The notes beneath the pieces are model-generated. The model was not told where the DNA came from, searched no databases, and worked only from the letters and a program-made list of their open reading frames with translations. From contig NZ_FONS01000001.1 of NCBI RefSeq assembly GCF_900112985.1, positions 741,730 to 805,729 on the forward strand: a stretch of DNA of 64,000 nucleotides, written 5' to 3'. Numbering within the stretch: the first letter of the stretch is position 1; each line of letters begins with the position of its first letter. This document shows, in pieces, positions 1 through 64,000 of this stretch. The position numbers and the translations under genes were made by a program. Source of the stretch: Pedobacter antarcticus. Its GTDB lineage: Bacteria; Bacteroidota; Bacteroidia; Sphingobacteriales; Sphingobacteriaceae.

Positions 1-63
1 GGCCATCAACAGGGCATGTATACCACCGAACAGGTTACTACTGACCTGGGGAACTGTAAATAG
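1..63 (+). CDS. C-terminal end of an unidentified protein (partial, enters from the left edge)
   Basis: Frame 1 is open from the first base to a TAG at 61-63 and encodes only the last 20 residues of a protein (ending TTDLGNCK). The end loosely recalls the C-terminus of isocitrate/isopropylmalate dehydrogenases, where a T-x-DLGG motif is usual, but 20 residues do not allow an assignment. It ends only 12 bases before the rnpB -7 box, so the RNA promoter lies directly behind this gene. Confidence 0.45.
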   Translation, partial: GHQQGMYTTEQVTTDLGNCK

Positions 64-74
64 CCATTTTTTTA

Positions 75-82
75 TATCTTTG
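75..82 (+). promoter_or_regulatory. -7 promoter box of rnpB
   Basis: TATCTTTG matches the Bacteroidota -7 consensus TAnnTTTG exactly. It ends 7 bases before the base-paired 5' end of the RNase P RNA at about 89, the expected distance to the transcription start. No convincing -33 TTG was seen upstream. Confidence 0.6.
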
Positions 83-88
83 CCCAAA

Positions 89-466
89 ATGCAAGCCGTT
101 CTATCGCTGTAAGTAATGCTTTGCAACTTAAAGAGGAAAGTCCGGGCAACACAGAGCATCCCGCTTCCTAACGGGAAGAGGTTTAGGAATGAATACCTGA
201 ATTATGGAAAGTGCCGCAGAAAATGAACCGCCGATGGCTTAGGCACAGGTAAGGTTGAAAACGTGAGGTAAGAGCTCACGATTTTTCCGGGTGACCGGAG
301 ATCTGGTAAACCCCGGGAGTTGAAAGACCAAATAGGCTGACGTATGTAGGGCTGCTCGTCCGATGTCAGTGGGTAGGTCGTTAGAGATAAATGGCGACAT
401 TTATAGTAGATTAATGGTAGAAGCCTTAGCAATAAGGTACAGAACCCGGCTTACAGGCTTGCATTT
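89..466 (+). ncRNA. rnpB: RNase P RNA (bacterial type A)
   Basis: This is the catalytic RNA that removes 5' leaders from pre-tRNAs. The conserved GAGGAAAGTCCGGGC segment, which forms one side of helix P4, is at about 134-148. The matching 3' conserved segment ACAGAACCCGGCTTACAG is at about 440-455. The ends pair to close the molecule: ATGCAAGCC at 89-97 is complementary to GGCTTGCAT at 456-464. A T-rich run after 464 fits termination. Length (about 378 nt) is normal. Ends are inferred from pairing and may be off by a few bases. Confidence 0.95.
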
Positions 467-534
467 TTTAATTTATTTCCTTATTATTTGACATTTCTGA
501 ATATATTCGTTTTCGGACACACCTGGATAACCCT

Positions 535-1938
535 ATGGCAAAACTACTAATCATTGATGATGAGCGCGCGATCAGAAGTACACTGAGAGAAATACTGGAA
601 TATGAAAACTACGAAGTAGAAGATATAGACAATGGTGTAGATGGCTTAGACCTGATCAAGAAAAAGAAATTCGATCTGGTACTCTGTGATATCAAGATGA
701 ACAAAATGGATGGTATGGAAGTGCTGGAACAGGCACTTGCCCACAGTCCGGACCTACCGTTTATCATGATCTCTGGTCATGGTACTGTGGAAACAGCAAT
801 TGAAGCCAGTAAAAAAGGAGCCTTCGACTTTATCTCCAAACCACCGGATCTGAACAGGTTACTGATTACAGTACGCAACGCACTGGATCGTGGTAACCTG
901 GTTACGGAAACCAAAGTACTGAAAAGAAAAGCGAGTAAAACACGTCATATACTCGGCAGCTCGGAAAATATCAATAAAATAAAAGAGACTATTGAACGTG
1001 TTGCCCCTACAGAAGCCCGGGTGTTGATTACAGGTGCAAATGGTAGTGGAAAAGAACTTGTAGCCCGCTGGCTGCATGAGAAGTCGCAACGAAGTGAAAG
1101 TCCGCTTATTGAAGTGAATTGTGCAGCGATTCCGTCGGAATTAATTGAAAGTGAATTATTTGGCCATGAGAAAGGCTCTTTCACTTCAGCCGTAAAACAG
1201 AGGATCGGTAAATTTGAACTGGCTAATGGTGGAACACTTTTTCTTGATGAGATTGGTGACATGAGCCTCTCTGCACAAGCAAAAGTACTTCGTGCGTTGC
1301 AGGAACACAAGATAACCCGCGTAGGTGGAGAGAAAGAACTGGAAGTAAATGTTCGGGTACTTGCAGCAACAAACAAAGACCTGATGAAGGAAATTGAAGA
1401 CGGAAACTTCCGTATGGATCTTTACCACAGGCTTAATGTAATTAATATACATGTACCTCATCTAACCGAACGCCGCGAGGATATTCCGGAGATCGCACTC
1501 AGCTTCCTGGAAGACATCTGTAAAGATTATGGTATGCCAGTTAAAAAGATCAGTGATGCCGGTATGGTTGCTTTACAAAATTTACCATGGACAGGAAACG
1601 TACGTGAGTTGCATAATATGATCGAAAGGCTGATCATCTTAAGTGATAAGATCATTACTGAATATGAAGTTACTGCATTTGCCAATCCAGGTGGTGGTAC
1701 GAATATCGGCGCCGCAGGAAGTCAGAGCAATAACATTCAGATTACAGCTGCTACGCCTGATTATGACAGCTTCAACAACTTCCAGGATTATAAGGATCAT
1801 GCAGAAAGAGAGTATATTAAATTCAAACTGGAGAAGAACAACTGGAATGTATCAAAAACAGCAGATGATATCGATATCCAGCGTAGTCACCTATACAGTA
1901 AAATAGAGAAGTTCGGCCTCAAAAGGGTTACCGAATAA
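535..1938 (+). CDS. NtrC-family sigma-54-type response regulator
   Basis: This 467-residue cytoplasmic protein has the three NtrC domains. The receiver (about 1-120) has acidic pocket D8/D9, phospho-acceptor D52, S80 and K102. The AAA+ domain has Walker A GANGSGKE at 167-174 and a Walker B-like FLDEIGD. A Fis-type helix-turn-helix lies at the end (NWNVSKTADDIDIQRSHLYS). The sigma-54 contact loop reads GSFTSA (214-219) instead of the textbook GAFTGA; the key Phe-Thr is kept. No histidine kinase is adjacent, so the input signal is unknown. ATG 535 is the only start that gives a complete receiver domain. The gene converges with the ClC gene across a strong terminator. Confidence 0.93.
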   Translation: MAKLLIIDDERAIRSTLREILEYENYEVEDIDNGVDGLDLIKKKKFDLVLCDIKMNKMDGMEVLEQALAHSPDLPFIMISGHGTVETAIEASKKGAFDFISKPPDLNRLLITVRNALDRGNLVTETKVLKRKASKTRHILGSSENINKIKETIERVAPTEARVLITGANGSGKELVARWLHEKSQRSESPLIEVNCAAIPSELIESELFGHEKGSFTSAVKQRIGKFELANGGTLFLDEIGDMSLSAQAKVLRALQEHKITRVGGEKELEVNVRVLAATNKDLMKEIEDGNFRMDLYHRLNVINIHVPHLTERREDIPEIALSFLEDICKDYGMPVKKISDAGMVALQNLPWTGNVRELHNMIERLIILSDKIITEYEVTAFANPGGGTNIGAAGSQSNNIQITAATPDYDSFNNFQDYKDHAEREYIKFKLEKNNWNVSKTADDIDIQRSHLYSKIEKFGLKRVTE

Positions 1939-1968
1939 TTATAAATTTCCCTGAAGGGAATACTAAAC

Positions 1969-2004
1969 AAAAAAGCGTTTCCGGATATCCGGAAACGCTT
2001 TTTT
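1969..2004. terminator. Bidirectional rho-independent terminator
   Basis: A perfect stem made of AAAAAAGCGTTTCCGG and its complement, around a short ATAT turn, has A and T tracts on its two sides. It can therefore stop both the NtrC-type gene from the left and the ClC gene from the right, whose stop codons flank it. Confidence 0.9.
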
Positions 2005-2017
2005 GTTTTTATCTTTC

Positions 2018-3808
2018 TTATTCCATATAATCGGCCTGTCTGCTGAGCAGCGCCCTGTATTTGTTAAAGATCGCTGTCTTGGAAACAAATCCTACAAACT
2101 CTTCCCGTTCATCGATTACCGGTAGCAACCAGGCATTTTCCTTTTCCATTTTTTTAAGAACCGTCTTCATCGGATCTCTCATGTAGATCACATCTGGTGC
2201 TGTTTGCATTAACTCCTTAACGCTCAAACCAGAACTGGCGGGGTTATTAATGGCTTTCTTCAACACGTCTTCAACAGAGATCATTCCACGAAAAGTTTTA
2301 TCCTGGGCAATAACAGGGAATAAATTTCTTTTAGACTGCAAAATCTCCGGCAAACGTTCTGAGATCAGCTCATCTTCATACAGGACAACATAATCCTTTT
2401 CAACAAGATATTTCAGCTTCATCATATGCAGCACCAGCGTATCCTTGTCTTCATGGGACATTAGTTCGCCGCTTTCACCTAAAGCCTGCGTGTAGATAGA
2501 ATATTTACTCTTACTCCGGTTAATCAGATAAGCAATTGCCGAGGTGATCATTAAAGGTACCATCAGCACATAACCACCAGTAATTTCTGCAATCAGGAAT
2601 ATACCAGTTAATGGTGCATGCATAATTGCACTTAAAGATGCAGCCATGCCGGCAACAATGAAATTAGCCACGTTTACATGTGCAATACCCAAGGTATTAA
2701 TGGTAAAGGCCATTACAAATCCGATCAGACCACCCATAATTAAACTGGGTGCAAATGTACCTCCATTACCTCCCGCAGATAAAGTAATTAAAGTAGCTGC
2801 TGATTTCGCAAATACAGTGATAATCGTGAAACCAATAATAACGGCAGGCATATTACTGTAAGAAGCGAATATACTGTTGGTGATCACTGAACTGTAATTA
2901 CCCCCCAGCAGATTCTTGATAGTTATATAACCCTCCCCGTATAATGTTGGAAACAGAAAAACCATAATCCCGAGTAGTGCACCACCAACAATAACTTTCG
3001 TATAAGGATTCTTGATCTTATAGAACGATGTTTTCACAAAGTAGTTTATCTTACTGAAGTAGATGGAAAACAAGCCAATCAGAACAGCCAGCAGTACATA
3101 CCAGATTAATGCATTAAACTGCCACCCTTCAGTGACCAGGAAAAACAGTTGTTCGTTGTAGAAGAACCTCGCTACCACCGCAGCCGTAGCTGATGCCAGC
3201 AGTAAAGGAATAAATGCAGGTATGGTAAATTCAGGCAGCAAAATCTCAATTGCAAATACGATCCCTGCAATGGGACTATTAAATGCACCCGCGATTCCGG
3301 CAGCAGCTCCACAGGCAAGCAACATAGTCGTTTCCCTGTAGGATAAACCTAAAAACCTCCCGACTGCGGAACCAATTCCGCCGCCGCTGGTAACTATAGG
3401 TGCCTCCAAACCGGTAGACCCTCCAAAACCAACAGTGAGCGCTGCAGTAATAATCTGAGAATAGATATTATGTGGCTCTACCCTACTTGATTTTTGGGAA
3501 ATTGTATAGATGAGAGGAGTCAGCCCTGTTTCAAACTTCCCCTTCCGGATAAATCTGCGCACATACATAACAGATAGCAGAATTCCGATAAAAGGGAAGA
3601 TGATAAAGAGATAATACTTGTATTCCCAGTGAAAACCATCCTGCAGGAAGTCTTCGATATGATGGGTAATGGATTTTAGTAATGCAGCGGCAAGACCGGC
3701 AAGGACCCCCACAACCAGTGCGGCTAAGACAAGGAAATTCCTGTTGGAAATCTTCGTTTTCCGGTAATGATTAATAGCATCCAGATAATTAACCAGTTTG
3801 GCGTACAT
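2018..3808 (-). CDS. ClC-type chloride channel/transporter with C-terminal CBS pair
   Basis: This 596-residue membrane protein belongs to the ClC family of Cl- channels and Cl-/H+ antiporters. About residues 20-430 hold the hydrophobic core. It includes a selectivity-filter segment reading TGLEAP, where GREGP is typical (the gating-type Glu is kept), a GGGIGS stretch, and GGNGGTFAPSL, which matches the GxFxP motif. About residues 450-590 form two CBS domains, normally regulatory nucleotide-binding modules. It starts 10 bases after the pseudouridine synthase stop and is probably co-transcribed with it. Whether it is a channel or an antiporter cannot be read from the sequence. Confidence 0.92.
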   Translation of the reverse strand: MYAKLVNYLDAINHYRKTKISNRNFLVLAALVVGVLAGLAAALLKSITHHIEDFLQDGFHWEYKYYLFIIFPFIGILLSVMYVRRFIRKGKFETGLTPLIYTISQKSSRVEPHNIYSQIITAALTVGFGGSTGLEAPIVTSGGGIGSAVGRFLGLSYRETTMLLACGAAAGIAGAFNSPIAGIVFAIEILLPEFTIPAFIPLLLASATAAVVARFFYNEQLFFLVTEGWQFNALIWYVLLAVLIGLFSIYFSKINYFVKTSFYKIKNPYTKVIVGGALLGIMVFLFPTLYGEGYITIKNLLGGNYSSVITNSIFASYSNMPAVIIGFTIITVFAKSAATLITLSAGGNGGTFAPSLIMGGLIGFVMAFTINTLGIAHVNVANFIVAGMAASLSAIMHAPLTGIFLIAEITGGYVLMVPLMITSAIAYLINRSKSKYSIYTQALGESGELMSHEDKDTLVLHMMKLKYLVEKDYVVLYEDELISERLPEILQSKRNLFPVIAQDKTFRGMISVEDVLKKAINNPASSGLSVKELMQTAPDVIYMRDPMKTVLKKMEKENAWLLPVIDEREEFVGFVSKTAIFNKYRALLSRQADYME

Positions 3809-3818
3809 AAGCTAATTC

Positions 3819-4541
3819 TTAAGAATCAAATTTATCCAACAACTTAATCAGCGTTGCGTAGTCTTTTGGATAAGGTGCATCAATAACAATCTCCTTTTCA
3901 TCCAGACCTTTAAATACAAGGTGGCGTGCATGTAAAGCAAATCGCTTCATGATAGGCTGTTCCTCATCGTCTTTAGCAATTCTGTACCCTTTTTTTATTG
4001 CAGAAAGGAAAACAGGTTTACCTCGGTAAAGGGAATCACCACAGATTGCCGCACGCTGGGTCGCCAGGTGAATACGAATCTGGTGCATACGGCCGGTAAT
4101 CGGTTTGCATTCCACCAATGTATAATGTTTATAGAATTTAATGGAGTTGAAAATAGTCTCCGCCCGTTTACCCTCTTTGCGGTCAATCGTAACACTGCGG
4201 TTCCCGTCGTTGAGAATTGGCAGATCGATAAACAGCTCTTTGAAAGTAACCAAACCATCTACAACAGCGTGATAGGTTTTATTAACCCTGCGTTTCTCGA
4301 ACTGCATAGATACCGAACGGTACGCTTCAGGTGTCTTGGCAATAATAATTGCACCGGAAGTCTCTTTGTCGAGACGGTGGCACACCTGCGCATCGGGCGA
4401 GTATTGTCTGGCGAGGCGCAGGATATTAACTTCGCCTGAACCGCCACGTTCATCCAGCGAAGCAACGAATGGCGGTTTGTTTACAACGATATGATGATCG
4501 TCTTCAAATAGGATCAGGTCTTTAAAGGAAGGATATTTCAA
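3819..4541 (-). CDS. RluA-family pseudouridine synthase
   Basis: This 240-residue cytoplasmic enzyme isomerises uridine to pseudouridine in rRNA or tRNA. The catalytic motif CHRLDKETSG (about 55-64) carries the conserved Asp of the RluA/RluC/RluD class. The later RMHQIRIHLA segment is also typical. There is no N-terminal S4 domain, so it is the short RluA-like form; which uridine it modifies cannot be told. It is the first gene of a likely two-gene unit with the downstream ClC gene (10-base gap). Confidence 0.92.
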   Translation of the reverse strand: MKYPSFKDLILFEDDHHIVVNKPPFVASLDERGGSGEVNILRLARQYSPDAQVCHRLDKETSGAIIIAKTPEAYRSVSMQFEKRRVNKTYHAVVDGLVTFKELFIDLPILNDGNRSVTIDRKEGKRAETIFNSIKFYKHYTLVECKPITGRMHQIRIHLATQRAAICGDSLYRGKPVFLSAIKKGYRIAKDDEEQPIMKRFALHARHLVFKGLDEKEIVIDAPYPKDYATLIKLLDKFDS

Positions 4542-4612
4542 TGGTGTCGATTTATAAAACTATACAAAAGTACAATTTCATCCTTTAGCATCGGACATCA
4601 GATTGCAATTGA

Positions 4613-5302
4613 TTACGAAAGTTCAAATTTATAGCCCACTCCTTTGACAGTCGCTACATAATTTTCGCCAAGTTTCTCTCTTAGCTTACGAATATGCACG
4701 TCTATTGTCCGGTTGGTTACTACTACTGAATCTTCCCATATATTCTTGAGGATCGATTCTCTGGTATAAACCTTTCCAGGTCTTGAAGCCAGCAGATATA
4801 ACAATTCAAATTCTTTTTTCGCCAGTACTACTTTTTCTCCTGCCTGAAAAACAAGGTAAGCTTCCCTGTCGATAACCAGATCACCAATTTCCACCTTATT
4901 ATCTGAGACTTCGTCCTGACTGCTATTTCTTCTCAGAATAGCATTGATTCTGCTAACAAGCGCTCTTGGTTTAATCGGTTTCGCTATATAATCATCTGCA
5001 CCTACATTAAATCCTGCAATTTCTGAATACTCCTCACTTCTTGCCGTCAGAAATACCATAAACGTATTTTTGAACTCCGGAATAGCACGCATTAATCTGC
5101 AGGCTTCAATTCCGTCCATCCTCGGCATCATAATATCCAGAATGATTAAATCAGGGTGTACTTTCTTGGCTACTGTAATTCCGTCCTGCCCGTTACTGGC
5201 CAGGAAAACCTGATAGCCTTCTTTTTTCAGATTGTATTCAATTAGTTCCAGGATATCTGGTTCATCATCTACAATCAGGATCTTTTGTTTTACGGCGCTC
5301 AT
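4613..5302 (-). CDS. OmpR/PhoB-family response regulator
   Basis: This 229-residue two-component DNA-binding regulator has a receiver domain at about 1-125 (acidic pair in IVDDEPD, acceptor Asp in LIILDIMMPRMDG, Lys in AKPIKP). A winged helix lies at about 135-229, with the family ending RTIDVHIRKLREKLGE...VKGVGYKF. It has the PhoB/PhoP layout. No histidine kinase lies on either side. The upstream region (5303-5406) holds 11-bp-spaced GTTAA boxes, the arrangement bound by OmpR/PhoB-type dimers, which suggests autoregulation. Confidence 0.93.
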   Translation of the reverse strand: MSAVKQKILIVDDEPDILELIEYNLKKEGYQVFLASNGQDGITVAKKVHPDLIILDIMMPRMDGIEACRLMRAIPEFKNTFMVFLTARSEEYSEIAGFNVGADDYIAKPIKPRALVSRINAILRRNSSQDEVSDNKVEIGDLVIDREAYLVFQAGEKVVLAKKEFELLYLLASRPGKVYTRESILKNIWEDSVVVTNRTIDVHIRKLREKLGENYVATVKGVGYKFELS

Positions 5303-5349
5303 GTCTTTAAATATTTGTTACGAAATTAAGTAATCAGTTACAATATAAA

Positions 5350-5398
5350 GTTAAAGTCAGGTTAACAAATTGTTAAGTATAGCATTAGGTTAACCTGA
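5350..5398 (-). promoter_or_regulatory. Direct-repeat operator (11-bp period) before the PhoB-type regulator
   Basis: On the plus strand GTTAAAG (5350), GTTAACA (5361) and GTTAAGT (5372) start exactly 11 bp apart: 7-bp boxes with 4-bp spacers, the spacing used by OmpR/PhoB-family proteins. A further GGTTAACC follows at 5388. In addition TCAGGTTAAC (5357-5366) and GTTAACCTGA (5389-5398) form a 10-bp inverted repeat. The site lies 48 bases upstream of the regulator start codon and also behind the TlpA-like gene stop, so it could partly serve as that gene's terminator. Confidence 0.55.
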
Positions 5399-5406
5399 AT
5401 TTAGGA

Positions 5407-6537
5407 TTAGCGTAAAGTTTTGCTTAAGAATTCGACTAATTGGTCAGCCCTTAAATTTTTAGCGACGATTTTTCCTGAAGGATCTAACAGAAAACTACTT
5501 GGAATAGCGTCAATCTGATATAATCTAACTGTAGGGCTGTCGAAATCTTTTAATTCGCTTAGCTGAGTCCAGTTCAATCCATCAGCGATTACGGCCTGTT
5601 TCCAGGCAGCCGGGTCTTTATCTAATGAAACACCTACTACAGTGAAGTTCTTGTCTTTAAACTGCTGATACGCTTTAACCAGGTTTGGGTTTTCCATTCT
5701 ACAAGGCTGGCACCATGATGCCCAAAAGTCTAATAGCACATATTTACCTCTAAACTCAGAAAGCTTCGCAGGTTTTCCCTCCATGCTGTTCATGGTAAAG
5801 TCTGGCGCAACCTGTCCAACCTGAACAGCTTTCAATTTAGTCATGCGTACCAGAAATTCAGTGACAGCAGCATTATTATTGAATTTACTTTTTATTTTAT
5901 CCGCATAAGCGATCAGCTCCTGCTCATAATCTCCCGGATTAAGTGAGTTGATTGCATAAAAACCTGCAAGCGAGTTGGTATTATCTGTAGCAAATTTCAA
6001 AATATAATCTACCAGGCCTTCATTTTCTTTAATCAGCGCAGGACGCATCTGATTTACTATTGCCTCACGATTATGTGGCTGACTAGCTACCGTCTGCTCA
6101 AATTGCTCCTGAATAGCGGCAATCTTAGCCGTATACCTATTTTTATTTTTATTAAGTTCTTCTAGTTTATCTGCTTCTTCTGCACCCGAAAGCTGGTAAA
6201 CTAAGGTCGGATCGGCCAGATCCGCTGACAGCTGTATCTTATCACCGTTTTTGGCAATTAACATATATTCGCTGTTGTCTATCTTAACCCTGAAAAAGTC
6301 TACATCTGGCGTACTTCTGGTAAATCTGAATTCTCCTTTATCTGAAAGCACGGTAGAATCTACGGGTGTTTCACTGTTTTTATCTACACCAAATAGATAA
6401 ACCTTTGTTTTTGGCTGAGCATTTGTAAATTTTCCGCTGATCTCAAATTTACTTTCATCCTTGCAGGCCATGCCCAGCAAACTGATGAATAAGATAAAAC
6501 TTAAGCTTTTCCAGTGATTTAAAATTGTTGATTTCAT
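5407..6537 (-). CDS. TlpA-type thioredoxin-fold lipoprotein with N-terminal DUF4369-like domain
   Basis: This 376-residue predicted envelope lipoprotein has a hydrophobic N-terminus ending LLGMAC, with lipid-accepting Cys25. An N-terminal beta-rich DUF4369-like domain covers about 30-220. A C-terminal AhpC/TSA-TlpA thioredoxin fold has the redox motif WCQPC (C276, C279) and a cis-Pro region AIPSSFLLD. Such proteins reduce or rearrange periplasmic disulfides, often during c-type cytochrome maturation or stress; the client is unknown here. It is a single gene between a 105-base gap and a 147-base gap. Confidence 0.9.
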   Translation of the reverse strand: MKSTILNHWKSLSFILFISLLGMACKDESKFEISGKFTNAQPKTKVYLFGVDKNSETPVDSTVLSDKGEFRFTRSTPDVDFFRVKIDNSEYMLIAKNGDKIQLSADLADPTLVYQLSGAEEADKLEELNKNKNRYTAKIAAIQEQFEQTVASQPHNREAIVNQMRPALIKENEGLVDYILKFATDNTNSLAGFYAINSLNPGDYEQELIAYADKIKSKFNNNAAVTEFLVRMTKLKAVQVGQVAPDFTMNSMEGKPAKLSEFRGKYVLLDFWASWCQPCRMENPNLVKAYQQFKDKNFTVVGVSLDKDPAAWKQAVIADGLNWTQLSELKDFDSPTVRLYQIDAIPSSFLLDPSGKIVAKNLRADQLVEFLSKTLR

Positions 6538-6684
6538 TATGTGATTGTTTTACTATCAGTTTTTGTTTCTAAAATATGCTTTTGCCCAGGACCGTTCAAA
6601 TTTATATGGCTTGCAGGCCCCCATTCTCTGTAATATGAAATTGTGATTACTGAAATCGGCTAAACTGGTCCCCTCTGCCGCTGT

Positions 6685-8148
6685 TTATTTTAATTTTTCC
6701 TGTAATAATTGATTCAATTGCTGTGGATCTGCTTTACCGTTTGCCATTTTCATCACTTCTCCTACGAAAAGGCCAAGGACTCCTTTTTTGCCCTTTTTGT
6801 AAGCTGCTGCCTGCGCCGCATATTTTTCCAGTACCTGGTCGGCAAATCCAGAAAGTTCAGTTGTATTATCTTCCAGAAAAAGATTTAGCTTTTCGGCAAT
6901 TTCAGCCACCCCGTGTTCCGGATGCTGCTGCAATTCTGGTAACAACTGGTGTAAAGCTGCATGCTGATTTATTTTACGGGATTCTACCAGAGTAATTACC
7001 TCTGACAGTGCTAAAGGTTTAACCTGATAAGCTCCGATGGTCAGGTGCTGTTCATTTAACAATGCCCTTACCGGCCCGCTTAACCAGTTTATTAAAGTTT
7101 TAGGTGCAGACACTCCTGGCAAAGCGTCCTGGAAGTATTGCATCAGTTCCTTGTCTTCTGCAAATATGGTAGCCTCCGCTGCCGATATGCCGTATTGCTG
7201 TTGCAATGCTGCACTGATAGCGGCAGGTAAAAGGGGCATTGCCGCCTTCATTTGGGCCAGCCATTCATCACTAATATAGATGGGCGGAAGATCCGGATCA
7301 GGAAAATAACGATAATCGTTTGCTTCTTCTTTTGTTCGCATCGGCGCTGTAGTGCCTTGTTCTGCATCAAAAGTTAAAGTGCTTTGCTGTATTACGCCGC
7401 CGGCTGCAATGAGTTCTCTCTGCCTGTTGAACTCAAAATCCATTGCTCTGCGGACATTTCGGATGGAATTGAGGTTTTTCACCTCACAACGTGTACCATA
7501 TGTACTGCTTCCTATTTCCCTGATGGAGATATTAGCATCGCAACGTAAACTCCCTTCTTCCATATTACCGTCACTTACTTCCAGATGTCTTACGAGCTTA
7601 CGCATCTCTGTTAATAATACCGATGCCTCTTCTGCCGAACGGATATCAGGTTCGGTGACTATTTCAATCAGAGGAACCCCTGCCCTGTTTAGATCGACGA
7701 ATGAATACTGATCATGCTGATCATGCATACTCTTCCCCGCGTCCTCCTCCATATGAATCCTGTTGATTCCGATCCTTTTTACGCTGCCATCCTGAAGAGT
7801 CAGATCAATAAATCCATTCTGGCAAACGGGTAATTTATCCTGCGTAATCTGATAGCCTTTAGGCAGGTCGGCATAAAAATAATTCTTACGGTCAAAAAAA
7901 TTAGTCTGATTAATATGGCAGTTTAAAGCAAGGCCCATTCGGACAGCTTTAGCTACTACCTCTTTGTTTAATTTTGGAAGTGCACCCGGCAATGCCAGGG
8001 AAACCGGAGAGATATGTGCATTAGGTCCGGCACCAAAAGCTGCACTGTCTGAAGAAAATATTTTTGTATTTGTATTTAGCTGAACATGTATCTCTAATCC
8101 TGATACCAGTTCGAATGTAGTGTCAGGCGCTGCAGTATGCTTAATCAT
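6685..8148 (-). CDS. gatB: Asp-tRNA(Asn)/Glu-tRNA(Gln) amidotransferase subunit B
   Basis: This 487-residue subunit of GatCAB carries the transamidation that makes Gln-tRNA(Gln) and Asn-tRNA(Asn). Seen: the N-terminal GLEIHVQLNT motif, the core signatures DLNRAGVPLIEIVTEPD and DANIS, and a C-terminal GatB/YqeY-type tail. The open frame extends to a TTG at 8190, but a -7 box overlaps that TTG, so the ATG at 8148 (MIKHTAAPD...) is the likely start. gatA and gatC are not nearby, which is usual when the genes are dispersed. Confidence 0.96.
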   Translation of the reverse strand: MIKHTAAPDTTFELVSGLEIHVQLNTNTKIFSSDSAAFGAGPNAHISPVSLALPGALPKLNKEVVAKAVRMGLALNCHINQTNFFDRKNYFYADLPKGYQITQDKLPVCQNGFIDLTLQDGSVKRIGINRIHMEEDAGKSMHDQHDQYSFVDLNRAGVPLIEIVTEPDIRSAEEASVLLTEMRKLVRHLEVSDGNMEEGSLRCDANISIREIGSSTYGTRCEVKNLNSIRNVRRAMDFEFNRQRELIAAGGVIQQSTLTFDAEQGTTAPMRTKEEANDYRYFPDPDLPPIYISDEWLAQMKAAMPLLPAAISAALQQQYGISAAEATIFAEDKELMQYFQDALPGVSAPKTLINWLSGPVRALLNEQHLTIGAYQVKPLALSEVITLVESRKINQHAALHQLLPELQQHPEHGVAEIAEKLNLFLEDNTTELSGFADQVLEKYAAQAAAYKKGKKGVLGLFVGEVMKMANGKADPQQLNQLLQEKLK

Positions 8149-8187
8149 TGATCGCTGATAATTATAAAAAACCCTTAATAAATCAAA

Positions 8188-8195
8188 CAAATATA
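8188..8195 (-). promoter_or_regulatory. -7 promoter box of gatB
   Basis: TATATTTG read on the minus strand matches TAnnTTTG exactly, 39 bases upstream of the ATG at 8148. It overlaps the TTG at 8190 and rules that codon out as the natural start. Confidence 0.5.
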
Positions 8196-8297
8196 ACCAA
8201 ATAAGTTAACCAGCAGGTTTACAGGGGGGAATAATAATTATGGCATAAACTTTGAACAGGCTTGATTACACACAATCTGAAACTTAAATTAAATCTG

Positions 8298-8822
8298 ATG
8301 AAAAAATTACTTTTAGTCGCTGTACTTGGATTGATTTCCCTGGCAGCTCAACCAGCTAAAGCACAGGTTAACGTCAGTGTAAACATCGGCTCACAACCCC
8401 AATGGGGGCCCCGGGGTTACGACTACGTAGATTATTATTATCTCCCTGACATCCAAAGTTATTACTATGTGCCTACCCGGCAGTTTGTTTACCGGAGTGG
8501 AAACAGATGGATACATGCTAAACGACTGCCATCAAGATACCGCAATTACGATCTTTACAACGGCAGGGCAATCGTTATAAATTCTCCGAGACCTTGGGTA
8601 AACCACAATACATACCGGACCAGGTATGTGAATAATTATTATACGGTGAGACCTAACCGCGTAGTTTACACCGAGCGTCACGATAGAAATTATAACCAGC
8701 GTTACCGTAATAACGGACGCGGTAATGGTTCTGACTATCGCAAATATGAAAAGAAGAATAAAGGACACAAAGATCATGGACGTGGAAGAGACCACGGCCG
8801 CGGACACAGGGACAGACACTAA
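8298..8822 (+). CDS. Secreted Arg/Tyr/His-rich protein of unknown function
   Basis: This 174-residue protein has a clear signal peptide (MKKLLLVAVLGLISLAAQ, cleavage near AKAQ). A Tyr-rich middle (VDYYYLPDIQSYYYVP) is followed by a strongly basic Arg/Asn tail ending in repeated GHKDHGRGRDHGRGHRD. Proteins of this style are common in Sphingobacteriales and have no known function. The His-rich tail and its position just before a Fur regulator and a metal ATPase suggest metal binding (inference). The ATG at 8298 was chosen over an upstream TTG because it begins the signal peptide. Confidence 0.8.
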   Translation: MKKLLLVAVLGLISLAAQPAKAQVNVSVNIGSQPQWGPRGYDYVDYYYLPDIQSYYYVPTRQFVYRSGNRWIHAKRLPSRYRNYDLYNGRAIVINSPRPWVNHNTYRTRYVNNYYTVRPNRVVYTERHDRNYNQRYRNNGRGNGSDYRKYEKKNKGHKDHGRGRDHGRGHRDRH

Positions 8823-8854
8823 AGAATAAATATTAAAGCAACCAAAATACATTT

Positions 8855-8896
8855 AAATGTTATTTACAATTCTGGATCAGATTGTAAATAACATTT
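8855..8896. promoter_or_regulatory. Long palindrome upstream of the Fur-family gene (operator and/or terminator)
   Basis: Perfect 16-bp arms AAATGTTATTTACAAT (8855-8870) and ATTGTAAATAACATTT (8881-8896) flank a 10-base, itself nearly symmetric spacer. A T run follows the right arm. It lies between the secreted His-rich gene and the Fur-family start at 8943. Symmetric GTTAT...ATAAC elements recall Zur/Fur boxes, but the following T tract also allows termination of the upstream gene. Confidence 0.55.
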
Positions 8897-8942
8897 TTTT
8901 TTATTCCGATATTTGGTGTTAATAATTTCAAAATAAAAATCA

Positions 8943-9365
8943 ATGTCCGAAGAGCTCCCTGTAATTCTGGAAAGAAAAAACATCAAACCTACTGCAATGC
9001 GCCTGCTGGTTCTTGACTTTCTGATGAACCAACCTTCGGCAATCAGCCTCACTGACCTGGAAAAAGGACTGGAACCTTGTGACAGAATCACCGTGTACCG
9101 TGCGCTCAAGAAATTTGAAGAGTCAGGATTGGTTCATCACATTGATGACGGCACAGGTATCACAAAATATGCATTCTGCGCGGAAGAGTGCAATCCAGGG
9201 CATCACCACGACCTTCATGTGCATTTTTTCTGCAATACCTGTAAGCAAACCTCCTGCCTGCCAAAAACACAGATACCGCAGGTGTCTTTACCCGAAGGTT
9301 TTCATAAAGAAGAAGTGAGTCTTGTGGTCAAAGGAACCTGCAACCTCTGCTATACTTTGCAATAG
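8943..9365 (+). CDS. Fur-family metalloregulator (Zur-like)
   Basis: This 140-residue regulator has an N-terminal winged helix (about 8-75, with the family motif CDRITVYRALKKFEESGLVH). A C-terminal dimerisation/metal domain has HHHDLHVHFFC and two CxxC pairs (CNTC; CNLC), a structural zinc site as in Fur/Zur. Which metal it senses cannot be read directly. A metal-exporting P-type ATPase begins 63 bases downstream, which favours zinc or related divalent ions. It starts in a long AT-rich region carrying a large palindrome. Confidence 0.9.
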   Translation: MSEELPVILERKNIKPTAMRLLVLDFLMNQPSAISLTDLEKGLEPCDRITVYRALKKFEESGLVHHIDDGTGITKYAFCAEECNPGHHHDLHVHFFCNTCKQTSCLPKTQIPQVSLPEGFHKEEVSLVVKGTCNLCYTLQ

Positions 9366-9377
9366 CATTGCGCTACG

Positions 9378-9411
9378 TTATTTAATACTTTTGTATTACT
9401 GCATTAAATAA
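9378..9411 (+). promoter_or_regulatory. Promoter with nested palindromes before the P-type ATPase
   Basis: TACTTTTG (9386-9393) is an exact TAnnTTTG -7 box, with a TTG at 9368-9370 as possible -33. The box sits inside TAATAC-TTTT-GTATTA (9383-9398) and within wider arms TTATTTAAT (9378-9386) and ATTAAATAA (9403-9411). A regulator bound here would cover the transcription start. The adjacent Fur-family protein is the obvious candidate (inference). Confidence 0.55.
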
Positions 9412-9428
9412 TTGCAAAACCTATTCCT

Positions 9429-11399
9429 ATGTGTACATCAGACCCCAAAGATAAAACTCCTCATACGCAAGACCATAAAGAAGAAAGTAAACATGTACAT
9501 ACCGATACCGACGAACATGATCATGGTGGCGGATGTTGCGGCGGTGAACCGGGATGGAAATCTCACCTTCCTTTATTAGGCGGTTTAACGATCCTTATGG
9601 TAATGCTGGTTCTTGATTATGGATTTAAAATCAGATTCAGTCAGCTCATCGAATTCTTCATTTTCGGCGTAGCCTACCTCCTTTCCGGTTATCAGGTTCT
9701 GAACCTCGCTTTCAGAAAAGCAATCAGACTGGATTTCTTTAACGAATTTTTCCTGATGAGTGTTGCAACGATCGGCGCATTTGCTATAGGATCTTTCAGC
9801 GAAGGAGTTGCCGTTATGGTCTTTTACTCTATCGGCGAATGGTTTCAGGACTCTGCAGTGGATTCAGCAAAAAGAAGTATTAAAGCCTTGCTGGATATAA
9901 GACCAGACACAGTAACAGTACTGAGAGATGGAAAAGAGAGTGTTGTTGCACCATCTGACGTACAAATTGGAGAACTCATAGTGATTAAGGCAGGTGAAAA
10001 AGTTGCTTTAGATGGCGATCTGAAATCTGCGAAAGGCAGCTTTAACACTGCTGCTTTAACTGGTGAGAGTAAACCCGACACTAAAATTACAGGTGAACGG
10101 ATCCTGGCAGGAATGATTAACCTCAATAACGCCGTCGAAGTAACGGTAACTGCGCTGTTCAAAGACAGTAAACTCAATAAGATCCTGGAAATGGTTCAGG
10201 ATGCTACTTCCAGAAAATCTAAAACACAGTTATTTATTTCCAGGTTTGCCAGAGTTTATACGCCTATAGTATTTGCATTGGCAGTAATGGTGGTATTTCT
10301 TCCATTTTTATTTGTGGGAGACTATGTTTTTAGAGATTGGTTATACCGCGGACTGGTGTTTCTGGTCATAAGTTGTCCCTGCGCCCTTGTCGTTTCCATT
10401 CCCCTGGGATATTTTGGAGGCATCGGCCTGGCCAGTAAAAATGGGATTTTATTTAAAGGTTCAAATTTTCTGGATGTAATGACAACCATCGACACTGTGG
10501 TTATGGACAAAACCGGTACACTCACTAAAGGTGTATTCAAAGTACAGCAAGTTTTCTCTGTATCTGGTGATGAAAAAGAACTGATCAGAATTGCTGCCAC
10601 CGTAGAAAATAAATCGACACATCCGATTGCCAGGGCCATTGTGGCTTATGCGGGAAAAGATTTTATCCCCCTGCAGGTGGAAACAACTGAAGTAGCTGGT
10701 AAAGGCCTGAGTGGCGAAATAGATGGTAAAAGAGTTTTAGCTGGCAACACTGCGCTCCTTGATCAGTTTAAGGTGAGCTACCCCGCGCTTTTAAAAGACG
10801 AGGAAGAAACGATAGTCGTCGTTGCAATTGATAATCAGTATGCAGGCCATATTCTGATAGCCGATGAACTTAAACCAGATGCAGCAGAAGCAATTCTTGA
10901 GATGCATAAACAAGGACTGCATACGGTAATGCTCAGTGGAGATAAACAGGCTGTAGTGGATAAAATAGCCAAACTCCTTGGTATAGACGAAGCCTATGGC
11001 GGTCTGCTTCCGGAAGATAAAGTAAGCCGGCTGGAGCAGCTGAAGAGAGCGGGACGTCATATTGCTTTTGCAGGTGACGGAATTAACGATGCACCTGTTG
11101 TAGCACTTGCAGATGCTGGTATTGCAATGGGTGGTTTAGGCAGCGATGCTACTATTGAAACTGCAGATATCGTAATTCAGAATGATCAGCCCGGTAAAAT
11201 CGTTACCGCAATTCAGATCGGGCGCCTGACTAAAAAAATTGTTTGGCAGAATATTGCGCTGGCCATGTCCATTAAGATCATTGTTCTAATACTGGGCGCA
11301 GGAGGTATAGCTACTTTGTGGGAGGCCGTAATCGCCGATGTAGGGGTTGCACTGCTGGCGATCCTTAATGCTGTGAGAATACAGAATATGAAGGTATAA
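9429..11399 (+). CDS. Heavy-metal P1B-type ATPase (Zn/Cd/Co-type exporter)
   Basis: This 656-residue inner-membrane pump exports divalent metal using ATP. Seen: a His/Cys-rich N-terminal tail (HDHGGGCCGG) in place of a CxxC HMA domain; actuator TGES in ALTGESKPD; the CPC metal-site motif in VISCPCALV (about 316-319); phosphorylation motif DKTGT at 360-364; and the GDGINDAPVVALADAGIAMG hinge. Zinc/cadmium preference is inferred from the ZntA-like core and Fur neighbour. A close paralogue (29,626-31,662) lies in the accessory region. Confidence 0.95.
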   Translation: MCTSDPKDKTPHTQDHKEESKHVHTDTDEHDHGGGCCGGEPGWKSHLPLLGGLTILMVMLVLDYGFKIRFSQLIEFFIFGVAYLLSGYQVLNLAFRKAIRLDFFNEFFLMSVATIGAFAIGSFSEGVAVMVFYSIGEWFQDSAVDSAKRSIKALLDIRPDTVTVLRDGKESVVAPSDVQIGELIVIKAGEKVALDGDLKSAKGSFNTAALTGESKPDTKITGERILAGMINLNNAVEVTVTALFKDSKLNKILEMVQDATSRKSKTQLFISRFARVYTPIVFALAVMVVFLPFLFVGDYVFRDWLYRGLVFLVISCPCALVVSIPLGYFGGIGLASKNGILFKGSNFLDVMTTIDTVVMDKTGTLTKGVFKVQQVFSVSGDEKELIRIAATVENKSTHPIARAIVAYAGKDFIPLQVETTEVAGKGLSGEIDGKRVLAGNTALLDQFKVSYPALLKDEEETIVVVAIDNQYAGHILIADELKPDAAEAILEMHKQGLHTVMLSGDKQAVVDKIAKLLGIDEAYGGLLPEDKVSRLEQLKRAGRHIAFAGDGINDAPVVALADAGIAMGGLGSDATIETADIVIQNDQPGKIVTAIQIGRLTKKIVWQNIALAMSIKIIVLILGAGGIATLWEAVIADVGVALLAILNAVRIQNMKV

Positions 11400-11434
11400 A
11401 AATGGGGCTGTTCCGGGTTGGAACAGCCCCATTT
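11400..11434. terminator. Bidirectional terminator between the P-type ATPase and alaS
   Basis: Stem AAATGGGGCTGTTCC (11400-11414) pairs with GGAACAGCCCCATTT (11420-11434) around a GGGTT loop. A and T tracts lie on the two sides, directly between the convergent stop codons. Confidence 0.92.
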
Positions 11435-11451
11435 TTATTTTGAGATTTAGC

Positions 11452-14151
11452 CTAAATAAGCAACTTTGCAGCTTTCTCTATTACCGCAGGCAATCCAGCT
11501 AGATTCTTACCACCGGCAGTCGCGTAAAATGGCTGTCCACCACCTCCACCCTGAATTTCCTTCGCAAGCTCCCTTACTATTGCTGAAGCATTTAATCCTT
11601 TTTCTGCAACCAGATTTTCAGAAACCATTACTGTAATCCCTGGTTTGTCGTCAATAACTGTAGTTAACACCAGCAGCAGATTGTCAACCATTTCTTTCAG
11701 ACTGTAGGCCAGATTTTTCACTGCGTCGGCATGTGGAAGATCTACCTGTACTGCAATCAGATTAACCCCGTTAATGGTCTTCATGTGATGAACTAATTCA
11801 TGTTTCAGGTTTCCAGCACGTTCAATGAGTACTTTTTCGGCATCCTTTTTTAATTTCGAATTCTCTTCTATCAATGCCGTAACCGCCGCAGGAAGATCCT
11901 TATTACCCTTCAAAAGAGATTTAAGTTCACTGATTTCCTGATCCTGGGCAATAATAAATGCTTCTGCTTTATTCGCTGTAATTGCTTCGATACGACGCAC
12001 ACCTGCTGCTACAGCACTTTCAGACATAATCTTAAAATATCCTATTTCACCGGTTGCCTGCACATGTGTCCCGCCACAAAGTTCTTTCGAATAATGATCA
12101 TCAAAAGTAATTACTCTTACAAAATCACCATATTTTTCCCCAAACAGCGCCGTTACTCCCATATTTACAGCAGTATCATAGGCAACCATACGCTGTTCCT
12201 GCAAAGGAATGTTCTCCCTTACTTTTTTATTAACGATATGTTCAATCTTCGCAAGTTCCTGATCGGTGACACGGGCAAAATGGGAAAAGTCAAAACGAAG
12301 ATAATCCGGATTAACAAGAGACCCTTTCTGATTAACATGATCCCCCAGAACTTGTTTTAAGGCTGCGTGTAGCAAATGCGTAGCAGAGTGGTTATTATTT
12401 GTCTGTTGACGCTTATCTTCATCTACAACAGCCCAAAACTGACCTTCCAGGTCTTCAGGTAGTGTATCAGTATAATGAACAATAACGCCGTTCTCTTTTT
12501 TCGTATCTGTAATATCAACAGAGAACATACGACTATGATCTTCCAGTCTGCCTGTATCCCCGACCTGTCCGCCCCCTTCGCCATAAAAAGGAGTTTTCTT
12601 TAAGACAATCTGATATTGTTCTTTTCCTTTTGCGGTTACCTGTCTGTATTTTAAAATACGGGTCTCGATTTCCAGTAAGTCATAACCTACAAATTCGGTT
12701 TCAGGATCTTCGTTTATAGTAATCCAATCGCCGGTATCAATAGCAGTCGCAGCCCTCGATCTCGATTTCTGCTCTTGCAGCGCACGCTGATATTCTTCCA
12801 TATCGACGGTCCATCTTTTCTCCCTCGCCATCAGTTCGGTAAGGTCGATCGGAAAACCGTAAGTATCCTGAAGTTCAAAAGCAAAGGCACCGGAAATAAC
12901 CATCTGATCTTTCAGGATACTGTAAACCCAGTTATCTTCAAAAGATTTCTCCAGATCTATAGCATTCTCCGACATCAGAAAATCACCTTGTTTTTTTGTG
13001 TAATTATCGAAACGGTGGATACCTGTAGCCAGTGTACGCAGGAAAGATATTTCTTCTTCCAGAACAACTTTCTGTACAAATTCCTTTTGCAGATACAGCT
13101 CGTCGAAAACTCCTTTGAACTGTTCTGCCAATACCGGTACCAGCTCGTTCAGGAATGGATCTTTCAAATCCAGGAAGGTATAGGCATACCGCACCGCACG
13201 GCGCAGAATCCGGCGTATTACGTAGCCGGCTTTGTTATTCGCCGGCAACTGACCGTCGGCAATGACGAACGAGATAGCGCGGACATGATCTGCCATAACG
13301 CGCATGGCTATATCTGTTTTTTCAGCAGCTCCATAAGTAATCCCACATTTGGCAGAGATAAACTGGATCAACGGCTGAAATACGTCTGTATCGTAATTGG
13401 AAGCTTTCTTCTGCAGAACCCGCACCAGACGTTCAAACCCCATCCCTGTATCAACATGCTTTGCGGGTAAAGGCTGTAAAGAACCGTCTTTCAAGCGGTT
13501 AAACTGCATAAATACATTATTCCATATTTCAATTACCTGAGGATGATCTGCATTGACAAGTTCTTTTCCAGAGAGTTCCTTTCTCTCGAGTTCAGGACGG
13601 CAATCCACATGTATTTCAGAACAAGGACCACAAGGCCCTGTATCGCCCATCTCCCAGAAATTATCTTTTTTATTACCGAGGATAATCCGGTCTTCCGGTA
13701 CAAATTGTTTCCAGAGTTCATAAGCTTCCTCATCGCGCGGCAAGCCTTCTTTTTCATCTCCTTCAAAAATTGAAACATATAATTGATCTTCCGGTATACC
13801 GTATACTTTAGTGAGAAGTTCCCAGCTCCAGGCGATAGCTTCTTTCTTGAAATAATCACCAAAACTCCAATTACCAAGCATCTCAAACATGGTATGGTGA
13901 TAGGTATCAATACCTACTTCCTCCAGGTCGTTATGTTTACCGGAAACACGAAGGCAGCGCTGGGTATCAGTTACCCTTGGATAACGTGCCGGCGCCTCTC
14001 CCAGGAAAATATCTTTAAACTGATTCATACCCGCATTTGTAAACATCAGGGTCGGATCATTTTTGACTACGATAGGTGCTGAATTTACAATCTGATGCTG
14101 TTTCGATTCGAAAAATTCTAAATATGCTTTTCTGATTTCTTTTGCTGTCAT
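11452..14151 (-). CDS. alaS: Alanyl-tRNA synthetase
   Basis: This 899-residue class II enzyme charges tRNA(Ala). In order: catalytic core with motif 1 region NSAPIVVKNDPTLMFTNAGM and the ISFVIADGQLPANNKAGYVIRRI block in two parts; the editing domain with zinc ligands HSATHLLHA and CGGTH; and the C-terminal DHHA1 domain with GGGGGGQPFYATAGGK. Length is slightly above the usual 870-880. It is transcribed divergently from the MerR gene across 116 bases. Confidence 0.98.
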   Translation of the reverse strand: MTAKEIRKAYLEFFESKQHQIVNSAPIVVKNDPTLMFTNAGMNQFKDIFLGEAPARYPRVTDTQRCLRVSGKHNDLEEVGIDTYHHTMFEMLGNWSFGDYFKKEAIAWSWELLTKVYGIPEDQLYVSIFEGDEKEGLPRDEEAYELWKQFVPEDRIILGNKKDNFWEMGDTGPCGPCSEIHVDCRPELERKELSGKELVNADHPQVIEIWNNVFMQFNRLKDGSLQPLPAKHVDTGMGFERLVRVLQKKASNYDTDVFQPLIQFISAKCGITYGAAEKTDIAMRVMADHVRAISFVIADGQLPANNKAGYVIRRILRRAVRYAYTFLDLKDPFLNELVPVLAEQFKGVFDELYLQKEFVQKVVLEEEISFLRTLATGIHRFDNYTKKQGDFLMSENAIDLEKSFEDNWVYSILKDQMVISGAFAFELQDTYGFPIDLTELMAREKRWTVDMEEYQRALQEQKSRSRAATAIDTGDWITINEDPETEFVGYDLLEIETRILKYRQVTAKGKEQYQIVLKKTPFYGEGGGQVGDTGRLEDHSRMFSVDITDTKKENGVIVHYTDTLPEDLEGQFWAVVDEDKRQQTNNNHSATHLLHAALKQVLGDHVNQKGSLVNPDYLRFDFSHFARVTDQELAKIEHIVNKKVRENIPLQEQRMVAYDTAVNMGVTALFGEKYGDFVRVITFDDHYSKELCGGTHVQATGEIGYFKIMSESAVAAGVRRIEAITANKAEAFIIAQDQEISELKSLLKGNKDLPAAVTALIEENSKLKKDAEKVLIERAGNLKHELVHHMKTINGVNLIAVQVDLPHADAVKNLAYSLKEMVDNLLLVLTTVIDDKPGITVMVSENLVAEKGLNASAIVRELAKEIQGGGGGQPFYATAGGKNLAGLPAVIEKAAKLLI

Positions 14152-14267
14152 TCCTAGTAAAATATATACAACAAAATTAAAATTTTATTGCGGTATTCTA
14201 CTAAAATCCCATTACATTTGAAAGCTTTATATAAATGCCATAATCCACTAACAATCAATCATCAACT

Positions 14268-14603
14268 ATGCCATATAAGGAACGGGAAATTAATAAAATG
14301 TATTACACAATGGGGGAAGTGACGGAAATGTTCGGTGTAAATGCTTCTCAGATCCGTTTTTATGAAAAAGAATTTGACGTCCTTCAACCTAAGAAAAACA
14401 AGAAGGGTAACCGTCTGTTCACTCCTGAGGATATAGAAAATCTGAAGATCATCTTTCACCTTGTAGACGACAAAGGCTTCACCCTAAAAGGTGCTAAAGA
14501 CCATCTGAAAAACAATAGTGGAGATGTAAAAGAAAACCAGAAAATCATCGCTTCATTGGAACGGCTAAAGGACTTCCTCGTAAAGCTTAACGACGAAATA
14601 TAA
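14268..14603 (+). CDS. MerR-family transcriptional regulator
   Basis: This 111-residue protein has an N-terminal MerR winged helix (YYTMGEVTEMFGVNASQIRFYEKEFDVLQP, here in two parts, then GNRLFTPEDIENL) and a short C-terminal helix likely used for dimerisation. There is no effector domain and no Cys cluster, so it is not a metal or drug sensor of known type. Short MerR proteins of this kind are widespread in Bacteroidota, with unknown targets. It is divergent from alaS; the next gene begins 46 bases on. Confidence 0.85.
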   Translation: MPYKEREINKMYYTMGEVTEMFGVNASQIRFYEKEFDVLQPKKNKKGNRLFTPEDIENLKIIFHLVDDKGFTLKGAKDHLKNNSGDVKENQKIIASLERLKDFLVKLNDEI

Positions 14604-14649
14604 ATAGTAGGTTAACTAAATAATTTTTAAGGGTATTACTTTGGCTTTT

Positions 14650-16737
14650 ATGAAGCCAAAGTTATGTACCACACCCTTAAGCGAAATGGCTCCCAGCCAT
14701 CTTCTTTGCCTGAGACAAGTGGCGCTGATCCTCCTGTTCCTGACCTGCTCGTTCTGCTATGCACAGGAAACAGAACAGGCCTTGTCTTTTTATACCTGGC
14801 TGGGAGAAGAAGAGCAATCTGAAGAGCAGCTGGCCATATTGACCCAAAAACTCGAACAACTCCGCAAAAAACCAATCGCCCTTAATCAAGCAGGTGAGAA
14901 AGGGCTCTCTCAAATATTCTTTCTTACGCCTCTTCAGGTTTATGATCTTTTACAGCATATCCTTAAAAATGGTCCGCTTAAGGAAATCGCCGAGCTCCAG
15001 ATAGTTCGTGGTTTCAGTCCCGAATTCATCAGACAGATCTCCCCCTATATAACCTGCGATCAGGCTGAAGGCAAAATTCCGCAATTCAAAGACCTACTCA
15101 ATAAAAGTGACCAGGAGCTCATCTTGCGGCACTCACGAATTCACCAGCGGAAAAAAGGTTATACTCAAAAAGGCAAATCCTATTATTCAGGAAGCCCAGA
15201 TCATCTGCTGCTTAAATACAGGCTTGCCCTGGAGCCTGGAATTAAGGCCATGCTGCTGATGGAGAAAGACCCGGGTGAACAATTCCTTAAGGGCAGTAAT
15301 CCTTCCGGATTTGATTTCATTTCTGCCAATATCACTTATACGGGAAAAGGGAGGATCAGTAAATTAATTCTAGGTGATTACAGCCTGCAGTTCGGTCAGG
15401 GGCTCAGTCTTTGGAGCGGGACTTCATTCGGGCGGGGAGCCGATGTTGCTGGTGCTGCAAAAAAGGATATGGGTCTGCAACCTTACTTTTCAGCAGGGGA
15501 ACAAAACTACTTCAGAGGGGTTTCTTTCGAATATAAATTATTTAAAAACATACTATTAACTAGTTTTATATCAATAAAGAATTCAGATGCTTCCGTTAGT
15601 TATCTGTCCAATAAAACTGCAGTAGTCAGTAATATCAGCAACAGTGGATTACACAGAACTGAATCTGAAATAAGAAATAAGGGGGCAATTAAAGAGACTG
15701 TTACCGGTACAGCAGCACAATATAACAGCCCGTTTTTCAGAGCTGGGATTACAGCGTATAGGAGCGCTTACAGTCTGCCTTTTATTACAGGAAATGCATT
15801 ATACCGTTCCAATAATTTCAAGGGCTCATTCAGGGAAAATTACGCTTTTCACTATAACTACACTTTTCTGAACACCTATACTTTCGGTGAGTTTGCCCAC
15901 AGTCATCCTGGAGGACAGGCCTGGATTCAAGGACTGATCTCCGCTATTACCTCTTCTACTTCAGCAGTAGTTGTTTTTCGTAATTATGGTATAGATCATA
16001 ACAGCTTCTACAGTATGCCTTTTGGCAAAAACAGTTCCGCCATGAACGAAAAGGGATGGTACACCGGAATAAACCACCGCGTTAGCAATAAGTGGAATAT
16101 AGCCGGTTATCTGGACTTTTTCAGCTTTCCGTTTGCCAAATACAGAGTAGACCTCCCATCAAAAGGAAATGAATACACAGTAAAACTATTCTACAGACCC
16201 GTCAGAGGCTCCGAATATAGTTTTCAATACAGATCGTCATCGAGGGAGCAAAACGTAAAATCCGGGCTTAAAATACCGGCTCTTGACAATATTCAAGTTC
16301 AATTAATAAAGTTGGATGCAGCCTATCCGGTGGGTGAACACATGAGGTTCAAACACCTGGCCGATATCACAAGATACAGTAAAGGACGGCAGTCCGCGGG
16401 GTACGGCATTCTACTGGGACACGACCTGCATTATAAAGTTGCATCCGGCCCCTTCGCAGGGAATATACGCGTAACGTGGTTCAAGATCCTGTCCTATGAT
16501 AACCGGATTTACCGTTATGAAAACAATGTGCTTTTTGCAGGTAGCTCAGTCCCTTACCAGGGACAAGGATTCAGAACTTATCTCAACATAAATTTTAGGA
16601 TCAGCAGTCAATTTAGACTGTGGTTGAGATATGCCCTTACCTGGCAGCCTGACAAAGAAAAAACAGGTACCGGAATGGAGCAGATCCAGGGCAGTAAAAA
16701 GAGTGAAACGAGGCTCCAGGTTCGCTATATTTTTTAG
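14650..16737 (+). CDS. Helix-hairpin-helix outer-membrane-like protein linked to comEC
   Basis: This 695-residue protein has a signal peptide (ALILLFLTCSFCYAQ). ComEA-like helix-hairpin-helix repeats cover about 45-150 (PIALNQAGEKGLSQIFFLTP; LKEIAELQIVRGFSPEFI). A long Tyr/Ser/Gly-rich C-terminal part ends RLQVRYIF, with an aromatic last residue as in beta-barrels. The start is ATG 14650; an upstream TTG at 14641 is unlikely. It ends 2 bases before comEC, so the two probably form one unit. A role in DNA uptake across the outer membrane is an inference from HhH domains and position. Confidence 0.75.
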   Translation: MKPKLCTTPLSEMAPSHLLCLRQVALILLFLTCSFCYAQETEQALSFYTWLGEEEQSEEQLAILTQKLEQLRKKPIALNQAGEKGLSQIFFLTPLQVYDLLQHILKNGPLKEIAELQIVRGFSPEFIRQISPYITCDQAEGKIPQFKDLLNKSDQELILRHSRIHQRKKGYTQKGKSYYSGSPDHLLLKYRLALEPGIKAMLLMEKDPGEQFLKGSNPSGFDFISANITYTGKGRISKLILGDYSLQFGQGLSLWSGTSFGRGADVAGAAKKDMGLQPYFSAGEQNYFRGVSFEYKLFKNILLTSFISIKNSDASVSYLSNKTAVVSNISNSGLHRTESEIRNKGAIKETVTGTAAQYNSPFFRAGITAYRSAYSLPFITGNALYRSNNFKGSFRENYAFHYNYTFLNTYTFGEFAHSHPGGQAWIQGLISAITSSTSAVVVFRNYGIDHNSFYSMPFGKNSSAMNEKGWYTGINHRVSNKWNIAGYLDFFSFPFAKYRVDLPSKGNEYTVKLFYRPVRGSEYSFQYRSSSREQNVKSGLKIPALDNIQVQLIKLDAAYPVGEHMRFKHLADITRYSKGRQSAGYGILLGHDLHYKVASGPFAGNIRVTWFKILSYDNRIYRYENNVLFAGSSVPYQGQGFRTYLNINFRISSQFRLWLRYALTWQPDKEKTGTGMEQIQGSKKSETRLQVRYIF

Positions 16738-16738
16738 G

Positions 16739-18508
16739 ATGGACACTCCAGTATCAATTCCTTTTTTCGCCAGGATTATTCCGCAATTTTTGGTTGGAAT
16801 TTACATTTCCCAGCACAGTATTTTTACCAAATTAAATTTGCCTGAAGATTATTTGGTAATATACTACATTTTTACATTAATAATAATCAACCTATTACAT
16901 ACCTCAACTAAGATAAAACATTATATGAATGGAAGCCTCTTTGTTATTGGCCTCCTTGTTCTAATGCATGGTTTTATTTTAGGAAGGATCAATGATGAGC
17001 TCACAAATTCCGAACACTTCTCCAAAAAAAACCCGGATTTTTTGTTGCTGGAAATTCTTACGGAACCAGTCCTATCCTTCGGCCAAATTCAATTTACGGC
17101 AATGGTAAAATCAATAGAGAAAGAGGGTCGGAGAACGAAGGCGTCAGGCCGGATTCTAATAAAGATAAAGCCAATTAAAATGCGACTTTCAGACCTGAGT
17201 TTCGGGCAACTTCTATGGGCACCCGGAAATTACGAACTTACTGCCGGCCCCCTCAACCCGGGTATGTTCGATTACAAAAAATGGCTCGCCAGAAAAAAAG
17301 TTCATCATCAATATCTAATCGAAGAAAAAGATGTTTTACTACTCAACCAGCGGGCGGGGAATAAACTTTTGTCACACGCTGTTGAATGGCGAAAAAAACA
17401 GGTAGACCTTTACCGTAAGCTGTTGGTAAAAAAGGACGCTGTTGATGTTGCGAGCACACTCATTCTAGGATACCGTGCAGAGCTGGACAGGGCACTGGTT
17501 TCTGCGTACTCCAGAACTGGAACTATCCATGTACTCTCTGTTTCCGGTATGCATGTAGGAATTATATATATTGTACTCGACTGGCTATTGCTACACCTCA
17601 ATACGACCAGAACGGGTAGACATTTGAAGTTATTTATTTTATTAAGTCTTATCTGGTTCTATACAATCCTAACTGGTTACGCTGCTTCGGTAATCAGAGC
17701 GGCAGTAATGCTATCAATCTTTCTGATCAGCAAAACCCTGGGCCGTACGTCTGCTTATCAAAACCTGATCTTTCTTGCAGCATTTGGTATGCTGCACTAT
17801 AATCCATACTGGCTGTGGGATATCGGATTTCAGCTTTCTTTTCTCGCTGTTGCCGGCATCATTTACCTATACCCGTTAATTTGCAACGCGCTGAACTGGC
17901 AAACTCCGCCAAGTAAAAAATTGGGAGAGCTCGTATCCCTTTCCATTGCCGCCCAACTTTTCACCACCCCACTAAGCATATACTATTTTCATTTGTTTCC
18001 AATGTCATTCATTATCAGTAATATATTTATAACCATACCAGTTACGCTGATTATGTATAGTGGAATATTAGTTATAATACTGAAATCACAGTATCTTGCA
18101 ATCTTTCTGGAGTGGCAGATTACACTGCTAAACGAAGGACTTATACAGATTAACAATCTCCCCTACCCGGTCATTGAAAGACTCTGGCCGACCGAATTTC
18201 AGGTAGCGATCCTTTATCTTCTTTTAATCCTATTACTGATTCCAGGATCTGCTAAAAACAGGCTGTTCGGGATAGCTACCCTGATGATTTTACTACAAAT
18301 TACAATCGTATGTAGGAAAGTATCAATCCGCCAGCAAAGCCAAATGATGCATTTTAACACGCCCTATCCGTCCACCCTTGCCTATATTCAAGCCAACCGT
18401 GCTTACATCATAACTAACCTTAATCAAAGTGACCCCACTTTTGCATACTATATTCAACCTGCCTTAGACAGCATGGGAATTAAAAAGGTATTTATCTTCC
18501 CGAAATAA
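16739..18508 (+). CDS. comEC: ComEC/Rec2-type competence membrane protein, C-terminus possibly shortened
   Basis: This 589-residue polytopic inner-membrane protein is the presumed channel for single-stranded DNA in natural transformation. It has N-terminal helices, a DUF4131-like soluble segment, then the Competence domain (ILGYRAELDRALVSAYSRTG, TIHVLSVSGMHVGIIY, GYAASVIRAAVMLS). The ATG at 16739 follows the previous stop by 2 bases. The end (GIKKVFIFPK) comes earlier than I would expect for Bacteroidota ComEC and abuts the accessory region, so the tail may have been lost or replaced. Confidence 0.88.
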   Translation: MDTPVSIPFFARIIPQFLVGIYISQHSIFTKLNLPEDYLVIYYIFTLIIINLLHTSTKIKHYMNGSLFVIGLLVLMHGFILGRINDELTNSEHFSKKNPDFLLLEILTEPVLSFGQIQFTAMVKSIEKEGRRTKASGRILIKIKPIKMRLSDLSFGQLLWAPGNYELTAGPLNPGMFDYKKWLARKKVHHQYLIEEKDVLLLNQRAGNKLLSHAVEWRKKQVDLYRKLLVKKDAVDVASTLILGYRAELDRALVSAYSRTGTIHVLSVSGMHVGIIYIVLDWLLLHLNTTRTGRHLKLFILLSLIWFYTILTGYAASVIRAAVMLSIFLISKTLGRTSAYQNLIFLAAFGMLHYNPYWLWDIGFQLSFLAVAGIIYLYPLICNALNWQTPPSKKLGELVSLSIAAQLFTTPLSIYYFHLFPMSFIISNIFITIPVTLIMYSGILVIILKSQYLAIFLEWQITLLNEGLIQINNLPYPVIERLWPTEFQVAILYLLLILLLIPGSAKNRLFGIATLMILLQITIVCRKVSIRQQSQMMHFNTPYPSTLAYIQANRAYIITNLNQSDPTFAYYIQPALDSMGIKKVFIFPK

Positions 18509-18781
18509 TTTATTCAGCCCATATTTTTTATCAAAAAACTTTAAAAATTGCTAAAGTAGCTAATAGTGTGTAGTTTATAAGAGTGACAATCGCTGTAGGT
18601 AACGATTTAGTAATGGTGCTTATTACACTCCTTTTTATTAAATTTCCATTGTAATTCTACAATGACAAAGATAATAAAATTAGTCAGATAGCAATGAAAT
18701 CCATTTCTCAAGATCAATTATCACCCAAGGTTCATTGTTGATTTAGCTAATAATGACTCTCATAAAAGAAAAAATAACATA
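18509..18781. other. Non-coding junction between the chromosomal block and the accessory region
   Basis: About 270 AT-rich bases without a credible gene or tRNA. A small palindrome CATTGTA-ATTC-TACAATG lies at 18647-18664. No transposase remnant, integrase or recognisable attachment site was seen, although the shift from housekeeping to element genes happens here. Confidence 0.5.
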
Positions 18782-18817
18782 TGCAATTCTATTGCACGGA
18801 ATTTTTTATTACCTTTG
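18782..18817 (+). promoter_or_regulatory. Promoter and operator of the metal-efflux cassette
   Basis: TACCTTTG (18810-18817) is an exact -7 box 9 bases before the ATG at 18827. TGCAAT-TCT-ATTGCA (18782-18796) is a perfect palindrome lying over the -33 position (TTG at 18792). The arrangement suits a repressor or metalloregulator controlling the czc genes; no such regulator is encoded next to it. Confidence 0.5.
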
Positions 18818-18826
18818 TCAGCAAAT

Positions 18827-19150
18827 ATGAAATGGAAGGCAACAATATTTTTGATTTACATCATGGCACTTTTTCTAGTACCATGTAGTGATGCGAATAA
18901 TAGTTGCGAAAGTTCTGTCGGAGTTACGAAAGTAACATCTCACGATCATGACCAGGATAAAGATGATTCCTGCACACCTTTTTGTCAGTGTTCCTGCTGT
19001 AGTGTTTCAGTAGCATCTTTCAATTTTGAACTACCAGAATTTGGTATTCTTACACACATATTTTCTTCCAAAAAAGTTGTTATCAGGGATTCTAGTTTTA
19101 TATCCCACTACTCTGGTACTATCTGGCAACCGCCGAAATTTAACGTTTAA
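18827..19150 (+). CDS. Small exported Cys/His-rich protein (DUF6660-like) leading the metal-efflux cassette
   Basis: This 107-residue protein has a hydrophobic N-terminus (MKWKATIFLIYIMALFLVP), then an acidic His segment (SHDHDQDKDD) and a Cys cluster (CTPFCQCSCC), a plausible metal-binding patch. Small proteins of this type often precede CzcA operons in Bacteroidota (recalled as DUF6660; not checked). The start at ATG 18827 lies 9 bases from the -7 box; an upstream TTG at 18815 overlaps that box. The czcA start follows 209 bases on. Confidence 0.7.
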   Translation: MKWKATIFLIYIMALFLVPCSDANNSCESSVGVTKVTSHDHDQDKDDSCTPFCQCSCCSVSVASFNFELPEFGILTHIFSSKKVVIRDSSFISHYSGTIWQPPKFNV

Positions 19151-19359
19151 TTTTATTGGGAATATTATGTCTATTGGCGTAATGTATATTCATATACATT
19201 GCCTCTAATATTGTATTGATACTTAGCACTTCTAATTGGTGTTAATGTTTCCAGTTATCAATATTTCAACCTGATATAACTTTCCATCTTCTCCGCCTTT
19301 TCAGTTACAGGTGGATTTCACCTCTATTTCTATTAAATGTTAAATTAATAAAATACATT

Positions 19360-22300
19360 GTGTTAGACAATATCATAAAATTCAGTATTAAGAACAAGAT
19401 CATTATTGGCTTAATGACTTTGTTACTTATCATCTGGGGAGCATGGAGTGCAACCAAACTGCCCATAGATGCCGTACCTGATATTACCAACAATCAGGTT
19501 CAAATATTCACTTCCTGCCCAACATTGGCTGGACAGGAGGTTGAACAGCTCGTTACCTTCCCCATTGAACAGAGTATCGCGAATGTTCCCAAGATCGAAG
19601 AAATCCGAAGCATTTCCCGTTTCGGTTTATCGGTGATTACGGTCGTTTTTGATGAAGATGTAAACATCTACTTTGCTCGGCAGCTCATCAATGAAAGGTT
19701 AAAGGAAGCTGTTGATCAGATTCCACAAGGGATAGGCACCCCAGAAATGGCGCCGGTAAGTACAGGACTTGGAGAAGTTTATCAGTACATTATCCATCCC
19801 AAAAAAGGTAGTGAAGATAAATACAACGCAAAAGACCTGCGTACAATGCAGGATTGGATTGTGGCAAGGCAATTATACGGAACTCCGGGTATTGCTGAGG
19901 TTAACAGCTTTGGTGGTCAATTGAAACAGTACGAGGTTGCTGTGAATCCCGATAAGCTGAGAGCGATGGGTGTGAGTATCCCTGAAATATTCACTGCACT
20001 TGAAAAAAACAATCAGAATACAGGTGGAGCTTATATTGATAAAAAGCCCAATGCCTATTTTATCAGAGGTATAGGTTTGGTTACTTCCATTGATGATGTA
20101 AAGAAGATTGTTGTAAAAAATTCAGGAGCCGTTCCAATTTATATCAATGACGTTGCGGAAGTAAGGTTTGGAAGTGCTGTTAGATATGGTGCATTGACAT
20201 TTAATGGAGAAGTTGATGCCGTAGGTGGAGTTGTTATGATGCTGAAAGGCGAAAACAGTAACGAAGTAGTTAAGCGGATCAAGGAAAAGTTACCGACGAT
20301 TCAAAAATCCCTACCTGAGGATGTAATTATCGAGCCATATTTGGATCGTACCGAACTGGTTGGAAGGGCTATGAGTACTGTTGAGAAGAACCTGATTGAA
20401 GGTGCGCTGATCGTAATATTCGTTCTTGTACTATTTTTAGGAAATTTCCGTGCAGGACTTATCGTCGCATCCGCAATCCCACTGGCACTACTGTTTGCCC
20501 TTGGTATGATGAACGTCTTTGGTGTCAGCGCCAATTTGATGAGTTTAGGGGCAATAGATTTTGGATTGATCGTAGATGGTGCCGTAATCGTTGTAGAAGC
20601 AACGATGCACCATTTGGGTCTTCGAAAATCTACCAATAGAATGACCCAAAGTGAAATGGACGATGAGGTATTCGTGTCTGCTTCTAAAATACGAACCAGT
20701 GCCGCTTTTGGTGAGATTATTATCCTAATCGTATATATTCCTATCCTGACGTTAGTTGGTGTGGAAGGAAAAATGTTCCGCCCAATGGCTCAAACTGTTG
20801 GTTTCGCCATATTTGGTGCGTTGATTCTATCGCTGACCTATATCCCGATGATGTGTGCATTGTTCCTGTCTAAAAAACCAAGTCACAAAAAAACATTTAG
20901 TGACAAAATGATGGACAAGCTTTCCAGTTGGTATCAACCACTTTTACAAAAAGCAATCAAGATCAAGTATATTGTTGTAGGTGCCGCTGTAGCTTTATTT
21001 GCAATCTCTTTATTTTTCTTTAGCAGGATGGGTGGTGAGTTTATACCCCAGTTACAAGAGGGGGATTACGCCTTTCACTGTATCCTTCCACAGGGTAGTT
21101 CACTGAACCAAAGTATAGAAACTTCTATGCAGGCTTCGCGGATAATCAAGGAGTTTGATGAGGTCAAGATGGTTGTGGGAAAAACCGGGGCAGCTGAAGT
21201 TCCCACCGATCCCATGCCTCCTGAGGCTACCGACCTTATGGTCGTCCTCAAACCGCAGGATGAATGGGCTTCTGGAAGGGACTATAACGAGCTGGCCGAT
21301 GCCATGATGGAAAAACTGGAGGTAATACCGGGGGTATTCTTTGAAAAGAACCAACCTATTCAGATGCGTTTCAATGAGCTGATGACCGGTATCAGGCAGG
21401 ATGTTGCTGTTAAGATATTCGGTGAAAACATTGATACGCTGGCATCCTACGCCAAGGAGGTCAGTGAAGTAATTCAAACTGTTGAAGGAGCCACGTCTCC
21501 GCAAGTTGAACGCGTAAGTGGCCTCCCTCAGATTAATGTAGAATATGACCGTACACGTATTGCAAATTATGGCCTGACTATTCAGGATGTGAATGACGTG
21601 GTGAGTACAGCTTTTGCAGGTAAAAGTTCGGGACAGGTATATGAAAATGAAAGGCGTTTTGATCTTGTTGTTCGCCTTGACAGTTTGCACAGAAGTGATA
21701 TAGATGATGTTAGCAATTTGATGATTCCAACAACTTCGGGGGCGCAAATTCCACTCTCTCAAGTTGCAAATATTGAGTATAAACTTGGACCTGCCCAAAT
21801 TAGTCGTGAAGCAGGTAAGCGCCGGATCGTAATAGGATTTAATGTTGCGGGACGCGATGTACAAAGCGTAGTACAAGACATCCAAAAGCAACTCTCCGAA
21901 AAAATAAAATTGCCTGCGGGTTATTATTTCACTTATGGAGGTCAATTCGAAAACCTGCAAAAGGCCAGTGCACGTCTGATGATCGCAGTGCCGGTATCGC
22001 TACTGCTTATTTTTATGTTGCTATACTTCACTTTCCATTCTTTCAAGCAGGCCACATTGATATTTACGGCCATTCCGATGAGTGCGATTGGTGGGATATT
22101 CGCCCTGATGTTACGGGACATGCCATTTAGTATCAGTGCAGGGATCGGATTCATTGCCCTGTTCGGTGTAGCCGTATTGAACGGTATCGTTCTGATCGGC
22201 ACCTTTAACCAGCTCAAAAAAGAGGGCATGGACGATGTGTTTAAAAGGGTGAGAGAAGGCACAATGACACGTTTGCGTCCGGTATTGATGACGGCAACGG

Positions 22301-23682
22301 TAGCATCACTTGGATTTTTACCTATGGCCATTAGTACAAGTGCAGGTGCCGAGGTACAAAAGCCGCTGGCAACGGTGGTAATTGGTGGATTAATCACCGC
22401 TACATTTCTTACGCTGTTTGTACTACCACTCCTGTACATCATCTTCAACTCAAAAATAAAACTGAAAGGAAAAGGCCGTATGAAAACAACGGTAATGGTG
22501 ATCTTGCTGTCTTTGGGAGGTTTATCATCTGTTAATGCTCAGCAGCAACAGCGAATTTCGATCGATCAAGCAGTGGGAACCGCATTAGGGAATAATCAAC
22601 AATATGGCGTTAATAGTGCTCAGATCAAAAGCGCCACGCTAAATGTTAAGACCGCTACTGAAATTCCCAAGACCGGAGTATTCGCAGAAAATGAAGATTA
22701 CCGTCCCTCAGATCAGGTAGGTATATTAAAAATTGGTGTTTCACAAAGTATAGCCTGGCCGGGGCTGTATGCTGCCCGAAAGAATTATTTCAGGGATCAG
22801 CTCAAATATGCAGAACTCAATACGGATTATTTAAATGCCATAATAAAACGAGATGTACGAACGGCCTATTATCAGCTGTGGTATCTCCAGGATAAACAAA
22901 AACTCTTTCAAAGACTGGATAGTATCTATACTATGCTGTTCAAAACCACGGAGATTAGGGTGAGGACCGGAGATGTTGCAAAGTTGGATCAGGTATCAGC
23001 AGAGGCTAAATTGAGAGAGCTTCAGGCCTTTCTTGAACAGAACAAGAAAGAAATGACAGTGCAGCAACAACAATTAATGATGCTCTTGAATCAAAATGAG
23101 TGGCTGCTACCCGTTGCTGACTCGCTAAAAAAAATAGAAGTACAATTGGTAGAAAACAACACCTCGCATCCGGTACTGGCGTTGCAGGAACAGAATGTAA
23201 ATATCGCATCTTCCAATATCAAAGTTCAGAGGAATACGAACAAGCCCGAATTTTCCGGAAGGTTTTTTAGCCAACGTTTATGGGGTGCTAAAGATCCTTT
23301 TACAGGCTTTTCGGTCATGGCATCAATTCCCGTGTTCGGAGCCGGAGCTTATCGGAATAAGGTAAGGGTTGCAGTCGCTGAGAAAGAAGTGCAGGAAAAG
23401 ACACTCTCCTACCAGACACAGCTATTACAGACCCAACGGGCGTCTGCTATTGCTGAAATAGAAAAAAACTATTCCCTGTTAAATTTCTATGAAACCTCAG
23501 GTTTAAGGCAATCTGAAGAAATTATCAATGCAGCCAGCCTGAGTTACAGAACGGGTGAGATAAGTTTTGCAGAATTGGGACAGTTTCTTAACCAGGCAAT
23601 TGGCATTCGTCAAAACTACCTGGATGTGCTGAACCAATACAACCAGTCAGCAATTCAATTCAATTACTTCAATAACAAATAA
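19360..23682 (+). CDS. czcA: CzcA-type heavy-metal RND pump fused to a TolC-like outer-membrane factor
   Basis: This 1440-residue fusion has an RND proton-driven metal exporter at about residues 1-1035. Its TM4 signature DFGLIVDGAVIVVE is that of CzcA-like pumps for Zn/Co/Cd rather than the CusA copper type. Residues 1041-1440 form a TolC/CzcC-like outer-membrane efflux protein with its own signal-peptide-like start (MKTTVMVILLSLGG, then VNAQ). A purine-rich stretch precedes the internal ATG at 22480, so separate translation of the TolC part is possible. The GTG at 19360 gives the canonical N-terminus LDNIIKFSIKNK. The adaptor gene follows after 6 bases. Metal specificity is inferred. Confidence 0.93.
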   Translation: MLDNIIKFSIKNKIIIGLMTLLLIIWGAWSATKLPIDAVPDITNNQVQIFTSCPTLAGQEVEQLVTFPIEQSIANVPKIEEIRSISRFGLSVITVVFDEDVNIYFARQLINERLKEAVDQIPQGIGTPEMAPVSTGLGEVYQYIIHPKKGSEDKYNAKDLRTMQDWIVARQLYGTPGIAEVNSFGGQLKQYEVAVNPDKLRAMGVSIPEIFTALEKNNQNTGGAYIDKKPNAYFIRGIGLVTSIDDVKKIVVKNSGAVPIYINDVAEVRFGSAVRYGALTFNGEVDAVGGVVMMLKGENSNEVVKRIKEKLPTIQKSLPEDVIIEPYLDRTELVGRAMSTVEKNLIEGALIVIFVLVLFLGNFRAGLIVASAIPLALLFALGMMNVFGVSANLMSLGAIDFGLIVDGAVIVVEATMHHLGLRKSTNRMTQSEMDDEVFVSASKIRTSAAFGEIIILIVYIPILTLVGVEGKMFRPMAQTVGFAIFGALILSLTYIPMMCALFLSKKPSHKKTFSDKMMDKLSSWYQPLLQKAIKIKYIVVGAAVALFAISLFFFSRMGGEFIPQLQEGDYAFHCILPQGSSLNQSIETSMQASRIIKEFDEVKMVVGKTGAAEVPTDPMPPEATDLMVVLKPQDEWASGRDYNELADAMMEKLEVIPGVFFEKNQPIQMRFNELMTGIRQDVAVKIFGENIDTLASYAKEVSEVIQTVEGATSPQVERVSGLPQINVEYDRTRIANYGLTIQDVNDVVSTAFAGKSSGQVYENERRFDLVVRLDSLHRSDIDDVSNLMIPTTSGAQIPLSQVANIEYKLGPAQISREAGKRRIVIGFNVAGRDVQSVVQDIQKQLSEKIKLPAGYYFTYGGQFENLQKASARLMIAVPVSLLLIFMLLYFTFHSFKQATLIFTAIPMSAIGGIFALMLRDMPFSISAGIGFIALFGVAVLNGIVLIGTFNQLKKEGMDDVFKRVREGTMTRLRPVLMTATVASLGFLPMAISTSAGAEVQKPLATVVIGGLITATFLTLFVLPLLYIIFNSKIKLKGKGRMKTTVMVILLSLGGLSSVNAQQQQRISIDQAVGTALGNNQQYGVNSAQIKSATLNVKTATEIPKTGVFAENEDYRPSDQVGILKIGVSQSIAWPGLYAARKNYFRDQLKYAELNTDYLNAIIKRDVRTAYYQLWYLQDKQKLFQRLDSIYTMLFKTTEIRVRTGDVAKLDQVSAEAKLRELQAFLEQNKKEMTVQQQQLMMLLNQNEWLLPVADSLKKIEVQLVENNTSHPVLALQEQNVNIASSNIKVQRNTNKPEFSGRFFSQRLWGAKDPFTGFSVMASIPVFGAGAYRNKVRVAVAEKEVQEKTLSYQTQLLQTQRASAIAEIEKNYSLLNFYETSGLRQSEEIINAASLSYRTGEISFAELGQFLNQAIGIRQNYLDVLNQYNQSAIQFNYFNNK

Positions 23683-23688
23683 GATAAA

Positions 23689-25032
23689 ATGAAAATCATA
23701 GGAAAAATATTAGTTGCAGCTATTCTCATAACGTCTTTATATAGCTGCGGTGGAAAAGCTAAAAAGGAAGAAGGCGCTGCCGCTACAACAGAAAAAAAGA
23801 CCGCTGAAGCCAGCGGTGAAGAAGGACATGGAGAGGAAGAATCTTCCACTATTGCCTCTCTTACACAGGAACAGATGAAAGCGGTTGGCATTACGCTTGG
23901 CAATATCGAAAATAAAAATCTGACTGCTACTGTCAAAGCTAACGGGGCGCTAAGGGTGCCAAACAACAAGAAGGCAAATGCAACGTCCCTGTATGGTGGT
24001 GTTGTTAAAAGCCTGAACGTACAGATGGGTGATTATGTCCGCAAAGGTCAGGTCATTGCTACTATTGAAAATCCACAGTTTATTCAGTTGCAGGAAGAAT
24101 ACATTACGATTGATAGTAGGATTACGTTGGCAAAGCAGGAACAGGATCGCCAGCAAGAGCTTAACCAGGGAAGTGCAGGGGCTCTGAAAAATCTCCAGAC
24201 AGCTACTGCTGATTTTAATGCGTTGATGGCCCGTAAGGCATCGTTAAAAAAGCAGTTAGAATTGATGGGAATCAACCCTTCCAGTATCAGCAGGGAAAAT
24301 CTAAGATCAGCATTAGTGGTTACCAGTCCTGTTAGTGGAACGATAAGTAATGAGTTCGCAAAAATTGGAAGTTATGTGGATGTGTCATCTCCTGTAGTTG
24401 AAATCGTGGATAACAGCTTGTTACATCTTGACCTTCAGGTTTTCGAGCGAGATCTCCCTTTTATGAAAGTAGGACAAGTGGTAAATTTTACCATTACTAA
24501 TAACCCGCAGGTAACCTATAGCGCGAAAGTATTCAATATAGGATCTTCTTTTGAGAACGAAAGCAAAACGGTTGCGGTACACTGCACGGTGGTGGGTAAT
24601 AAGAGTGGACTGATTGACGGAATGAATATAACAGGGATGGTAAGTGTGGAAAACGTGATGGCTTCTACCGTACCAAATTCTGCTATCGTAGAAGCGGATG
24701 GCAAGTTCTATATTTTTGTTCATACAGACAAAGAGCCGGAAGCTGGTCATGAGGAAGGCGGTCATGAGCACAAAGAAGGTGAAAGTCATGACGAGAAAGC
24801 TGAAGAAGATCATGATCATAAACCGGGCGAAAAGCATGACCATGCTGCTGAGAACAAGCAGAAGGAACCGAAAATGAATTTCGAAAAGATCGAAGTGGCA
24901 AAAGGAGTTTCTGAATTGGGATATACTGTGATTACTCCTGTGACCGCAATTCCTAAAGGAGTCAAAGTTGTTACAAAGGGGGCATTCTTTATCAATGCCA
25001 AATTGAGTAACACAGGTGGTCATGAACATTAA
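23689..25032 (+). CDS. czcB: CzcB/CusB-type periplasmic adaptor lipoprotein with His-rich insert
   Basis: This 447-residue membrane-fusion protein links the CzcA pump to its outer-membrane channel. The N-terminal lipobox LYSC makes Cys20 the lipidation site. Lipoyl/barrel-sandwich and alpha-hairpin parts cover about 75-250 (KSLNVQMGDYVRKGQVIATI). A long His/Glu/Asp-rich insertion lies near 345-390 (HEEGGHEHKEGESHDEK), a likely metal-binding loop. It sits 6 bases after czcA in the same operon; a second metal-binding patch lies at 40-55 (EEGHGEEESS). Confidence 0.93.
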   Translation: MKIIGKILVAAILITSLYSCGGKAKKEEGAAATTEKKTAEASGEEGHGEEESSTIASLTQEQMKAVGITLGNIENKNLTATVKANGALRVPNNKKANATSLYGGVVKSLNVQMGDYVRKGQVIATIENPQFIQLQEEYITIDSRITLAKQEQDRQQELNQGSAGALKNLQTATADFNALMARKASLKKQLELMGINPSSISRENLRSALVVTSPVSGTISNEFAKIGSYVDVSSPVVEIVDNSLLHLDLQVFERDLPFMKVGQVVNFTITNNPQVTYSAKVFNIGSSFENESKTVAVHCTVVGNKSGLIDGMNITGMVSVENVMASTVPNSAIVEADGKFYIFVHTDKEPEAGHEEGGHEHKEGESHDEKAEEDHDHKPGEKHDHAAENKQKEPKMNFEKIEVAKGVSELGYTVITPVTAIPKGVKVVTKGAFFINAKLSNTGGHEH

Positions 25033-25052
25033 TTCTCAATATAGATAAGGCT

Positions 25053-25634
25053 ATGAATGATTTGGTAAAATCAGTTGAAGACTATGTTTCTACATTGTTG
25101 AAAGAGAACCTTTCTGTAGACCTTGATTTTCATAGCCTTACCCATACGCTTGAGGTTGTGGAAGCGGCCTTGGAAATTGGACAACTTTGCAATTTGGATG
25201 ATTCCGAAATTGAAATATTGCTTGTTTCAGCGTGGTTTCACGACTGTGGATATATTTATACTTATGTTGGTCACGAGGAGCAAAGCAAGCAGATCGCTAA
25301 AAGTTTTCTTGATAAATATAATGCCAATACTGAATTTATTAATTCGGTATTGGCTTGTATAGAAGCTACAAAGTTTCCGCAATTCCCTCAAAATAAGATT
25401 GAAATGGTATTGTGTGATGCTGATCTGTTTCACTTTACCAAAACCTCTTATCCAAAGTATGCCCATGCGATAAGGAAAGAATTTGAAGTCTTTCTCCAAA
25501 GAGTGTATTCGGATAAAGAATGGAAGACACTAAACTGTGGAATGTTGTTGAACCATAGTTATTGGACTATATATGGGAAAACCATTCTGGACAGATTTAA
25601 AGAAGTCAATATCGGATTGTTGAATTGCAATTGA
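25053..25634 (+). CDS. HD-domain phosphohydrolase
   Basis: This 193-residue cytoplasmic protein has HD-superfamily metal ligands: H31 (LTHTLEVVEAA), H63-D64 (SAWFHDCGY), H74 (VGHEEQS) and a later Asp (VLCDADLFHF). These bind one or two divalent ions and hydrolyse phosphoester bonds in nucleotides or signalling molecules. The substrate is unknown, and the protein lacks the RelA/SpoT or cyclic-di-GMP (GYP) features. It starts 20 bases after czcB and is probably in the same operon. Confidence 0.85.
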   Translation: MNDLVKSVEDYVSTLLKENLSVDLDFHSLTHTLEVVEAALEIGQLCNLDDSEIEILLVSAWFHDCGYIYTYVGHEEQSKQIAKSFLDKYNANTEFINSVLACIEATKFPQFPQNKIEMVLCDADLFHFTKTSYPKYAHAIRKEFEVFLQRVYSDKEWKTLNCGMLLNHSYWTIYGKTILDRFKEVNIGLLNCN

Positions 25635-25681
25635 TGGTTAAAAAGTACTATAAACCTACATTATGAAAAATTAATAAAATT

Positions 25682-26422
25682 ATGGCGTTAAAGGAAGAGC
25701 TTGAAAAGCAGGGAAACTGGCTTTTCAGATATAGGAGTTATATACCGATTGGTATTTTAATTATTGCCCTTTCCGTATTGGTGTATGAAAGCAAACAAAA
25801 CAATAAGCCTATTTACTGTTCCTCGACTTATGAAATCATCTGTTTGTCTGTTGGGATCATAGGATTGGGAATAAGGGTTTACACTGTTGGATATACACCT
25901 AAAAATACATCGGGGCGAAATACACATGAGGGACAGGTTGCTGATACTTTGAATAAAACAGGCATTTATAGCACCGTAAGACACCCCCTATATTTAGGGA
26001 ACTTCCTCATGTGGCTTGGGCCGGCTTTACTAACCGGAAACATGTGGTTTGTTATGGCTTTTATTTTGTTCTATTGGCTTTACTACGAACGGATAATGTT
26101 TGCTGAAGAGCAATTTTTGGAAAGGAAATTCGGTGAAGCCTATACAAAGTGGGCCGCTAGTGTTCCGGCATTTATTCCAGATTTCAGTAAGTTCCGGAGA
26201 CCTGAGGTATCATTCAGTATAAAAAAAGTATTAAAAAAAGAAAAGAACGGATTATTTGCACTTTTCTTAATCTTCGGCGTATTTGATTTTATTGGAGAGT
26301 GGCTAAACAACCACGCCCACTTCAATATTTTAATTATTGCTGGTACTGTTATTACCATGCTGATGTATGTCGTCTTGAAATTCATAAAATCCAGGACCAG
26401 CTTGTTGAACGAAAGCCGATAA
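25682..26422 (+). CDS. Isoprenylcysteine carboxyl methyltransferase-like membrane methyltransferase
   Basis: This 246-residue polytopic protein has the ICMT/PEMT signature STVRHPLYLGNFLMWLG near 97-113 and the terminal E-x-x-x-x-x-KFGEAYTKW segment, which form the SAM pocket. At least five membrane helices are visible. Bacterial relatives methylate lipids (for example lipid A 1-phosphate in Leptospira LmtA). The target here is unknown, but envelope modification would fit the metal-stress setting (inference). Confidence 0.8.
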   Translation: MALKEELEKQGNWLFRYRSYIPIGILIIALSVLVYESKQNNKPIYCSSTYEIICLSVGIIGLGIRVYTVGYTPKNTSGRNTHEGQVADTLNKTGIYSTVRHPLYLGNFLMWLGPALLTGNMWFVMAFILFYWLYYERIMFAEEQFLERKFGEAYTKWAASVPAFIPDFSKFRRPEVSFSIKKVLKKEKNGLFALFLIFGVFDFIGEWLNNHAHFNILIIAGTVITMLMYVVLKFIKSRTSLLNESR

Positions 26423-26523
26423 ATCAGTTCGCATAAGCCTGTGTTCAATTGTATATTTAAGTTACAACTATTTAAAAACAGAAAAAATGATTATTGTTTC
26501 CAAACAACCTCCAATGTTTAGTT

Positions 26524-27405
26524 ATGTTATTAAATCGAAAAATATCAATTTGGTACTTTGTAAATGAAATCAAGGCACAGATTATTCTGATCTGTGTCTT
26601 TGCTATATCCATTGGTTTACTGGATATGCTACCGACTTTCAAAAAAGTATCCCTGCCGCTAAGTCTCCCTGCGTTAGTAGGAACTGCGGTTTCCGTACTG
26701 CTTGCCTTTAGAACAGCACAGTCGTATGAACGTTGGTGGGAAGCAAGAACTGTCTGGGGTGCCATTGTAAATGATTCAAGAAGTTTACTTAGGCAGTTCA
26801 TCCAGTTTGCACCCGAAAATCCAAAATACGAAATTAGGGAGTTTGCTGACAGACAGATCGTCTGGACCTATGCGCTTGGAGAATCCCTGCGAAAGCAGCA
26901 ATTTTCGCCCAATGTTCAGGCTTACCTGAACATCCATCAAATAAAAGCGGTAAATATACCGAACGCACTCCTGGATAAACACTCTGAGACTATCAAGCAG
27001 CTTGCTACTACAGGGGCAATATCAGACATTCAACAGGTTCAGCTAAATGAAACAATCGCCAGGTTATGTGATAGCATGGGTAAGTGTGAACGTATTAAGA
27101 ACACTGTTTTTCCAAGATCATATAGCCTGCTGGTGCATACGTTGATTTATGTTTTTGCTGCCATTTTACCCTTTGGGCTCGAAGATTCTCAGCTAACTGT
27201 CGAGATAGTAATGACTATTCTCATTCCTACACTCTTTATTGCCATCGAAAAAACAGCCATCATTATGCAAGATCCTTTTGAGGATACTCCTGTGGATACA
27301 CCAATGACTTCACTGGCGCAGACGATTGAGATAAACTTATTGGAGATGATCGGAGAAAAAGATATTCCGGCAAAGCCTAAAAGCGATTTTTATTATGCAA
27401 TGTAG
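26524..27405 (+). CDS. Bestrophin-family membrane channel
   Basis: This 293-residue protein belongs to the bestrophin/UPF0187 family of ion channels. Seen: LLAFRTAQSYERWWEARTVWGAIVNDSR at about 55-82 in two parts, the family hallmark, and the C-terminal HTLIYVFAAILPFG and DPFEDTPVDTPM segments. Bacterial homologues conduct small ions, Na+ or anions depending on the protein. ATG 26524 was chosen over a TTG at 26494 because it gives the usual LLNRKISIWYF start. Confidence 0.88.
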   Translation: MLLNRKISIWYFVNEIKAQIILICVFAISIGLLDMLPTFKKVSLPLSLPALVGTAVSVLLAFRTAQSYERWWEARTVWGAIVNDSRSLLRQFIQFAPENPKYEIREFADRQIVWTYALGESLRKQQFSPNVQAYLNIHQIKAVNIPNALLDKHSETIKQLATTGAISDIQQVQLNETIARLCDSMGKCERIKNTVFPRSYSLLVHTLIYVFAAILPFGLEDSQLTVEIVMTILIPTLFIAIEKTAIIMQDPFEDTPVDTPMTSLAQTIEINLLEMIGEKDIPAKPKSDFYYAM

Positions 27406-27437
27406 CGTATTTGTAAATAATATAAACCAACGATACT

Positions 27438-27902
27438 ATGGATATCAATTTTGAACTCTTACTCTCGGCCAAACTTTTGTTGGCACTTCTTCTAGGAAGC
27501 ATCGTAGGTATTGAACGGGAAAAGGAACAACAGAATATGGGCATCAGGACCTTTGCCTGTATATGTGTTGCATCATGCCTCTTTGTATCTGTCGCAGCCC
27601 ATCTAACGGAAGACAGATCCGCAACCGCCAGAATGCTGGCAGCGATTGCTACCGGACTGGGCTTCATAGGTGCAGGCATAGGTTTTCGCAGCGAGAAAAG
27701 TATGCCTATAGGTCTTACCACAGCTGCTGGCCTGTGGACAATTGCTGCCGTCGGCATAGCCATCGCGCTTAATATGTTTGTCCTGGCTGTTTCAGCAACA
27801 GCTATTACCCTGCTGATTTTTGGTATTAATCAATTTTCATGGTACAAGAGATTTATTAAAAAATTATCTAACAACAAGAACAACGATCATGAAACAGAAT
27901 AA
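27438..27902 (+). CDS. MgtC/SapB-family membrane protein
   Basis: This 154-residue polytopic protein has the MgtC N-terminal signature (LLALLLGSIVGIEREKEQQ, then MGIRTFACICVASCLF) and LGFIGAGIGFRSEKSMPIGLTTAAGLW in two parts. MgtC proteins influence Mg2+ homeostasis and F-ATPase activity and often sit near metal-stress genes. It is the short form, lacking a C-terminal ACT-like domain. Its last codons overlap the next gene's start by 14 bases, so translation of the two is probably coupled. Confidence 0.88.
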   Translation: MDINFELLLSAKLLLALLLGSIVGIEREKEQQNMGIRTFACICVASCLFVSVAAHLTEDRSATARMLAAIATGLGFIGAGIGFRSEKSMPIGLTTAAGLWTIAAVGIAIALNMFVLAVSATAITLLIFGINQFSWYKRFIKKLSNNKNNDHETE

Positions 27903-28863
27903 TATTCAATTCAATCTGCATTTGCAAAAAATATCTACTTTATTAAAAGAGGCGCAAAAAGAAGAAAACCCTGGCCGTTATCTTTTTCAGAACGATCTGA
28001 GAACACCGTTATTCCAAGTTGAAGCATTGGCAAGGATATACCGTGTTACCGGTCCCAAAAAGAAACGGTTCGGTAAGATAGGGGAAAAATTCAAGCAGTT
28101 GGAAGACATGCTCGGAAGTGTAGATTATTTTGTGGCCATTAGTAAAGAATACTCGAACAATAAGAAAATTCTCGAAGACGTCAGGTCTTACTTTTCCGGT
28201 CAAGAAGAAAAGGTTTTAAGAAAGTTCAATAAATTACTCAAAGCCAAGAACTGGTTAGACGGGAAGCAATTAAAAAAGATCAACCGTGACCTTGAAAAAA
28301 CAAATTGGAAAGGAAAGGACGAGCAGCACAGCCGTCTTGTTAAATTCTACCGATCGGAAATTGAAAAAATAATGGATTTTGCGAAGAATGGCAAGCGGGC
28401 TTTTAAAGATGTGGAGTCGGGAATCCATGAGTTTCGGAGAAAATTACGCTGGCTGAGCATCTACGCGCAGGCGCTACAGGGATGTATTGAACTTGTCGAT
28501 ATCGAACAGGAAAGGTTGGACTTGGAGAACTATCTTACTGACTCTGTTCTGAGTTCTCCTTACAATAAGCTGCCTCCTGTGGAAGATAAAAAAATGCATC
28601 CCCTGGCTCTTTCTAAATTTTGCTTTTATGCAATCAGCTGGATGATCGAACAGTTGGGAATCCTGAAAGACCAGGGACTTGGATTGCTCGCTCTGGCAGA
28701 AGCGGTGAAAGAAACTGAAGGTATAAAGATCGACAAGGCTATAATTAGGGCAAGGGAATATTTGGGTAAGAAAGCACCATCCATTGCAGACATATTAAGT
28801 GAAGCAGATGGGATTACTAAACAGTTTTTTAAAGATAAAATATTGATAAATCTTCTAAAATAG
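27889..28863 (+). CDS. CHAD-like domain protein
   Basis: This 324-residue charged, all-helical cytoplasmic protein has a segment GIHEFRRKLRWLSIYAQAL (about 190-208) that resembles the basic helix of CHAD domains (consensus VHxxRVxxRRLR), which bind polyphosphate. The remaining sequence has the expected helical, Lys-rich character. The start is the ATG at 27889 inside the end of mgtC; an in-frame TTG at 27820 would overlap mgtC much further. Polyphosphate binding next to metal exporters is plausible but inferred. The family call is moderately sure. Confidence 0.6.
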   Translation: MKQNNIQFNLHLQKISTLLKEAQKEENPGRYLFQNDLRTPLFQVEALARIYRVTGPKKKRFGKIGEKFKQLEDMLGSVDYFVAISKEYSNNKKILEDVRSYFSGQEEKVLRKFNKLLKAKNWLDGKQLKKINRDLEKTNWKGKDEQHSRLVKFYRSEIEKIMDFAKNGKRAFKDVESGIHEFRRKLRWLSIYAQALQGCIELVDIEQERLDLENYLTDSVLSSPYNKLPPVEDKKMHPLALSKFCFYAISWMIEQLGILKDQGLGLLALAEAVKETEGIKIDKAIIRAREYLGKKAPSIADILSEADGITKQFFKDKILINLLK

Positions 28864-28868
28864 AACAT

Positions 28869-29549
28869 ATGAAATTCTACAATGAATATAGCGTACGTAT
28901 TAGAAACTTATGCTCTGATCAGACAAGGAAAGAACTTGGAGAAGCTGGTGAGAAAATGTTGGCATCTAAGATAATGTTATTGACAATACTTTTTATGGCA
29001 TTATTGAATCCGGCAAAGGCTGAATCTCAAACAAGAGCTTCGGAATACTGTACGGATAATGTAAAACTCTATAAATCCTATTCGGAGTATAGCGAAGGGA
29101 AATTTATTGACAGCATTTGCCTTTCAGTTAGAAAGCACAAATTCAGCGTGTATTATAACAAGCTTATCTTAAAGGATGAACAGCAAAAAAGTAAATTTTC
29201 GCATGGGAGTTTATGGGGATATCAAAGAGGCGAAGATGTATTCCGATATTTTGATAAGGGAACCACTTTTGGGACCTATGGTTATCATAAAATTATTGGG
29301 AGTAATGGATTGATTATCTATTCAAAATACGAAAGAGGAGGCTACAGGTACGCAAGTCGCACCTATTATTTTTACAGCAAGGATCTAAATTCTCCGCTTG
29401 AGAGGCTCAGTGTTAAAAACCTCGAAAAGGATTTTTCTAATCCGTCATTTATTAGTGAAGTAAAAGCTTTGAAAAGCCTGACCGAATCAGATAGCAAGGG
29501 CAATTTAATGATCAATGTTATTTACAATAAATATTATGTGAGAAGTTAG
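28869..29549 (+). CDS. Exported protein of unknown function
   Basis: This open frame encodes up to 226 residues. The first 29 (MKFYNEYSVR...) are hydrophilic; a signal peptide (KIMLLTILFMALLNPAKA) begins after the internal Met codons at 28956 and 28974, so the true start may be one of these. The mature part is rich in Tyr, Lys and Ser (YNKLILKDEQQ; YGYHKIIGSNGLIIYSKYE) with no motif I recognise. It starts 5 bases after the CHAD-like gene and probably belongs to the same operon. Confidence 0.65.
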   Translation: MKFYNEYSVRIRNLCSDQTRKELGEAGEKMLASKIMLLTILFMALLNPAKAESQTRASEYCTDNVKLYKSYSEYSEGKFIDSICLSVRKHKFSVYYNKLILKDEQQKSKFSHGSLWGYQRGEDVFRYFDKGTTFGTYGYHKIIGSNGLIIYSKYERGGYRYASRTYYFYSKDLNSPLERLSVKNLEKDFSNPSFISEVKALKSLTESDSKGNLMINVIYNKYYVRS

Positions 29550-29625
29550 ATAAAGGGTAAAAAACGGCATCGATCTTATCGTTGTCCAATATCATATAAC
29601 AGAAACCATCTTAAAAATAAATATT

Positions 29626-31662
29626 ATGGAACACAAGCACAAATACGACGCCCAGGGCAAACAAATTTGTTGTACACAGACCGAAAAGGTCTATACCAAA
29701 GCGGGCGCAAAAGAATTGGTGAAAGAAGAACACCACAAAAATGACGGACACGATCATAGTCATAGCGATGATGATGGTCATGACCACAGTAATGCCAGCG
29801 GCAGTCCATTTAAAATGTTTCTTCCATCCATCCTTTCCCTGTTACTTTTACTTATTGCCATAGCATTCGATAACTGGATGCCTCAGGAATGGTTTAAAGG
29901 AACAGTGAGGTTTGTTTGGTATCTGGTAGCCTATGGAATCGTAGGTTTCCCTGTTATTAAAGATGCTGTTAAAAGTATTTCGAAAGGTGAGGTATTCTCA
30001 GAGTTTTTCCTGATGAGTATTGCAACAATTGGTGCTTTTTTTATCGGGGAATACCCTGAAGGAGTAGCAGTAATGTTGTTCTATGCCGTTGGCGAAGTCT
30101 TCCAGACACTAGCGGTTTCCAGGGCACAACGCAATATAAAAGCCTTATTGGACCAACGCCCGGATGAAGTAACCATTCTTGAAAATAATCAGACCAAAGT
30201 TATTAAAGCTGAGGCGGCACAGATTGGAATGATCATTCAACTAAAACCTGGTGAGAAACTGGGGCTTGACGGGGAGCTGCTCACGGATAGTGCTTCTTTT
30301 AATACTGCCGCACTGACAGGTGAAAGTAAACCCGACACCAAAAACAAAGGGGAAACAGTACTTGCAGGTATGATCAACCTGAATACCGTTGCCCAGGTCA
30401 AGGTAACTACCGCTTATACGGATAGCAAACTGAGTAAGATTTTGGAACTGGTCCAGAATGCAACGTCTCAGAAAGCACCTACGGAACTTTTTATCAGGAA
30501 GTTTGCGAAAGTATATACACCTATCGTTGTTTTTCTGGCAATAGGCATCTGTTTGCTTCCTTATTTCTTCGTAGACAACTATGTGTTCAATGACTGGCTA
30601 TACAGGGCTTTAGTCTTCCTTGTAATTTCATGCCCTTGCGCACTGGTAATTTCTATTCCTTTGGGATATTTCGGTGGTATTGGTGCTGCCAGCCGGAATG
30701 GTATTTTATTTAAAGGCAGTAACTTCCTTGACGCCATGGCGGCCATACAGAATGTGGTTATGGACAAGACCGGGACGATGACCGAAGGGGTATTTAAAGT
30801 ACAGGAAGTGATCTTTAATCCCGAATTCGATAAAGATGAAATTCTAAAACTCGTAAATGCCATCGAAAGCCTTAGTACCCACCCTGTAGCAACGGCCATA
30901 CACGAGTATGTGGGAGATATTGACAATTCCATAAAATTGGAAAATACGGAAGAAATTGCCGGTCACGGGTTGAAAGCCCGTATTAATGGAAAAGAGTTAC
31001 TGGTCGGGAATTTTAAACTGATGGACAAGTTCAATATCAAATACGATGTGGACCCATCATCAATCGTCTATACGACTATCGCAGTAGCCAACGATGGTAA
31101 ATTTGTAGGCTACATTACCATTGCTGACAGTATAAAAGAAGACTCGCAACAGACGATTGATTTGCTGCATAAACTCAATATCAAAGTAACAATGTTGAGC
31201 GGTGATAAAACTACGGTTGTCAAATTTGTTGCCGATAAGCTGGGAATTGATAATGCATTCGGGGACCTGTTACCTGAAGACAAAGTGAACCGGGTAAAAG
31301 AAATCAAAACTAAGAACGAAACGGTAGCATTTGTTGGAGATGGCGTAAATGACGCACCTGTGGTGGCCCTAAGTGATGTAGGTATTGCTATGGGAGGGCT
31401 TGGAAGCGATGCAACGATTGAAACCGCTGATGTGGTTATTCAAGATGACAGACCATCTAAAATTCCTATTGCAATCAATATCGGAAAGAAAACCAAGAAA
31501 ATAGTGTGGCAGAATATAACACTGGCATTTGTAGTAAAAGGCATCGTTCTGGTCTTGGGTGCGGGCGGTCTGGCTACAATGTGGGAGGCTGTCTTTGCTG
31601 ATGTGGGCGTGTCATTGATTGCCATATTAAATGCCATCAGGATACAGCGCATGAAGTTTTAG
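29626..31662 (+). CDS. Heavy-metal P1B-type ATPase, element-borne copy
   Basis: This 678-residue metal-exporting ATPase has an N-terminal His/Asp-rich tail (GHDHSHSDDDGHDHS), six or more membrane helices, ALTGESKPD, the CPC motif in VISCPCALV (C336, C338), DKTGT at 380-384 and FVGDGVNDAPVVAL. It closely parallels the chromosomal pump at 9,429-11,399 throughout its length, including the C-terminus WEAVFADVGVSLIAILNAIRIQ. It lacks an HMA domain. Zn/Cd/Co export is inferred from these features and the czc neighbours. Confidence 0.95.
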   Translation: MEHKHKYDAQGKQICCTQTEKVYTKAGAKELVKEEHHKNDGHDHSHSDDDGHDHSNASGSPFKMFLPSILSLLLLLIAIAFDNWMPQEWFKGTVRFVWYLVAYGIVGFPVIKDAVKSISKGEVFSEFFLMSIATIGAFFIGEYPEGVAVMLFYAVGEVFQTLAVSRAQRNIKALLDQRPDEVTILENNQTKVIKAEAAQIGMIIQLKPGEKLGLDGELLTDSASFNTAALTGESKPDTKNKGETVLAGMINLNTVAQVKVTTAYTDSKLSKILELVQNATSQKAPTELFIRKFAKVYTPIVVFLAIGICLLPYFFVDNYVFNDWLYRALVFLVISCPCALVISIPLGYFGGIGAASRNGILFKGSNFLDAMAAIQNVVMDKTGTMTEGVFKVQEVIFNPEFDKDEILKLVNAIESLSTHPVATAIHEYVGDIDNSIKLENTEEIAGHGLKARINGKELLVGNFKLMDKFNIKYDVDPSSIVYTTIAVANDGKFVGYITIADSIKEDSQQTIDLLHKLNIKVTMLSGDKTTVVKFVADKLGIDNAFGDLLPEDKVNRVKEIKTKNETVAFVGDGVNDAPVVALSDVGIAMGGLGSDATIETADVVIQDDRPSKIPIAINIGKKTKKIVWQNITLAFVVKGIVLVLGAGGLATMWEAVFADVGVSLIAILNAIRIQRMKF

Positions 31663-31725
31663 CTTTCAATTCAACAATTGTCCTTTAGCATGGAAACATG
31701 TGTTAAGGTTTAAAGATAAGAGGTT

Positions 31726-32577
31726 ATGCAAAAAGACAAAGATATTTACATCTTAAAAGCTTCAGGCCAGCGCGTGGCTTTTGACAGTAATAAATTAAGA
31801 CAGTCACTGTCCCGGTCTGGAGCTGCTCCGCAGCAGGTTGAGATTGTTCTGCAAAAAGTGCAGGACAATCTTATCGATGGAATGGCTACCCGGGATATTT
31901 ACAGGACGGCTTTCAAATGGCTAAGAAAAATAGCAAAACCTGCTTCGGCCAGGTATAACCTGAAAAAAGCAATCATGGCGCTGGGCCCTACTGGTTTTCC
32001 ATTTGAAAAACTCACCTCAGCGATATTGGAATCTATGGGATATAGCACACGAACAGGAGTAATTGTTCCGGGACATTGTGTAAAACACGAAATAGATGTG
32101 ATAGCGACTAAAGATGATCATCATATTATGATAGAATGCAAGTTCCATAATCGGCAAGGATTTGTTAGTGATGTCAAAATTCCGTTGTACATCCAGTCAA
32201 GATTTCTCGATGTGGAAAAACAGTGGCAAGATAGCGGTTGTCACGGTCCTCAGTTCCATCAAAGCTGGATAGTGACCAATGGCCGCTTTTCTGAAGATGC
32301 AATCCAGTACGGTACATGTATGAAAATGTCTTTGGTCGGATGGGATTATCCAAGAGATAAAGGGTTGAAGGACCTCATAGACCGTTCCGGCCTGTATCCC
32401 ATAACCTGCCTGATCTCCTTAACAGAAAGGGACAAAAAAGTGCTGTTGGCTAATGATATAATTGTGTGCAGCACTTTATTACAACAACAGGAAATATTAA
32501 CCCGGATAGGCTTAACACCGGCTAAGATCCGGGAAGTGGTTAATGAGTGCCGTATGCTTTGTGAACAAACAAAATAG
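31726..32577 (+). CDS. ATP-cone fused to a PD-(D/E)xK endonuclease-like domain
   Basis: This 283-residue protein has residues 6-95 that match an ATP-cone, the nucleotide-sensing module best known from ribonucleotide reductase (LKASGQRVAFDSNKLRQSL; ARYNLKKAIMALGPTG). A Mrr-like nuclease core follows: E122-I-D124, then I-E137-C-K139 (HEIDVIATKD; HHIMIECKFHNRQG), the D...ExK active site. The combination suggests a nuclease tuned by ATP/dATP level (inference). It precedes the AAA_28 ATPase gene by 8 bases and probably forms a pair with it. Confidence 0.75.
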   Translation: MQKDKDIYILKASGQRVAFDSNKLRQSLSRSGAAPQQVEIVLQKVQDNLIDGMATRDIYRTAFKWLRKIAKPASARYNLKKAIMALGPTGFPFEKLTSAILESMGYSTRTGVIVPGHCVKHEIDVIATKDDHHIMIECKFHNRQGFVSDVKIPLYIQSRFLDVEKQWQDSGCHGPQFHQSWIVTNGRFSEDAIQYGTCMKMSLVGWDYPRDKGLKDLIDRSGLYPITCLISLTERDKKVLLANDIIVCSTLLQQQEILTRIGLTPAKIREVVNECRMLCEQTK

Positions 32578-32585
32578 AATTAATA

Positions 32586-33134
32586 ATGGATACCATCAAC
32601 CATAAAGAAATCAAGACAAATTGGTACGTAATTACCGGGGGACCGTGTACAGGTAAAACCACTGTAGTAGAACTGCTGGAAAAACGGGGATATGCGACTA
32701 TTGCCGAACAGGCAAGACATTATATTGACACCCAAAAGATAAAGGGCCGTACGATAGAGGAAATAAAAAGCAACAAGGAACAATTTCAGCTGGATATTCT
32801 GAACATGCAGATCAGTGAGGAATCAACGTTGGACGTAAACCAAGTGGCTTTTTTGGATAGGGCGTTGCCGGACGCGATGGCATACTATGAATTTCTTGGT
32901 ATTGAATATGACGCAAGACTTGAGGCAATGTGTAAGAGGTTCTGTTATCAGAAAGTATTTATCCTTGACAGACTTCCGTTGATCAATGATTATGCTAGAC
33001 TGGAAGATGAGGATGAGCAGATTCGGATTCATAACCTGATCATCGATGTCTATAACCGCTTCCCATGCCCGGTGATTCAGGTTCCGGTATTGCCACCTGC
33101 TGAACGTGTTGATTTCATCCTTCGTAATCTTTAA
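32586..33134 (+). CDS. AAA_28-type P-loop ATPase/kinase
   Basis: This 182-residue cytoplasmic protein has the Walker A motif GGPCTGKTT at 18-26, followed by ELLEKRGY and a Walker B-like AFLDRALPD. It is the size of AAA_28 family NTPases, which resemble small-molecule or nucleoside kinases. The substrate is unknown. It begins 8 bases after the ATP-cone/nuclease gene, so a nucleotide-linked function is possible for the pair. Confidence 0.8.
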   Translation: MDTINHKEIKTNWYVITGGPCTGKTTVVELLEKRGYATIAEQARHYIDTQKIKGRTIEEIKSNKEQFQLDILNMQISEESTLDVNQVAFLDRALPDAMAYYEFLGIEYDARLEAMCKRFCYQKVFILDRLPLINDYARLEDEDEQIRIHNLIIDVYNRFPCPVIQVPVLPPAERVDFILRNL

Positions 33135-33159
33135 AATTTTTATTAGTGACTATTATCAA

Positions 33160-33930
33160 ATGATTTCAAGAATAATTTTAATTTTTTTTTTACTTACCAC
33201 ATCTAAACTAACCATAGCTCAGGATAATGTGATAATGACCGAACAGCCGGATTCAGTTGTTAACGATCCGAATAATTATAAGTTAAGTTATCGTAAACTC
33301 ATTCTTCCGGTGTCGCTAATCTCGGCTGGCGCAATCAGTTTTGCCATTCCGCCAATGAAAGAATTGGATCTCTCTGCCAAGATAGAGGTTGCCCATGACA
33401 GGCCGGGAAAGACAACGTTGGACAATTACACCCAATATTTCCCAGCGGTAATGGTGTATGGATTGAATCTGGCCGGGATAAAGGGTAAACACGGTTTTAA
33501 AGACCGTACAATTATCTATGCAACTTCCCAACTGATATCGGCCGCTATCGTTACACCCGCGAAAAGCCTGATTGCAGAAGAAAGACCAGATGGCTCCAAT
33601 AAAAAATCATTTCCGTCTGGTCATGCAGCCACAGCGTTCTCAACTGCACATTTTATGTACAGGGAATATAGGGATAACAATTTGCTGTTGAGTTTGTCGG
33701 GCTATCCGTTCGCTGCGTTTACGGGTGTATACAGAGTCTTGAATAACAAACATTGGATGACAGATGTGGTTGCGGGAGCTGGAGTCGGAATTCTTTCAAC
33801 CGAACTCGCTTATTGGCTATATCCAAAGATGAATACCCTGATAAGCGGAAAGAAAAAGAATAACAAAAGTGTGGTCGTTCCATATTATCAGTCAAAAGGG
33901 GTTGGAATGTCTTATTTGTTGGTTTTTTAA
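33160..33930 (+). CDS. PAP2-family membrane phosphatase
   Basis: This 256-residue protein has a signal or first helix (IILIFFLLTTSKLTIAQ) and the three PAP2 motifs: K-x6-RP as KSLIAEERP, PSGH as SFPSGHAATAFS, and the R...H...D block as YRVLNNKHWMTDV. The enzyme class removes phosphate from lipids such as undecaprenyl pyrophosphate or lipid A at the periplasmic face. ATG 33160 was chosen over a TTG at 33106 that overlaps the previous gene. Specific substrate unknown. Confidence 0.88.
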   Translation: MISRIILIFFLLTTSKLTIAQDNVIMTEQPDSVVNDPNNYKLSYRKLILPVSLISAGAISFAIPPMKELDLSAKIEVAHDRPGKTTLDNYTQYFPAVMVYGLNLAGIKGKHGFKDRTIIYATSQLISAAIVTPAKSLIAEERPDGSNKKSFPSGHAATAFSTAHFMYREYRDNNLLLSLSGYPFAAFTGVYRVLNNKHWMTDVVAGAGVGILSTELAYWLYPKMNTLISGKKKNNKSVVVPYYQSKGVGMSYLLVF

Positions 33931-33940
33931 AGGATTTAGA

Positions 33941-34171
33941 ATGAAAAAAAACAAAAAAATACATAGAAGACGATCACCCGTCAAAAAGCGGAGGACTAAT
34001 TCATACCATAGCTCACAGAACCAAAAGTATAGAAAGAAGAAAAGATCCCCGTTTATGATTTTTTTGATCGTGATCATGTCCATCATACTGATTATTGCAA
34101 TAATCGTGCAGGGAAAACATGTTTATCTTCACCTTTCAGGGAAGGGGCATCAAAAATCTACTGTTCGGTAG
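33941..34171 (+). CDS. Small basic single-pass membrane protein
   Basis: This 76-residue protein begins 10 bases after the PAP2 gene. Its first 40 residues are very Lys/Arg-rich (MKKNKKIHRRRSPVKKRR). A single membrane helix (FMIFLIVIMSIILIIAIIVQ) and a short tail follow. There is no known motif, and the charge pattern predicts a cytoplasmic N-terminus. ATG 33941 is used instead of the in-frame codon at 33869, which lies inside the PAP2 gene. Confidence 0.6.
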   Translation: MKKNKKIHRRRSPVKKRRTNSYHSSQNQKYRKKKRSPFMIFLIVIMSIILIIAIIVQGKHVYLHLSGKGHQKSTVR

Positions 34172-34180
34172 CAGCTTTGT

Positions 34181-34223
34181 GAGTGCAATTTTAGAAATAA
34201 TGTATGTTACTAATATTGCACTC
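34181..34223. repeat. Inverted repeat after the PAP2/small-protein genes, possible terminator
   Basis: GAGTGCAAT (34181-34189) and ATTGCACTC (34215-34223) are perfect 9-bp arms separated by 25 bases, followed by TTTTGATT. It lies between the small basic protein and the first RteC gene. It may end the upstream transcript or act as an operator for rteC. Confidence 0.4.
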
Positions 34224-34274
34224 TTTTGATTATGATCTAATTCACCGATTTTCAAACAACAAATAATTAGCTTA

Positions 34275-35105
34275 GTGATTGAATATTGCCAAAAACTTAT
34301 TACCGAACTTGATGAAGAAACCAATTTTTATTCTTCTGAAATTGGAGACACCCTCCAATTAGCGGAAAAGCTCATAGAGCTAACTTTAAAGAAGATTTCA
34401 TTGTTAAAAAGGTTTATTGAGGATAAAGGTTTTGAAAAAGCTGAAGATGAAATCCACTTCTTTAAAGAATTAAAGCCTAAGATAGTTTCTAAGTTGATAT
34501 ATTACAATGCCGTTTATAAAATTGAGTCTAAACGTCCTTACGGAGGCGAACGAAATATTAAAAAATACTTGAATAATGAGCTCTCCAAACTGAAAAGATT
34601 TTTTGATAATAATCTTGAATTTTATAAATATTACCGCACTAACAGTAATTATCTGGATCACAAATATTTTGTACGGGGAAATTTTGACATCAAACTCAAT
34701 TTGGATACTTTCTTTTTCGAGTCAGATCATTCCTTTTCAACATCCCATGATTATAAAGTTTCAAAGATCATAGCCAATGACCTTATACAGGTTTATTTGG
34801 AGGACAAACTAATAAATACTGTAGGCCTACCGGCGGTGAAAGAAAGCAAAGAGCAGAAAATTAAATGGACGGCAAGTAAATCTGCATTGGTAGAACTTAT
34901 ATATGCATTAAATGCCTATGGAGCTTTTAATGAAGGACGGACAGACATTAAAGAGATTTCCAGGACATTTGAAACTATGTTTGATATTGAATTGGGGGAT
35001 ATCTACCATATCTACCTGGAACTGAGAAATAGGAAAATTAACAGAGTGAAATTCCTTGACAATCTAAAAAATGAGTTGTTGAAGCGAATGGACGAATTGG
35101 ATTAA
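34275..35105 (+). CDS. RteC-family regulator, copy 1
   Basis: This 276-residue protein resembles RteC, the regulator that controls excision and transfer genes in the Bacteroides CTnDOT element. Shared blocks with the second copy at 39,486 include KELKPKI-V-SKLIYYN, SFSTSHDYKVSKIIANDL and KWTASKSALVELIYALNAYG. The C-terminal part is probably the DNA-binding winged helix. The only suitable start is GTG at 34275. Divergence from copy 2 is high, so it is an old paralogue or came with separate cargo. Confidence 0.82.
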   Translation: MIEYCQKLITELDEETNFYSSEIGDTLQLAEKLIELTLKKISLLKRFIEDKGFEKAEDEIHFFKELKPKIVSKLIYYNAVYKIESKRPYGGERNIKKYLNNELSKLKRFFDNNLEFYKYYRTNSNYLDHKYFVRGNFDIKLNLDTFFFESDHSFSTSHDYKVSKIIANDLIQVYLEDKLINTVGLPAVKESKEQKIKWTASKSALVELIYALNAYGAFNEGRTDIKEISRTFETMFDIELGDIYHIYLELRNRKINRVKFLDNLKNELLKRMDELD

Positions 35106-35207
35106 CAAAATTGTGAATTAAAAAAGGAAACTATATGGCATCTTATTTGTTCCTCTTATATCCAGTAGGACGTAAACATATAGTATTCACTTTTAAATTA
35201 AATTGTT

Positions 35208-35405
35208 ATGAACAACGAAGAGCAAAAAAAGGAATCGCACAAACATCCTGAGCACCACGAACATCAGGAACACCATCCGCACAAGGAGCATCACGAGGGT
35301 AAGGAACACGCCGATGAGATGGAGCATCATAAAGAAAAAGAGCACCATCCAGAGCAGGAACATCATGATGAAAAAGAGCATCACGATAAGAACAAAGGAA
35401 AGTAG
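35208..35405 (+). CDS. Small histidine-rich, metal-binding-like protein
   Basis: This 65-residue protein is composed almost wholly of His, Glu and Lys (KHPEHHEHQEHHPHKEHHEG and so on; roughly a third His). It has no signal peptide or Cys. Similar His-rich proteins buffer Ni, Cu or Zn in the cytoplasm. It is followed immediately by a strong terminator and sits between rteC copy 1 and the copper-like receptor module. Confidence 0.75.
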   Translation: MNNEEQKKESHKHPEHHEHQEHHPHKEHHEGKEHADEMEHHKEKEHHPEQEHHDEKEHHDKNKGK

Positions 35406-35413
35406 CACAACAT

Positions 35414-35452
35414 AAAATTAGACTGAACCAAAAGATTCAGTCTAATTTTTTT
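35414..35452 (+). terminator. Rho-independent terminator of the His-rich gene
   Basis: Arms AAAATTAGACTGAA (35414-35427) and TTCAGTCTAATTTT (35436-35449) pair perfectly around an 8-base loop, followed by T residues. It also stands at the end of the convergent TonB receptor gene. Confidence 0.9.
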
Positions 35453-35530
35453 ATATATCTTAACCCCTTTTCCAATAGTAGTAATTAAGGGGGTAGCACT
35501 AACGCTCTTTACCTGCAGAGAAAAATAGAT

Positions 35531-37537
35531 TTAGAAGTTCCATATCAGATTTATAAAAAAGTTTCTGCCAATTCTAGGAATTCTGTTCCAATCCGCAAAA
35601 GTCGTATAGTTACGATCGAATAGGTTCTCCACCCCTGTTTTCAAAGTAAGTGCTTGTGCGCCATTGAATTTAAAGCGATTGGCGAGGGAAAGGTTAAAAA
35701 TAGCATAGGAAGGCAAACCTTTTTCACCAAACTCAGGGTTGTAACGTTTATGGCTGGAAGAGCCGTTGATTGACGCATCAGCGAAAAACGATTTTCTGGA
35801 AAATGTAACAGCCGAATTATAAGTTAAAGGCTGCATCAATGGTAATAACAGGCCATTTTCGCCCGTACCTCTCCGATATCCCAATTGGCCGGTCCATAGA
35901 AATTCCTTTGTAACCTGGTACCCTAAGTCAATTGAAGTATTGAGGATGGCAGCGTAATTTAGCTGTTCGTATACTTTTACGCCATAAGCACCAATTGTCA
36001 TTACGCTCAGGCCGTTTTTTGGCCTGCCTAAAATATAATCATCTATATGGAAGTAAGAACCACTAATTTTGGCCGTAAAGGCTGCTTTCTGATAGGCTAG
36101 ACTAGCATTGACACTTGTGGATTTTTCATTACGCATATCGGGGTTGCCGATATAATCAAATCGGTCAAAGCTGTTGAAAAGATAGAAGCCATAACCTTCC
36201 GATACACTCGGGGCACGCTCTCCATAAGCTGCACCAAAAGTATAGCTCCAATTAGTTGCATCATGTCTAACGGAAGCTGAAAGCCTTTTCAGTAACCGGA
36301 TTTTGCTGCCGGGCATCTCAGGATAAAATATCCGTAGGCTTTGCAGTCCAAATTGGTTATCGATGTTATTATGATGTACCGCCAGTCCTGCGCTAAATGC
36401 TGCATTCCACCTATCAGATAGCGCATACTTGTCTTCAATGAAAAGGTCTCCGTAATAGGTCTGTACTCCCGGCCACGTCAGCATGAACATATCTTTTTCG
36501 TTTGGTGTATTTGAAAACATGGTCATCTCAGCCAATGATTTGTTATAATGACCACTGAGGTTAGCTTTCCAGTCATGCCGGTTGGAAGTGCCCTGCAACA
36601 TCGAATAAAAGCCAGCAGTCTTACTCCATCCTGGCATATCCATTCTAATGGGTACGTTGGGCCGTTTAGTATCGTCCATGACATGTGTAACATCATTGTA
36701 ATAAACCTTGGTCTGCCATTGATATATCAGCGGCGATATGTGATGACGGGTGTAGGAAACTGAACCAATTAGTGCTTTGGCAAGGGAAACATCCATGGGC
36801 AATGCGGGGTAACCTACATCCACTGCCTTATCATAGATCAATGACGCCTCTATTTGTTGGTGTTCTTGTATTTTATAACCAGCCTGTGCTGATATATTGT
36901 ATTTGGTAAACTGTGAGTACTGTATCTCCTGACCGCCCCCTGCACGATAATTACCTGCGTCCCTTATGGTGAAGTCTACGTCTGAGAAGAATTTAGGATT
37001 TGAGTAATTCAGAGATCCTCCTACTATTTTTTGTTTATTGTTAGTCTCAAATCCGGTAAAAGCCATGCCGTTCAATGCGCTCTGACCAAATGAACCCTTT
37101 TTTCTGACAAGATCCAGGGTCCCGGCGATGGTCGATCCACCCGTTGAACTGGTCGATCCGTTGTGGATGGTCGCTCTTGCCAGATTGGTAACCTCAACAT
37201 ACGAAGTAATGGGGTCCATTTTGTCGGTGCAGGCAGCGTAAATCCTCATGCCATCAATGGTGATGACGCTGCGTTCTGTAGCCATACCGTTCAGGTAAGG
37301 TTCCCAGGCATAGCTGCCCCGTCTGATCATATTGACCATACCCGACTTTTCCAGGTAATGGTCCAGTGTTGCCAGAGGCTTGGTGGTGTTATCTTTTAGG
37401 TTGCGTTGGGATATTACGATAACCTCCTGTAACTGTTCGGATCGGAGTGAATCCTGTCTCCGTGTTGTATCTGTCTGGGAAAAACCTACCCCAGACCACA
37501 ACACCATTGTTATGATAATTATGAATGATCGATACAT
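35531..37537 (-). CDS. TonB-dependent outer-membrane receptor, copper (OprC/NosA)-like
   Basis: This 668-residue protein has a signal peptide (IIIITMVLWSGVGFSQ), a plug domain from about 35 and a beta-barrel ending FINLIWNF. The plug carries CTDKMDPITSYVE (C103, M107), and later loops have MDDTKRPNVPIRMDMPGW and Met/His positions. This resembles the copper receptors OprC and NosA. There is no N-terminal CarboxypepD or STN domain. It follows the Met/His-rich lipoprotein (73-base gap) on the same strand. Copper as substrate is an inference from motif resemblance. Confidence 0.8.
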   Translation of the reverse strand: MYRSFIIIITMVLWSGVGFSQTDTTRRQDSLRSEQLQEVIVISQRNLKDNTTKPLATLDHYLEKSGMVNMIRRGSYAWEPYLNGMATERSVITIDGMRIYAACTDKMDPITSYVEVTNLARATIHNGSTSSTGGSTIAGTLDLVRKKGSFGQSALNGMAFTGFETNNKQKIVGGSLNYSNPKFFSDVDFTIRDAGNYRAGGGQEIQYSQFTKYNISAQAGYKIQEHQQIEASLIYDKAVDVGYPALPMDVSLAKALIGSVSYTRHHISPLIYQWQTKVYYNDVTHVMDDTKRPNVPIRMDMPGWSKTAGFYSMLQGTSNRHDWKANLSGHYNKSLAEMTMFSNTPNEKDMFMLTWPGVQTYYGDLFIEDKYALSDRWNAAFSAGLAVHHNNIDNQFGLQSLRIFYPEMPGSKIRLLKRLSASVRHDATNWSYTFGAAYGERAPSVSEGYGFYLFNSFDRFDYIGNPDMRNEKSTSVNASLAYQKAAFTAKISGSYFHIDDYILGRPKNGLSVMTIGAYGVKVYEQLNYAAILNTSIDLGYQVTKEFLWTGQLGYRRGTGENGLLLPLMQPLTYNSAVTFSRKSFFADASINGSSSHKRYNPEFGEKGLPSYAIFNLSLANRFKFNGAQALTLKTGVENLFDRNYTTFADWNRIPRIGRNFFINLIWNF

Positions 37538-37610
37538 GATAAAAAAATTAGGTACGATACCGGCAGAAAGCTAAGTTTCTGCCCGGCTCGTTACGCACTT
37601 TTAGAGAATG

Positions 37611-38456
37611 TTAGAATTCCAACTCAAAATAAATACTGCTACCTTCATTTGTTTCCGTTACTTTCTCCCCCTTTATCACAGTGCCAATCGCATCAAATAA
37701 CTGTAAATTGATTTTCCAGTACCCGGTCATTGTAAGGCTTAATTTGCCCTGATACATTTTGTCTGTCCCCTGTACCAAGTCTGTATTGTTTGGCGAACTA
37801 TGGTTGGCCATACCGGGCATTCTCGGGTCTATTACAATTTTGTAGTCGTCCACTACAGGAAAATTCATCATCCCATCCATACGGTACAGCACGGCTTTCA
37901 TATCATTAATGGCAACCTTAGGAGCCGTTGGCTCTACCATGGCCAATATATACCGTTTGCCGTCACTGCCCTGAAAAGATTCAACTACCCGTCTGTTTGC
38001 TTCAACAACAGATATTCTGTCTTTAACCGTGTAATCCTTACCATTTATAGAATAGTTTAGGCTAAGGTCCCAATATTCGCTTTCACTTCCCGCCATCTGG
38101 AAGACAACAAAGCCCGTGTAGGTAGATGTTGAATTTTTGGCTTTGCTAATCGGTGAGTATGGACAGGAATGTTTCATGCTCATCATATTCATTTCCGGAA
38201 TCCAGGATGCCGTAGCATTATCGATTGTCGTACCATCTGTATTTTTGATCTGAAAAAAGATATTATTAAAGCCTGTTTGTAATTTTCCATTGAGGGTATA
38301 CAATTCCACCTTATGTGTTGTATTGGACAACGTTGTTACCAATTTCAGGCCGTTAAGTTCATTCTCAATAATGGGGTTATCATCTTTAGAACAGGAAATA
38401 AGGAAGTTGCCCGTAATTATAATAAGAAAGTATTTTAATATTTTTAGAGTATTCAT
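37611..38456 (-). CDS. Met/His-rich lipoprotein of the copper module (FixH/YtkA-like)
   Basis: This 281-residue lipoprotein has a signal sequence ending FLISC, with lipidated Cys22. It contains methionine/histidine-rich stretches WIPEMNMMSMKHSCPY and RMPGMANHSSPNN and an Ig-like repeated fold (LSLTMTGYWKINLQLFD twice in related form), as in YtkA/FixH-like periplasmic metal proteins. The start is ATG 38456; the open frame extends further upstream to 38510 but that would add residues before the signal peptide. Cu(I) binding is inferred. Confidence 0.65.
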   Translation of the reverse strand: MNTLKILKYFLIIITGNFLISCSKDDNPIIENELNGLKLVTTLSNTTHKVELYTLNGKLQTGFNNIFFQIKNTDGTTIDNATASWIPEMNMMSMKHSCPYSPISKAKNSTSTYTGFVVFQMAGSESEYWDLSLNYSINGKDYTVKDRISVVEANRRVVESFQGSDGKRYILAMVEPTAPKVAINDMKAVLYRMDGMMNFPVVDDYKIVIDPRMPGMANHSSPNNTDLVQGTDKMYQGKLSLTMTGYWKINLQLFDAIGTVIKGEKVTETNEGSSIYFELEF

Positions 38457-38686
38457 TTTCTGAAAATTTTTATAGTTAAATACGTTCAGCTGGAATCGGA
38501 TGTATTCCAACTGAAATTTATTTTACCGGGCATACCAAATCAAATAACCGCAAAAAGTTATCAGCTATCTGCACGCCGGAAAAAGACAAGTCTGACTGCT
38601 GTCTAATCGTAATGTCACATACCATTAGCATTCAGAACAAAGAAAATTCTGGAATCTAAACAGCAATCACACCTGGTACTATAGAA

Positions 38687-39163
38687 TTATATGGATGTAA
38701 AATATTCCGGAGGTTTGTCATTCCTCATAGTGAACAGGAATGAGTACAAACTTTGATTGCTCAAAGGATGTTTCCTTTTTACCTCTTCAAACTTTTCCGG
38801 TCTGGAAGGATAGGTAAATACAGGTTGGGGATAGTAGAACACCTCTGATTGCAGCTGTTTCAATACTTTTGCTGCCTCTTCTTCTTTCTGTTCTTTAAGC
38901 ATTTTGGCGAGCTTACACTTCCCATTACACTTGAGTTGAGGTTTATTTTGGTTTTCACAAAACAGGCTGATGAAAAGAGCAGTATCGTACTCATAAATAA
39001 CATACAACAGATTATTCCTCATAATTCCAAAAAGCATTATGAAAGCCAAAAAAGGAGTTGCTATTTTAGAGAATTTTCTCAAATCTATCGGCGCATATTT
39101 ATGGCGCAAAGGTAGCTTTTTTTGATCAATGGATGAAGTTAATAGCGATATTTCACGTGGCAT
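38687..39163 (-). CDS. Small membrane protein with CxxxC motif, first gene of the copper module
   Basis: This 158-residue protein has one membrane helix (IATPFLAFIMLFGIMRNNLLYVI, as two adjoining parts), then LKCNGKCKLAKMLKEQKEEE, whose two Cys could bind a metal ion. The tail is Pro/Tyr-rich. It is unrelated to any enzyme I know. Such proteins with an N-GKCKLAK segment recur beside metal or His-rich genes in Bacteroidota. ATG 39163 is preferred to the TTG at 39166. It is separated from the lipoprotein gene by 230 bases. Confidence 0.6.
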   Translation of the reverse strand: MPREISLLTSSIDQKKLPLRHKYAPIDLRKFSKIATPFLAFIMLFGIMRNNLLYVIYEYDTALFISLFCENQNKPQLKCNGKCKLAKMLKEQKEEEAAKVLKQLQSEVFYYPQPVFTYPSRPEKFEEVKRKHPLSNQSLYSFLFTMRNDKPPEYFTSI

Positions 39164-39200
39164 CAAAGTATTTTGGGTATGCGATTAACCACCAATGTTA

Positions 39201-39217
39201 GCTGCAATATGTGCAGC
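39201..39217. promoter_or_regulatory. Palindrome in the copper-module/rteC intergenic region
   Basis: GCTGCA-ATATG-TGCAGC is a perfect 6-bp-arm palindrome 38 bases upstream of the minus-strand gene at 39163, next to one copy of the 22-bp element motif. It could be the operator for the copper-like module. Confidence 0.4.
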
Positions 39218-39227
39218 AGTTTTTCAC

Positions 39228-39249
39228 AACTTGGGTTAAACTTGGGGAA
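39228..39249 (+). repeat. 22-bp element motif, copy 1
   Basis: AACTTGGGTT-A-AACTTGGGGAA. It shares about 19 of 22 positions with the copies at 39388-39409 and 46810-46831. It lies between the divergent copper-module gene (39163, minus) and rteC copy 2 (39486, plus). Confidence 0.6.
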
Positions 39250-39381
39250 ATTGAAAATTAACCATTCAACAGCGGTTTTATATGATTTAATTCAGCCGAC
39301 CATTTTACTGCTTGTAACAGAAAGATAGTAAGAACGGTTCATCGTTAATTAAAAGACAATGACTTTATGTTTGATAAAATC

Positions 39382-39409
39382 TTACACAAGTTGGGTTGAA
39401 CTTGTGTAA
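39382..39409 (+). promoter_or_regulatory. 22-bp element motif, copy 2, embedded in a perfect inverted repeat
   Basis: TTACACAAGTT (39382-39392) and AACTTGTGTAA (39399-39409) are perfect 11-bp arms around GGGTTG. The core AAGTTGGGTT-G-AACTTGTGTAA (39388-39409) is the element motif. It is 77 bases upstream of the rteC copy 2 ATG, the expected place for an operator. Alternatively the RNA hairpin could control early termination. Confidence 0.6.
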
Positions 39410-39485
39410 CGTTTGTATATGGAATACTCATCTTTGTAATTGGTAAATAACGCAATTGAGAATCAACTTAAATAAATTAATAGCT

Positions 39486-40331
39486 ATGAAATACATTCTA
39501 CAAAACGTTATTTTAGAGATTCACAAGAAAGAAGACCTGATTTCTTCGCAAAGTAAAAGATTGATTGATGAAGCTTATGAAATGACAATTTATCTCCAGG
39601 ATCTGCTATTTTCAATCAAAAAATTTATAGTGGAAGAGGGATTTAAAGACGAAAAAGAAGAGATGCATTTCTTCCGTACGATAAAGCCTCAAGTACTAGG
39701 TAAATTGATTTATTACAATAAGATTTATCGCATAGAAACGACCTGTCCTGTCAATAATGGAAAAATGGGGATTAGTTATTTTTCAATACAGTTGGCTAAT
39801 CTTAAACGCGAATATATCGAGCATGTCTGTAATTCGGATTTTTACCGGTATTATCGTTCGGGGCGCACAGACAGGGACGAAACTTATTTTAAGCGTGGAC
39901 AGATCAACTATCACGATGGGTTGAACAGTATTGTGTTTGAGATAGATCCTTCTTTTTCTACTTTTTACGACTACAAGGTAGCTAGAATTATTTCCAATGA
40001 ATTGTTATATACCTATCTCCTGACGAAAATAAGTCCCGATGAAAATCCAGATTCGATTTTGCAAAATTCGGAAAGTTCAAAAGATGTTTTCTGGACGGAC
40101 AGTAAAAATGCCCTTATAGAGTTAGTATATGCGCTTTATGCTTCAGGTGCAATATCGCACGGTAAAATTGGGATCAGAAAAATAAGCCTGATGTTCCAAA
40201 TCATCTTCCGTATTCCGCTCGGTGATCTACACCATGCTTTTCACCGGATGAAAACAAGAGCAGGCTCCCGAACTGCATTTTTAGACCAACTTAAAACCTC
40301 ATTGGAAGAATATATGGATAGAGACCTTTAG
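39486..40331 (+). CDS. RteC-family regulator, copy 2
   Basis: This 281-residue protein is RteC-like by its FFRTIKPQVLGKLIYYNKIYRIE, SFSTFYDYKVARIISNELLY and WTDSKNALIELVYALYASGA blocks (each a known region of the family). The matching positions appear in copy 1. It probably drives conjugation or excision operons of the element. The start is ATG 39486; the TTG at 39456 would add a short unsupported tail. A strong terminator follows and an unusual operator-like repeat precedes. Confidence 0.86.
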   Translation: MKYILQNVILEIHKKEDLISSQSKRLIDEAYEMTIYLQDLLFSIKKFIVEEGFKDEKEEMHFFRTIKPQVLGKLIYYNKIYRIETTCPVNNGKMGISYFSIQLANLKREYIEHVCNSDFYRYYRSGRTDRDETYFKRGQINYHDGLNSIVFEIDPSFSTFYDYKVARIISNELLYTYLLTKISPDENPDSILQNSESSKDVFWTDSKNALIELVYALYASGAISHGKIGIRKISLMFQIIFRIPLGDLHHAFHRMKTRAGSRTAFLDQLKTSLEEYMDRDL

Positions 40332-40354
40332 CTAAAGGTTAAACAGTATATCCT

Positions 40355-40384
40355 AAGCAGTACACAAAATGTACTGCTTTTTCT
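40355..40384 (+). terminator. Terminator after rteC copy 2
   Basis: AAGCAGTACA (40355-40364), loop CAAAA, TGTACTGCTT (40370-40379), then a T tract. It ends the rteC transcript 24 bases after the stop codon. Confidence 0.88.
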
Positions 40385-40582
40385 TTGCCCATACCTGCCA
40401 ATTGGCAAATGTTGGTAAAACTCCTTTAAAAAACATCTTAAACGCTCCAAAACCCTTATTAAACAGGGGTTTTCCCTAATTGTAAAATTTTTAAAAAAAC
40501 CGCCAAACCAATGGGTAAGGCTTGGCAGACAAACACTGCCACCTTTAGGAATTTTGCATAGTGAACATTTAAAAGCTATGCA
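40385..40582. other. Upstream region of the first element HTH gene
   Basis: No gene is seen. It contains the palindrome TGCCAATTGGCA (40396-40407), an A/T-rich stretch, and the ICE-core motif ACAAACACTGCC at 40529-40540, 43 bases before the ATG at 40583. Confidence 0.5.
40529..40549 (+). repeat. ICE-core upstream motif, copy 1
   Basis: ACAAACACTGCC-ACCTTTAGG, located shortly before the HTH gene at 40583. Similar strings precede the DUF3945 gene (41271-41289) and the DUF1896 gene (60966-60986). Confidence 0.5.
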
Positions 40583-40936
40583 ATGAAAATAATAACTATC
40601 GAAGAAGATGCGTGGCAACAGCTCAATAGCCGTATCAACGCGATTGCCGATTACCTGAAAAGATTGGACAATACAAGTTATGATGAGCTGTGGCTCAACA
40701 ACCACGAGGTATGCCAATACTTGCACATTAGCGAAAAGACCTTATGGCGTATGCGGACCAAAGGCGAGATTGCTTATTCAAAAATCTACGGGCAGTATTT
40801 CTATACCATTGGAGCAATAAAGGATATGCTTAACGCCAATGCCATACAGAGCAGTGACGATTATGTGCAGCAGCTTATGGCAAAAGGCAAAAGTTATATC
40901 GAAAAAGGCAGAAAGCTAAAGACAGATAGAAAATAG
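40583..40936 (+). CDS. Helix-turn-helix protein of the element core (excisionase-like)
   Basis: This 117-residue protein has a C-terminal-half HTH_17/excisionase-type fold (LWLNNHEVCQYLHISEKTLWRMRTKGEIAYSKI in two parts, then GQYFYTIGAIKDML) after an N-terminal coiled segment. Paralogous to the next gene. Such paired small HTH proteins precede DUF3945 and topoisomerase genes in Bacteroidota conjugative transposons and are thought to regulate or assist excision; the function here is inferred. Confidence 0.8.
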   Translation: MKIITIEEDAWQQLNSRINAIADYLKRLDNTSYDELWLNNHEVCQYLHISEKTLWRMRTKGEIAYSKIYGQYFYTIGAIKDMLNANAIQSSDDYVQQLMAKGKSYIEKGRKLKTDRK

Positions 40937-40962
40937 GCATGAACCCTTAAAATTATATTCCT

Positions 40963-41271
40963 ATGAATATTGACAGAATGGAATTTTTGGCGTGGATGGA
41001 ACGCCTAATGGGTCGCCTGGATATGTTGGGCGATAATATAGATGAGTTGCAAAGGAAACGCAACAGTATAGACGGTGAGGAGCTGCTGGACAATCAGGAT
41101 TTGCTTCAGATGCTCAAAATTAGTAACCGCTCGCTGCAACGTTACCGATCCATCGGCAAGCTGCCTTATTATACCATAAGCGGAAAACTGTATTATAAAC
41201 TATCTGATGTACATCAATTTATACGGGAAAGTTTTAACCCGCCGGTAACTAAGTTGAACGCCATTAAGTGA
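40963..41271 (+). CDS. Second helix-turn-helix protein of the element core
   Basis: This 102-residue protein has the pattern LLDNQDLLQMLKISNRSLQRYRSIGKLPYY and YKLSDVHQFI (each a part of an HTH_17/MerR-like domain). It is a diverged partner of the protein encoded 26 bases upstream; both start with an acidic helical part. It is likely co-transcribed with that gene. The last codon of this gene coincides with the start of the second ICE-core motif (41271). Confidence 0.8.
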   Translation: MNIDRMEFLAWMERLMGRLDMLGDNIDELQRKRNSIDGEELLDNQDLLQMLKISNRSLQRYRSIGKLPYYTISGKLYYKLSDVHQFIRESFNPPVTKLNAIK

Positions 41272-41289
41272 CAAACACTGCCTTTGAGC
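41271..41289 (+). repeat. ICE-core upstream motif, copy 2
   Basis: ACAAACACTGCC-TTTGAGC, beginning on the last base of the preceding stop codon and 68 bases before the DUF4099/DUF3945 ATG. It matches 12 bases of the motif at 40529. Confidence 0.5.
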
Positions 41290-41356
41290 GCCATATAGCA
41301 AAATGCGCCCACGGCTTTATATAAATTCGGCTGTGAACTTTTAAAATTTTCAGAAC

Positions 41357-42826
41357 ATGAGCGAGGAAACCACACGTAGGCAGGAAATGCCAGAGCAATT
41401 ATCAGATATATTGTTGGTGCTGGATAAAGAGAAAAAGAAAATTCAGGCCGTAAAGAGCATTGACGAAAACGGCAATATGGAAACCGTTGATCCCACGAAG
41501 AAAAATAAAAATCAGTTTATGCGTGTGGATAAGCATGGAGATTTCTTTTCCAATTTCTTTTCCAATTTTTTCAGCCAGTTAAAGAACCCAACCAATTTCT
41601 CTTTTTTCAAGGTACCTGCACCTGTAGCTATTGATACTGCAGATGCAATGCAAAAGCAGGTAGATAAGCCTACTACTGAAGGGGAGCAACTGATGAAGCA
41701 GCATGAAGTGAAGGCTGAAATGCAACAGGATAAAAAACAAGAAAATAAAAATGATATGGAAACAACACAAACAACAACGGACACAAGCGAATATCGCTTT
41801 AAGCCGGAACAGATTGATTGGGAAACAATGAACAATCTTGGATTGGGCAAAGATCGCCTCGAAAAACTGAATTTGTTAGACCCTTTGTTGAAAGGCTATA
41901 AAACCAATGAGCTTGTGCCCGTAAGTGTAAACCTCGGTGGTGCGATTGTACGCACCGATGCCCGTTTGTCTTTACAGTCTACGGAAGATGGACAAGTGGT
42001 GGCAGCAATACACGGTATCCGAAAAGAACCCAATCTGAATTTTGAGTTTTTTGGACACAAATTCACGGATGAGGATAAAAAAAATCTACTCGAAACCGGC
42101 AATATGGGCAGAGTGGTTGATTTGAAAAACACTAAGACGGGAGAAATGATGCCCTCCATTGTCAGCGTGGATAGACTGACCAATGAACTTATTGCCCTAC
42201 GGACAGATTTCATAAAAATCCCTGATGAGATAAAAGGGGTAAAATTGGACGACGTACAAAAGCAAACCTTAATGGAGGGCAAACCGCTTCAGCTGGATGG
42301 TATGCTTTCCAAAAAAGGAACTGAATTTTCTGCAACGGTACAGTTCAATGCAGACAAACGTTATGTAGAATTTCTGTTTGACCGCAACAACACCAACAGA
42401 CAAACGCAAAACAATGGACAGAATACACAGCAAAGCAATCAGCAAAGTCAACCGCAGGAAGCCCCGAAAACATTCAGGGGAAAAGAACTGACAGACGAAC
42501 AATACAAAGATTTCAAAGCTGGGCAAACCGTTTACATTGATGGGTTGAAGGATAAGAAAGGACAACCGTACCAAGGCTATATTACTTTCAATGCCGAAAC
42601 CGGCAAAACGAACTTCCAGTTTCCAAGCCAGGTTAAGGCACAGGCAAAACCTGTTGAAACCCATAAGACCCAAACAGCGGTCAATTCGGAAGGTAAAACT
42701 AATGAAGCGACCAAGAACATCAAAGAGCCTTTGAAGTCAGGGCAGCAAACCCCAAAAGACAAAAAGCAGCAGGAACAACAGGAAAAACCTCAAACACCCG
42801 CAAAATCTAAAGGCAGAAAAATGTAG
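41357..42826 (+). CDS. DUF4099/DUF3945-type conjugative element protein
   Basis: This 489-residue hydrophilic protein has an N-terminal part (about 1-150) that is Lys/Gln-rich with FFSNFFSNFFSQ repeats. A DUF4099-like domain follows (YRFKPEQIDWETMNNLGLGK...). DUF3945-like repeats (FFGHKFTDEDKKNLLETGNMG; LQLDGMLSKKGTEFSATVQF; FRGKELTDEQYKDFKAGQTV) end in a Gln/Lys-rich tail. Function unknown, but the family is a constant companion of ICE topoisomerases. It ends 6 bases before the topoisomerase start. Confidence 0.85.
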   Translation: MSEETTRRQEMPEQLSDILLVLDKEKKKIQAVKSIDENGNMETVDPTKKNKNQFMRVDKHGDFFSNFFSNFFSQLKNPTNFSFFKVPAPVAIDTADAMQKQVDKPTTEGEQLMKQHEVKAEMQQDKKQENKNDMETTQTTTDTSEYRFKPEQIDWETMNNLGLGKDRLEKLNLLDPLLKGYKTNELVPVSVNLGGAIVRTDARLSLQSTEDGQVVAAIHGIRKEPNLNFEFFGHKFTDEDKKNLLETGNMGRVVDLKNTKTGEMMPSIVSVDRLTNELIALRTDFIKIPDEIKGVKLDDVQKQTLMEGKPLQLDGMLSKKGTEFSATVQFNADKRYVEFLFDRNNTNRQTQNNGQNTQQSNQQSQPQEAPKTFRGKELTDEQYKDFKAGQTVYIDGLKDKKGQPYQGYITFNAETGKTNFQFPSQVKAQAKPVETHKTQTAVNSEGKTNEATKNIKEPLKSGQQTPKDKKQQEQQEKPQTPAKSKGRKM

Positions 42827-42832
42827 TATAAT

Positions 42833-44908
42833 ATGAAAACAATCATCGCAGAAAAACCAAGCGTAGCAAGGGAAATAGCCGGACTAGTTGGGGCATCCGA
42901 TAAACAGGATGGCTACCTGACAGGTAACGGCTATTTTGTTACGTGGGCATTCGGTCATTTAATTGGATTGGGAATGCCCGAAGATTACGGTATATTAGGA
43001 TTTGACAAATCAGCTTTGCCCATAATCCCCAACCCTTTTTTACTGACTGTCCGGAAAATCAAAAAGGACAAAGGTTATATCGCAGATCCTGGAGCTTTAA
43101 AGCAGCTCAAAGTCATAGAACGGCTTTTTAACCAAAGCAACAGCATCATTGTGGCTACCGATGCAGGTCGTGAGGGCGAATTGATATTCCGCTATATCTA
43201 CGAATACCTGAAATGCAGCAAGTCCTTTGAGCGCCTTTGGATTAGTTCGCTTACCGAAAAGGCCATTAAGCATGGGTTTGATAACCTGAAAGACGGTGCA
43301 GCATTTGACGGACTGTACCAAGCGGCACGAGGCAGAAGCCGAGCCGATTGGCTCGTGGGGATCAATGCCACACAGGCCTTAAGTATTGCCGCGGGAAACG
43401 GCATCTATTCGCTTGGAAGGGTACAGACACCTACATTGGCTTTAATATGCAAACGCTATTTAGACAACAAGCATTTCTCGGTAACAAAATATTGGCAGAT
43501 CCAGTTATTGCACAACAAAGAACTGATAGATTTTAAAAGCATTTCCAAAACAAAATGGGAGGATCAAAAACTTGCCGATGATACACTGAAGGCCATTCAG
43601 CGAAATGAAACGGCAACAGTTATATCGGTAGAAACCAAAAGCGTTACAGAGCAGCCGCCTTTATTGTTCGACCTTACCGGATTACAAAAAGAAGCCAATA
43701 AAAAGTTGAACCTGTCAGCCGAAGAAACCCTTAACATTGCGCAAAGTCTGTATGAGAAAAAGTTCATCACGTATCCTCGTACGGGAAGTAAATACATTCC
43801 TGAAGATGTATGGGCAGAAATTCCCAATCTGGTGAGAGCTTTGCAAGATAGAGAAACCTGCAAGCAAGCCGTATCAAAAGTAAAATGGGGGCGTTTCAAT
43901 AAACGGATCGTGAACGATCTGCGTGTTACCGACCACCACGGATTACTGATTACGGATAAAATCCCGTCAGCCCTGAACGCAAAAGAAAATGAGGTATATG
44001 ATATGATTGCATTTCGATTGCTCGAAGCGCTTTCGCAAGCCTGTATCAAAGAGATAACCGATGTGGGTTTGCAGGTGTTGCATTACGATTTTTCAGCAAA
44101 AGGCTGTAAGATTATAGAAGCAGGTTGGCGTTCCGTTAAGGGAAGTTTTACGGACGATGATACGGAACCTGTACAGGACTTACCTGAACTGAAAAAAGGC
44201 AATGAACTCAAAATAAAAGAAGCCTCCGTACTCGAAAAGAAAACCAAACCGCCTGTACTTTATACCGAGGCGGGGCTATTGTCGGCAATGGAAACCGCAG
44301 GAAAAGAAATCGAGAATGAAGACGAACGTAAAGTCCTTCAAAATATCGGTATAGGCACTCCGGCAACAAGGGCGGCAATCATCGAAACCCTGTTTGCACG
44401 CAATTACATCCAAAGGGAAAAGAAGTCCCTTATCCCTACAGAAAAGGGATTGCAAGTGTATGATTTGGTTAAGGATCGCAAAATTGCGGATGTGTCAATG
44501 ACGGCCGAGTGGGAATTGGCTTTACAGAAAATAGAAAATAACGATGCGGATGTCGGGGCATTCCAAAAGGAAATGGAAACTTATGCGTCTACTATTACCA
44601 ATGAATTGCTGCAAACTTCCATCGTCCACAACCTTCCTCAATTGGTTTGCCCGAAATGTAAAAGTCAGCAACTCATCATTCGTGATAAGATTGTCAAATG
44701 TCCTGATGAGGGTTGTAGCTGGGTGCAGTTCCGCAATGTGTGTGGCGTGCAAATTGGCATAGCCGATATTGAAAGCCTTGTCAATAAAAAAAGAACTTCG
44801 CTTATCAAAGGAATGAAAAGCAAGGCAGGAAAGAAATTCGATGCGTATATCGTATTGGATGATCATTGCAAAACTACCTTTGAATTTGAAAAGAAGAAAA
44901 TGAAATAG
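42833..44908 (+). CDS. topB: Type IA DNA topoisomerase (TopB-like) of the element
   Basis: This 691-residue enzyme cuts one DNA strand and passes the other, acting here in element replication or transfer. Seen: the TOPRIM start KTIIAEKPSVAREIA and the acidic DAGREGELIFRY; the catalytic tyrosine Y314 in FITYPRTGSKYIP; GIGTPATRAAIIETL; and a C-terminal zinc ribbon with CPKCKSQQL and CPDEGC. It is the topoisomerase III-like type found in Bacteroidota ICEs. It is 6 bases after the DUF3945 gene. Confidence 0.93.
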   Translation: MKTIIAEKPSVAREIAGLVGASDKQDGYLTGNGYFVTWAFGHLIGLGMPEDYGILGFDKSALPIIPNPFLLTVRKIKKDKGYIADPGALKQLKVIERLFNQSNSIIVATDAGREGELIFRYIYEYLKCSKSFERLWISSLTEKAIKHGFDNLKDGAAFDGLYQAARGRSRADWLVGINATQALSIAAGNGIYSLGRVQTPTLALICKRYLDNKHFSVTKYWQIQLLHNKELIDFKSISKTKWEDQKLADDTLKAIQRNETATVISVETKSVTEQPPLLFDLTGLQKEANKKLNLSAEETLNIAQSLYEKKFITYPRTGSKYIPEDVWAEIPNLVRALQDRETCKQAVSKVKWGRFNKRIVNDLRVTDHHGLLITDKIPSALNAKENEVYDMIAFRLLEALSQACIKEITDVGLQVLHYDFSAKGCKIIEAGWRSVKGSFTDDDTEPVQDLPELKKGNELKIKEASVLEKKTKPPVLYTEAGLLSAMETAGKEIENEDERKVLQNIGIGTPATRAAIIETLFARNYIQREKKSLIPTEKGLQVYDLVKDRKIADVSMTAEWELALQKIENNDADVGAFQKEMETYASTITNELLQTSIVHNLPQLVCPKCKSQQLIIRDKIVKCPDEGCSWVQFRNVCGVQIGIADIESLVNKKRTSLIKGMKSKAGKKFDAYIVLDDHCKTTFEFEKKKMK

Positions 44909-44925
44909 TTTACATAAGCTTATTA

Positions 44926-45006
44926 TAACGGCGTTAATCGCCGTTATTTTTGATGGGAGCAATAAAAATATTTATGTAAATTTGTTTTCACGGCGATAAT
45001 CACCGT
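44926..45006 (+). promoter_or_regulatory. AbiE promoter with two operator palindromes
   Basis: Site 1: TAACGGCG-TTAAT-CGCCGTTA (44926-44946). Site 2: ACGGCG-ATAAT-CACCGT (44990-45006, one mismatch between arms). Their centres are 62 bp apart, about six helical turns. Between them a TTG (44950-44952) and an exact -7 box TAAATTTG (44977-44984) form the promoter, so site 2 covers the transcription start 21 bases before the AbiEi ATG. AbiEi-type antitoxins are known to bind inverted repeats and repress their own operon. Confidence 0.7.
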
Positions 45007-45026
45007 CTAAATTAAAATTTATAAAT

Positions 45027-45815
45027 ATGGCGCTTAACACTGAACGACGTAAACTATTGGAGCAAATAATGCCTGAAAGTATGATTGTTACGCGAAAATG
45101 GCTGACGGACCAGGCTGCTTTAGATACGCATGCTATAGATAACCTGGTTAAGAGTGAACAACTGAAGCTGTTGTGGAAAGGACTTTATACACGGGGAAAG
45201 GTTCAGCTTTCGTGGCAAAGTATGCTGTACACGCTACAAACCGTGATGAAAACAGATCTTGTTGCAGGAGGATTATCGGCACTGGAATTAAAAGGCTTTT
45301 CCCATTATCTGCCCACTTCGAAAAAAGAAACAATACAGCTTTATGGCAATGATAAATTACCTGTATGGGCCAATGAACTATCGGAAACGATAACATTTGT
45401 TCGCCATACCCGGAATAAACTGTTTTCCGGTATGGAAAGGCAAGTATCCGACAGCTACACTTCTACTGTTTTCTGGAAAGAGGGTTTGGACGAACTTAAA
45501 ATATCCTGTCCGGAAAGAGCCTGCCTCGAAATGCTGGACGAAGTACCGGATAAAATCTCGTTAGAACACGCTGATCAGCTTATACAGGGTATGACCTCCT
45601 TATCGCCCCGCACTTTGCAAAAATTACTGGAAGCCTGTACCAATGTAAAGGTTAAGCGGCTTTTCCTTTGGTTCGGTTCACGACACAACTATACCTGGTT
45701 TTCAAAATTGAATACCGACAGTATAGACCTCGGTTCCGGAAACCGGGTAATCGTCAAAGGCGGCGATCTCGATAAAACATATAAAATAACCGTTCCTAAA
45801 AATTTCCAATCCTAA
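45027..45815 (+). CDS. AbiEi-family antitoxin/autorepressor of a type IV TA system
   Basis: This 262-residue protein has an N-terminal winged-helix portion (LLEQIMPESMIVTRKWLTDQ; LWKGLYTRGK) and a longer C-terminal domain, as in AbiEi antitoxins (AbiEi_3-like). In type IV systems the antitoxin opposes the toxin without direct binding. It precedes the nucleotidyltransferase-toxin gene by 1 base, so the pair is tightly coupled, and the flanking palindromes fit its DNA-binding role. Confidence 0.85.
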   Translation: MALNTERRKLLEQIMPESMIVTRKWLTDQAALDTHAIDNLVKSEQLKLLWKGLYTRGKVQLSWQSMLYTLQTVMKTDLVAGGLSALELKGFSHYLPTSKKETIQLYGNDKLPVWANELSETITFVRHTRNKLFSGMERQVSDSYTSTVFWKEGLDELKISCPERACLEMLDEVPDKISLEHADQLIQGMTSLSPRTLQKLLEACTNVKVKRLFLWFGSRHNYTWFSKLNTDSIDLGSGNRVIVKGGDLDKTYKITVPKNFQS

Positions 45816-45816
45816 G

Positions 45817-46737
45817 ATGAAAAAGGACAGCATATATTACAAACAGGTGCAGTTGTTGGTGCGTATCCTACCGCTACTGGATAGTGAAAAGTGTTTTGCA
45901 CTAAAAGGCGGCACGGCTATCAATCTTTTTTACAGGGAGCTGCCACGGCTTTCTGTAGATATAGATTTATTGTACCTGCCCTCCGAAGGTCGTGAGGAAG
46001 CATTGGTCAACATTCGGGCTGCATTAACCCGATTAAGCGAGTTGATTAAGAAAACCATTCCTGGCATTCACATACAAAACGCACACGAGCAGGGAAATGC
46101 GCTTCGTTTAATCCTGCAACTGGAAGATGTAAGGATTAAGGTGGAATTGTCGCCGGTGATCCGTGGAACGGTATTCTCCGAAGTACGAATGGAGGTAAGT
46201 GAGCCTGTGGAGAGGGAGTTCGGATATGCCGAAATACAGGTAGCTTCGTTGCCCGATCTGTATGCCGGAAAAATTGCAGCCGCCCTGGACCGGCAACATC
46301 CCCGTGATTTATTTGACGTGAAATTCCTGCTCGAAAACGAGGGCTTTACTGAAGACCTGCGCAAAACGTTCCTTGTGTTCCTAATCAGCCATCAGCGGCC
46401 AATGGCAGAACTTTTGGCTCCTCACCGTAAAAATATAAGAGAAGTATATGAAGCAGAATTTGCACAAATGGCCGAAGTGGATATTCCCGTTGAAGCACTG
46501 GAGGCCACGAGGGAACAACTCATTGAAATTATCAATACGGATATGACCACTGATGAGCGGAAATTTTTGTTGTCGTTCAAAGAGCGAAACCCACAATGGG
46601 AACTGCTGGGGTTGCCTAATATGGAAGAGGTTGCCCAACTACCATCCGTTCAATGGAAATTGTTCAATCTCTCAAAAATGGACGAAAAAAAACATAACCA
46701 GGCAGTAGAGAAACTGAAAGAAGTACTGAAGTTATAG
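45817..46737 (+). CDS. AbiEii-family nucleotidyltransferase toxin
   Basis: This 306-residue protein has DNA-polymerase-beta-like nucleotidyltransferase motif I KGGTAINLF (30-38), with the metal-binding pair in LSVDIDLLY (D48, D50). A later LPDLYAGKIAAALDR and RDLFDVKFLL block is as in AbiEii/AbiGii toxins. These toxins add nucleotides to tRNA or other RNA acceptor ends and block growth during phage infection. The start overlaps closely with the AbiEi stop (1-base gap). Confidence 0.9.
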   Translation: MKKDSIYYKQVQLLVRILPLLDSEKCFALKGGTAINLFYRELPRLSVDIDLLYLPSEGREEALVNIRAALTRLSELIKKTIPGIHIQNAHEQGNALRLILQLEDVRIKVELSPVIRGTVFSEVRMEVSEPVEREFGYAEIQVASLPDLYAGKIAAALDRQHPRDLFDVKFLLENEGFTEDLRKTFLVFLISHQRPMAELLAPHRKNIREVYEAEFAQMAEVDIPVEALEATREQLIEIINTDMTTDERKFLLSFKERNPQWELLGLPNMEEVAQLPSVQWKLFNLSKMDEKKHNQAVEKLKEVLKL

Positions 46738-46931
46738 AATTGGGTTGCCTTTTCGAAAGTATATACTGAATTGATCATCAATAACAACAAAGTTTACCAA
46801 CAGAAAATTTTACCCAAGTTAAACCCAACTTTAGTTTTTTATTCAATTATATATTTGAAATTTGTATTTCTCATAATAAGCTCCAATGCTATTGTAAATG
46901 ATTTCCAGTGAATTAGGAAAACCATTGGCCT
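46738..46931. other. AT-rich interval between AbiEii and the AraC regulator
   Basis: Carries no gene. It contains the third copy of the 22-bp element motif at 46810-46831 on the minus strand, about 100 bases upstream of the AraC-type ATG. Confidence 0.4.
46810..46831 (-). repeat. 22-bp element motif, copy 3
   Basis: Read on the minus strand: AAGTTGGGTT-T-AACTTGGGTAA. It matches 20 of 22 positions of the copy before rteC (39388-39409) and 19 of 22 of the copy at 39228-39249. It stands upstream of the AraC-type gene in inverted orientation relative to the others. Confidence 0.6.
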
Positions 46932-47876
46932 ATGAAGATACCATATACATTGTATTCTAAAAATGAGCATGTAAAATCCAAGAATGAGCCTCATAACCTC
47001 TCCGAACAGAGCAGGTACGTACTGACCTTTGCCCAGAAAACACATCATTTCCAAATACCTGAAATGGATCTTTTCAGCCAACAACTGAATTACAAGCCTT
47101 TTTTTGTCGATCTGGTAGAGATTAATGTTAAGAAGCCAACCCATATTCCTTTTGATATCCATGACAGGCAACTGTTCATGTTCTTTATGCTCAAAGGCAG
47201 CCTGCTCTATACCACATCTTCAAAAATTCCTATAATTAAGATACAAGCCAACACGTTCCTGATGTCGTACTATGACGAGGGATCATATTTAGCATATGCT
47301 GAAAGAGGACAACACATTGCCCTTGTACTGAGCATACATCCCGATTGGATTGAAAGTATAGATCAGGAGTATTACAATGTGCAACAAATTCTGCAAAGGT
47401 TCCTGAATGGTAAAAAATCTTATGAAACAATGGGGCAATGCCGTATGGATAGGAAAATACATCGTTGGCTGTATAAGATTTATAGTTACTCGCAAAATAA
47501 CAAAGGGGCACTCGATGGCAATTTGCGCAAATACGTAAGTTTGCTGCTGGAGTATTACGATAGCTTGTTGGAAGACCAGGATAAGGATGCGGCTTATCGG
47601 ATCAAGGGGTTTATAGAAGAGCATTATTGCGATGTCTCCTTAAACGTAAGGCAGTTGGCAGCGCATTTCTTTGTTACCGAGAGAACTTTGTTGAATATAT
47701 TTAAGCGTACCTATCATGTAAGCGTTCAGCAATTTATCGCTGATCTACGTATTGGCCATGCTTTACTTTTATTGGATCAGGGGATCGGGGTCAAGGATGT
47801 GTATATGGAAGTGGGTTATGCTGATGAACGATCCTTTCGCTCTGCCTTGGAGCGTTATCAGAAACGCAAAAAATAG
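46932..47876 (+). CDS. AraC-family transcriptional regulator
   Basis: This 314-residue protein has an N-terminal part (about 1-200) with no clear sensor fold. A C-terminal AraC double helix-turn-helix has VSLNVRQLAAHFFVTERTL for the first helix pair and GVKDVYMEVGYADERSFRSAL for the second. It is followed 143 bases on by the MauE/DUF6520 genes and lies beside the SusC/SusD/TlpA operon, so it may regulate that set (inference). Confidence 0.88.
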   Translation: MKIPYTLYSKNEHVKSKNEPHNLSEQSRYVLTFAQKTHHFQIPEMDLFSQQLNYKPFFVDLVEINVKKPTHIPFDIHDRQLFMFFMLKGSLLYTTSSKIPIIKIQANTFLMSYYDEGSYLAYAERGQHIALVLSIHPDWIESIDQEYYNVQQILQRFLNGKKSYETMGQCRMDRKIHRWLYKIYSYSQNNKGALDGNLRKYVSLLLEYYDSLLEDQDKDAAYRIKGFIEEHYCDVSLNVRQLAAHFFVTERTLLNIFKRTYHVSVQQFIADLRIGHALLLLDQGIGVKDVYMEVGYADERSFRSALERYQKRKK

Positions 47877-48019
47877 GGATATTCCAAGATATTGTCAAAA
47901 TCGGAAAATTCTCGACACAAACCTGCTCAATTTTTACCGATTTTGACTTTCGCACGCTTAACGCTTTAGTGAACTTTGTATCAAAGGATGGTGAGAACCC
48001 TCACTAATATACAAAGGCA

Positions 48020-48547
48020 ATGGAAACAACAGCTACATATCCAAACCAACTCAAAAGAAAACGGATAACACTCAATATCGTTATCATTCTATTGCTGCTT
48101 CTTTGGATACCTGTAAGCATTGACAAAATAACAGACTTTGCAGCATTTAAAAGCGGTATCCTCCGTCAACCCTTTTCGGATAGTTTAAGGTACATCCTTA
48201 TTTACACGCTCCCGGCGTTGGAATTAATAACAGTACTGACATTGGTAATGGAAAAGTTTCGCAAGGGTGGTTTAATCCTATCTACCGTATTAATGACTGC
48301 TTTTACAGCTTATATCGCTGTGGCTCTTATGGGCGCATGGGAAAAATTGCCCTGCGGGTGCGGGTCGGTGATAAGCGGCATGACTTGGTTGCAACATTTT
48401 TTCTTCAATCTCTTGTTCCTTTTTTTAAGCGGTTGGGGGCTTTACTTATGGCATAAATTACGAGGTAGCAACGCCAGAGGCGTAGTTGCCGAGGGCGCGT
48501 CTGCCAAAAGACATATAAAAAAGTATTCTTTAACATCAAAATTTTAA
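48020..48547 (+). CDS. MauE/DoxX-like redox-associated membrane protein
   Basis: This 175-residue protein has about four membrane helices (TLNIVIILLLLLWIPVSI; LTLVMEKFRKGGLILSTVLM) and a conserved PCGCG cluster (about 112-116, LPCGCGSVISGMTW). That is the signature of MauE-family proteins, which pass electrons to periplasmic thioredoxin-like partners. It is followed by the DUF6520-like gene after 4 bases. A TlpA-type thioredoxin is encoded in the opposite operon. Confidence 0.8.
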   Translation: METTATYPNQLKRKRITLNIVIILLLLLWIPVSIDKITDFAAFKSGILRQPFSDSLRYILIYTLPALELITVLTLVMEKFRKGGLILSTVLMTAFTAYIAVALMGAWEKLPCGCGSVISGMTWLQHFFFNLLFLFLSGWGLYLWHKLRGSNARGVVAEGASAKRHIKKYSLTSKF

Positions 48548-48551
48548 AGCG

Positions 48552-48842
48552 ATGAAAAAATTAAAAATGAACCTATTTATGGTAGCTGCTTTAGCGATTG
48601 CGGCTATAACCATGTCATTTAAAATGGCTGATACCACAACACAATGGCGTTACATCGGCACAGCCAGCCAGCCATTCAACGATGCTTCCCTTTGGGAACA
48701 GGGTGCTGGTTCGGGATGCGGGCCAGCAGGTGCTAAACCCTGCCAGCTTAACGTTGATGCTGCCGATGAGCAGGAACTTATCGATTATTTTTCTACCGTG
48801 TCAAGCACGGACGTTTACAATATGTCAACGAAGAAAAATTGA
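48552..48842 (+). CDS. Small exported DUF6520-like protein
   Basis: This 96-residue protein has an N-terminal hydrophobic export signal (LFMVAALAIAAITMSFKMA). Two cysteines in SGCGPAGAKPCQLNV could form a disulfide. The acidic, Asp/Glu/Ser-rich tail (DAADEQELIDYF) and short length suggest a secreted peptide-like protein. Proteins of this kind (recalled as DUF6520) pair with MauE in Bacteroidota. It is closely followed by a strong terminator. Confidence 0.6.
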   Translation: MKKLKMNLFMVAALAIAAITMSFKMADTTTQWRYIGTASQPFNDASLWEQGAGSGCGPAGAKPCQLNVDAADEQELIDYFSTVSSTDVYNMSTKKN

Positions 48843-48860
48843 CCTCATCGTAAAAATTGA

Positions 48861-48888
48861 AAGGCTATCGTTTGATAGCCTTTTTTTT
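48861..48888. terminator. Terminator between the DUF6520-like gene and susD
   Basis: AAGGCTATC (48861-48869), loop GTTT, GATAGCCTT (48874-48882), followed by a T tract. The minus-strand susD stop at 48887 abuts it, so it can serve both converging transcripts. Confidence 0.88.
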
Positions 48889-50260
48889 ATCTTGGATTTT
48901 GTTGTATCCCGCCAATTTCTATAACAGTTTCAGGTATAGCAATGGCATAGCGCAGGTCATTAGGAGGTAAAGTAAAAGATTGCCCACCAACCGTTCGTGT
49001 AAGGGTTATGTTGTAACCATCCCTGTTCAATCGTTTAATATCCGACCAGCGTAAACTACGCATGGTTAATTCTTTTCTTCGTTCTTCTAAAACAGTTCGT
49101 AGCGCAGCATCATTATTCGTGAATGTATAAGGTATAAAACTGCCAATTTTCCATCGCTTAATGGCAAGTTGATTTAATGCCTCGGCTGCTTGGGAAAGTT
49201 GTCCTAAACGGACGTTACATTCAGCAGCTATTAGTAAAAGTTCAGCAGGTGTAAGACTATTCATCAAACCAAAATATCCAATATGCGTTCCTTTAAAAAA
49301 ATACGAGCCGTCAGTATTCTTGCCGAAATAAATGACTTTGCGTAAATCCTCGTTACTATATAAATCATAAAGAGCGGGAACTATCTTACATACTGTTTGG
49401 TTCAACTGACTGGCGTAATATATGGATGTATAGGATATTAATTCCTTGCTGGCGTAGTTAATTGCGGGTATTGGGAAATCAGCATTTGGGTCTAAAGTGT
49501 TAAAATCAATTATCTGTGCATTTGTATTGCCAAGAGCGGCTCTTGCGTTCTCTAAGGCTTTTTCATACTCACCCATAAACAAATAAGTCCTTGCCAATAA
49601 TCCGTATGCCGCAGCTTTTCCGGGAAGGGTTACGCCTATTGGATTGATTGGTAAAAGCGGTATAGCATCGGATAGGTCTTTGATAATTAAATCATAGGTC
49701 TGCTGTACCGATGACCTGACAGATTTAATAGTTACGTCAGGTACTACCCGCAAGACCATTCCTAAGTCTGTATTTGCAGTTTGTTTATTGTAGGCAAGCG
49801 ACCATATCTGTACCCCATCTAGATAACGAGCCGCCCTAAAAAACAAAGCCTGCCCTTTGATATTATTTGCTTGATTGCCTGTCAAATGATTTTCATCAAG
49901 CCCTTGCAACACAGAATTGGAAACATATATAGACTTATAGGTGTTGTACCATTCATCACCTACCGAAGATTGCGGTCGGGTTACATAATCGGGTTGCCAT
50001 GTATATAATCTTTTTTCGCTTTCATATTGCATGGAATTAAAATCAGCGTCCGAAAGATAATAATCATCAGAACTGACTTCACCCGCAGCTATAAAATCAT
50101 TATTCATGTGATTGTAATTGTTAAGCAACGCCTGAAATTCATCAAGGGTAGTAGGAACCGTGAGCCGCTTATCAGATTTTTCTTCAAGGAATTTTTTACA
50201 GCCTACAAATAGCATGGATAGTAATACAGAAAGTATTGTTATTTGAATGTTTTTTTTCAT
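48887..50260 (-). CDS. SusD/RagB-type outer-membrane substrate-binding lipoprotein
   Basis: This 457-residue protein has a lipoprotein start (ILSVLLSMLFVGC, lipidated Cys near 21), then KFLEEKSDKRLTVPTTLDEFQALL, in two parts, as in SusD/RagB families. It has helical TPR-like arms (LLARTYLFMGEYEKALENAR) and the typical C-terminal end ERRKELTMRSLRWSDIKRLN. SusD caps the partner TonB channel. It lies 13 bases after susC, with which it pairs. The ligand (glycan or peptide) is unknown. Confidence 0.92.
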   Translation of the reverse strand: MKKNIQITILSVLLSMLFVGCKKFLEEKSDKRLTVPTTLDEFQALLNNYNHMNNDFIAAGEVSSDDYYLSDADFNSMQYESEKRLYTWQPDYVTRPQSSVGDEWYNTYKSIYVSNSVLQGLDENHLTGNQANNIKGQALFFRAARYLDGVQIWSLAYNKQTANTDLGMVLRVVPDVTIKSVRSSVQQTYDLIIKDLSDAIPLLPINPIGVTLPGKAAAYGLLARTYLFMGEYEKALENARAALGNTNAQIIDFNTLDPNADFPIPAINYASKELISYTSIYYASQLNQTVCKIVPALYDLYSNEDLRKVIYFGKNTDGSYFFKGTHIGYFGLMNSLTPAELLLIAAECNVRLGQLSQAAEALNQLAIKRWKIGSFIPYTFTNNDAALRTVLEERRKELTMRSLRWSDIKRLNRDGYNITLTRTVGGQSFTLPPNDLRYAIAIPETVIEIGGIQQNPR

Positions 50261-50273
50261 TGTGATAAAGACT

Positions 50274-53200
50274 TTAAAATTTTGACCGAATACCTATTGC
50301 GTAATTTGCTGGAGGGACAATATTGTAAGTACCTCTACTAAAATCAGGGTCAAGACCTGCTTTATTGGCTCTCCATAGCAAGCCAAGATTATTGGCATTG
50401 ACATATACCTGTAACCCTTTTATGCCTACGTTAGCGGGCATTTTAAAATCATAGGCAAGATTTATGTATTGAAGCCTGATGTGGTCGCCTTTTTCTACCA
50501 AGACACTGGAACCGTTATAAAAAGCATCACGGTTGGAATTGGCGGTGTATAGATTTACCGGAACGTTGGTATGTGCCTCGTCTCCCGGTTTTTGCCAACG
50601 AAGTGCATAATCCGAATGCCCACGCCAATTATTGAACAGGTCTGTATAGTTGACAGAATTGCGCCTGAACCAATAACCGAACTTAAACGAAACACCTACT
50701 TGTAAGCTGATGTTTTTATAAGATACCGCATTGATTAGTGAACCAAATTTTGTGGGGACTGCTGAACCAAAATATTCCAAATCCTCCACTTTAGTACCTG
50801 TTCCAACAATGCTGCTATAATTTTTGCTTACCTCACCACTAAGGTAGCCCTGTGCTTCACCTGTATTCGGGTCAAGTCCAGCCCATTTATAACCGTACAT
50901 TGCATATACAGGATGCCCCTTTATGCCCGATATTGGTGTAAAGGCAGGGTTGACATATTCCTGTGCCAATGTTCTATCTATTTCATATAGGATTATCTTA
51001 TCCTTATACAGACTAAAATTCAGTGTTGTTCTCCATTTGAACGCACGGCCAATATTTAAACTCCGAAGTTCGATGTCCAAACCATTGCCTTCCATGGTCG
51101 CCACATTTCGCAGTGTCGATGGTTGCATACCATTAGTATAGTCAATTGGGGCAGCCCCAAAAAGATTTTCACCTTTTTTATGATAGTATTCGACAGAACC
51201 CGATATACGTTCATTTTTCATGCGAAAATCGACCGCTGCATTTAACATTTTGGAAGTTTCCCATTTTAACAATGGGTTGTAGAAATTACTAATGGATGCC
51301 ATCGGGTAACCATTAATGAGTGAGTTCTGAAAAAAGTAACTAATGGTATTAACTGCAACCATAGCGGGGTCAATATTGCCGCTAAAGCCGTAGGTTGCCC
51401 GTAAATTGAGGTAAGGCAGAAAATCAAATTTATAAAACTTTTCATTCGACACTTTCCAAGCAAGTCCAGCCGACCAAAAAGGGTTCCATTGGTCATTGGT
51501 CTTCAGTCCGAAAAGGTTACTTGCATCCCTGCGGACACTTGCCGAAAACACATACCTTTTATCAAACGTATAGGCAGCATTAGCGAATTGTGATACGAAA
51601 TTTGTTGTATTACCACTTAAATATTGACCACCTTGTATAAATGCGCTCCCTCTTGGAAGCGTAGGGTAAGTATTTATATAATTCACATACCCGGTGGTAA
51701 GGTTGTTTTCATTATAACCATAAAAACGTTCCTGTTGTCCGGTTGAATTTTTGGAACGCATTTCGGCTCCTGCTATGGCTATAATATTGTGCTTGCCAAA
51801 AGTATTGTCAAAGTTCAGTTGTCCCCGCAGGTTATTTGCATTTAAGACACTATTGGATTTATCCAATATGCCGCCTTTAGGCACAATGAAAACTGCATTG
51901 CCATTAACGATTTGAGCAAAGCGATTGATGTAATCCCGTGCCATATAGCTGGTTTCATCTGCAAGATTGTTGTTCAGCCCCCACTGCTTTTCGTATTGAT
52001 AATTTACTGTTGCAGTCAGCCCTTTGATAATTTGATAATCGAGGACGGCAGTTGCCAATATATCAGATGCGTTATTATTTAATGTTTGGTGCTGCCAGTC
52101 GGTAAGTGGATAATAATTCCAGTCAAGCAGTTTTCCATCACCTGCGGTTTGTATATAATTGAGGTTATAATCCTTTGTTACGGGCAAGGCATTGCCGTTA
52201 GCATCTGCCATTAGCATATAGGGTACAAAGGAGTTGGTTTTCATGGAAACATTGTTGTAACCATACCTACCTGATTTATTTTGGCTTTGGGTATAATACA
52301 ATCCTGTGGTAAGGGAGACTTGCCGAATTGGCCGATACGTATTTTGGAAACGGAAATTAATACGTTGATAAGTAGCTCCTAAATTGCTTTTATTGTTATC
52401 ATATCCTACCGATGATGTCCACGAAAATTTATCAGCACCACCCTGGGCACTCAAAAAATACTGTTGATTGACAGACGGCTTATACATATACTGATTAAAC
52501 TGCTCTCTCGCATCCACATTTCTTAATGCGTCAATCTGTTGTTGTGCCTGCTCTTGTGTCATCGCACCTGTGCGCACTTTGTTCAATAGGTAGACCACAG
52601 GGCTGATGACCGGACGGTTTACCGAATTGATTTGGCTGTTGTAAAAGTTCCGTTTAAATAATTCTTGTTCCATGTCAATGTAATCATTGGATGACATCTG
52701 ACGGATGTACCCCAAATCAGGCTTTGTTCCAATGGTAAGGTTGGAATTGAACGATAAGGTAATCGGCTGATTGAAACGACCGTTTTTTGTGGTAATCACA
52801 ATTACGCCATTTGCCGCTCTTGCACCCCAAATGCTGGCAGCAGATGCATCTTTTAGGATAGTTATGTTTTCTACAATGTTGGGATTGATATTGGTAATAT
52901 CACCATCATACGGGAAATTATCTATAATAATCAATGGGTCTTTGGGGCCACGAATGGTACTTAATCCCCGTACCATCATTTGGGGAGTGCCACCAAGACC
53001 ATTAGCAATAACAATGCTGTTGCCAATAGCTGGCAACCGGGAAAGAATATCTGTACCCACCTGTTGATTAAACAGTTCATTGCTCACTGTGGAAAATGAG
53101 CCTGTTGCTCGCTCTTTGGGAATTTTCTGATAACCTGTTGACACCACTTCTACTTCATCCAATAAACGGGAAGAGATATGCAGGAAGATGTTTAAAGTAT

Positions 53201-53471
53201 CCCGCTGTGGCAGGTTTACGGTTACTGTAATTGCCTCATAGCCTACGTGATTAATAAGCAATAGCACGGCATTTACATTGGTAGCAGTTTGGATGGTAAA
53301 ATAGCCTTTACCGTTGGTGCTTACCGTTCTGTCCGCTCCTTTCAGGGATACACTGGCTCCCTCAACAGGCAAAGTATCATTACGGGAAATAACCCTACCT
53401 GTGATAGTTTGTTGTGCGAACAAGCAAACGGACGCAGTAAGCAGTGTGATAAGAAGTAAAAAAGATTTCAT
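50274..53471 (-). CDS. SusC/RagA-type TonB-linked outer-membrane transporter
   Basis: This 1065-residue protein has a signal peptide (LLLITLLTASVCLFAQ) and an N-terminal CarboxypepD_reg-like domain (about 20-110, ITGRVISRNDTLPVEGASV). The plug has the ILKDASAASIWGARAANGVI signature. The long beta-barrel ends IVPPANYAIGIRSKF. It lacks an N-terminal STN domain, so it is unlikely to signal to an anti-sigma factor. It is preceded by the TlpA gene (37-base gap) and followed by susD. Confidence 0.93.
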   Translation of the reverse strand: MKSFLLLITLLTASVCLFAQQTITGRVISRNDTLPVEGASVSLKGADRTVSTNGKGYFTIQTATNVNAVLLLINHVGYEAITVTVNLPQRDTLNIFLHISSRLLDEVEVVSTGYQKIPKERATGSFSTVSNELFNQQVGTDILSRLPAIGNSIVIANGLGGTPQMMVRGLSTIRGPKDPLIIIDNFPYDGDITNINPNIVENITILKDASAASIWGARAANGVIVITTKNGRFNQPITLSFNSNLTIGTKPDLGYIRQMSSNDYIDMEQELFKRNFYNSQINSVNRPVISPVVYLLNKVRTGAMTQEQAQQQIDALRNVDAREQFNQYMYKPSVNQQYFLSAQGGADKFSWTSSVGYDNNKSNLGATYQRINFRFQNTYRPIRQVSLTTGLYYTQSQNKSGRYGYNNVSMKTNSFVPYMLMADANGNALPVTKDYNLNYIQTAGDGKLLDWNYYPLTDWQHQTLNNNASDILATAVLDYQIIKGLTATVNYQYEKQWGLNNNLADETSYMARDYINRFAQIVNGNAVFIVPKGGILDKSNSVLNANNLRGQLNFDNTFGKHNIIAIAGAEMRSKNSTGQQERFYGYNENNLTTGYVNYINTYPTLPRGSAFIQGGQYLSGNTTNFVSQFANAAYTFDKRYVFSASVRRDASNLFGLKTNDQWNPFWSAGLAWKVSNEKFYKFDFLPYLNLRATYGFSGNIDPAMVAVNTISYFFQNSLINGYPMASISNFYNPLLKWETSKMLNAAVDFRMKNERISGSVEYYHKKGENLFGAAPIDYTNGMQPSTLRNVATMEGNGLDIELRSLNIGRAFKWRTTLNFSLYKDKIILYEIDRTLAQEYVNPAFTPISGIKGHPVYAMYGYKWAGLDPNTGEAQGYLSGEVSKNYSSIVGTGTKVEDLEYFGSAVPTKFGSLINAVSYKNISLQVGVSFKFGYWFRRNSVNYTDLFNNWRGHSDYALRWQKPGDEAHTNVPVNLYTANSNRDAFYNGSSVLVEKGDHIRLQYINLAYDFKMPANVGIKGLQVYVNANNLGLLWRANKAGLDPDFSRGTYNIVPPANYAIGIRSKF

Positions 53472-53508
53472 TCATGAATTGAGTTAGATTGTGATAAAAT
53501 GGTAGCAA

Positions 53509-54891
53509 CTATTTGTCCTTTATGACGAACATATTAAGGCTTCTTTTGGCGGGTATGAGGTCGAGGTCATACCTATTCAGTTCTTTTTTAAGGCTTGCCA
53601 AATCCCTAACGCCCGATATTTCAATATCTACATTATCGGTGTAGCCTGTTTCATCAATAATAAGCTGGTCAATAGGTGTATCGTCAATAAGACGGTTAAC
53701 CATATAAGCTATTGGCAGATTAGATAGAATAGAGGGTGGATTTGGAAATGTATTTTTTAATTTTCCTCCTTTACTTTTGATTAGGTCTTTTGAGGAAGTC
53801 CTTACCAGTATAAGGCACTCTACCATACGCTTTTCAATGCTGCCCATGTAGTCCGAGTACTCGTTAAGGTAATTCAGCACATAGTGGGATAAACTGTCTG
53901 CTTTTTCTCCGGGTACAATCAACTCATAGTTGAATAGGTTGTATTCCTCAAATGTTCCATCAGGTTTTAAGATTGGATTTAGTAATGCTGGCTGCTTAAC
54001 GTCAACAATAACCCGCTTCCGATTGAACTTTTCCCCGTTCCTGCTAAATAGGTCTTCAAGTACTGGGCGATAAATATCCATCATGGACTGGTTAGTCATC
54101 TGCCTACTAAATATTTTGCCCTCTTTGGTCTTTTTAAAATTTCCGGCGGATGGTAAGCCAGGATAATAACCTTTCGCAAAAATGGAGTAACCTTTTAATT
54201 GTAAATTGCTGCCAAAGTGTTCAGAAAGGAACAACGGTCTATCACGGTCAATATCCACCTTAGAGGTCATTTGCGTTTCGTTGTTGTCCAGAACTGCTCG
54301 TATGTTTGTTGGAGTTATTTCTTCTGCCTGTGTTGTGTTCAGCACTTTACCATTTGGAGCAATCCATACGATATGAGGTAGGATATTATTTGGGAAATAA
54401 TTTGAAAGTACGCTGTCGTTAATAACAGAGTTAACATAAGTGTGTCCTTTACCTGCTCCTGCTGTAAAGAATTTATTTATCTTTTCTTTGGGTTCGCCTG
54501 TTACTGCCAGCACTTTTATCTTGTCGGCAAATTCATTTTGCAAAGCATGTAGTTTTGGAAAATTCTTTATACAGGGCGAACAATACGTTGCCCAAAAATC
54601 CAGTATGATCAGCTTACCTTTATAATCGGCAAGAGTGATGGTCCGTTTACCCTGGGGATGGTTCACCACCTGCAAAGGGGTGTTCCAAAGTGCATCGGGA
54701 ATTTGGTCGCCGATGTTTAATGCGGTGATGTTTTGGTTGTTTGCAGTCCTGACTTCTCGGGACTGCGGACGGGCTACCCCGACACTAAACAACATGAAAC
54801 AAAAAACTAAAAAATACCTGCCCTCTATTATCAGTCTCGGACAATGGCAGGCTATAAAAATCGAAATCTTATTACGTAGAGGTTTGCTCAT
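53509..54891 (-). CDS. TlpA-type thioredoxin protein fused to a long C-terminal domain
   Basis: This 460-residue envelope protein has a signal or anchor at about 20-44 and a TlpA thioredoxin fold with WATYCSPCIKNFP (C104, C107). A long extra region covers about 200-460 and ends with a repeated structure (LIIDETGYTDNVDIEISG; DLASLKKELNRY) that recalls the C-terminus of TIGR03435-type proteins; I am not sure of this match. It heads the TlpA-SusC-SusD operon. The redox partner may be the MauE-like protein across the cluster. Confidence 0.75.
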   Translation of the reverse strand: MSKPLRNKISIFIACHCPRLIIEGRYFLVFCFMLFSVGVARPQSREVRTANNQNITALNIGDQIPDALWNTPLQVVNHPQGKRTITLADYKGKLIILDFWATYCSPCIKNFPKLHALQNEFADKIKVLAVTGEPKEKINKFFTAGAGKGHTYVNSVINDSVLSNYFPNNILPHIVWIAPNGKVLNTTQAEEITPTNIRAVLDNNETQMTSKVDIDRDRPLFLSEHFGSNLQLKGYSIFAKGYYPGLPSAGNFKKTKEGKIFSRQMTNQSMMDIYRPVLEDLFSRNGEKFNRKRVIVDVKQPALLNPILKPDGTFEEYNLFNYELIVPGEKADSLSHYVLNYLNEYSDYMGSIEKRMVECLILVRTSSKDLIKSKGGKLKNTFPNPPSILSNLPIAYMVNRLIDDTPIDQLIIDETGYTDNVDIEISGVRDLASLKKELNRYDLDLIPAKRSLNMFVIKDK

Positions 54892-55201
54892 TTTGTTGCC
54901 GGTTAGTTAGATTTTTTTTTACAATAGAATAATACTCTGTGAGGTATTATAAATTGCTAAACCGGGCTTTTAATAATGGAGCGAAGGCTGAATTTGAGGC
55001 AGAAGAATAAAACAATAGCTTTCACCTTTCTTATTATGGAAAGGCAATAGTATTGTATATACTTGCTGATCAATCTCCTCATTTTAGGTTATTTGTTCCA
55101 AATAACGTTTATAATGAGGTTTGTTTGAAGCAAATTTGGTTGTCAATTATCTGTTTTTGGTTGTCTTTTATTATATTTACGAAATCAAATGAAGATGAAA
55201 T
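54892..55201. other. Divergent promoter region between tlpA and the XRE pair
   Basis: About 310 AT-rich bases without a gene. It holds two direct repeats of TTTGGTTGTC at 55135-55144 and 55156-55165, exactly 21 bp apart (two helical turns), shortly before the first XRE gene at 55202. Other regulatory signals were not recognised. Confidence 0.5.
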
Positions 55202-55633
55202 ATGAAAGAAGAAGATAGAGTACACGTATTGGAAACGGTGGAAGAAAATCATCAGGGGAGAAACGCACAGCGTATCCGTATTTATTTAGGTATTAAGCAG
55301 GAAGTGCTTGCCCAGGAATTAGGGATGAACCAGCCCCAAATTTCAGCCATAGAACGGGAAGCGGTCATAGAGCCAGAAATATTGGAGCGGATAGCTTTTG
55401 CATTAGGCGTTACGCCTGACCTGATTAAGAAATTCGATGTGGAAAGGGCTATTTACAATATTAATAGCTACAAGGATGTTAACGGCTCTACATTTAATAG
55501 TGGTAATACAGGTACAGTGAATGCTACACAAATTAACAACCCTTTGGAAAAAGTGGTGGAGTTATATGAACGCCTGTTGCAAAGTGAGCGAGAGAAACTG
55601 GAATTATTTATAAACCATAAAAATCAATCGTAA
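55202..55633 (+). CDS. XRE-family regulator, first of a tandem pair
   Basis: This 143-residue protein has an XRE helix-turn-helix (about 17-70: IRIYLGIKQEVLAQELGMNQ, PQISAIEREAVI) followed by an Asn/Thr/Gly-rich linker (NSGNTGTVNATQINN). A short C-terminal coiled coil (ELYERLLQSEREKLELF) probably dimerises it. The next gene encodes the same architecture and starts 7 bases downstream. The gene is most likely autoregulated from the direct repeats upstream. Confidence 0.85.
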   Translation: MKEEDRVHVLETVEENHQGRNAQRIRIYLGIKQEVLAQELGMNQPQISAIEREAVIEPEILERIAFALGVTPDLIKKFDVERAIYNINSYKDVNGSTFNSGNTGTVNATQINNPLEKVVELYERLLQSEREKLELFINHKNQS

Positions 55634-55640
55634 ATAAATT

Positions 55641-56069
55641 ATGGAAAGAGAAAAAGACACCGTGTATTCGGAAGGCAAAAACCACATGGGTATAAAAATA
55701 GGTAGCGCAAGACGATTAGTCGGTATTACCCAAAAAGATCTGGCAGACCTTATGGGCGTTAGCAAGCAAGCGATATCTAAATTGGAACAAACCGAGAACG
55801 TGGATGATGAACGCCTGGGAAAAGTTGCCATTGCCCTTGGAGTAAGCGTTGAGGGATTAAAGAAATTTGATGTAGGGCAAGTACTCTATTATACCAATAA
55901 CTTTTATGAAAATTGTGGGGTAACAGCGGGTAATGGAGGTATGGTTGCAACAGGAAGAATTGAAAATAATCACCAACACCAATTTTCTGTAGAACAGGCT
56001 ACCAAGCTGTTTGAAGAATTATTGCGGATGGAACGAGAACATTATCGGAAAGCGAAGGCTAAAGATTAA
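55641..56069 (+). CDS. XRE-family regulator, second of the pair
   Basis: This 142-residue protein has an XRE helix-turn-helix (SARRLVGITQKDLADLMGVS, KQAISKLEQTENV), an Asn/Gly linker (ENCGVTAGNGGMV) and a C-terminal coiled coil (EELLRMEREHYRKAK). It parallels the upstream protein over its full length, so the two are diverged paralogues that may form a heterodimer. The DUF4304-like gene follows 12 bases on. Confidence 0.85.
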   Translation: MEREKDTVYSEGKNHMGIKIGSARRLVGITQKDLADLMGVSKQAISKLEQTENVDDERLGKVAIALGVSVEGLKKFDVGQVLYYTNNFYENCGVTAGNGGMVATGRIENNHQHQFSVEQATKLFEELLRMEREHYRKAKAKD

Positions 56070-56081
56070 GGCCTTAAATCG

Positions 56082-56795
56082 ATGATAAATAAAGAGACGC
56101 AAGAGCAGTTTGCCCACACTTTCAGTCCGCTAATGAAACAGATTGGATTTGAGGGGGCTGGCCTCAAGTACGCTATGGAAACCCAATCCTTTGTTTTTGT
56201 CTTTGAACTGGAAGTAAGTAAGTATAAACAGATTAAATTGTTCTTTGGCATACAGCCAACAGCAGTTCTAAAAATGGGTGATTATGAAACTGACAATATA
56301 GAAAATATTGCTCCGCAAAGTTGTGAACTGACCTTGCAACTTGTACGTTCTCTAAAAAAGCCTTACTGGCATATTGGCGTCGATAAAGAGGAAAATGAAA
56401 AAGAGGCTCTCGATATATTTTCATTCATCCAGAAGAATGTTCTGCCTATTATGGCAAAATACGTAACAAAACCAGATCTGCTTAGTAAAATTGAACCATC
56501 GGATCTTCGAGACAAAAATATAATGCATCAAAAACTATACGGTATGCACCCTATAGGAATGCTGAGCCGTACTGCATGGATGCTGGCAATGTATCATGAA
56601 AACAAACGCCCAGTCAGTGCCAAAGCATTTGCCCGATATGGTTTGGAAAACTTGGATGCACCAACTATCAATAACACCCCAGAAGCAAAAAAAATGTTGG
56701 ATGAGGATTTAGTGTTTGGTAATGTTTTTGGAAGCGATCCAGAAGATGATACCTTTTTTGGGATACCTGACCTGAAGCGGATTGATGGAAAGTGA
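56082..56795 (+). CDS. DUF4304-like protein of unknown function
   Basis: This 237-residue soluble protein has a start (FSPLMKQIGFEGAGLKYAME, then FVFVFELEVSKYKQIKLFFGI) that recalls the pattern of DUF4304 proteins, which have no known function. The C-terminal half lacks any motif I recognise. It lies 12 bases after the second XRE gene, so the three genes read as one operon. A role as toxin or defence effector is possible but unsupported. Confidence 0.55.
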   Translation: MINKETQEQFAHTFSPLMKQIGFEGAGLKYAMETQSFVFVFELEVSKYKQIKLFFGIQPTAVLKMGDYETDNIENIAPQSCELTLQLVRSLKKPYWHIGVDKEENEKEALDIFSFIQKNVLPIMAKYVTKPDLLSKIEPSDLRDKNIMHQKLYGMHPIGMLSRTAWMLAMYHENKRPVSAKAFARYGLENLDAPTINNTPEAKKMLDEDLVFGNVFGSDPEDDTFFGIPDLKRIDGK

Positions 56796-56855
56796 AAGGG
56801 GTTTTTCGGATAGCCCCAGTCCGACTTGGATTTTCTAAAAAGGTGCATCCTAATC

Positions 56856-57383
56856 TTACAGCGTACCACAAGTTGCACAATTTGGTTCTCCGGTAAGTTT
56901 ACCCGTTATATCAAATTCATATTTGCAACATTCATAAAAATCATTTTTCAAAATATCCTTTGCTCTTTTTATCCTTGCCTTAACGTTGGGAAGGGTTATG
57001 CCTAATAGTGTTGCTGCTTTACTCTGTTTCAGTCCTTTGATATATACAATTTCAATTACCTCCCTGTAAGGGACGGGTAAGTTATTTATGAATTTATTAA
57101 AACAGCATATGTTCTGATATTGAGTATTTTCAGTTTCCTCACTGTTACTGAGCTCTTCTTTAAACACATTTTCCTGATTGTAAAAATTTACTATCTCATT
57201 TCTTGCAATTTGAAACAGCCAGGCTTTCACTTTATCATCCTGCCGTATGGTCGAAATATTTTTATGAACCTTAAAAAAGGTATTTTGAAGGATATCATCT
57301 GCTGAACTTGTATTGTTTACCCTTTTTAGGATAAAGAAATACAGTTCTTTACTAAACGTGTTCCATAGAAATTGTGTTTCCAT
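56856..57383 (-). CDS. ECF sigma factor, SigZ-like, with a C-terminal Cys-rich tail
   Basis: This 175-residue protein has sigma-70 region 2 (about 5-75, DDILQNTFFKVHKNIS; AWLFQIARNEIVNFY) and region 4 (about 95-150, YREVIEIVYIKGLKQSKAATLLGITL). The final 25 residues hold five Cys (ECCKYEFD; EPNCATC) as in SigZ-type factors. No anti-sigma gene is next to it; the Cys tail might sense metal or redox directly. ATG 57383 is preferred to TTG 57389. It follows the metallothionein gene by 46 bases on the same strand. Confidence 0.82.
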   Translation of the reverse strand: METQFLWNTFSKELYFFILKRVNNTSSADDILQNTFFKVHKNISTIRQDDKVKAWLFQIARNEIVNFYNQENVFKEELSNSEETENTQYQNICCFNKFINNLPVPYREVIEIVYIKGLKQSKAATLLGITLPNVKARIKRAKDILKNDFYECCKYEFDITGKLTGEPNCATCGTL

Positions 57384-57429
57384 AATCAAAAATAAGAAAG
57401 GTTAGTGTATAAACTAACCTTTCACGATT

Positions 57430-57543
57430 TTAGCAACAGTCACATTTGTCGCATTCGCATTTAGTACAAGTACAGTCCTTTTCTTCACAATTGCCACAGT
57501 TACATTTAGTGCAATCGCAATCAGTGCATTTACATTTGTCCAT
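57430..57543 (-). CDS. Cys-rich metallothionein-like peptide
   Basis: This complete 37-codon frame (ATG at 57543, TAA at 57430-57432) encodes MDKCKCTDCDCTKCNCGNC, then EEKDCTCTKCECDKCDCC, with 14 cysteines (38 percent) in CxC and CxxC patterns. That is the spacing of a metallothionein cluster that binds Zn, Cd or Cu(I). There is no signal peptide, so it would act in the cytoplasm. It is too short for most automatic gene finders. It precedes the SigZ-like sigma factor by 46 bases, suggesting co-expression. Confidence 0.85.
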   Translation of the reverse strand: MDKCKCTDCDCTKCNCGNCEEKDCTCTKCECDKCDCC

Positions 57544-57683
57544 AAACTTAAATTTTAATGTTCGGTAAGTAGACCGGAGAAGTGTAAAAAGGATACAAAA
57601 AATTCTATTTTTTCATGTTTTATGAAATTTAGCTTTTAATGGCGCACTTAATTTTATTGAGCAACCGAGTGAACAGATCAAAG

Positions 57684-57866
57684 TTACCATTCATCTTCGG
57701 CGTCATCCAGTTCATAAGCGTTTTTAGCCTGGTTTGTGTAAAAATGTTTCTTGGGATCATTTTCCAGTGTCAAATATTCCTTTACACTGATATGCAATAA
57801 CTCAGCAGCTTCTTCTGGTTCTATGCCTAATGCTAAGCGTAATTTCAAAATAAAGGGTGCTGCCAT
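57684..57866 (-). CDS. Small HTH-like protein beside the GmrSD-HEPN operon
   Basis: This 60-residue protein has a middle (LALGIEPEEAAELLHISVKE, then YLTLENDP) that fits a single XRE-like helix-turn-helix. An acidic C-terminus (YELDDAEDEW) follows. It is encoded 77 bases after the HEPN gene stop on the same strand. Function unknown; it could regulate the neighbouring defence genes. Confidence 0.55.
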   Translation of the reverse strand: MAAPFILKLRLALGIEPEEAAELLHISVKEYLTLENDPKKHFYTNQAKNAYELDDAEDEW

Positions 57867-57943
57867 AAAGTAAAGTTTAGTTACCTAGCACAAAACCATC
57901 TATTAAAATTATTACCACGTTGTGATGACCATAATGCCCAATG

Positions 57944-58702
57944 TTATAATCGCAATTGTGCGGTAATGCTCTTATAATAAACTTTCAGCGCATCACGCTC
58001 ATCTTTGCCAACATAACTATTATGAGCAACTAAACATCGTATCTTGTACAGTTCGTCCACCATGACATTCAACCAGTGTTCATTCTGTTTCGGGAAATAC
58101 TTTCCGAAAATTGTCCAATTTCCAACAATTATTTTTCCCAACTCTATAAAATCGCAGTAAAAGAGATCACTGTTTCCACGTATGGGCAAATATTTACTTT
58201 CCTGCTCACTTTTCTTCAATTTGTCTATAGTATCCTGTACCTTTCTCGGTATGGTTACCGCTTCCGTCTTCATTATTTCCTCGATAAATATTCGCAGCGA
58301 ATTTTCAATACAATACAGATAAAGGTAAACTTCCGACATTTCCCGTCCTTTTTGTTGTATATCTTGGGGCAAAAGGTTCAGATGACCAAAGTTTATATTT
58401 TGCTGTATTTCCTCTATACTGTCCAACAGGGAATTTTCATCAGAAATCAGCGGATAGAAGAGTTGATTGATATATTTTCTCCGTTCGGCATAACCTCCTT
58501 TGGCCTGCATCTCCCTCCTAAATTCCTGGAGTGTAACACATATTTTAAATTCTTTTGGCTCGTTGGCCTTAAACTTAGCAGATTGTTTCAGTTCGTTTTT
58601 TAGCCTTTTATATTCTGCTTCGTTTTCACTGGTTATCGTAACATCGGTGGAGGCTCCTGTAAGCAGTATTTTTAAACGTTCAATGTTCTCTGTATAATTC
58701 AT
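57944..58702 (-). CDS. HEPN-type (Swt1-like) protein, partner of the GmrSD-like nuclease
   Basis: This 252-residue helical protein has IRCLVAHNSYVGK near 226-238, the R-x4-H motif of HEPN ribonucleases. The preceding helices (LYLYCIENSLRIFIEEIM) fit the Swt1-type HEPN fold, an RNase or partner module. Around residues 40-130 it is polar and unassigned. It starts 20 bases after the DUF262/DUF1524 gene stop, so the two are probably translated from one mRNA. Whether it is a toxin, an effector or an adaptor is unknown. Confidence 0.72.
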   Translation of the reverse strand: MNYTENIERLKILLTGASTDVTITSENEAEYKRLKNELKQSAKFKANEPKEFKICVTLQEFRREMQAKGGYAERRKYINQLFYPLISDENSLLDSIEEIQQNINFGHLNLLPQDIQQKGREMSEVYLYLYCIENSLRIFIEEIMKTEAVTIPRKVQDTIDKLKKSEQESKYLPIRGNSDLFYCDFIELGKIIVGNWTIFGKYFPKQNEHWLNVMVDELYKIRCLVAHNSYVGKDERDALKVYYKSITAQLRL

Positions 58703-58722
58703 TCAAATTAATGTTTTATAGG

Positions 58723-60861
58723 TTATTCTTCAGTCGTATGTATTGTCTCTTCTTCCTCTTCGAGCATAAAATCAAGAAACAATAGCTCAGCCTTTGCAGC
58801 TTCATTTTCAAATTGCAGATCCCAACGTTCTTCCATAAATTCCAGCAGCTTGTTGCCTCTATGGAGGATAGCATCAGCATTCCAAACAGCGTAGCCTGAA
58901 ACTTCAATTTCAGAATGTGAACCATCAGCATAACCTTGTCTTATTTTCTCTTTCTTCTCGTTATACTTAGCACTTTTCTTGTCATCAAAGCAGTCATTTT
59001 GCAAACTGGAATTAATACTCTGCGAGAGTGGCAGGAGATTTCCTAATGTTCCTTGAAAAAAGGGTAGCTGTGATTTTTTATAGCCCTTAAAATTGGATTT
59101 CCAACCCGTGTGTGTTGGCGTTTGAGGATAAATGTGCTCAATGGAAACTTTGTCTTTTTCGCTCCTTACAAAAAGCTTCCAGTCAATTTTTTGACTGCCT
59201 CTTCGTCTTACCTTTTCCATTTCATATTCATACAAGAAGTAGCGAAGTCCATTCCAATAATAAAAGCCACCGCCACTTTTAAATTTCTTGTCGATGAATT
59301 TTTGGAAGTAGGTATAATCGAAATAAGTTTCGGTGGAATTTTCTGGTGTATAAAAACAGTAATTCATTCGATCATTCAAACGCTGGATAATATTGTCAAT
59401 TGTCAATTCGCCATTTCGCAACTGTCTCGCCGCCCGATAAAACTCACTGTTTCTATACGTAGAGAAAGCCCGGCTAAGCCGGAATGTGATAAATATAAAG
59501 CGCTCGATTGCTTTAAATAATTGAACTCGCATATCCGAATTAACATCCTTGTTCAAGAAAGCTACCGTTACAAGCGGGCGGAAATAGATAATACCAATTC
59601 TGTTCAATCGGTCTATCCATAGGCTTTCCTGTGCAGTCAAGTCTGGATTGTTGACCGGATTATGGGTGTTGTACCAGTGAACGGCAGCAGCTTTTAAACT
59701 GTTCACATAGTCTTCGATTTCTTTGGGAGAGAGTTGCGAACGTAATACTGTGGTTTCTTCTTCTCCATTTGTCTCAACTTCTTCCTGATCGGTATCTTCA
59801 TCTTCCCTGACTTCTTCAAAATCTTGTAAAGAACTAACCTTTACTTCTGTTTTTGCATAAATATTTTGCGGTGTAAATTTCTGCTCCAACAAAAACCTGA
59901 TATAATCATCGCCTTTTTCTCTTGTGTATTGAAAATACATTATCCAATGAGCAACTAAAAAATCATCATCGTTGAGTGGATTTTGTTTATTTCGTCCCAG
60001 TTGGTAATAGACTTCCTTCCAGGCATCGTTGATTTTCTCACGCAAAGAAATCCGCTCATCATTTTTGAGTTCCTTCTCATCGTATAAGGTCGTTAAATAG
60101 ATTAGGCGATTTTTAAGAAGCTCTAAATTTGATAGTTTTTTGCCGCGGTTATTCATGGTCTCAAATGCAACAAATACATCGAAGTCATCACTTATTTCAT
60201 AGACATTGAACATTAGGTTCTGCGTGACTTTCTTGAATAAGACCTCGATTTCATTTAATCCGTATTTGTCAAGGTAATTTTGCAGATTTTCTTTGAAAAA
60301 GCGTTTTGCATTTTCAAGGTTGAGTGTATAGAAGGTTTCCTGGATTGTTCCGCTATTGGGTTCCATAAAAATCCTATGCCTTAGAAATTTGAAGCTTGGG
60401 TTATCAACCTCATAACCAAACTTGTAGGTTGTAATGATCAACTGCGGCGGTCTTTCTATGACCAAATACTCTTCCTTAATCGCCTTCAGGCTAAAAGAGC
60501 CCAGATAAATATCTTCATCTTTCTTATCCTTATTTTCCGCAACAAGCCTCAATTGTTCCGAAATAGCCTGAATAAATATGACAAACGTGGTTAGTCTTTG
60601 TTGTCCATCAACAATATGAAAAGGCTTGAAGGCTCTGTCTTCAATGAGCCACCGTTCATCATTCCAGTTAGACCAGGTATTCTTGTCCACTTTTTTTAAT
60701 GAGAGTAGTCCCGTGTAGTGAAACCTATCGGCTGGGAGATTGACCAAATCTTCCCAAAAATCTTTGAGTTGACGTGTAGTCCAGGCGTACCCACGCTGGT
60801 AATCGGGAATTTTAAATAATCTGTCTTTAAAAATGCTCTTCAGAGGTTCTAATTCATTCAT
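58723..60861 (-). CDS. GmrSD-type DUF262/DUF1524 endonuclease-like protein
   Basis: This 712-residue protein has an N-terminal DUF262 domain: IPDYQRGYAW (18-27) and the ParB-like nucleotide-binding motif IVDGQQRLTT (83-92). The C-terminal DUF1524 HNH nuclease has IEHIYPQ (574-580) and TLGNLLPLSQSINSSLQN about 30 residues later. The fused form is the single-chain GmrSD layout, known as a type IV restriction enzyme for modified phage DNA. An acidic stretch (EDEDTDQEEVETNGEEETT) lies near 360-380. It is transcribed divergently from the DUF1896 gene. Confidence 0.9.
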   Translation of the reverse strand: MNELEPLKSIFKDRLFKIPDYQRGYAWTTRQLKDFWEDLVNLPADRFHYTGLLSLKKVDKNTWSNWNDERWLIEDRAFKPFHIVDGQQRLTTFVIFIQAISEQLRLVAENKDKKDEDIYLGSFSLKAIKEEYLVIERPPQLIITTYKFGYEVDNPSFKFLRHRIFMEPNSGTIQETFYTLNLENAKRFFKENLQNYLDKYGLNEIEVLFKKVTQNLMFNVYEISDDFDVFVAFETMNNRGKKLSNLELLKNRLIYLTTLYDEKELKNDERISLREKINDAWKEVYYQLGRNKQNPLNDDDFLVAHWIMYFQYTREKGDDYIRFLLEQKFTPQNIYAKTEVKVSSLQDFEEVREDEDTDQEEVETNGEEETTVLRSQLSPKEIEDYVNSLKAAAVHWYNTHNPVNNPDLTAQESLWIDRLNRIGIIYFRPLVTVAFLNKDVNSDMRVQLFKAIERFIFITFRLSRAFSTYRNSEFYRAARQLRNGELTIDNIIQRLNDRMNYCFYTPENSTETYFDYTYFQKFIDKKFKSGGGFYYWNGLRYFLYEYEMEKVRRRGSQKIDWKLFVRSEKDKVSIEHIYPQTPTHTGWKSNFKGYKKSQLPFFQGTLGNLLPLSQSINSSLQNDCFDDKKSAKYNEKKEKIRQGYADGSHSEIEVSGYAVWNADAILHRGNKLLEFMEERWDLQFENEAAKAELLFLDFMLEEEEETIHTTEE

Positions 60862-60945
60862 TATCTAATATCTGTCGCTTAAAAATGTTTGGTTTGATAA
60901 CTAACAAAAATACAAATTAAATCCCTCATTACTAAGTTTATTGCG

Positions 60946-60986
60946 TCAAATACTGCCTCTAACCGCCAAACACTACCACCTCTTAA
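60946..60986 (+). repeat. ICE-core upstream motif, copy 3, with a near-repeat
   Basis: CAAATACTGCC (60947-60957) and CAAACACTACC (60967-60977) lie 20 bp apart, upstream of the DUF1896 gene at 61049. They match the CAAACACTGCC motif found before the element-core genes at 40583 and 41357. Confidence 0.45.
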
Positions 60987-61048
60987 ATGCCAGGGTCTTC
61001 CTGCTTTAATTTTAGACTTCAAGTAGCATTCTAAAATCAAATAATTGT

Positions 61049-61486
61049 ATGGATACACAGCAAAAAAACCTTTCTTATTTCAGGTTACGACTGAAGGAAT
61101 TACTAAACAGTAGCTTTCCCGAAAAAGCAAACGATCAAAAATTTATAACGCAACGATCATCGTGGGCTGCCAATGCCTACGATGGAGCTTTCCGATCGGG
61201 AAACGCTATAGCGCAATGCGATGAAATTGCCAATTATATCCTTTTCGAGGGATTGTACTTCTCCAAATTCGATACGGTTTTTCAGATCGTATGCAATGAG
61301 TTTGATACCATCATGGCCGATGAAGAGCTGCGGCCCTTCGCCCTGAAAATGCTTCCTGTTTGTGGGCCTGTTTTCGCAAGATATGAGCTAACCGATGATT
61401 TCGCTTATGGCCCGGAGTACGAGCTGCTCTATACCGAAATAACAGGAACCATCGCAATATGGATAGAGGAAAATGGGCTTCAGTAA
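61049..61486 (+). CDS. DUF1896-family conjugative element protein
   Basis: This 145-residue protein matches DUF1896 (LSYFRLRLKELLNSSFPEKA, FITQRSSWAANAYDGAFRSG, ALKMLPVCGPVFARYEL), a soluble family found almost only next to ICE genes of Bacteroidota. Function unknown. Its last 14 bases overlap the start of the large methylase gene, suggesting translational coupling. Confidence 0.85.
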   Translation: MDTQQKNLSYFRLRLKELLNSSFPEKANDQKFITQRSSWAANAYDGAFRSGNAIAQCDEIANYILFEGLYFSKFDTVFQIVCNEFDTIMADEELRPFALKMLPVCGPVFARYELTDDFAYGPEYELLYTEITGTIAIWIEENGLQ

Positions 61487-64000
61487 AAAGCTACATCTCC
61501 AACAGAATATCGATGCCCTGCGAATTGCTTTTAAACTGGAAAAGGAGAAACGGCAAGCCTCCGTAGGGGAAAGACTGCCAATGATGCAATACAGCGGATT
61601 TGGCGGCCTTAAATTCGTACTGAACCCTATTGCCAGCGCAATAGATATTAATAATTGGAGAAAGACAGAACACGAGCTTTTCCCGATTACACAGGAACTT
61701 CACCAACTGCTCAAAGAAAATTCCCAAGACGATAAGCAGTACCGGAGATATGTAGATAGTATGAAAAGCTCTGTGCTAACTGCTTTTTATACACCTCCGG
61801 AGGTAATAGATGCAATTTCTGCTGCTTTTAGAGATAGCGGCCTGCACATCCGCAAATTCCTCGAACCTTCGGCGGGTATCGGTTCATTTATACAATCTTT
61901 TTCAGCGAACACAAAAGCAGATGTTACTGCTTACGAAAAGGATCTGCTCACCGGCAAGATTTTAAAGCAGCTATATCCCGAAAGCAATATTCGTATAGGA
62001 GGTTTTGAGGAAATTTCCGAAAGGGAACAAAACAGCTATGATGTCATAGCCAGCAATATTCCGTTTGGCGACACCTCCGTATTCGACCTTACCTATTCCA
62101 GAAGCAAGGACAGTGCGAAAGTACAGGCAGCCCGAAGCATACACAATTACTTTTTTCTGAAAGGTGCTGATATGCTCCGTGAGGGCGGTTTGTTAGCTTA
62201 CATCACTTCACAGGGTATTCTGAACAGCCCAAAGAACGAACCGATACGCAGGGCTTTGAAGCAACAAAATAACCTGGTTTCAGTTGTTCGATTACCTAAT
62301 AATCTGTTTACTGATTATGCCGGGACAGAGGTTGGCAGTGACCTGATTGTCCTGCAAAAGAATACGGCTAAACAAGGCCTGAACGAAACGGAAGAACTAT
62401 TTTGCCAAAGTAGGCAGACCGAATACAATACGCCTGGCAATGCACTGTTTTCAGACAATACACGGATTGTACATACAGACCGCAAACTGGATACAGACCC
62501 TTATGGACAGCCAGCGCTTATCTATTTCCATAAAGATGGTACCAGCGGAATTGCCAAGGACCTCAAACAGATGCTTAATGAAGATTTTGGAAAGCACCTT
62601 AACTTGAATTTGTACGTAAGCGAACGGAACGAAGAGCCGGTGATACAAATTCCTATTGAACCAAAGGTTACACCGCCGGTCATTGAACCCGTAAACATCC
62701 AAAAGGAAATACCATCTCTGTCTGCACCGGCAGCTCATCGTGAAAGTCCACCGGAACTTAAACAACTGAGCATTTTCGACCTTTTTGAAACTACGGACGA
62801 ACCGGTAGCAGTTCTTGCTCCGCCCAAACGGACCACATCAATCAAAAGGCAAAGCACCAACAAAAGAAGAGGTGCAATAGGTCGCCAGCCTGACCTTTTC
62901 AGTAGTGCAATGCAGCAACCATACACAGCTTCCATTACCAATAAAGCAGCTAATGGAACGCCATCTGACGATGGCAAAAAGCAGGAAACTATCGGAGATT
63001 TGTTTTCAGGTGTAAACGGAAGCAGCCAGCCTGTTAAAGCAGCTATTCCCGAAGTTGCCCCGTATAGTGGCGAACTGCAATCGTTCCATCGTAATGATTG
63101 CCTTGCCATGGATAAAGGTTGGGTCGGTCACCTGCAAGAAGTGGATACCGCAGAAGGAAACGCCATATTTCATCCCTTGCAACTACCCAGCTTGCAAAGA
63201 GCAAGAGCTGAAGCATATATCGAAGTCCGTGATGTGTACCAGCACCTTTACACTAACGAGGCACAGTATCAGGTCGAACAAAAGGAAGAAAGGCAAAACC
63301 TGAACCGCCTTTATGATGCTTTTGTCAAAAGGTATGGCAACCTTAACAATGCAGATAATATTAAGCTCATTAAAACAGATAGTTCGGGTAAGGAAATGCC
63401 TTACCTGGAACGTGTAGTCGGTGGCGTTGTACACAAAGCGGATATCTTTAGCCGACCTGTAAGCTTTTCGACAGTAACCATAGCAACTGACAATCCTGAA
63501 GAAGCCTTAGCAGCCACGCTCAATAAATATGGAAGTGTGGATTTGGCGTATATGTCCGAAATCAGCGGTATGAACGCTGACGCCCTGAAAGAAGCCTTAC
63601 ATGGCCGCATTTATTACAATCCTTTGCAAAAGGGATACGAAATAGCCGAACGCTGGACTGCGGGGAACGTTGTAGAGAAAGCTGAAGAGGTACGCAGCTA
63701 TATTGAAAATAATCCTGAAGATACCGAAGCCAAAACAAGCCTCAACGTTCTGGAAGAAGCCCGACCAAGGCGGATCGAATTTGAAGAACTGGATTTTAAC
63801 CTTGGCGAACGCTGGATACCCACAGGTATTTATGCCCGTTTTGCTTCCCACCTGTTCGATGCAGATGTTAATGTTCATTACTCGGAAAGCTCCGACGATT
63901 TTTCCGTAAAGTGTCATCAGGGTAATATGCACATTTGGGAAAAATATGCCGTTAAATCCGAAAGCCGGACGTTTGACGGGATAGCCCTGCTCAAACATGC
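61473..64000 (+). CDS. Large N6-adenine DNA methylase (probably methylase-helicase) of the element, open at the right edge
   Basis: This frame starts at ATG 61473, inside the DUF1896 gene end, and is open to the window edge for 842 codons. Residues 30-200 hold a SAM methyltransferase core: SAM-binding LEPSAGIGSFI (130-140) and the catalytic NIPF motif at 195-198 (consensus NPPY/F). A DUF-like segment and Pro-rich linkers follow. In related Bacteroidota ICEs such proteins continue into a Snf2-type helicase; that part lies outside the window. It may protect the element from host restriction (inference). Confidence 0.85.
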   Translation, partial: MGFSKKLHLQQNIDALRIAFKLEKEKRQASVGERLPMMQYSGFGGLKFVLNPIASAIDINNWRKTEHELFPITQELHQLLKENSQDDKQYRRYVDSMKSSVLTAFYTPPEVIDAISAAFRDSGLHIRKFLEPSAGIGSFIQSFSANTKADVTAYEKDLLTGKILKQLYPESNIRIGGFEEISEREQNSYDVIASNIPFGDTSVFDLTYSRSKDSAKVQAARSIHNYFFLKGADMLREGGLLAYITSQGILNSPKNEPIRRALKQQNNLVSVVRLPNNLFTDYAGTEVGSDLIVLQKNTAKQGLNETEELFCQSRQTEYNTPGNALFSDNTRIVHTDRKLDTDPYGQPALIYFHKDGTSGIAKDLKQMLNEDFGKHLNLNLYVSERNEEPVIQIPIEPKVTPPVIEPVNIQKEIPSLSAPAAHRESPPELKQLSIFDLFETTDEPVAVLAPPKRTTSIKRQSTNKRRGAIGRQPDLFSSAMQQPYTASITNKAANGTPSDDGKKQETIGDLFSGVNGSSQPVKAAIPEVAPYSGELQSFHRNDCLAMDKGWVGHLQEVDTAEGNAIFHPLQLPSLQRARAEAYIEVRDVYQHLYTNEAQYQVEQKEERQNLNRLYDAFVKRYGNLNNADNIKLIKTDSSGKEMPYLERVVGGVVHKADIFSRPVSFSTVTIATDNPEEALAATLNKYGSVDLAYMSEISGMNADALKEALHGRIYYNPLQKGYEIAERWTAGNVVEKAEEVRSYIENNPEDTEAKTSLNVLEEARPRRIEFEELDFNLGERWIPTGIYARFASHLFDADVNVHYSESSDDFSVKCHQGNMHIWEKYAVKSESRTFDGIALLKH

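Follow-up and report, generated by a model that had tools for sequence, protein, structure and literature searches.

In the 64,000-nucleotide stretch of the Pedobacter antarcticus genome analysed here (the window), a gene pair encoding a MauE-family membrane protein and a small two-cysteine protein converges on an oppositely directed TlpA-SusC-SusD unit. The recurrence of this arrangement in other genomes raises the possibility, favoured tentatively and as something short of probable, that an exported, MauE-oxidised disulfide microprotein is the cognate ligand of its own SusCD transporter, and that the enzyme encoded with this transporter reduces or cleaves what enters. The layout of this cassette is not chance and the link between its halves is widespread in Bacteroidota; full-text searches of the open-licence literature listed no paper that names it. 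All five genes between 48020 and 54891 are open reading frames at exactly the positions assigned to them by an earlier note on this DNA, and the convergent layout given there is correct: MauE and the small protein lie on the plus strand, and TlpA, SusC and SusD, transcribed in that order, on the minus strand. The features are as follows.

46932..47876, plus strand: AraC-type regulator (PF12833, E 3.1e-13, 50.3 bits, cut-off 33.6)
48020..48547, plus strand: MauE-family membrane protein with a CxC motif, Cys112 and Cys114 (PF07291, E 5.9e-25, 88.5 bits, cut-off 27)
48552..48842, plus strand: small protein with a Sec-like N terminus and two cysteines (56 and 64), DUF6520-like (PF20130, E 1.9e-4)
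48859..48884, plus-strand reading: hairpin of 11 pairs followed by a T tail, between the two convergent units
48887..50260, minus strand: SusD/RagB lid lipoprotein, a member of the cassette-specific clade described below (PF14322, E 4.3e-28, 99.3 bits, cut-off 27; PF07980, 34.4 bits, cut-off 23.1)
50274..53471, minus strand: SusC/RagA TonB-dependent transporter (TIGR04056, E 1.2e-144, 484 bits, cut-off 368; TIGR04057, E 1.2e-15)
53509..54891, minus strand: TlpA/ResA-type thioredoxin (Cys104, Cys107) with a long C-terminal extension (PF00578, 40.5 bits, cut-off 26; PF08534, 34.6 bits, cut-off 26.6)

The TIGR04056/TIGR04057 SusC adjoins the PF14322/PF07980 SusD, as expected of a SusC/SusD pair. 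The opposite strand of the hairpin gap also reads as a stem of 10 pairs, and with shuffled sequence as the control the number of terminator-like hits across the region did not exceed the shuffle mean. The AraC-type gene is located upstream of MauE, just outside the interval 48020-54891.

Two sets of loci were used to examine the layout. The first comprised the best 80 of 381 MauE relatives from named genomes, the window and a further cassette on contig C17 (82 loci), with 10-kb flanks annotated and counts restricted to loci with at least 6 kb of flank. Downstream of MauE, SusC was present in 71/74 of these loci, SusD in 68 and TlpA in 67, every copy counted being on the strand opposite to MauE, as compared with 7/73, 4 and 1 in the upstream control. 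The second set consisted of 60 further MauE places, mostly lower-ranked, taken from a list of matches within the same family, in which 77 of 151 genomes have at least one; SusC, SusD and TlpA were found downstream in 56/59, 54/59 and 56/59, all convergent, and upstream in 1, 0 and 1 of 59, these counts still including three loci, of the 48 that are complete, that duplicate loci of the first set. The layout is kept across genera that we take to belong to Sphingobacteriales, Chitinophagales, Cytophagales and Flavobacteriales. The link that the earlier note had drawn from layout in the window is therefore seen in both sets, and given that it is widespread in the phylum, the objection that DUF6520 and SusC/D might co-occur no more often than expected fails. 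That an AraC regulator precedes the set is true of the window and recurs in 14 of the 60 second-set loci scored by eye (Crp-like in 24), but elsewhere Crp-like, LytTR/histidine-kinase or sigma/FecR genes take its place; anywhere in the stretch covered for the 82 loci, Crp-like regulators numbered 31, LytTR 23 and AraC 4.

The genome of P. antarcticus itself provides a background for this association. A PF14322 search identified 34 SusD genes, and a convergent, exported two-cysteine open reading frame was present at none of the 31 SusD loci outside cassettes. All three TlpA-SusD-SusC loci with a strong TlpA have a small Cys-pair gene: the window, the C17 cassette and, as a third cassette, L249, approximately 156 kb from the window on the same contig, where TlpA, SusD, SusC and the small protein are encoded but MauE is not. 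Among 30 loci of TlpA relatives of this third cassette, nine have TlpA at the 3' end and a visible convergent flank; the small protein was present in 9/9, identified by the automated rule in eight and by separate inspection at L323, and five of the nine are without MauE in the stretch covered. In a quick maximum-likelihood tree of 41 cassette SusDs (39 chosen at random, the window and C17) and 28 other SusDs of the genome, 37 of the 41 form one clade with SH-aLRT support of 100, apart from the other 28, and the remaining four cluster with the SusD from the third cassette of this genome.

On one side of the window copy are genes for RteC (39456-40331, E 4.3e-76), DUF4099/DUF3945, topoisomerase and AbiE, and on the other genes for HTH, GmrSD and DUF1896, while MobB and TraG, J, K, M and N are encoded approximately 15-31 kb beyond the window end on the same contig. 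RteC with Bacteroidetes Tra proteins nearby corresponds to an element of CTnDOT type and, given these surrounding genes, the window cassette is probably cargo of a conjugative element. A position amid such genes would also suit two units, MauE with the small protein and SusCD with TlpA, that merely travel together with no functional tie. This reading has only a very slight probability: first, the convergence is constant across genera despite the gene fusion and enzyme replacement described below; second, the cassettes have a dedicated SusD clade. Set against this clade, the layout counts and the 0/31 background, mere co-travelling is strained.

The small protein of the window, named DUF6520 in the earlier note, has two cysteines and scores 22.2 bits against PF20130, under the curated gathering cut-off of 25.4, so that DUF6520-like is its accurate name; it is called secreted because the hydropathy of its N terminus is Sec-like. 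An exported-looking open reading frame with a Cys pair follows MauE in 80/82 loci of the first set; beyond residue 20, 73 of these 80 have two cysteines and no more, spaced by 6-8 residues in 68 of the 73. Under a looser rule, 56/60 loci of the second set have at least one candidate, and 57 of 61 candidates have exactly two cysteines; the candidates of locus L191 look spurious and were later dropped. Both small open reading frames of the C17 cassette are without a signal peptide. Family searches deal poorly with this protein: PF20130 gives false positives at loci with no cassette gene (L031, L032, L034-L040), a loose single-genome search also matched 3 of 14 control genomes, and a profile of close relatives (A4) reached only 3 of 296 phylum genomes because the sequence is too variable. 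Over 52 loci the median pairwise identity was 17% for the mature small protein, 38% for MauE, 41% for SusC, 39% for SusD and 22% for TlpA, which makes the mature small protein the most variable product of the cassette. The AlphaFold2 model of the window copy has a mean pLDDT of 80.8, with block means from residue 31 mostly of 92-97 (77 for residues 51-60), and predicts a compact domain of approximately 65 residues; a fold search of the PDB with this model gave no match at E 0.001, a result that does not in itself prove a new fold.

In the closest rival to a ligand-receptor relationship, the small protein would stay in the envelope as a resident accessory: an oxidised component of the periplasm or the cell surface that serves to gate, protect or specify the SusCD, with MauE and TlpA setting its redox state. 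No outer-membrane export gene or route is seen in the cassette, the partnership with one SusD clade is 1:1, and the mature protein (residues 27-96, 7.5 kDa) looks too big for SusCD cavities, for which part of PMC7782687 suggests a total of approximately 5 kDa. Nevertheless, convergent and separately transcribed genes would be odd for a stoichiometric subunit, and so would a protein so much more variable than its SusC (17% versus 41%). Residence in the envelope is a serious but doubtful alternative to recognition of an exported ligand.

The cysteines of the cassette products point to where its redox chemistry may be directed. What the earlier note called a MauE-like electron carrier is a small membrane protein of the MauE family, with PF07291 above cut-off and PCGCG at residues 111-115, for which electron transfer is at most a putative role; P-C-x-C-G, W, H and N are invariant across 19 aligned relatives, PCxCG is present in 82/82 loci and CxC in 97/97 aligned sequences. 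TlpA has the thioredoxin-type domain with CxxC of a TlpA/ResA oxidoreductase, misses the stricter NCBIfam ResA cut-off (51.6 versus 170) and over residues 59-202 matches the fold of thioredoxins (Z 16); its CxxC is found in 68/69 loci and its two cysteines in 97/97 and 95/97 aligned sequences. The C-terminal extension of TlpA is DUF3738-like in relatives (7/21 aligned, best E 2.4e-8). SusC has a median of zero cysteines after residue 25 and none in 67/97, the window copy among these, and SusD has one invariant cysteine near the N terminus (97/97), taken as that of the lipobox, and one further cysteine in 66. Outside the two redox proteins a conserved Cys pair is found only in the small protein and, given that SusC is almost free of cysteine, this is the only non-enzyme product with such a pair, an argument by elimination and not proof. 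From its conserved cysteines and by this elimination, the disulfide of the small protein is probably formed by the neighbouring MauE. A different oxidase could take over at loci that lack MauE, the genome having one match to the VKOR family and none to DsbB. The disulfide chemistry proposed from the window is supported by the motifs of MauE and TlpA and by the Cys pair of the small protein beside an almost cysteine-free SusC.

Variants of the cassette indicate which parts can be exchanged. In a phylum sample of 198 genomes, 25 with a match, MauE lies inside an open frame of approximately 500 residues in 15 of the 39 matches listed, and all seven of these 15 loci that were examined keep the layout: MauE continues into a domain of approximately 350 residues and is followed by a small protein with four cysteines, opposite which, convergently, are a gene of 780-910 residues, SusD and SusC. 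The one small protein from these loci compared with PF20130 passes the DUF6520 cut-off, at 32.8 bits and in the same locus position. The large third-gene proteins are S9 peptidases in 3/3 tested (E 1.9e-26, 3e-30 and 4.5e-17), so that the import unit can have as its third gene either a disulfide reductase, TlpA, or in its place an oligopeptidase, and each of these activities would suit an imported peptide. Two side candidates were rejected. The MauE-fused domain had been considered as a beta-propeller, in support of which there was no family or PDB sequence match, and a family of 380-430 amino acids near many cassettes ('x430') had been considered as RteC-like, for which profile comparison with the window RteC gave a probability of 0.2; Pfam returned nothing convincing for this family.

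A lantibiotic dehydratase, LanB (PF04738, PF14028), is encoded in 22/82 loci, always on the upstream side and never downstream, 13 times within 700 bp of MauE, which raises the possibility that this enzyme acts on the small protein as a RiPP precursor, and mauE and mauD homologues have been proposed as RiPP modifiers in Streptomyces in part of PMC7794033. This is very unlikely: most loci, including the window, are without LanB, the small protein has a Sec-like signal, and Ser/Thr content is no different between LanB-linked and other small proteins (P 0.49 between the cysteines, 0.29 overall). PF04738 has a single match in the genome, on a contig other than that of the window (C15), and the window is not a class I lanthipeptide cluster. 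The same LanB genes may instead be read as a sign of antagonism, in which the small protein would be bacteriocin-like, the SusCD its entry into sensitive relatives and TlpA or the peptidase an immunity by inactivation. The hypervariability of the small exported-looking protein, the mobile element around the window copy and the several different copies per genome, with up to 17 MauE matches in one, agree with such a role. However, the supposed receptor is nearly always encoded alongside the supposed toxin and a dedicated exporter or typical immunity gene is not seen, so that antagonism is improbable.

Covariation of the two would be expected if the small protein binds SusC. Across the first set, the mature small protein tracked SusC with MauE, TlpA and SusD removed (r 0.31, 0/300 permutations), but not MauE when SusC, SusD and TlpA were controlled for (r 0.06, 34/300), nor TlpA (r -0.01, 178/300). 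This was not replicated by identity in the second set alone, from which three duplicate loci had been dropped (r 0.049, 90/500), and by alignment score the association was weak (r 0.083, 7/300); the pooled sets gave r 0.18 (0/200) and 0.227 (0/300). The signal part of the small protein tracks MauE instead (0.207, 0/200, pooled), and in some pairs SusC is at 54% identity and the small protein at 16-17%. Given that the permutations ignore relatedness, this weak covariation with SusC is suggestive only.

The favoured model, in which the small protein is the ligand of its SusCD, is built on the observed layout, cysteines, enzyme families and SusD clade and takes the cassette as two matched modules, separately transcribed from opposite strands. 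In the first module, the small protein would leave the cytoplasm through its Sec-type signal, receive one disulfide from MauE, or from another oxidase of the cell at loci without MauE, and cross the outer membrane. The second would provide a dedicated SusC/SusD and one enzyme able to dismantle disulfide-bonded peptides, either TlpA or an S9 oligopeptidase. The oxidised small protein, whether free, loaded or as a fragment, would then dock on the SusD/SusC of the producer or its kin, and the third enzyme would act on imported peptide material, the purpose being perhaps nutrient capture or kin sensing. At 7.5 kDa, against the cavity size suggested, intact import is unlikely, which leaves three options: that the protein docks, that it delivers a bound molecule or that fragments of it are taken up. 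A bolder version, unlikely as a whole, extends this throughout Bacteroidota: every strain would release a hypervariable disulfide microprotein of its own, to be recognised or recaptured via a dedicated SusCD, as a protein counterpart of a siderophore or pheromone, spread in part by conjugation and kept in many non-identical copies.

As a rule, the enzymes encoded beside a SusC/SusD pair lead to its assignment to food uptake. Here a large and deeply conserved SusCD subfamily is tied to redox enzymes and to a tiny, exported-looking protein of the same genome, which yields a specific prediction, namely that this protein and its SusCD are partners. Were this true, part of the SusCD repertoire of these Bacteroidota would serve self-made proteins and not food, and proteins of the DUF6520 type would gain a function.

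Among known systems, HasA and HasR are a small exported binding protein and its dedicated TonB-dependent outer-membrane receptor; the cassette likewise pairs a small, here predicted, exported protein with a dedicated TonB-dependent receptor, but has no type I exporter that could be seen and adds disulfide chemistry and a SusD lid. The maturation of the methylamine dehydrogenase small subunit by MauE and MauD also places MauE and a thioredoxin-like protein beside a small exported disulfide protein. The cassette is nevertheless not a methylamine dehydrogenase cluster: SusC/SusD stands where the dehydrogenase genes are, and the small protein has two cysteines, whereas MauA carries many. A role of MauE in disulfide formation is the subject of speculation in part of PMC7794033, citing van der Palen 1997. 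The candidate RiPP clusters of Streptomyces from decRiPPter, as described in that part, similarly have a predicted small precursor next to a homologue of MauE, and in one family next to MauD as well, but belong to another phylum and are described there with no mention of SusC/SusD. Finally, the RagAB/SusCD peptide importers share the SusC and SusD families, and known SusCD systems have both peptides and glycans as cargo, according to part of PMC7782687; what the cassette adds to these importers is a near-constant, convergent gene for a cysteine microprotein, together with MauE and either TlpA or an S9 peptidase.

Upstream of MauE, 22 of the 82 cassette loci carry a lantibiotic dehydratase gene (most of L041-L054, as well as L059, L077, L094 and others), accompanied in most of these by a histidine kinase and a LytTR regulator; no LanC was noticed at the 22 dehydratase-bearing loci. 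Variation is also seen in MauE itself, which in the loci L288-L299 is fused to a conserved domain of ~350 residues that, judged by eye, is a separate gene 3' of the small protein in L013, L019, L024 and L028. Furthermore, the 17 MauE-profile matches within a single genome of the profile search (G019) suggest that the cassettes are greatly expanded there.

Two further features concern the small proteins of the second cassette of the same genome (L007) and the TlpA of the window:

L007:9209-9439 and L007:9661-9906, small ORFs that each encode a Cys pair
window 53509-54891, residues 206-460, C-terminal extension of TlpA

Both small ORFs are without a signal peptide, the mature-type sequence beginning at the start of the ORF. 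In 7 of 21 relatives, the TlpA extension resembles DUF3738.

Near many cassettes there is a family of 380-430-residue proteins (for example L051:3660-4808, L101:7566-8732 and their relatives), encoded in some loci directly upstream of the cassette and in the same direction, for which a Pfam search gave no convincing match.

The window cassette is adjoined by the following genes:

window 45027-46737, AbiEi/AbiEii type IV toxin-antitoxin pair
window 58723-60861, GmrSD-type restriction enzyme

Markers of a conjugative element lie on both flanks, at window 39456-44908 and, past the window end on the same contig, in L286-L287 (G000:C24:804000-843800). Given that these markers comprise RteC, DUF4099/DUF3945, a topoisomerase, MobB and TraG/J/K/M/N, the window cassette looks like cargo of an element of the CTnDOT type.

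Follow-up and report, generated by a model that had tools for sequence, protein, structure and literature searches.

A predicted metal-responsive cassette of a SigZ-like sigma factor and a metallothionein-like peptide in Bacteroidota

Results

The locus in Pedobacter antarcticus consists of a short cysteine-rich peptide gene followed by a SigZ-like ECF sigma factor gene. We analysed a stretch of 64,000 nt (GCF_900112985.1, NZ_FONS01000001.1 positions 741,730 to 805,729, forward strand), here called the window, and feature coordinates count from its first letter. Both genes lie on the minus strand, with the metallothionein-like peptide gene (MDKCKCTDCDCTKCNCGNCEEKDCTCTKCECDKCDCC, 57430..57543) 5' of the 175 aa sigma gene (56856..57383) and a gap of exactly 46 nt between them. 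The sigma reading frame runs from an ATG at 57383 to a stop ending at 56856, with an alternative in-frame TTG at 57389. No anti-sigma-like gene adjoins sigma among its window neighbours, and none was identified by eye among the neighbours in 16 named loci that carry the pair. An earlier note on this DNA had described a 37-residue, 14-cysteine peptide, complete with start and stop, just upstream of a SigZ-like sigma factor across a 46-base gap and with no anti-sigma gene beside it; each of these points held (peptide ORF 57543-57430). Also beside the pair are genes for a weak HEPN_Swt1-like protein (57944-58702; E 7e-6, just under the cut-off) and, by eye, a DUF262-like protein (58723-60861), which have the look of a defence-type island.

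Shuffled windows and conservation in relatives exclude a chance cysteine-rich ORF. Cysteine makes up a fraction of 0.378 of the peptide; the runner-up among the 518 window ORFs of at least 30 aa reaches 0.167, and the highest value for any ORF in 20 shuffled windows was 0.189. Relatives keep the 14-Cys pattern as type A, the window's own (37 aa, 14 Cys; 28 unique sequences). Type B peptides are 33–34 aa with 11 Cys (59 unique sequences), and type C peptides, encoded downstream of sigma, are 26–27 aa with 8 Cys. Median pairwise dN/dS of the peptide core was ~0.12 for type A and ~0.145 for type B, with a third-position excess. These sequences were picked by Cys pattern, so the constancy of the cysteines themselves is partly built in. 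Non-Cys positions are conserved too, for example Gly at 98% and Thr at 89% in type B.

The peptide has the hallmarks of a metallothionein without belonging to a family that we could identify. It is small, with 38% Cys in CxC/CxxC arrangements, no aromatic residue and a conserved Cys frame, which meets the general criteria for metallothioneins, and it has no histidine. Neither Pfam nor NCBIfam returned a family at E up to 1, so that none of their known bacterial metallothionein profiles matched; no PHROG family matched, and solved structures gave no significant match. Bacterial metallothioneins such as SmtA/BmtA and MymT are likewise small Cys-rich peptides, but the window peptide differs from them in lacking histidine and in its CxC/CxxC spacing. 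That it is a metallothionein-like metal buffer is inferred from sequence alone, as is metal binding, for which there are no binding data. Separately, other unrelated-looking Cys-rich peptides (11–14 Cys, 43–55 aa) lie downstream of SigZ-like sigmas at L063 (6608-6775), L282 and L030 (2092-2223), some with their own promoter copy.

The sigma factor is SigZ-like but not a SigZ equivalog. Pfam assigns Sigma70_r2 (PF04542, 1e-11) and r4_2 (PF08281, 1.1e-9), meeting the ECF criterion of Sigma-70 regions 2 and 4 only, and Foldseek matches its AF2 model to ECF sigmas. Its best NCBIfam models are those of SigZ, TIGR02959 and NF007215, and it misses both equivalog cut-offs (149.2 < 168.65 and 151.6 < 212, respectively). 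One relative, which adjoins an arsenite methyltransferase gene (arsM; L015), passes the SigZ equivalog cut-off.

Conserved cysteines mark both the linker and the tail of sigma. The earlier note had counted five cysteines in the tail, which failed: four lie in the tail (C152, C153, C169 and C172, in ...ECCKYEFDITGKLTGEPNCATCGTL) and two, C93-C94, in the linker between sigma2 and sigma4 (57102..57107, minus strand). The four cysteines of the C-terminal module C152-C153-X15-C169-X2-C172 (56868..56930, minus strand) are invariant in 15 aligned relatives. All 96 sigmas scored as linked to a metallothionein-like (MT) gene have the tail CC and, in the linker, a Cys at position 93 or 94, and 86 of the 96 have the later CxxC; type B sigmas carry a single linker Cys instead of the C93-C94 pair. 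Linker Cys and tail CC occur together in 96/96 MT-linked sigmas versus 17 of the remaining 56, and two of those 17 (L181, L184) do have a peptide that our length-based filter missed. AF2 predicts sigma2 and sigma4 confidently and the tail with low confidence (pLDDT ~54–68). A metal site common to linker and tail cysteines is thus unproven. An IMG/VR contig classed as viral (L119, 5983-6543) also encodes a SigZ-like sigma that has the linker Cys, the tail CC and a Cys-rich tail.

The pair recurs across Bacteroidota. We ran the genome search that the earlier note had proposed and found the pair at ~100 sampled loci in dozens of genera, with the peptide either upstream or downstream of sigma. Almost all close relatives of this sigma in the sampled Bacteroidota genomes have a gene for a Cys-rich peptide next to them. 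Non-conservation of the peptide frame, which that note had named as a refutation, was examined, and conservation proved strong. A phylum-wide sample contained sigma relatives at E<=1e-18 in 32 of 395 genomes, and the closest relatives across the phylum all have a Cys-rich ORF adjoining sigma. Scanning named genomes brought in Aequorivita, Salegentibacter, Psychroflexus, Pontibacter, Leptobacterium, Polaribacter, Tenacibaculum, Gelidibacter, Winogradskyella, Lutibacter and Oceanihabitans, each with both genes. In a quick tree of 152 sigmas, those with an upstream peptide form one clade of 91 (SH-aLRT 88), divided into subclades A (32 rows, SH-aLRT 99) and B (59 rows, SH-aLRT 98), and the peptide is adjacent in 90 of the 91, L249 being the exception. 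The sequences of the pair members are divergent and, read by eye, the neighbouring genes vary between loci; peptide and sigma therefore travel as a unit. Within the window's own family, this genome alone among 251 has the sigma at E<=1e-25; the cassette is therefore rare in that family and was probably acquired. On plasmids, no relative above 60% identity was found. One locus (L231, genome G821) holds a decayed-looking pair, its sigma frame carrying two internal stops and its peptide shortened.

This pairing admits another reading, in which the peptide serves sigma as a protein partner, either anti-sigma or metal donor, and not as a bulk metal buffer. In its favour are the strictness of the pairing and the absence of any anti-sigma gene, and metal could pass in either direction between a metal-loaded peptide and the Cys sites of sigma. 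Against it, peptide length, Cys number (8–14) and gene order vary widely, as expected of a sponge rather than a specific interface, and the clade member L249 has no adjacent peptide. We consider this reading unlikely and prefer the metal buffer, while noting that buffer and metal-donor roles can both hold.

A conserved ECF-type promoter motif stands before the peptide gene. In the window it reads TGTATCCTTTTT-N11-GTCTAC (57569..57597, minus strand). Relatives carry TGYRTC(Y)TTTT-N12-GTCTA, with TGYATC(Y)TTTT-N12-GTCTA as the near-invariant form, ~28 nt 5' of the peptide. A relaxed motif matched 78 of 93 unique peptide upstream regions at identical spacing, against a shuffled rate of 0.002; 72 of these matches end 26–35 nt before the peptide ATG, and most of the 15 regions without a match have a one-base variant. 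Where the peptide lies downstream of sigma (type C), the motif precedes both genes. In one family, sampled at 397 genomes, 47 of the 105 genomes with a sigma relative (E<=1e-18) have the strict motif, against 4 of the 292 without one. Genomes G675, G779, G799 and G984, which carry a motif but lack the sigma, offered no credible target, and the motif there was taken as chance.

We read this pattern as the signature of an autoregulated ECF sigma, an inference from sequence alone. Autoregulation of the sigma-peptide unit is strongly supported, with the step that sigma itself reads the promoter inferred from co-distribution. The whole genome holds one perfect site, and six more appear at three mismatches, a number equal to the control count. 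Because the perfect site is single, the regulon in this organism may comprise just the pair. Apart from the pair's own promoter, the window has no match within three mismatches. The earlier note had mentioned at least two metal-efflux sets and a copper module alongside the circuit, and a wider circuit that includes them is unsupported in this genome: as the promoter has a single occurrence both in the window and genome-wide, we rejected a direct link to the window's own czc, copper and P-type ATPase genes. Elsewhere in the window, a small secreted His/Cys-rich protein (18815-19150) immediately precedes a czcA-type gene at 19360.

A conserved hairpin separates the two genes. The 46-nt gap folds as an 11-bp hairpin followed by a T-rich stretch (GAAAGGTTAGT-TTATAC-ACTAACCTTTC, 57396..57423, minus strand; dG -14.2, z -4.9), and 74 of 77 gaps in relatives have z below -2 versus shuffles. 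Its retention together with the T-rich stretch suggests partial termination. We infer that the hairpin is likely a partial terminator that would yield more peptide than sigma.

The same arrangement could be read as an attenuator, in which the ORF is a Cys-codon leader peptide: its translation would respond to the cysteine supply and thereby set read-through at the hairpin. A short Cys-rich ORF, a conserved hairpin with a T-run and a regulatory gene do resemble such a device. However, in several loci the ORF follows sigma and has a promoter copy to itself, Cys codons are scattered over the entire ORF, and non-Cys residues are conserved, with dN/dS ~0.12–0.15. There is also no antiterminator: the longest duplex between the 5' arm and the ORF was 6.65 versus 7.04 for shuffled arms, and the hairpin was retained in 76 of 83 folds. 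The absence of an antiterminator and the existence of downstream copies led us to reject leader-peptide attenuation, which is very unlikely.

Further genes carry the motif in relatives. CDF-family cation-efflux genes have it in four genomes (L135, L208, L296, L298), at sites 11–23 nt 5' of the gene and away from the pair. All four match Pfam Cation_efflux; those of L135 and L208 match TIGR01297, with ZitB as the closest equivalog model at a score below its cut-off, and two of the CDF proteins share only 30% identity. Homologous TonB-dependent receptors, 43% identical, have the motif in two genomes (L147, 1566-3026; L216, 1479-3). DUF3703 genes with their own promoter copy lie directly upstream of the pair in L164 (~670 nt) and L048 (~620 nt upstream of sigma), and for this reason DUF3703 may possibly be a metal-response protein. 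Among 13 extra genomic sites at one mismatch, 11 fall inside reading frames and the number is close to that of a reversed-pattern control; only two CDF sites stand out. The presence of the motif before these genes is shown, and our inference that they point to metal, specifically Zn/Cd-type efflux, is likely. The TonB-dependent receptor is not an obvious target of a metal-excess response and counts against the metal model. In L147, an HHHHC protein (1124-1456) similar to the His/Cys-rich protein of the window precedes the receptor.

These genes bear on a rival in which the cassette is a thiol-redox circuit. In that account, sigma cysteines sense disulfide or electrophile stress, the peptide serves as thiol buffer or scavenger, and metal is incidental. 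The Cys pairs of sigma and peptide would suit redox chemistry also, and metal binding has not been measured; judging from titles, the ECF regulator SigW-RsiW is known in a zinc-bound as well as an oxidised form. Against this, genes bearing the promoter elsewhere include the CDF pumps of four genomes, and in MT-type genomes we saw neither a thioredoxin nor a peroxiredoxin gene next to the motif. A redox circuit is thus unlikely, and a metal circuit remains the preferred reading.

SigZ-like sigmas that lack the metallothionein-like peptide occur beside arsenic genes. At L015, L028, L061, L062, L073, L076, L259, L261, L273 and L276, the gene downstream of sigma encodes ArsM, an ArsP-type permease or ArsI/CadI, and several of these loci have a TGYRTC-N16-GTC-like site between sigma and the arsenic gene. 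We consider these loci a probable arsenic branch of the family.

Discussion

The closest functional parallel is a group of ECF sigmas that sense metal directly. CorE of Myxococcus xanthus has no anti-sigma; Cu(II) activates it by way of its Cys-rich C-terminal domain (PMC3107203). In CorE and CorE2, a linker CXC is essential as well as this domain, and CorE2 responds to Cd/Zn (PMC3107203, PMC8999054). ECF287 and ECF288, which have Cys-rich tails, have been suggested to work like CorE (PMC8999054). CorE/CorE2 (formerly ECF44, now around ECF238) control metal-handling genes (PMC3107203, PMC8999054, PMC9023288) and share with the window sigma the lack of an adjacent anti-sigma, the C-terminal Cys-rich tail and the cysteines in the sigma2-sigma4 linker.

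The present sigmas nonetheless stand apart from CorE. The window tail reads CC-X15-C-X2-C, whereas CorE/CorE2 have C-X4-C-X2-C-X1-C or CC-X3-C-X2-C-X1-C, and none of 159 loci, the window included, has the CorE/CorE2 Cys spacing. The linker holds CC or xC in place of CXC, with a conserved linker Cys still present. Unlike CorE/CorE2, these sigmas are paired with a metallothionein-like gene, and they occur in Bacteroidota, where a 2011 survey of CorE listed no member. By analogy, they most likely act like CorE2, with metal-dependent activity inferred, yet given the different spacing and the missing CXC they are no CorE members. SigZ itself (TIGR02959/NF007215) remains the best NCBIfam match, and the tail CC is common to SigZ-like relatives. 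OrbS of Burkholderia (ECF243) also has a C-terminal cysteine cluster, there an on-board metal sensor; Fe(II) inhibits OrbS, and its role is in iron uptake (PMC9023288). The present system is instead paired with a putative metal-sequestering peptide and with efflux, which makes activation by excess metal more likely than inhibition of the OrbS type.

The best model, which we consider likely, is an autoregulated, metal-responsive cassette of sigma and metallothionein. Metal sensing is inferred, and there are no expression, binding or metal data. Lacking an anti-sigma, sigma would use its own linker C93-C94 and tail CC...CxxC as an on-board sensor. An excess of thiophilic metal, most likely Zn(II)/Cd(II) and possibly Cu(I) or As(III), would bind these cysteines and turn sigma into its active form; arsenite remains a possible ligand in place of Zn/Cd because MT-less SigZ-like relatives adjoin arsenic genes. 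The sigma holoenzyme would then initiate at the promoter 5' of the peptide gene. Most transcripts would end at the hairpin, giving abundant peptide, and a minority would read through into sigma and amplify the response. The 14-Cys peptide would take up the excess metal, removing the signal and closing the loop. For some relatives the model adds a CDF efflux pump, a TonB-dependent receptor or a DUF3703 gene to the output of this promoter. The earlier note had proposed a metal or redox circuit that expresses a cysteine-tailed sigma along with a metal-buffering peptide. The metal version of this proposal is well supported, since the pairing is conserved, one ECF-type promoter is shared and the same promoter precedes CDF genes elsewhere, with co-transcription and metal binding inferred.

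A bolder reading extends to the whole family and, in our judgement, could as easily fail as hold. MT-less relatives beside arsM, ArsP and ArsI suggest a larger metal(loid)-sensing family. SigZ-like sigmas may then be a broad class, so far unrecognised, of ECF sigmas that sense metals or metalloids directly and in which the tail CC is conserved and changing linker and tail cysteines set the ligand. A Zn/Cd branch would drive metallothionein and CDF efflux, and other, arsenic branches would drive arsM, ArsP or ArsI, from closely related TGYRTC-N16/17-GTC promoters. A search of open-licence literature returned no paper joining SigZ with metallothionein; three turned up for SigZ and arsenic, but by title and abstract none is evidently about a link between the two.

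Metal sensing in Bacteroidota is poorly mapped. The analysis brings out unannotated metallothionein-like families that length cut-offs overlook. If the model is true, the cassette would offer a ready-made, self-contained promoter/sigma pair for metal-inducible expression in Bacteroidota. SigZ-like factors had no assigned role in the sources that we searched, and for one branch of them the analysis now predicts the signal and the promoter, together with target genes.
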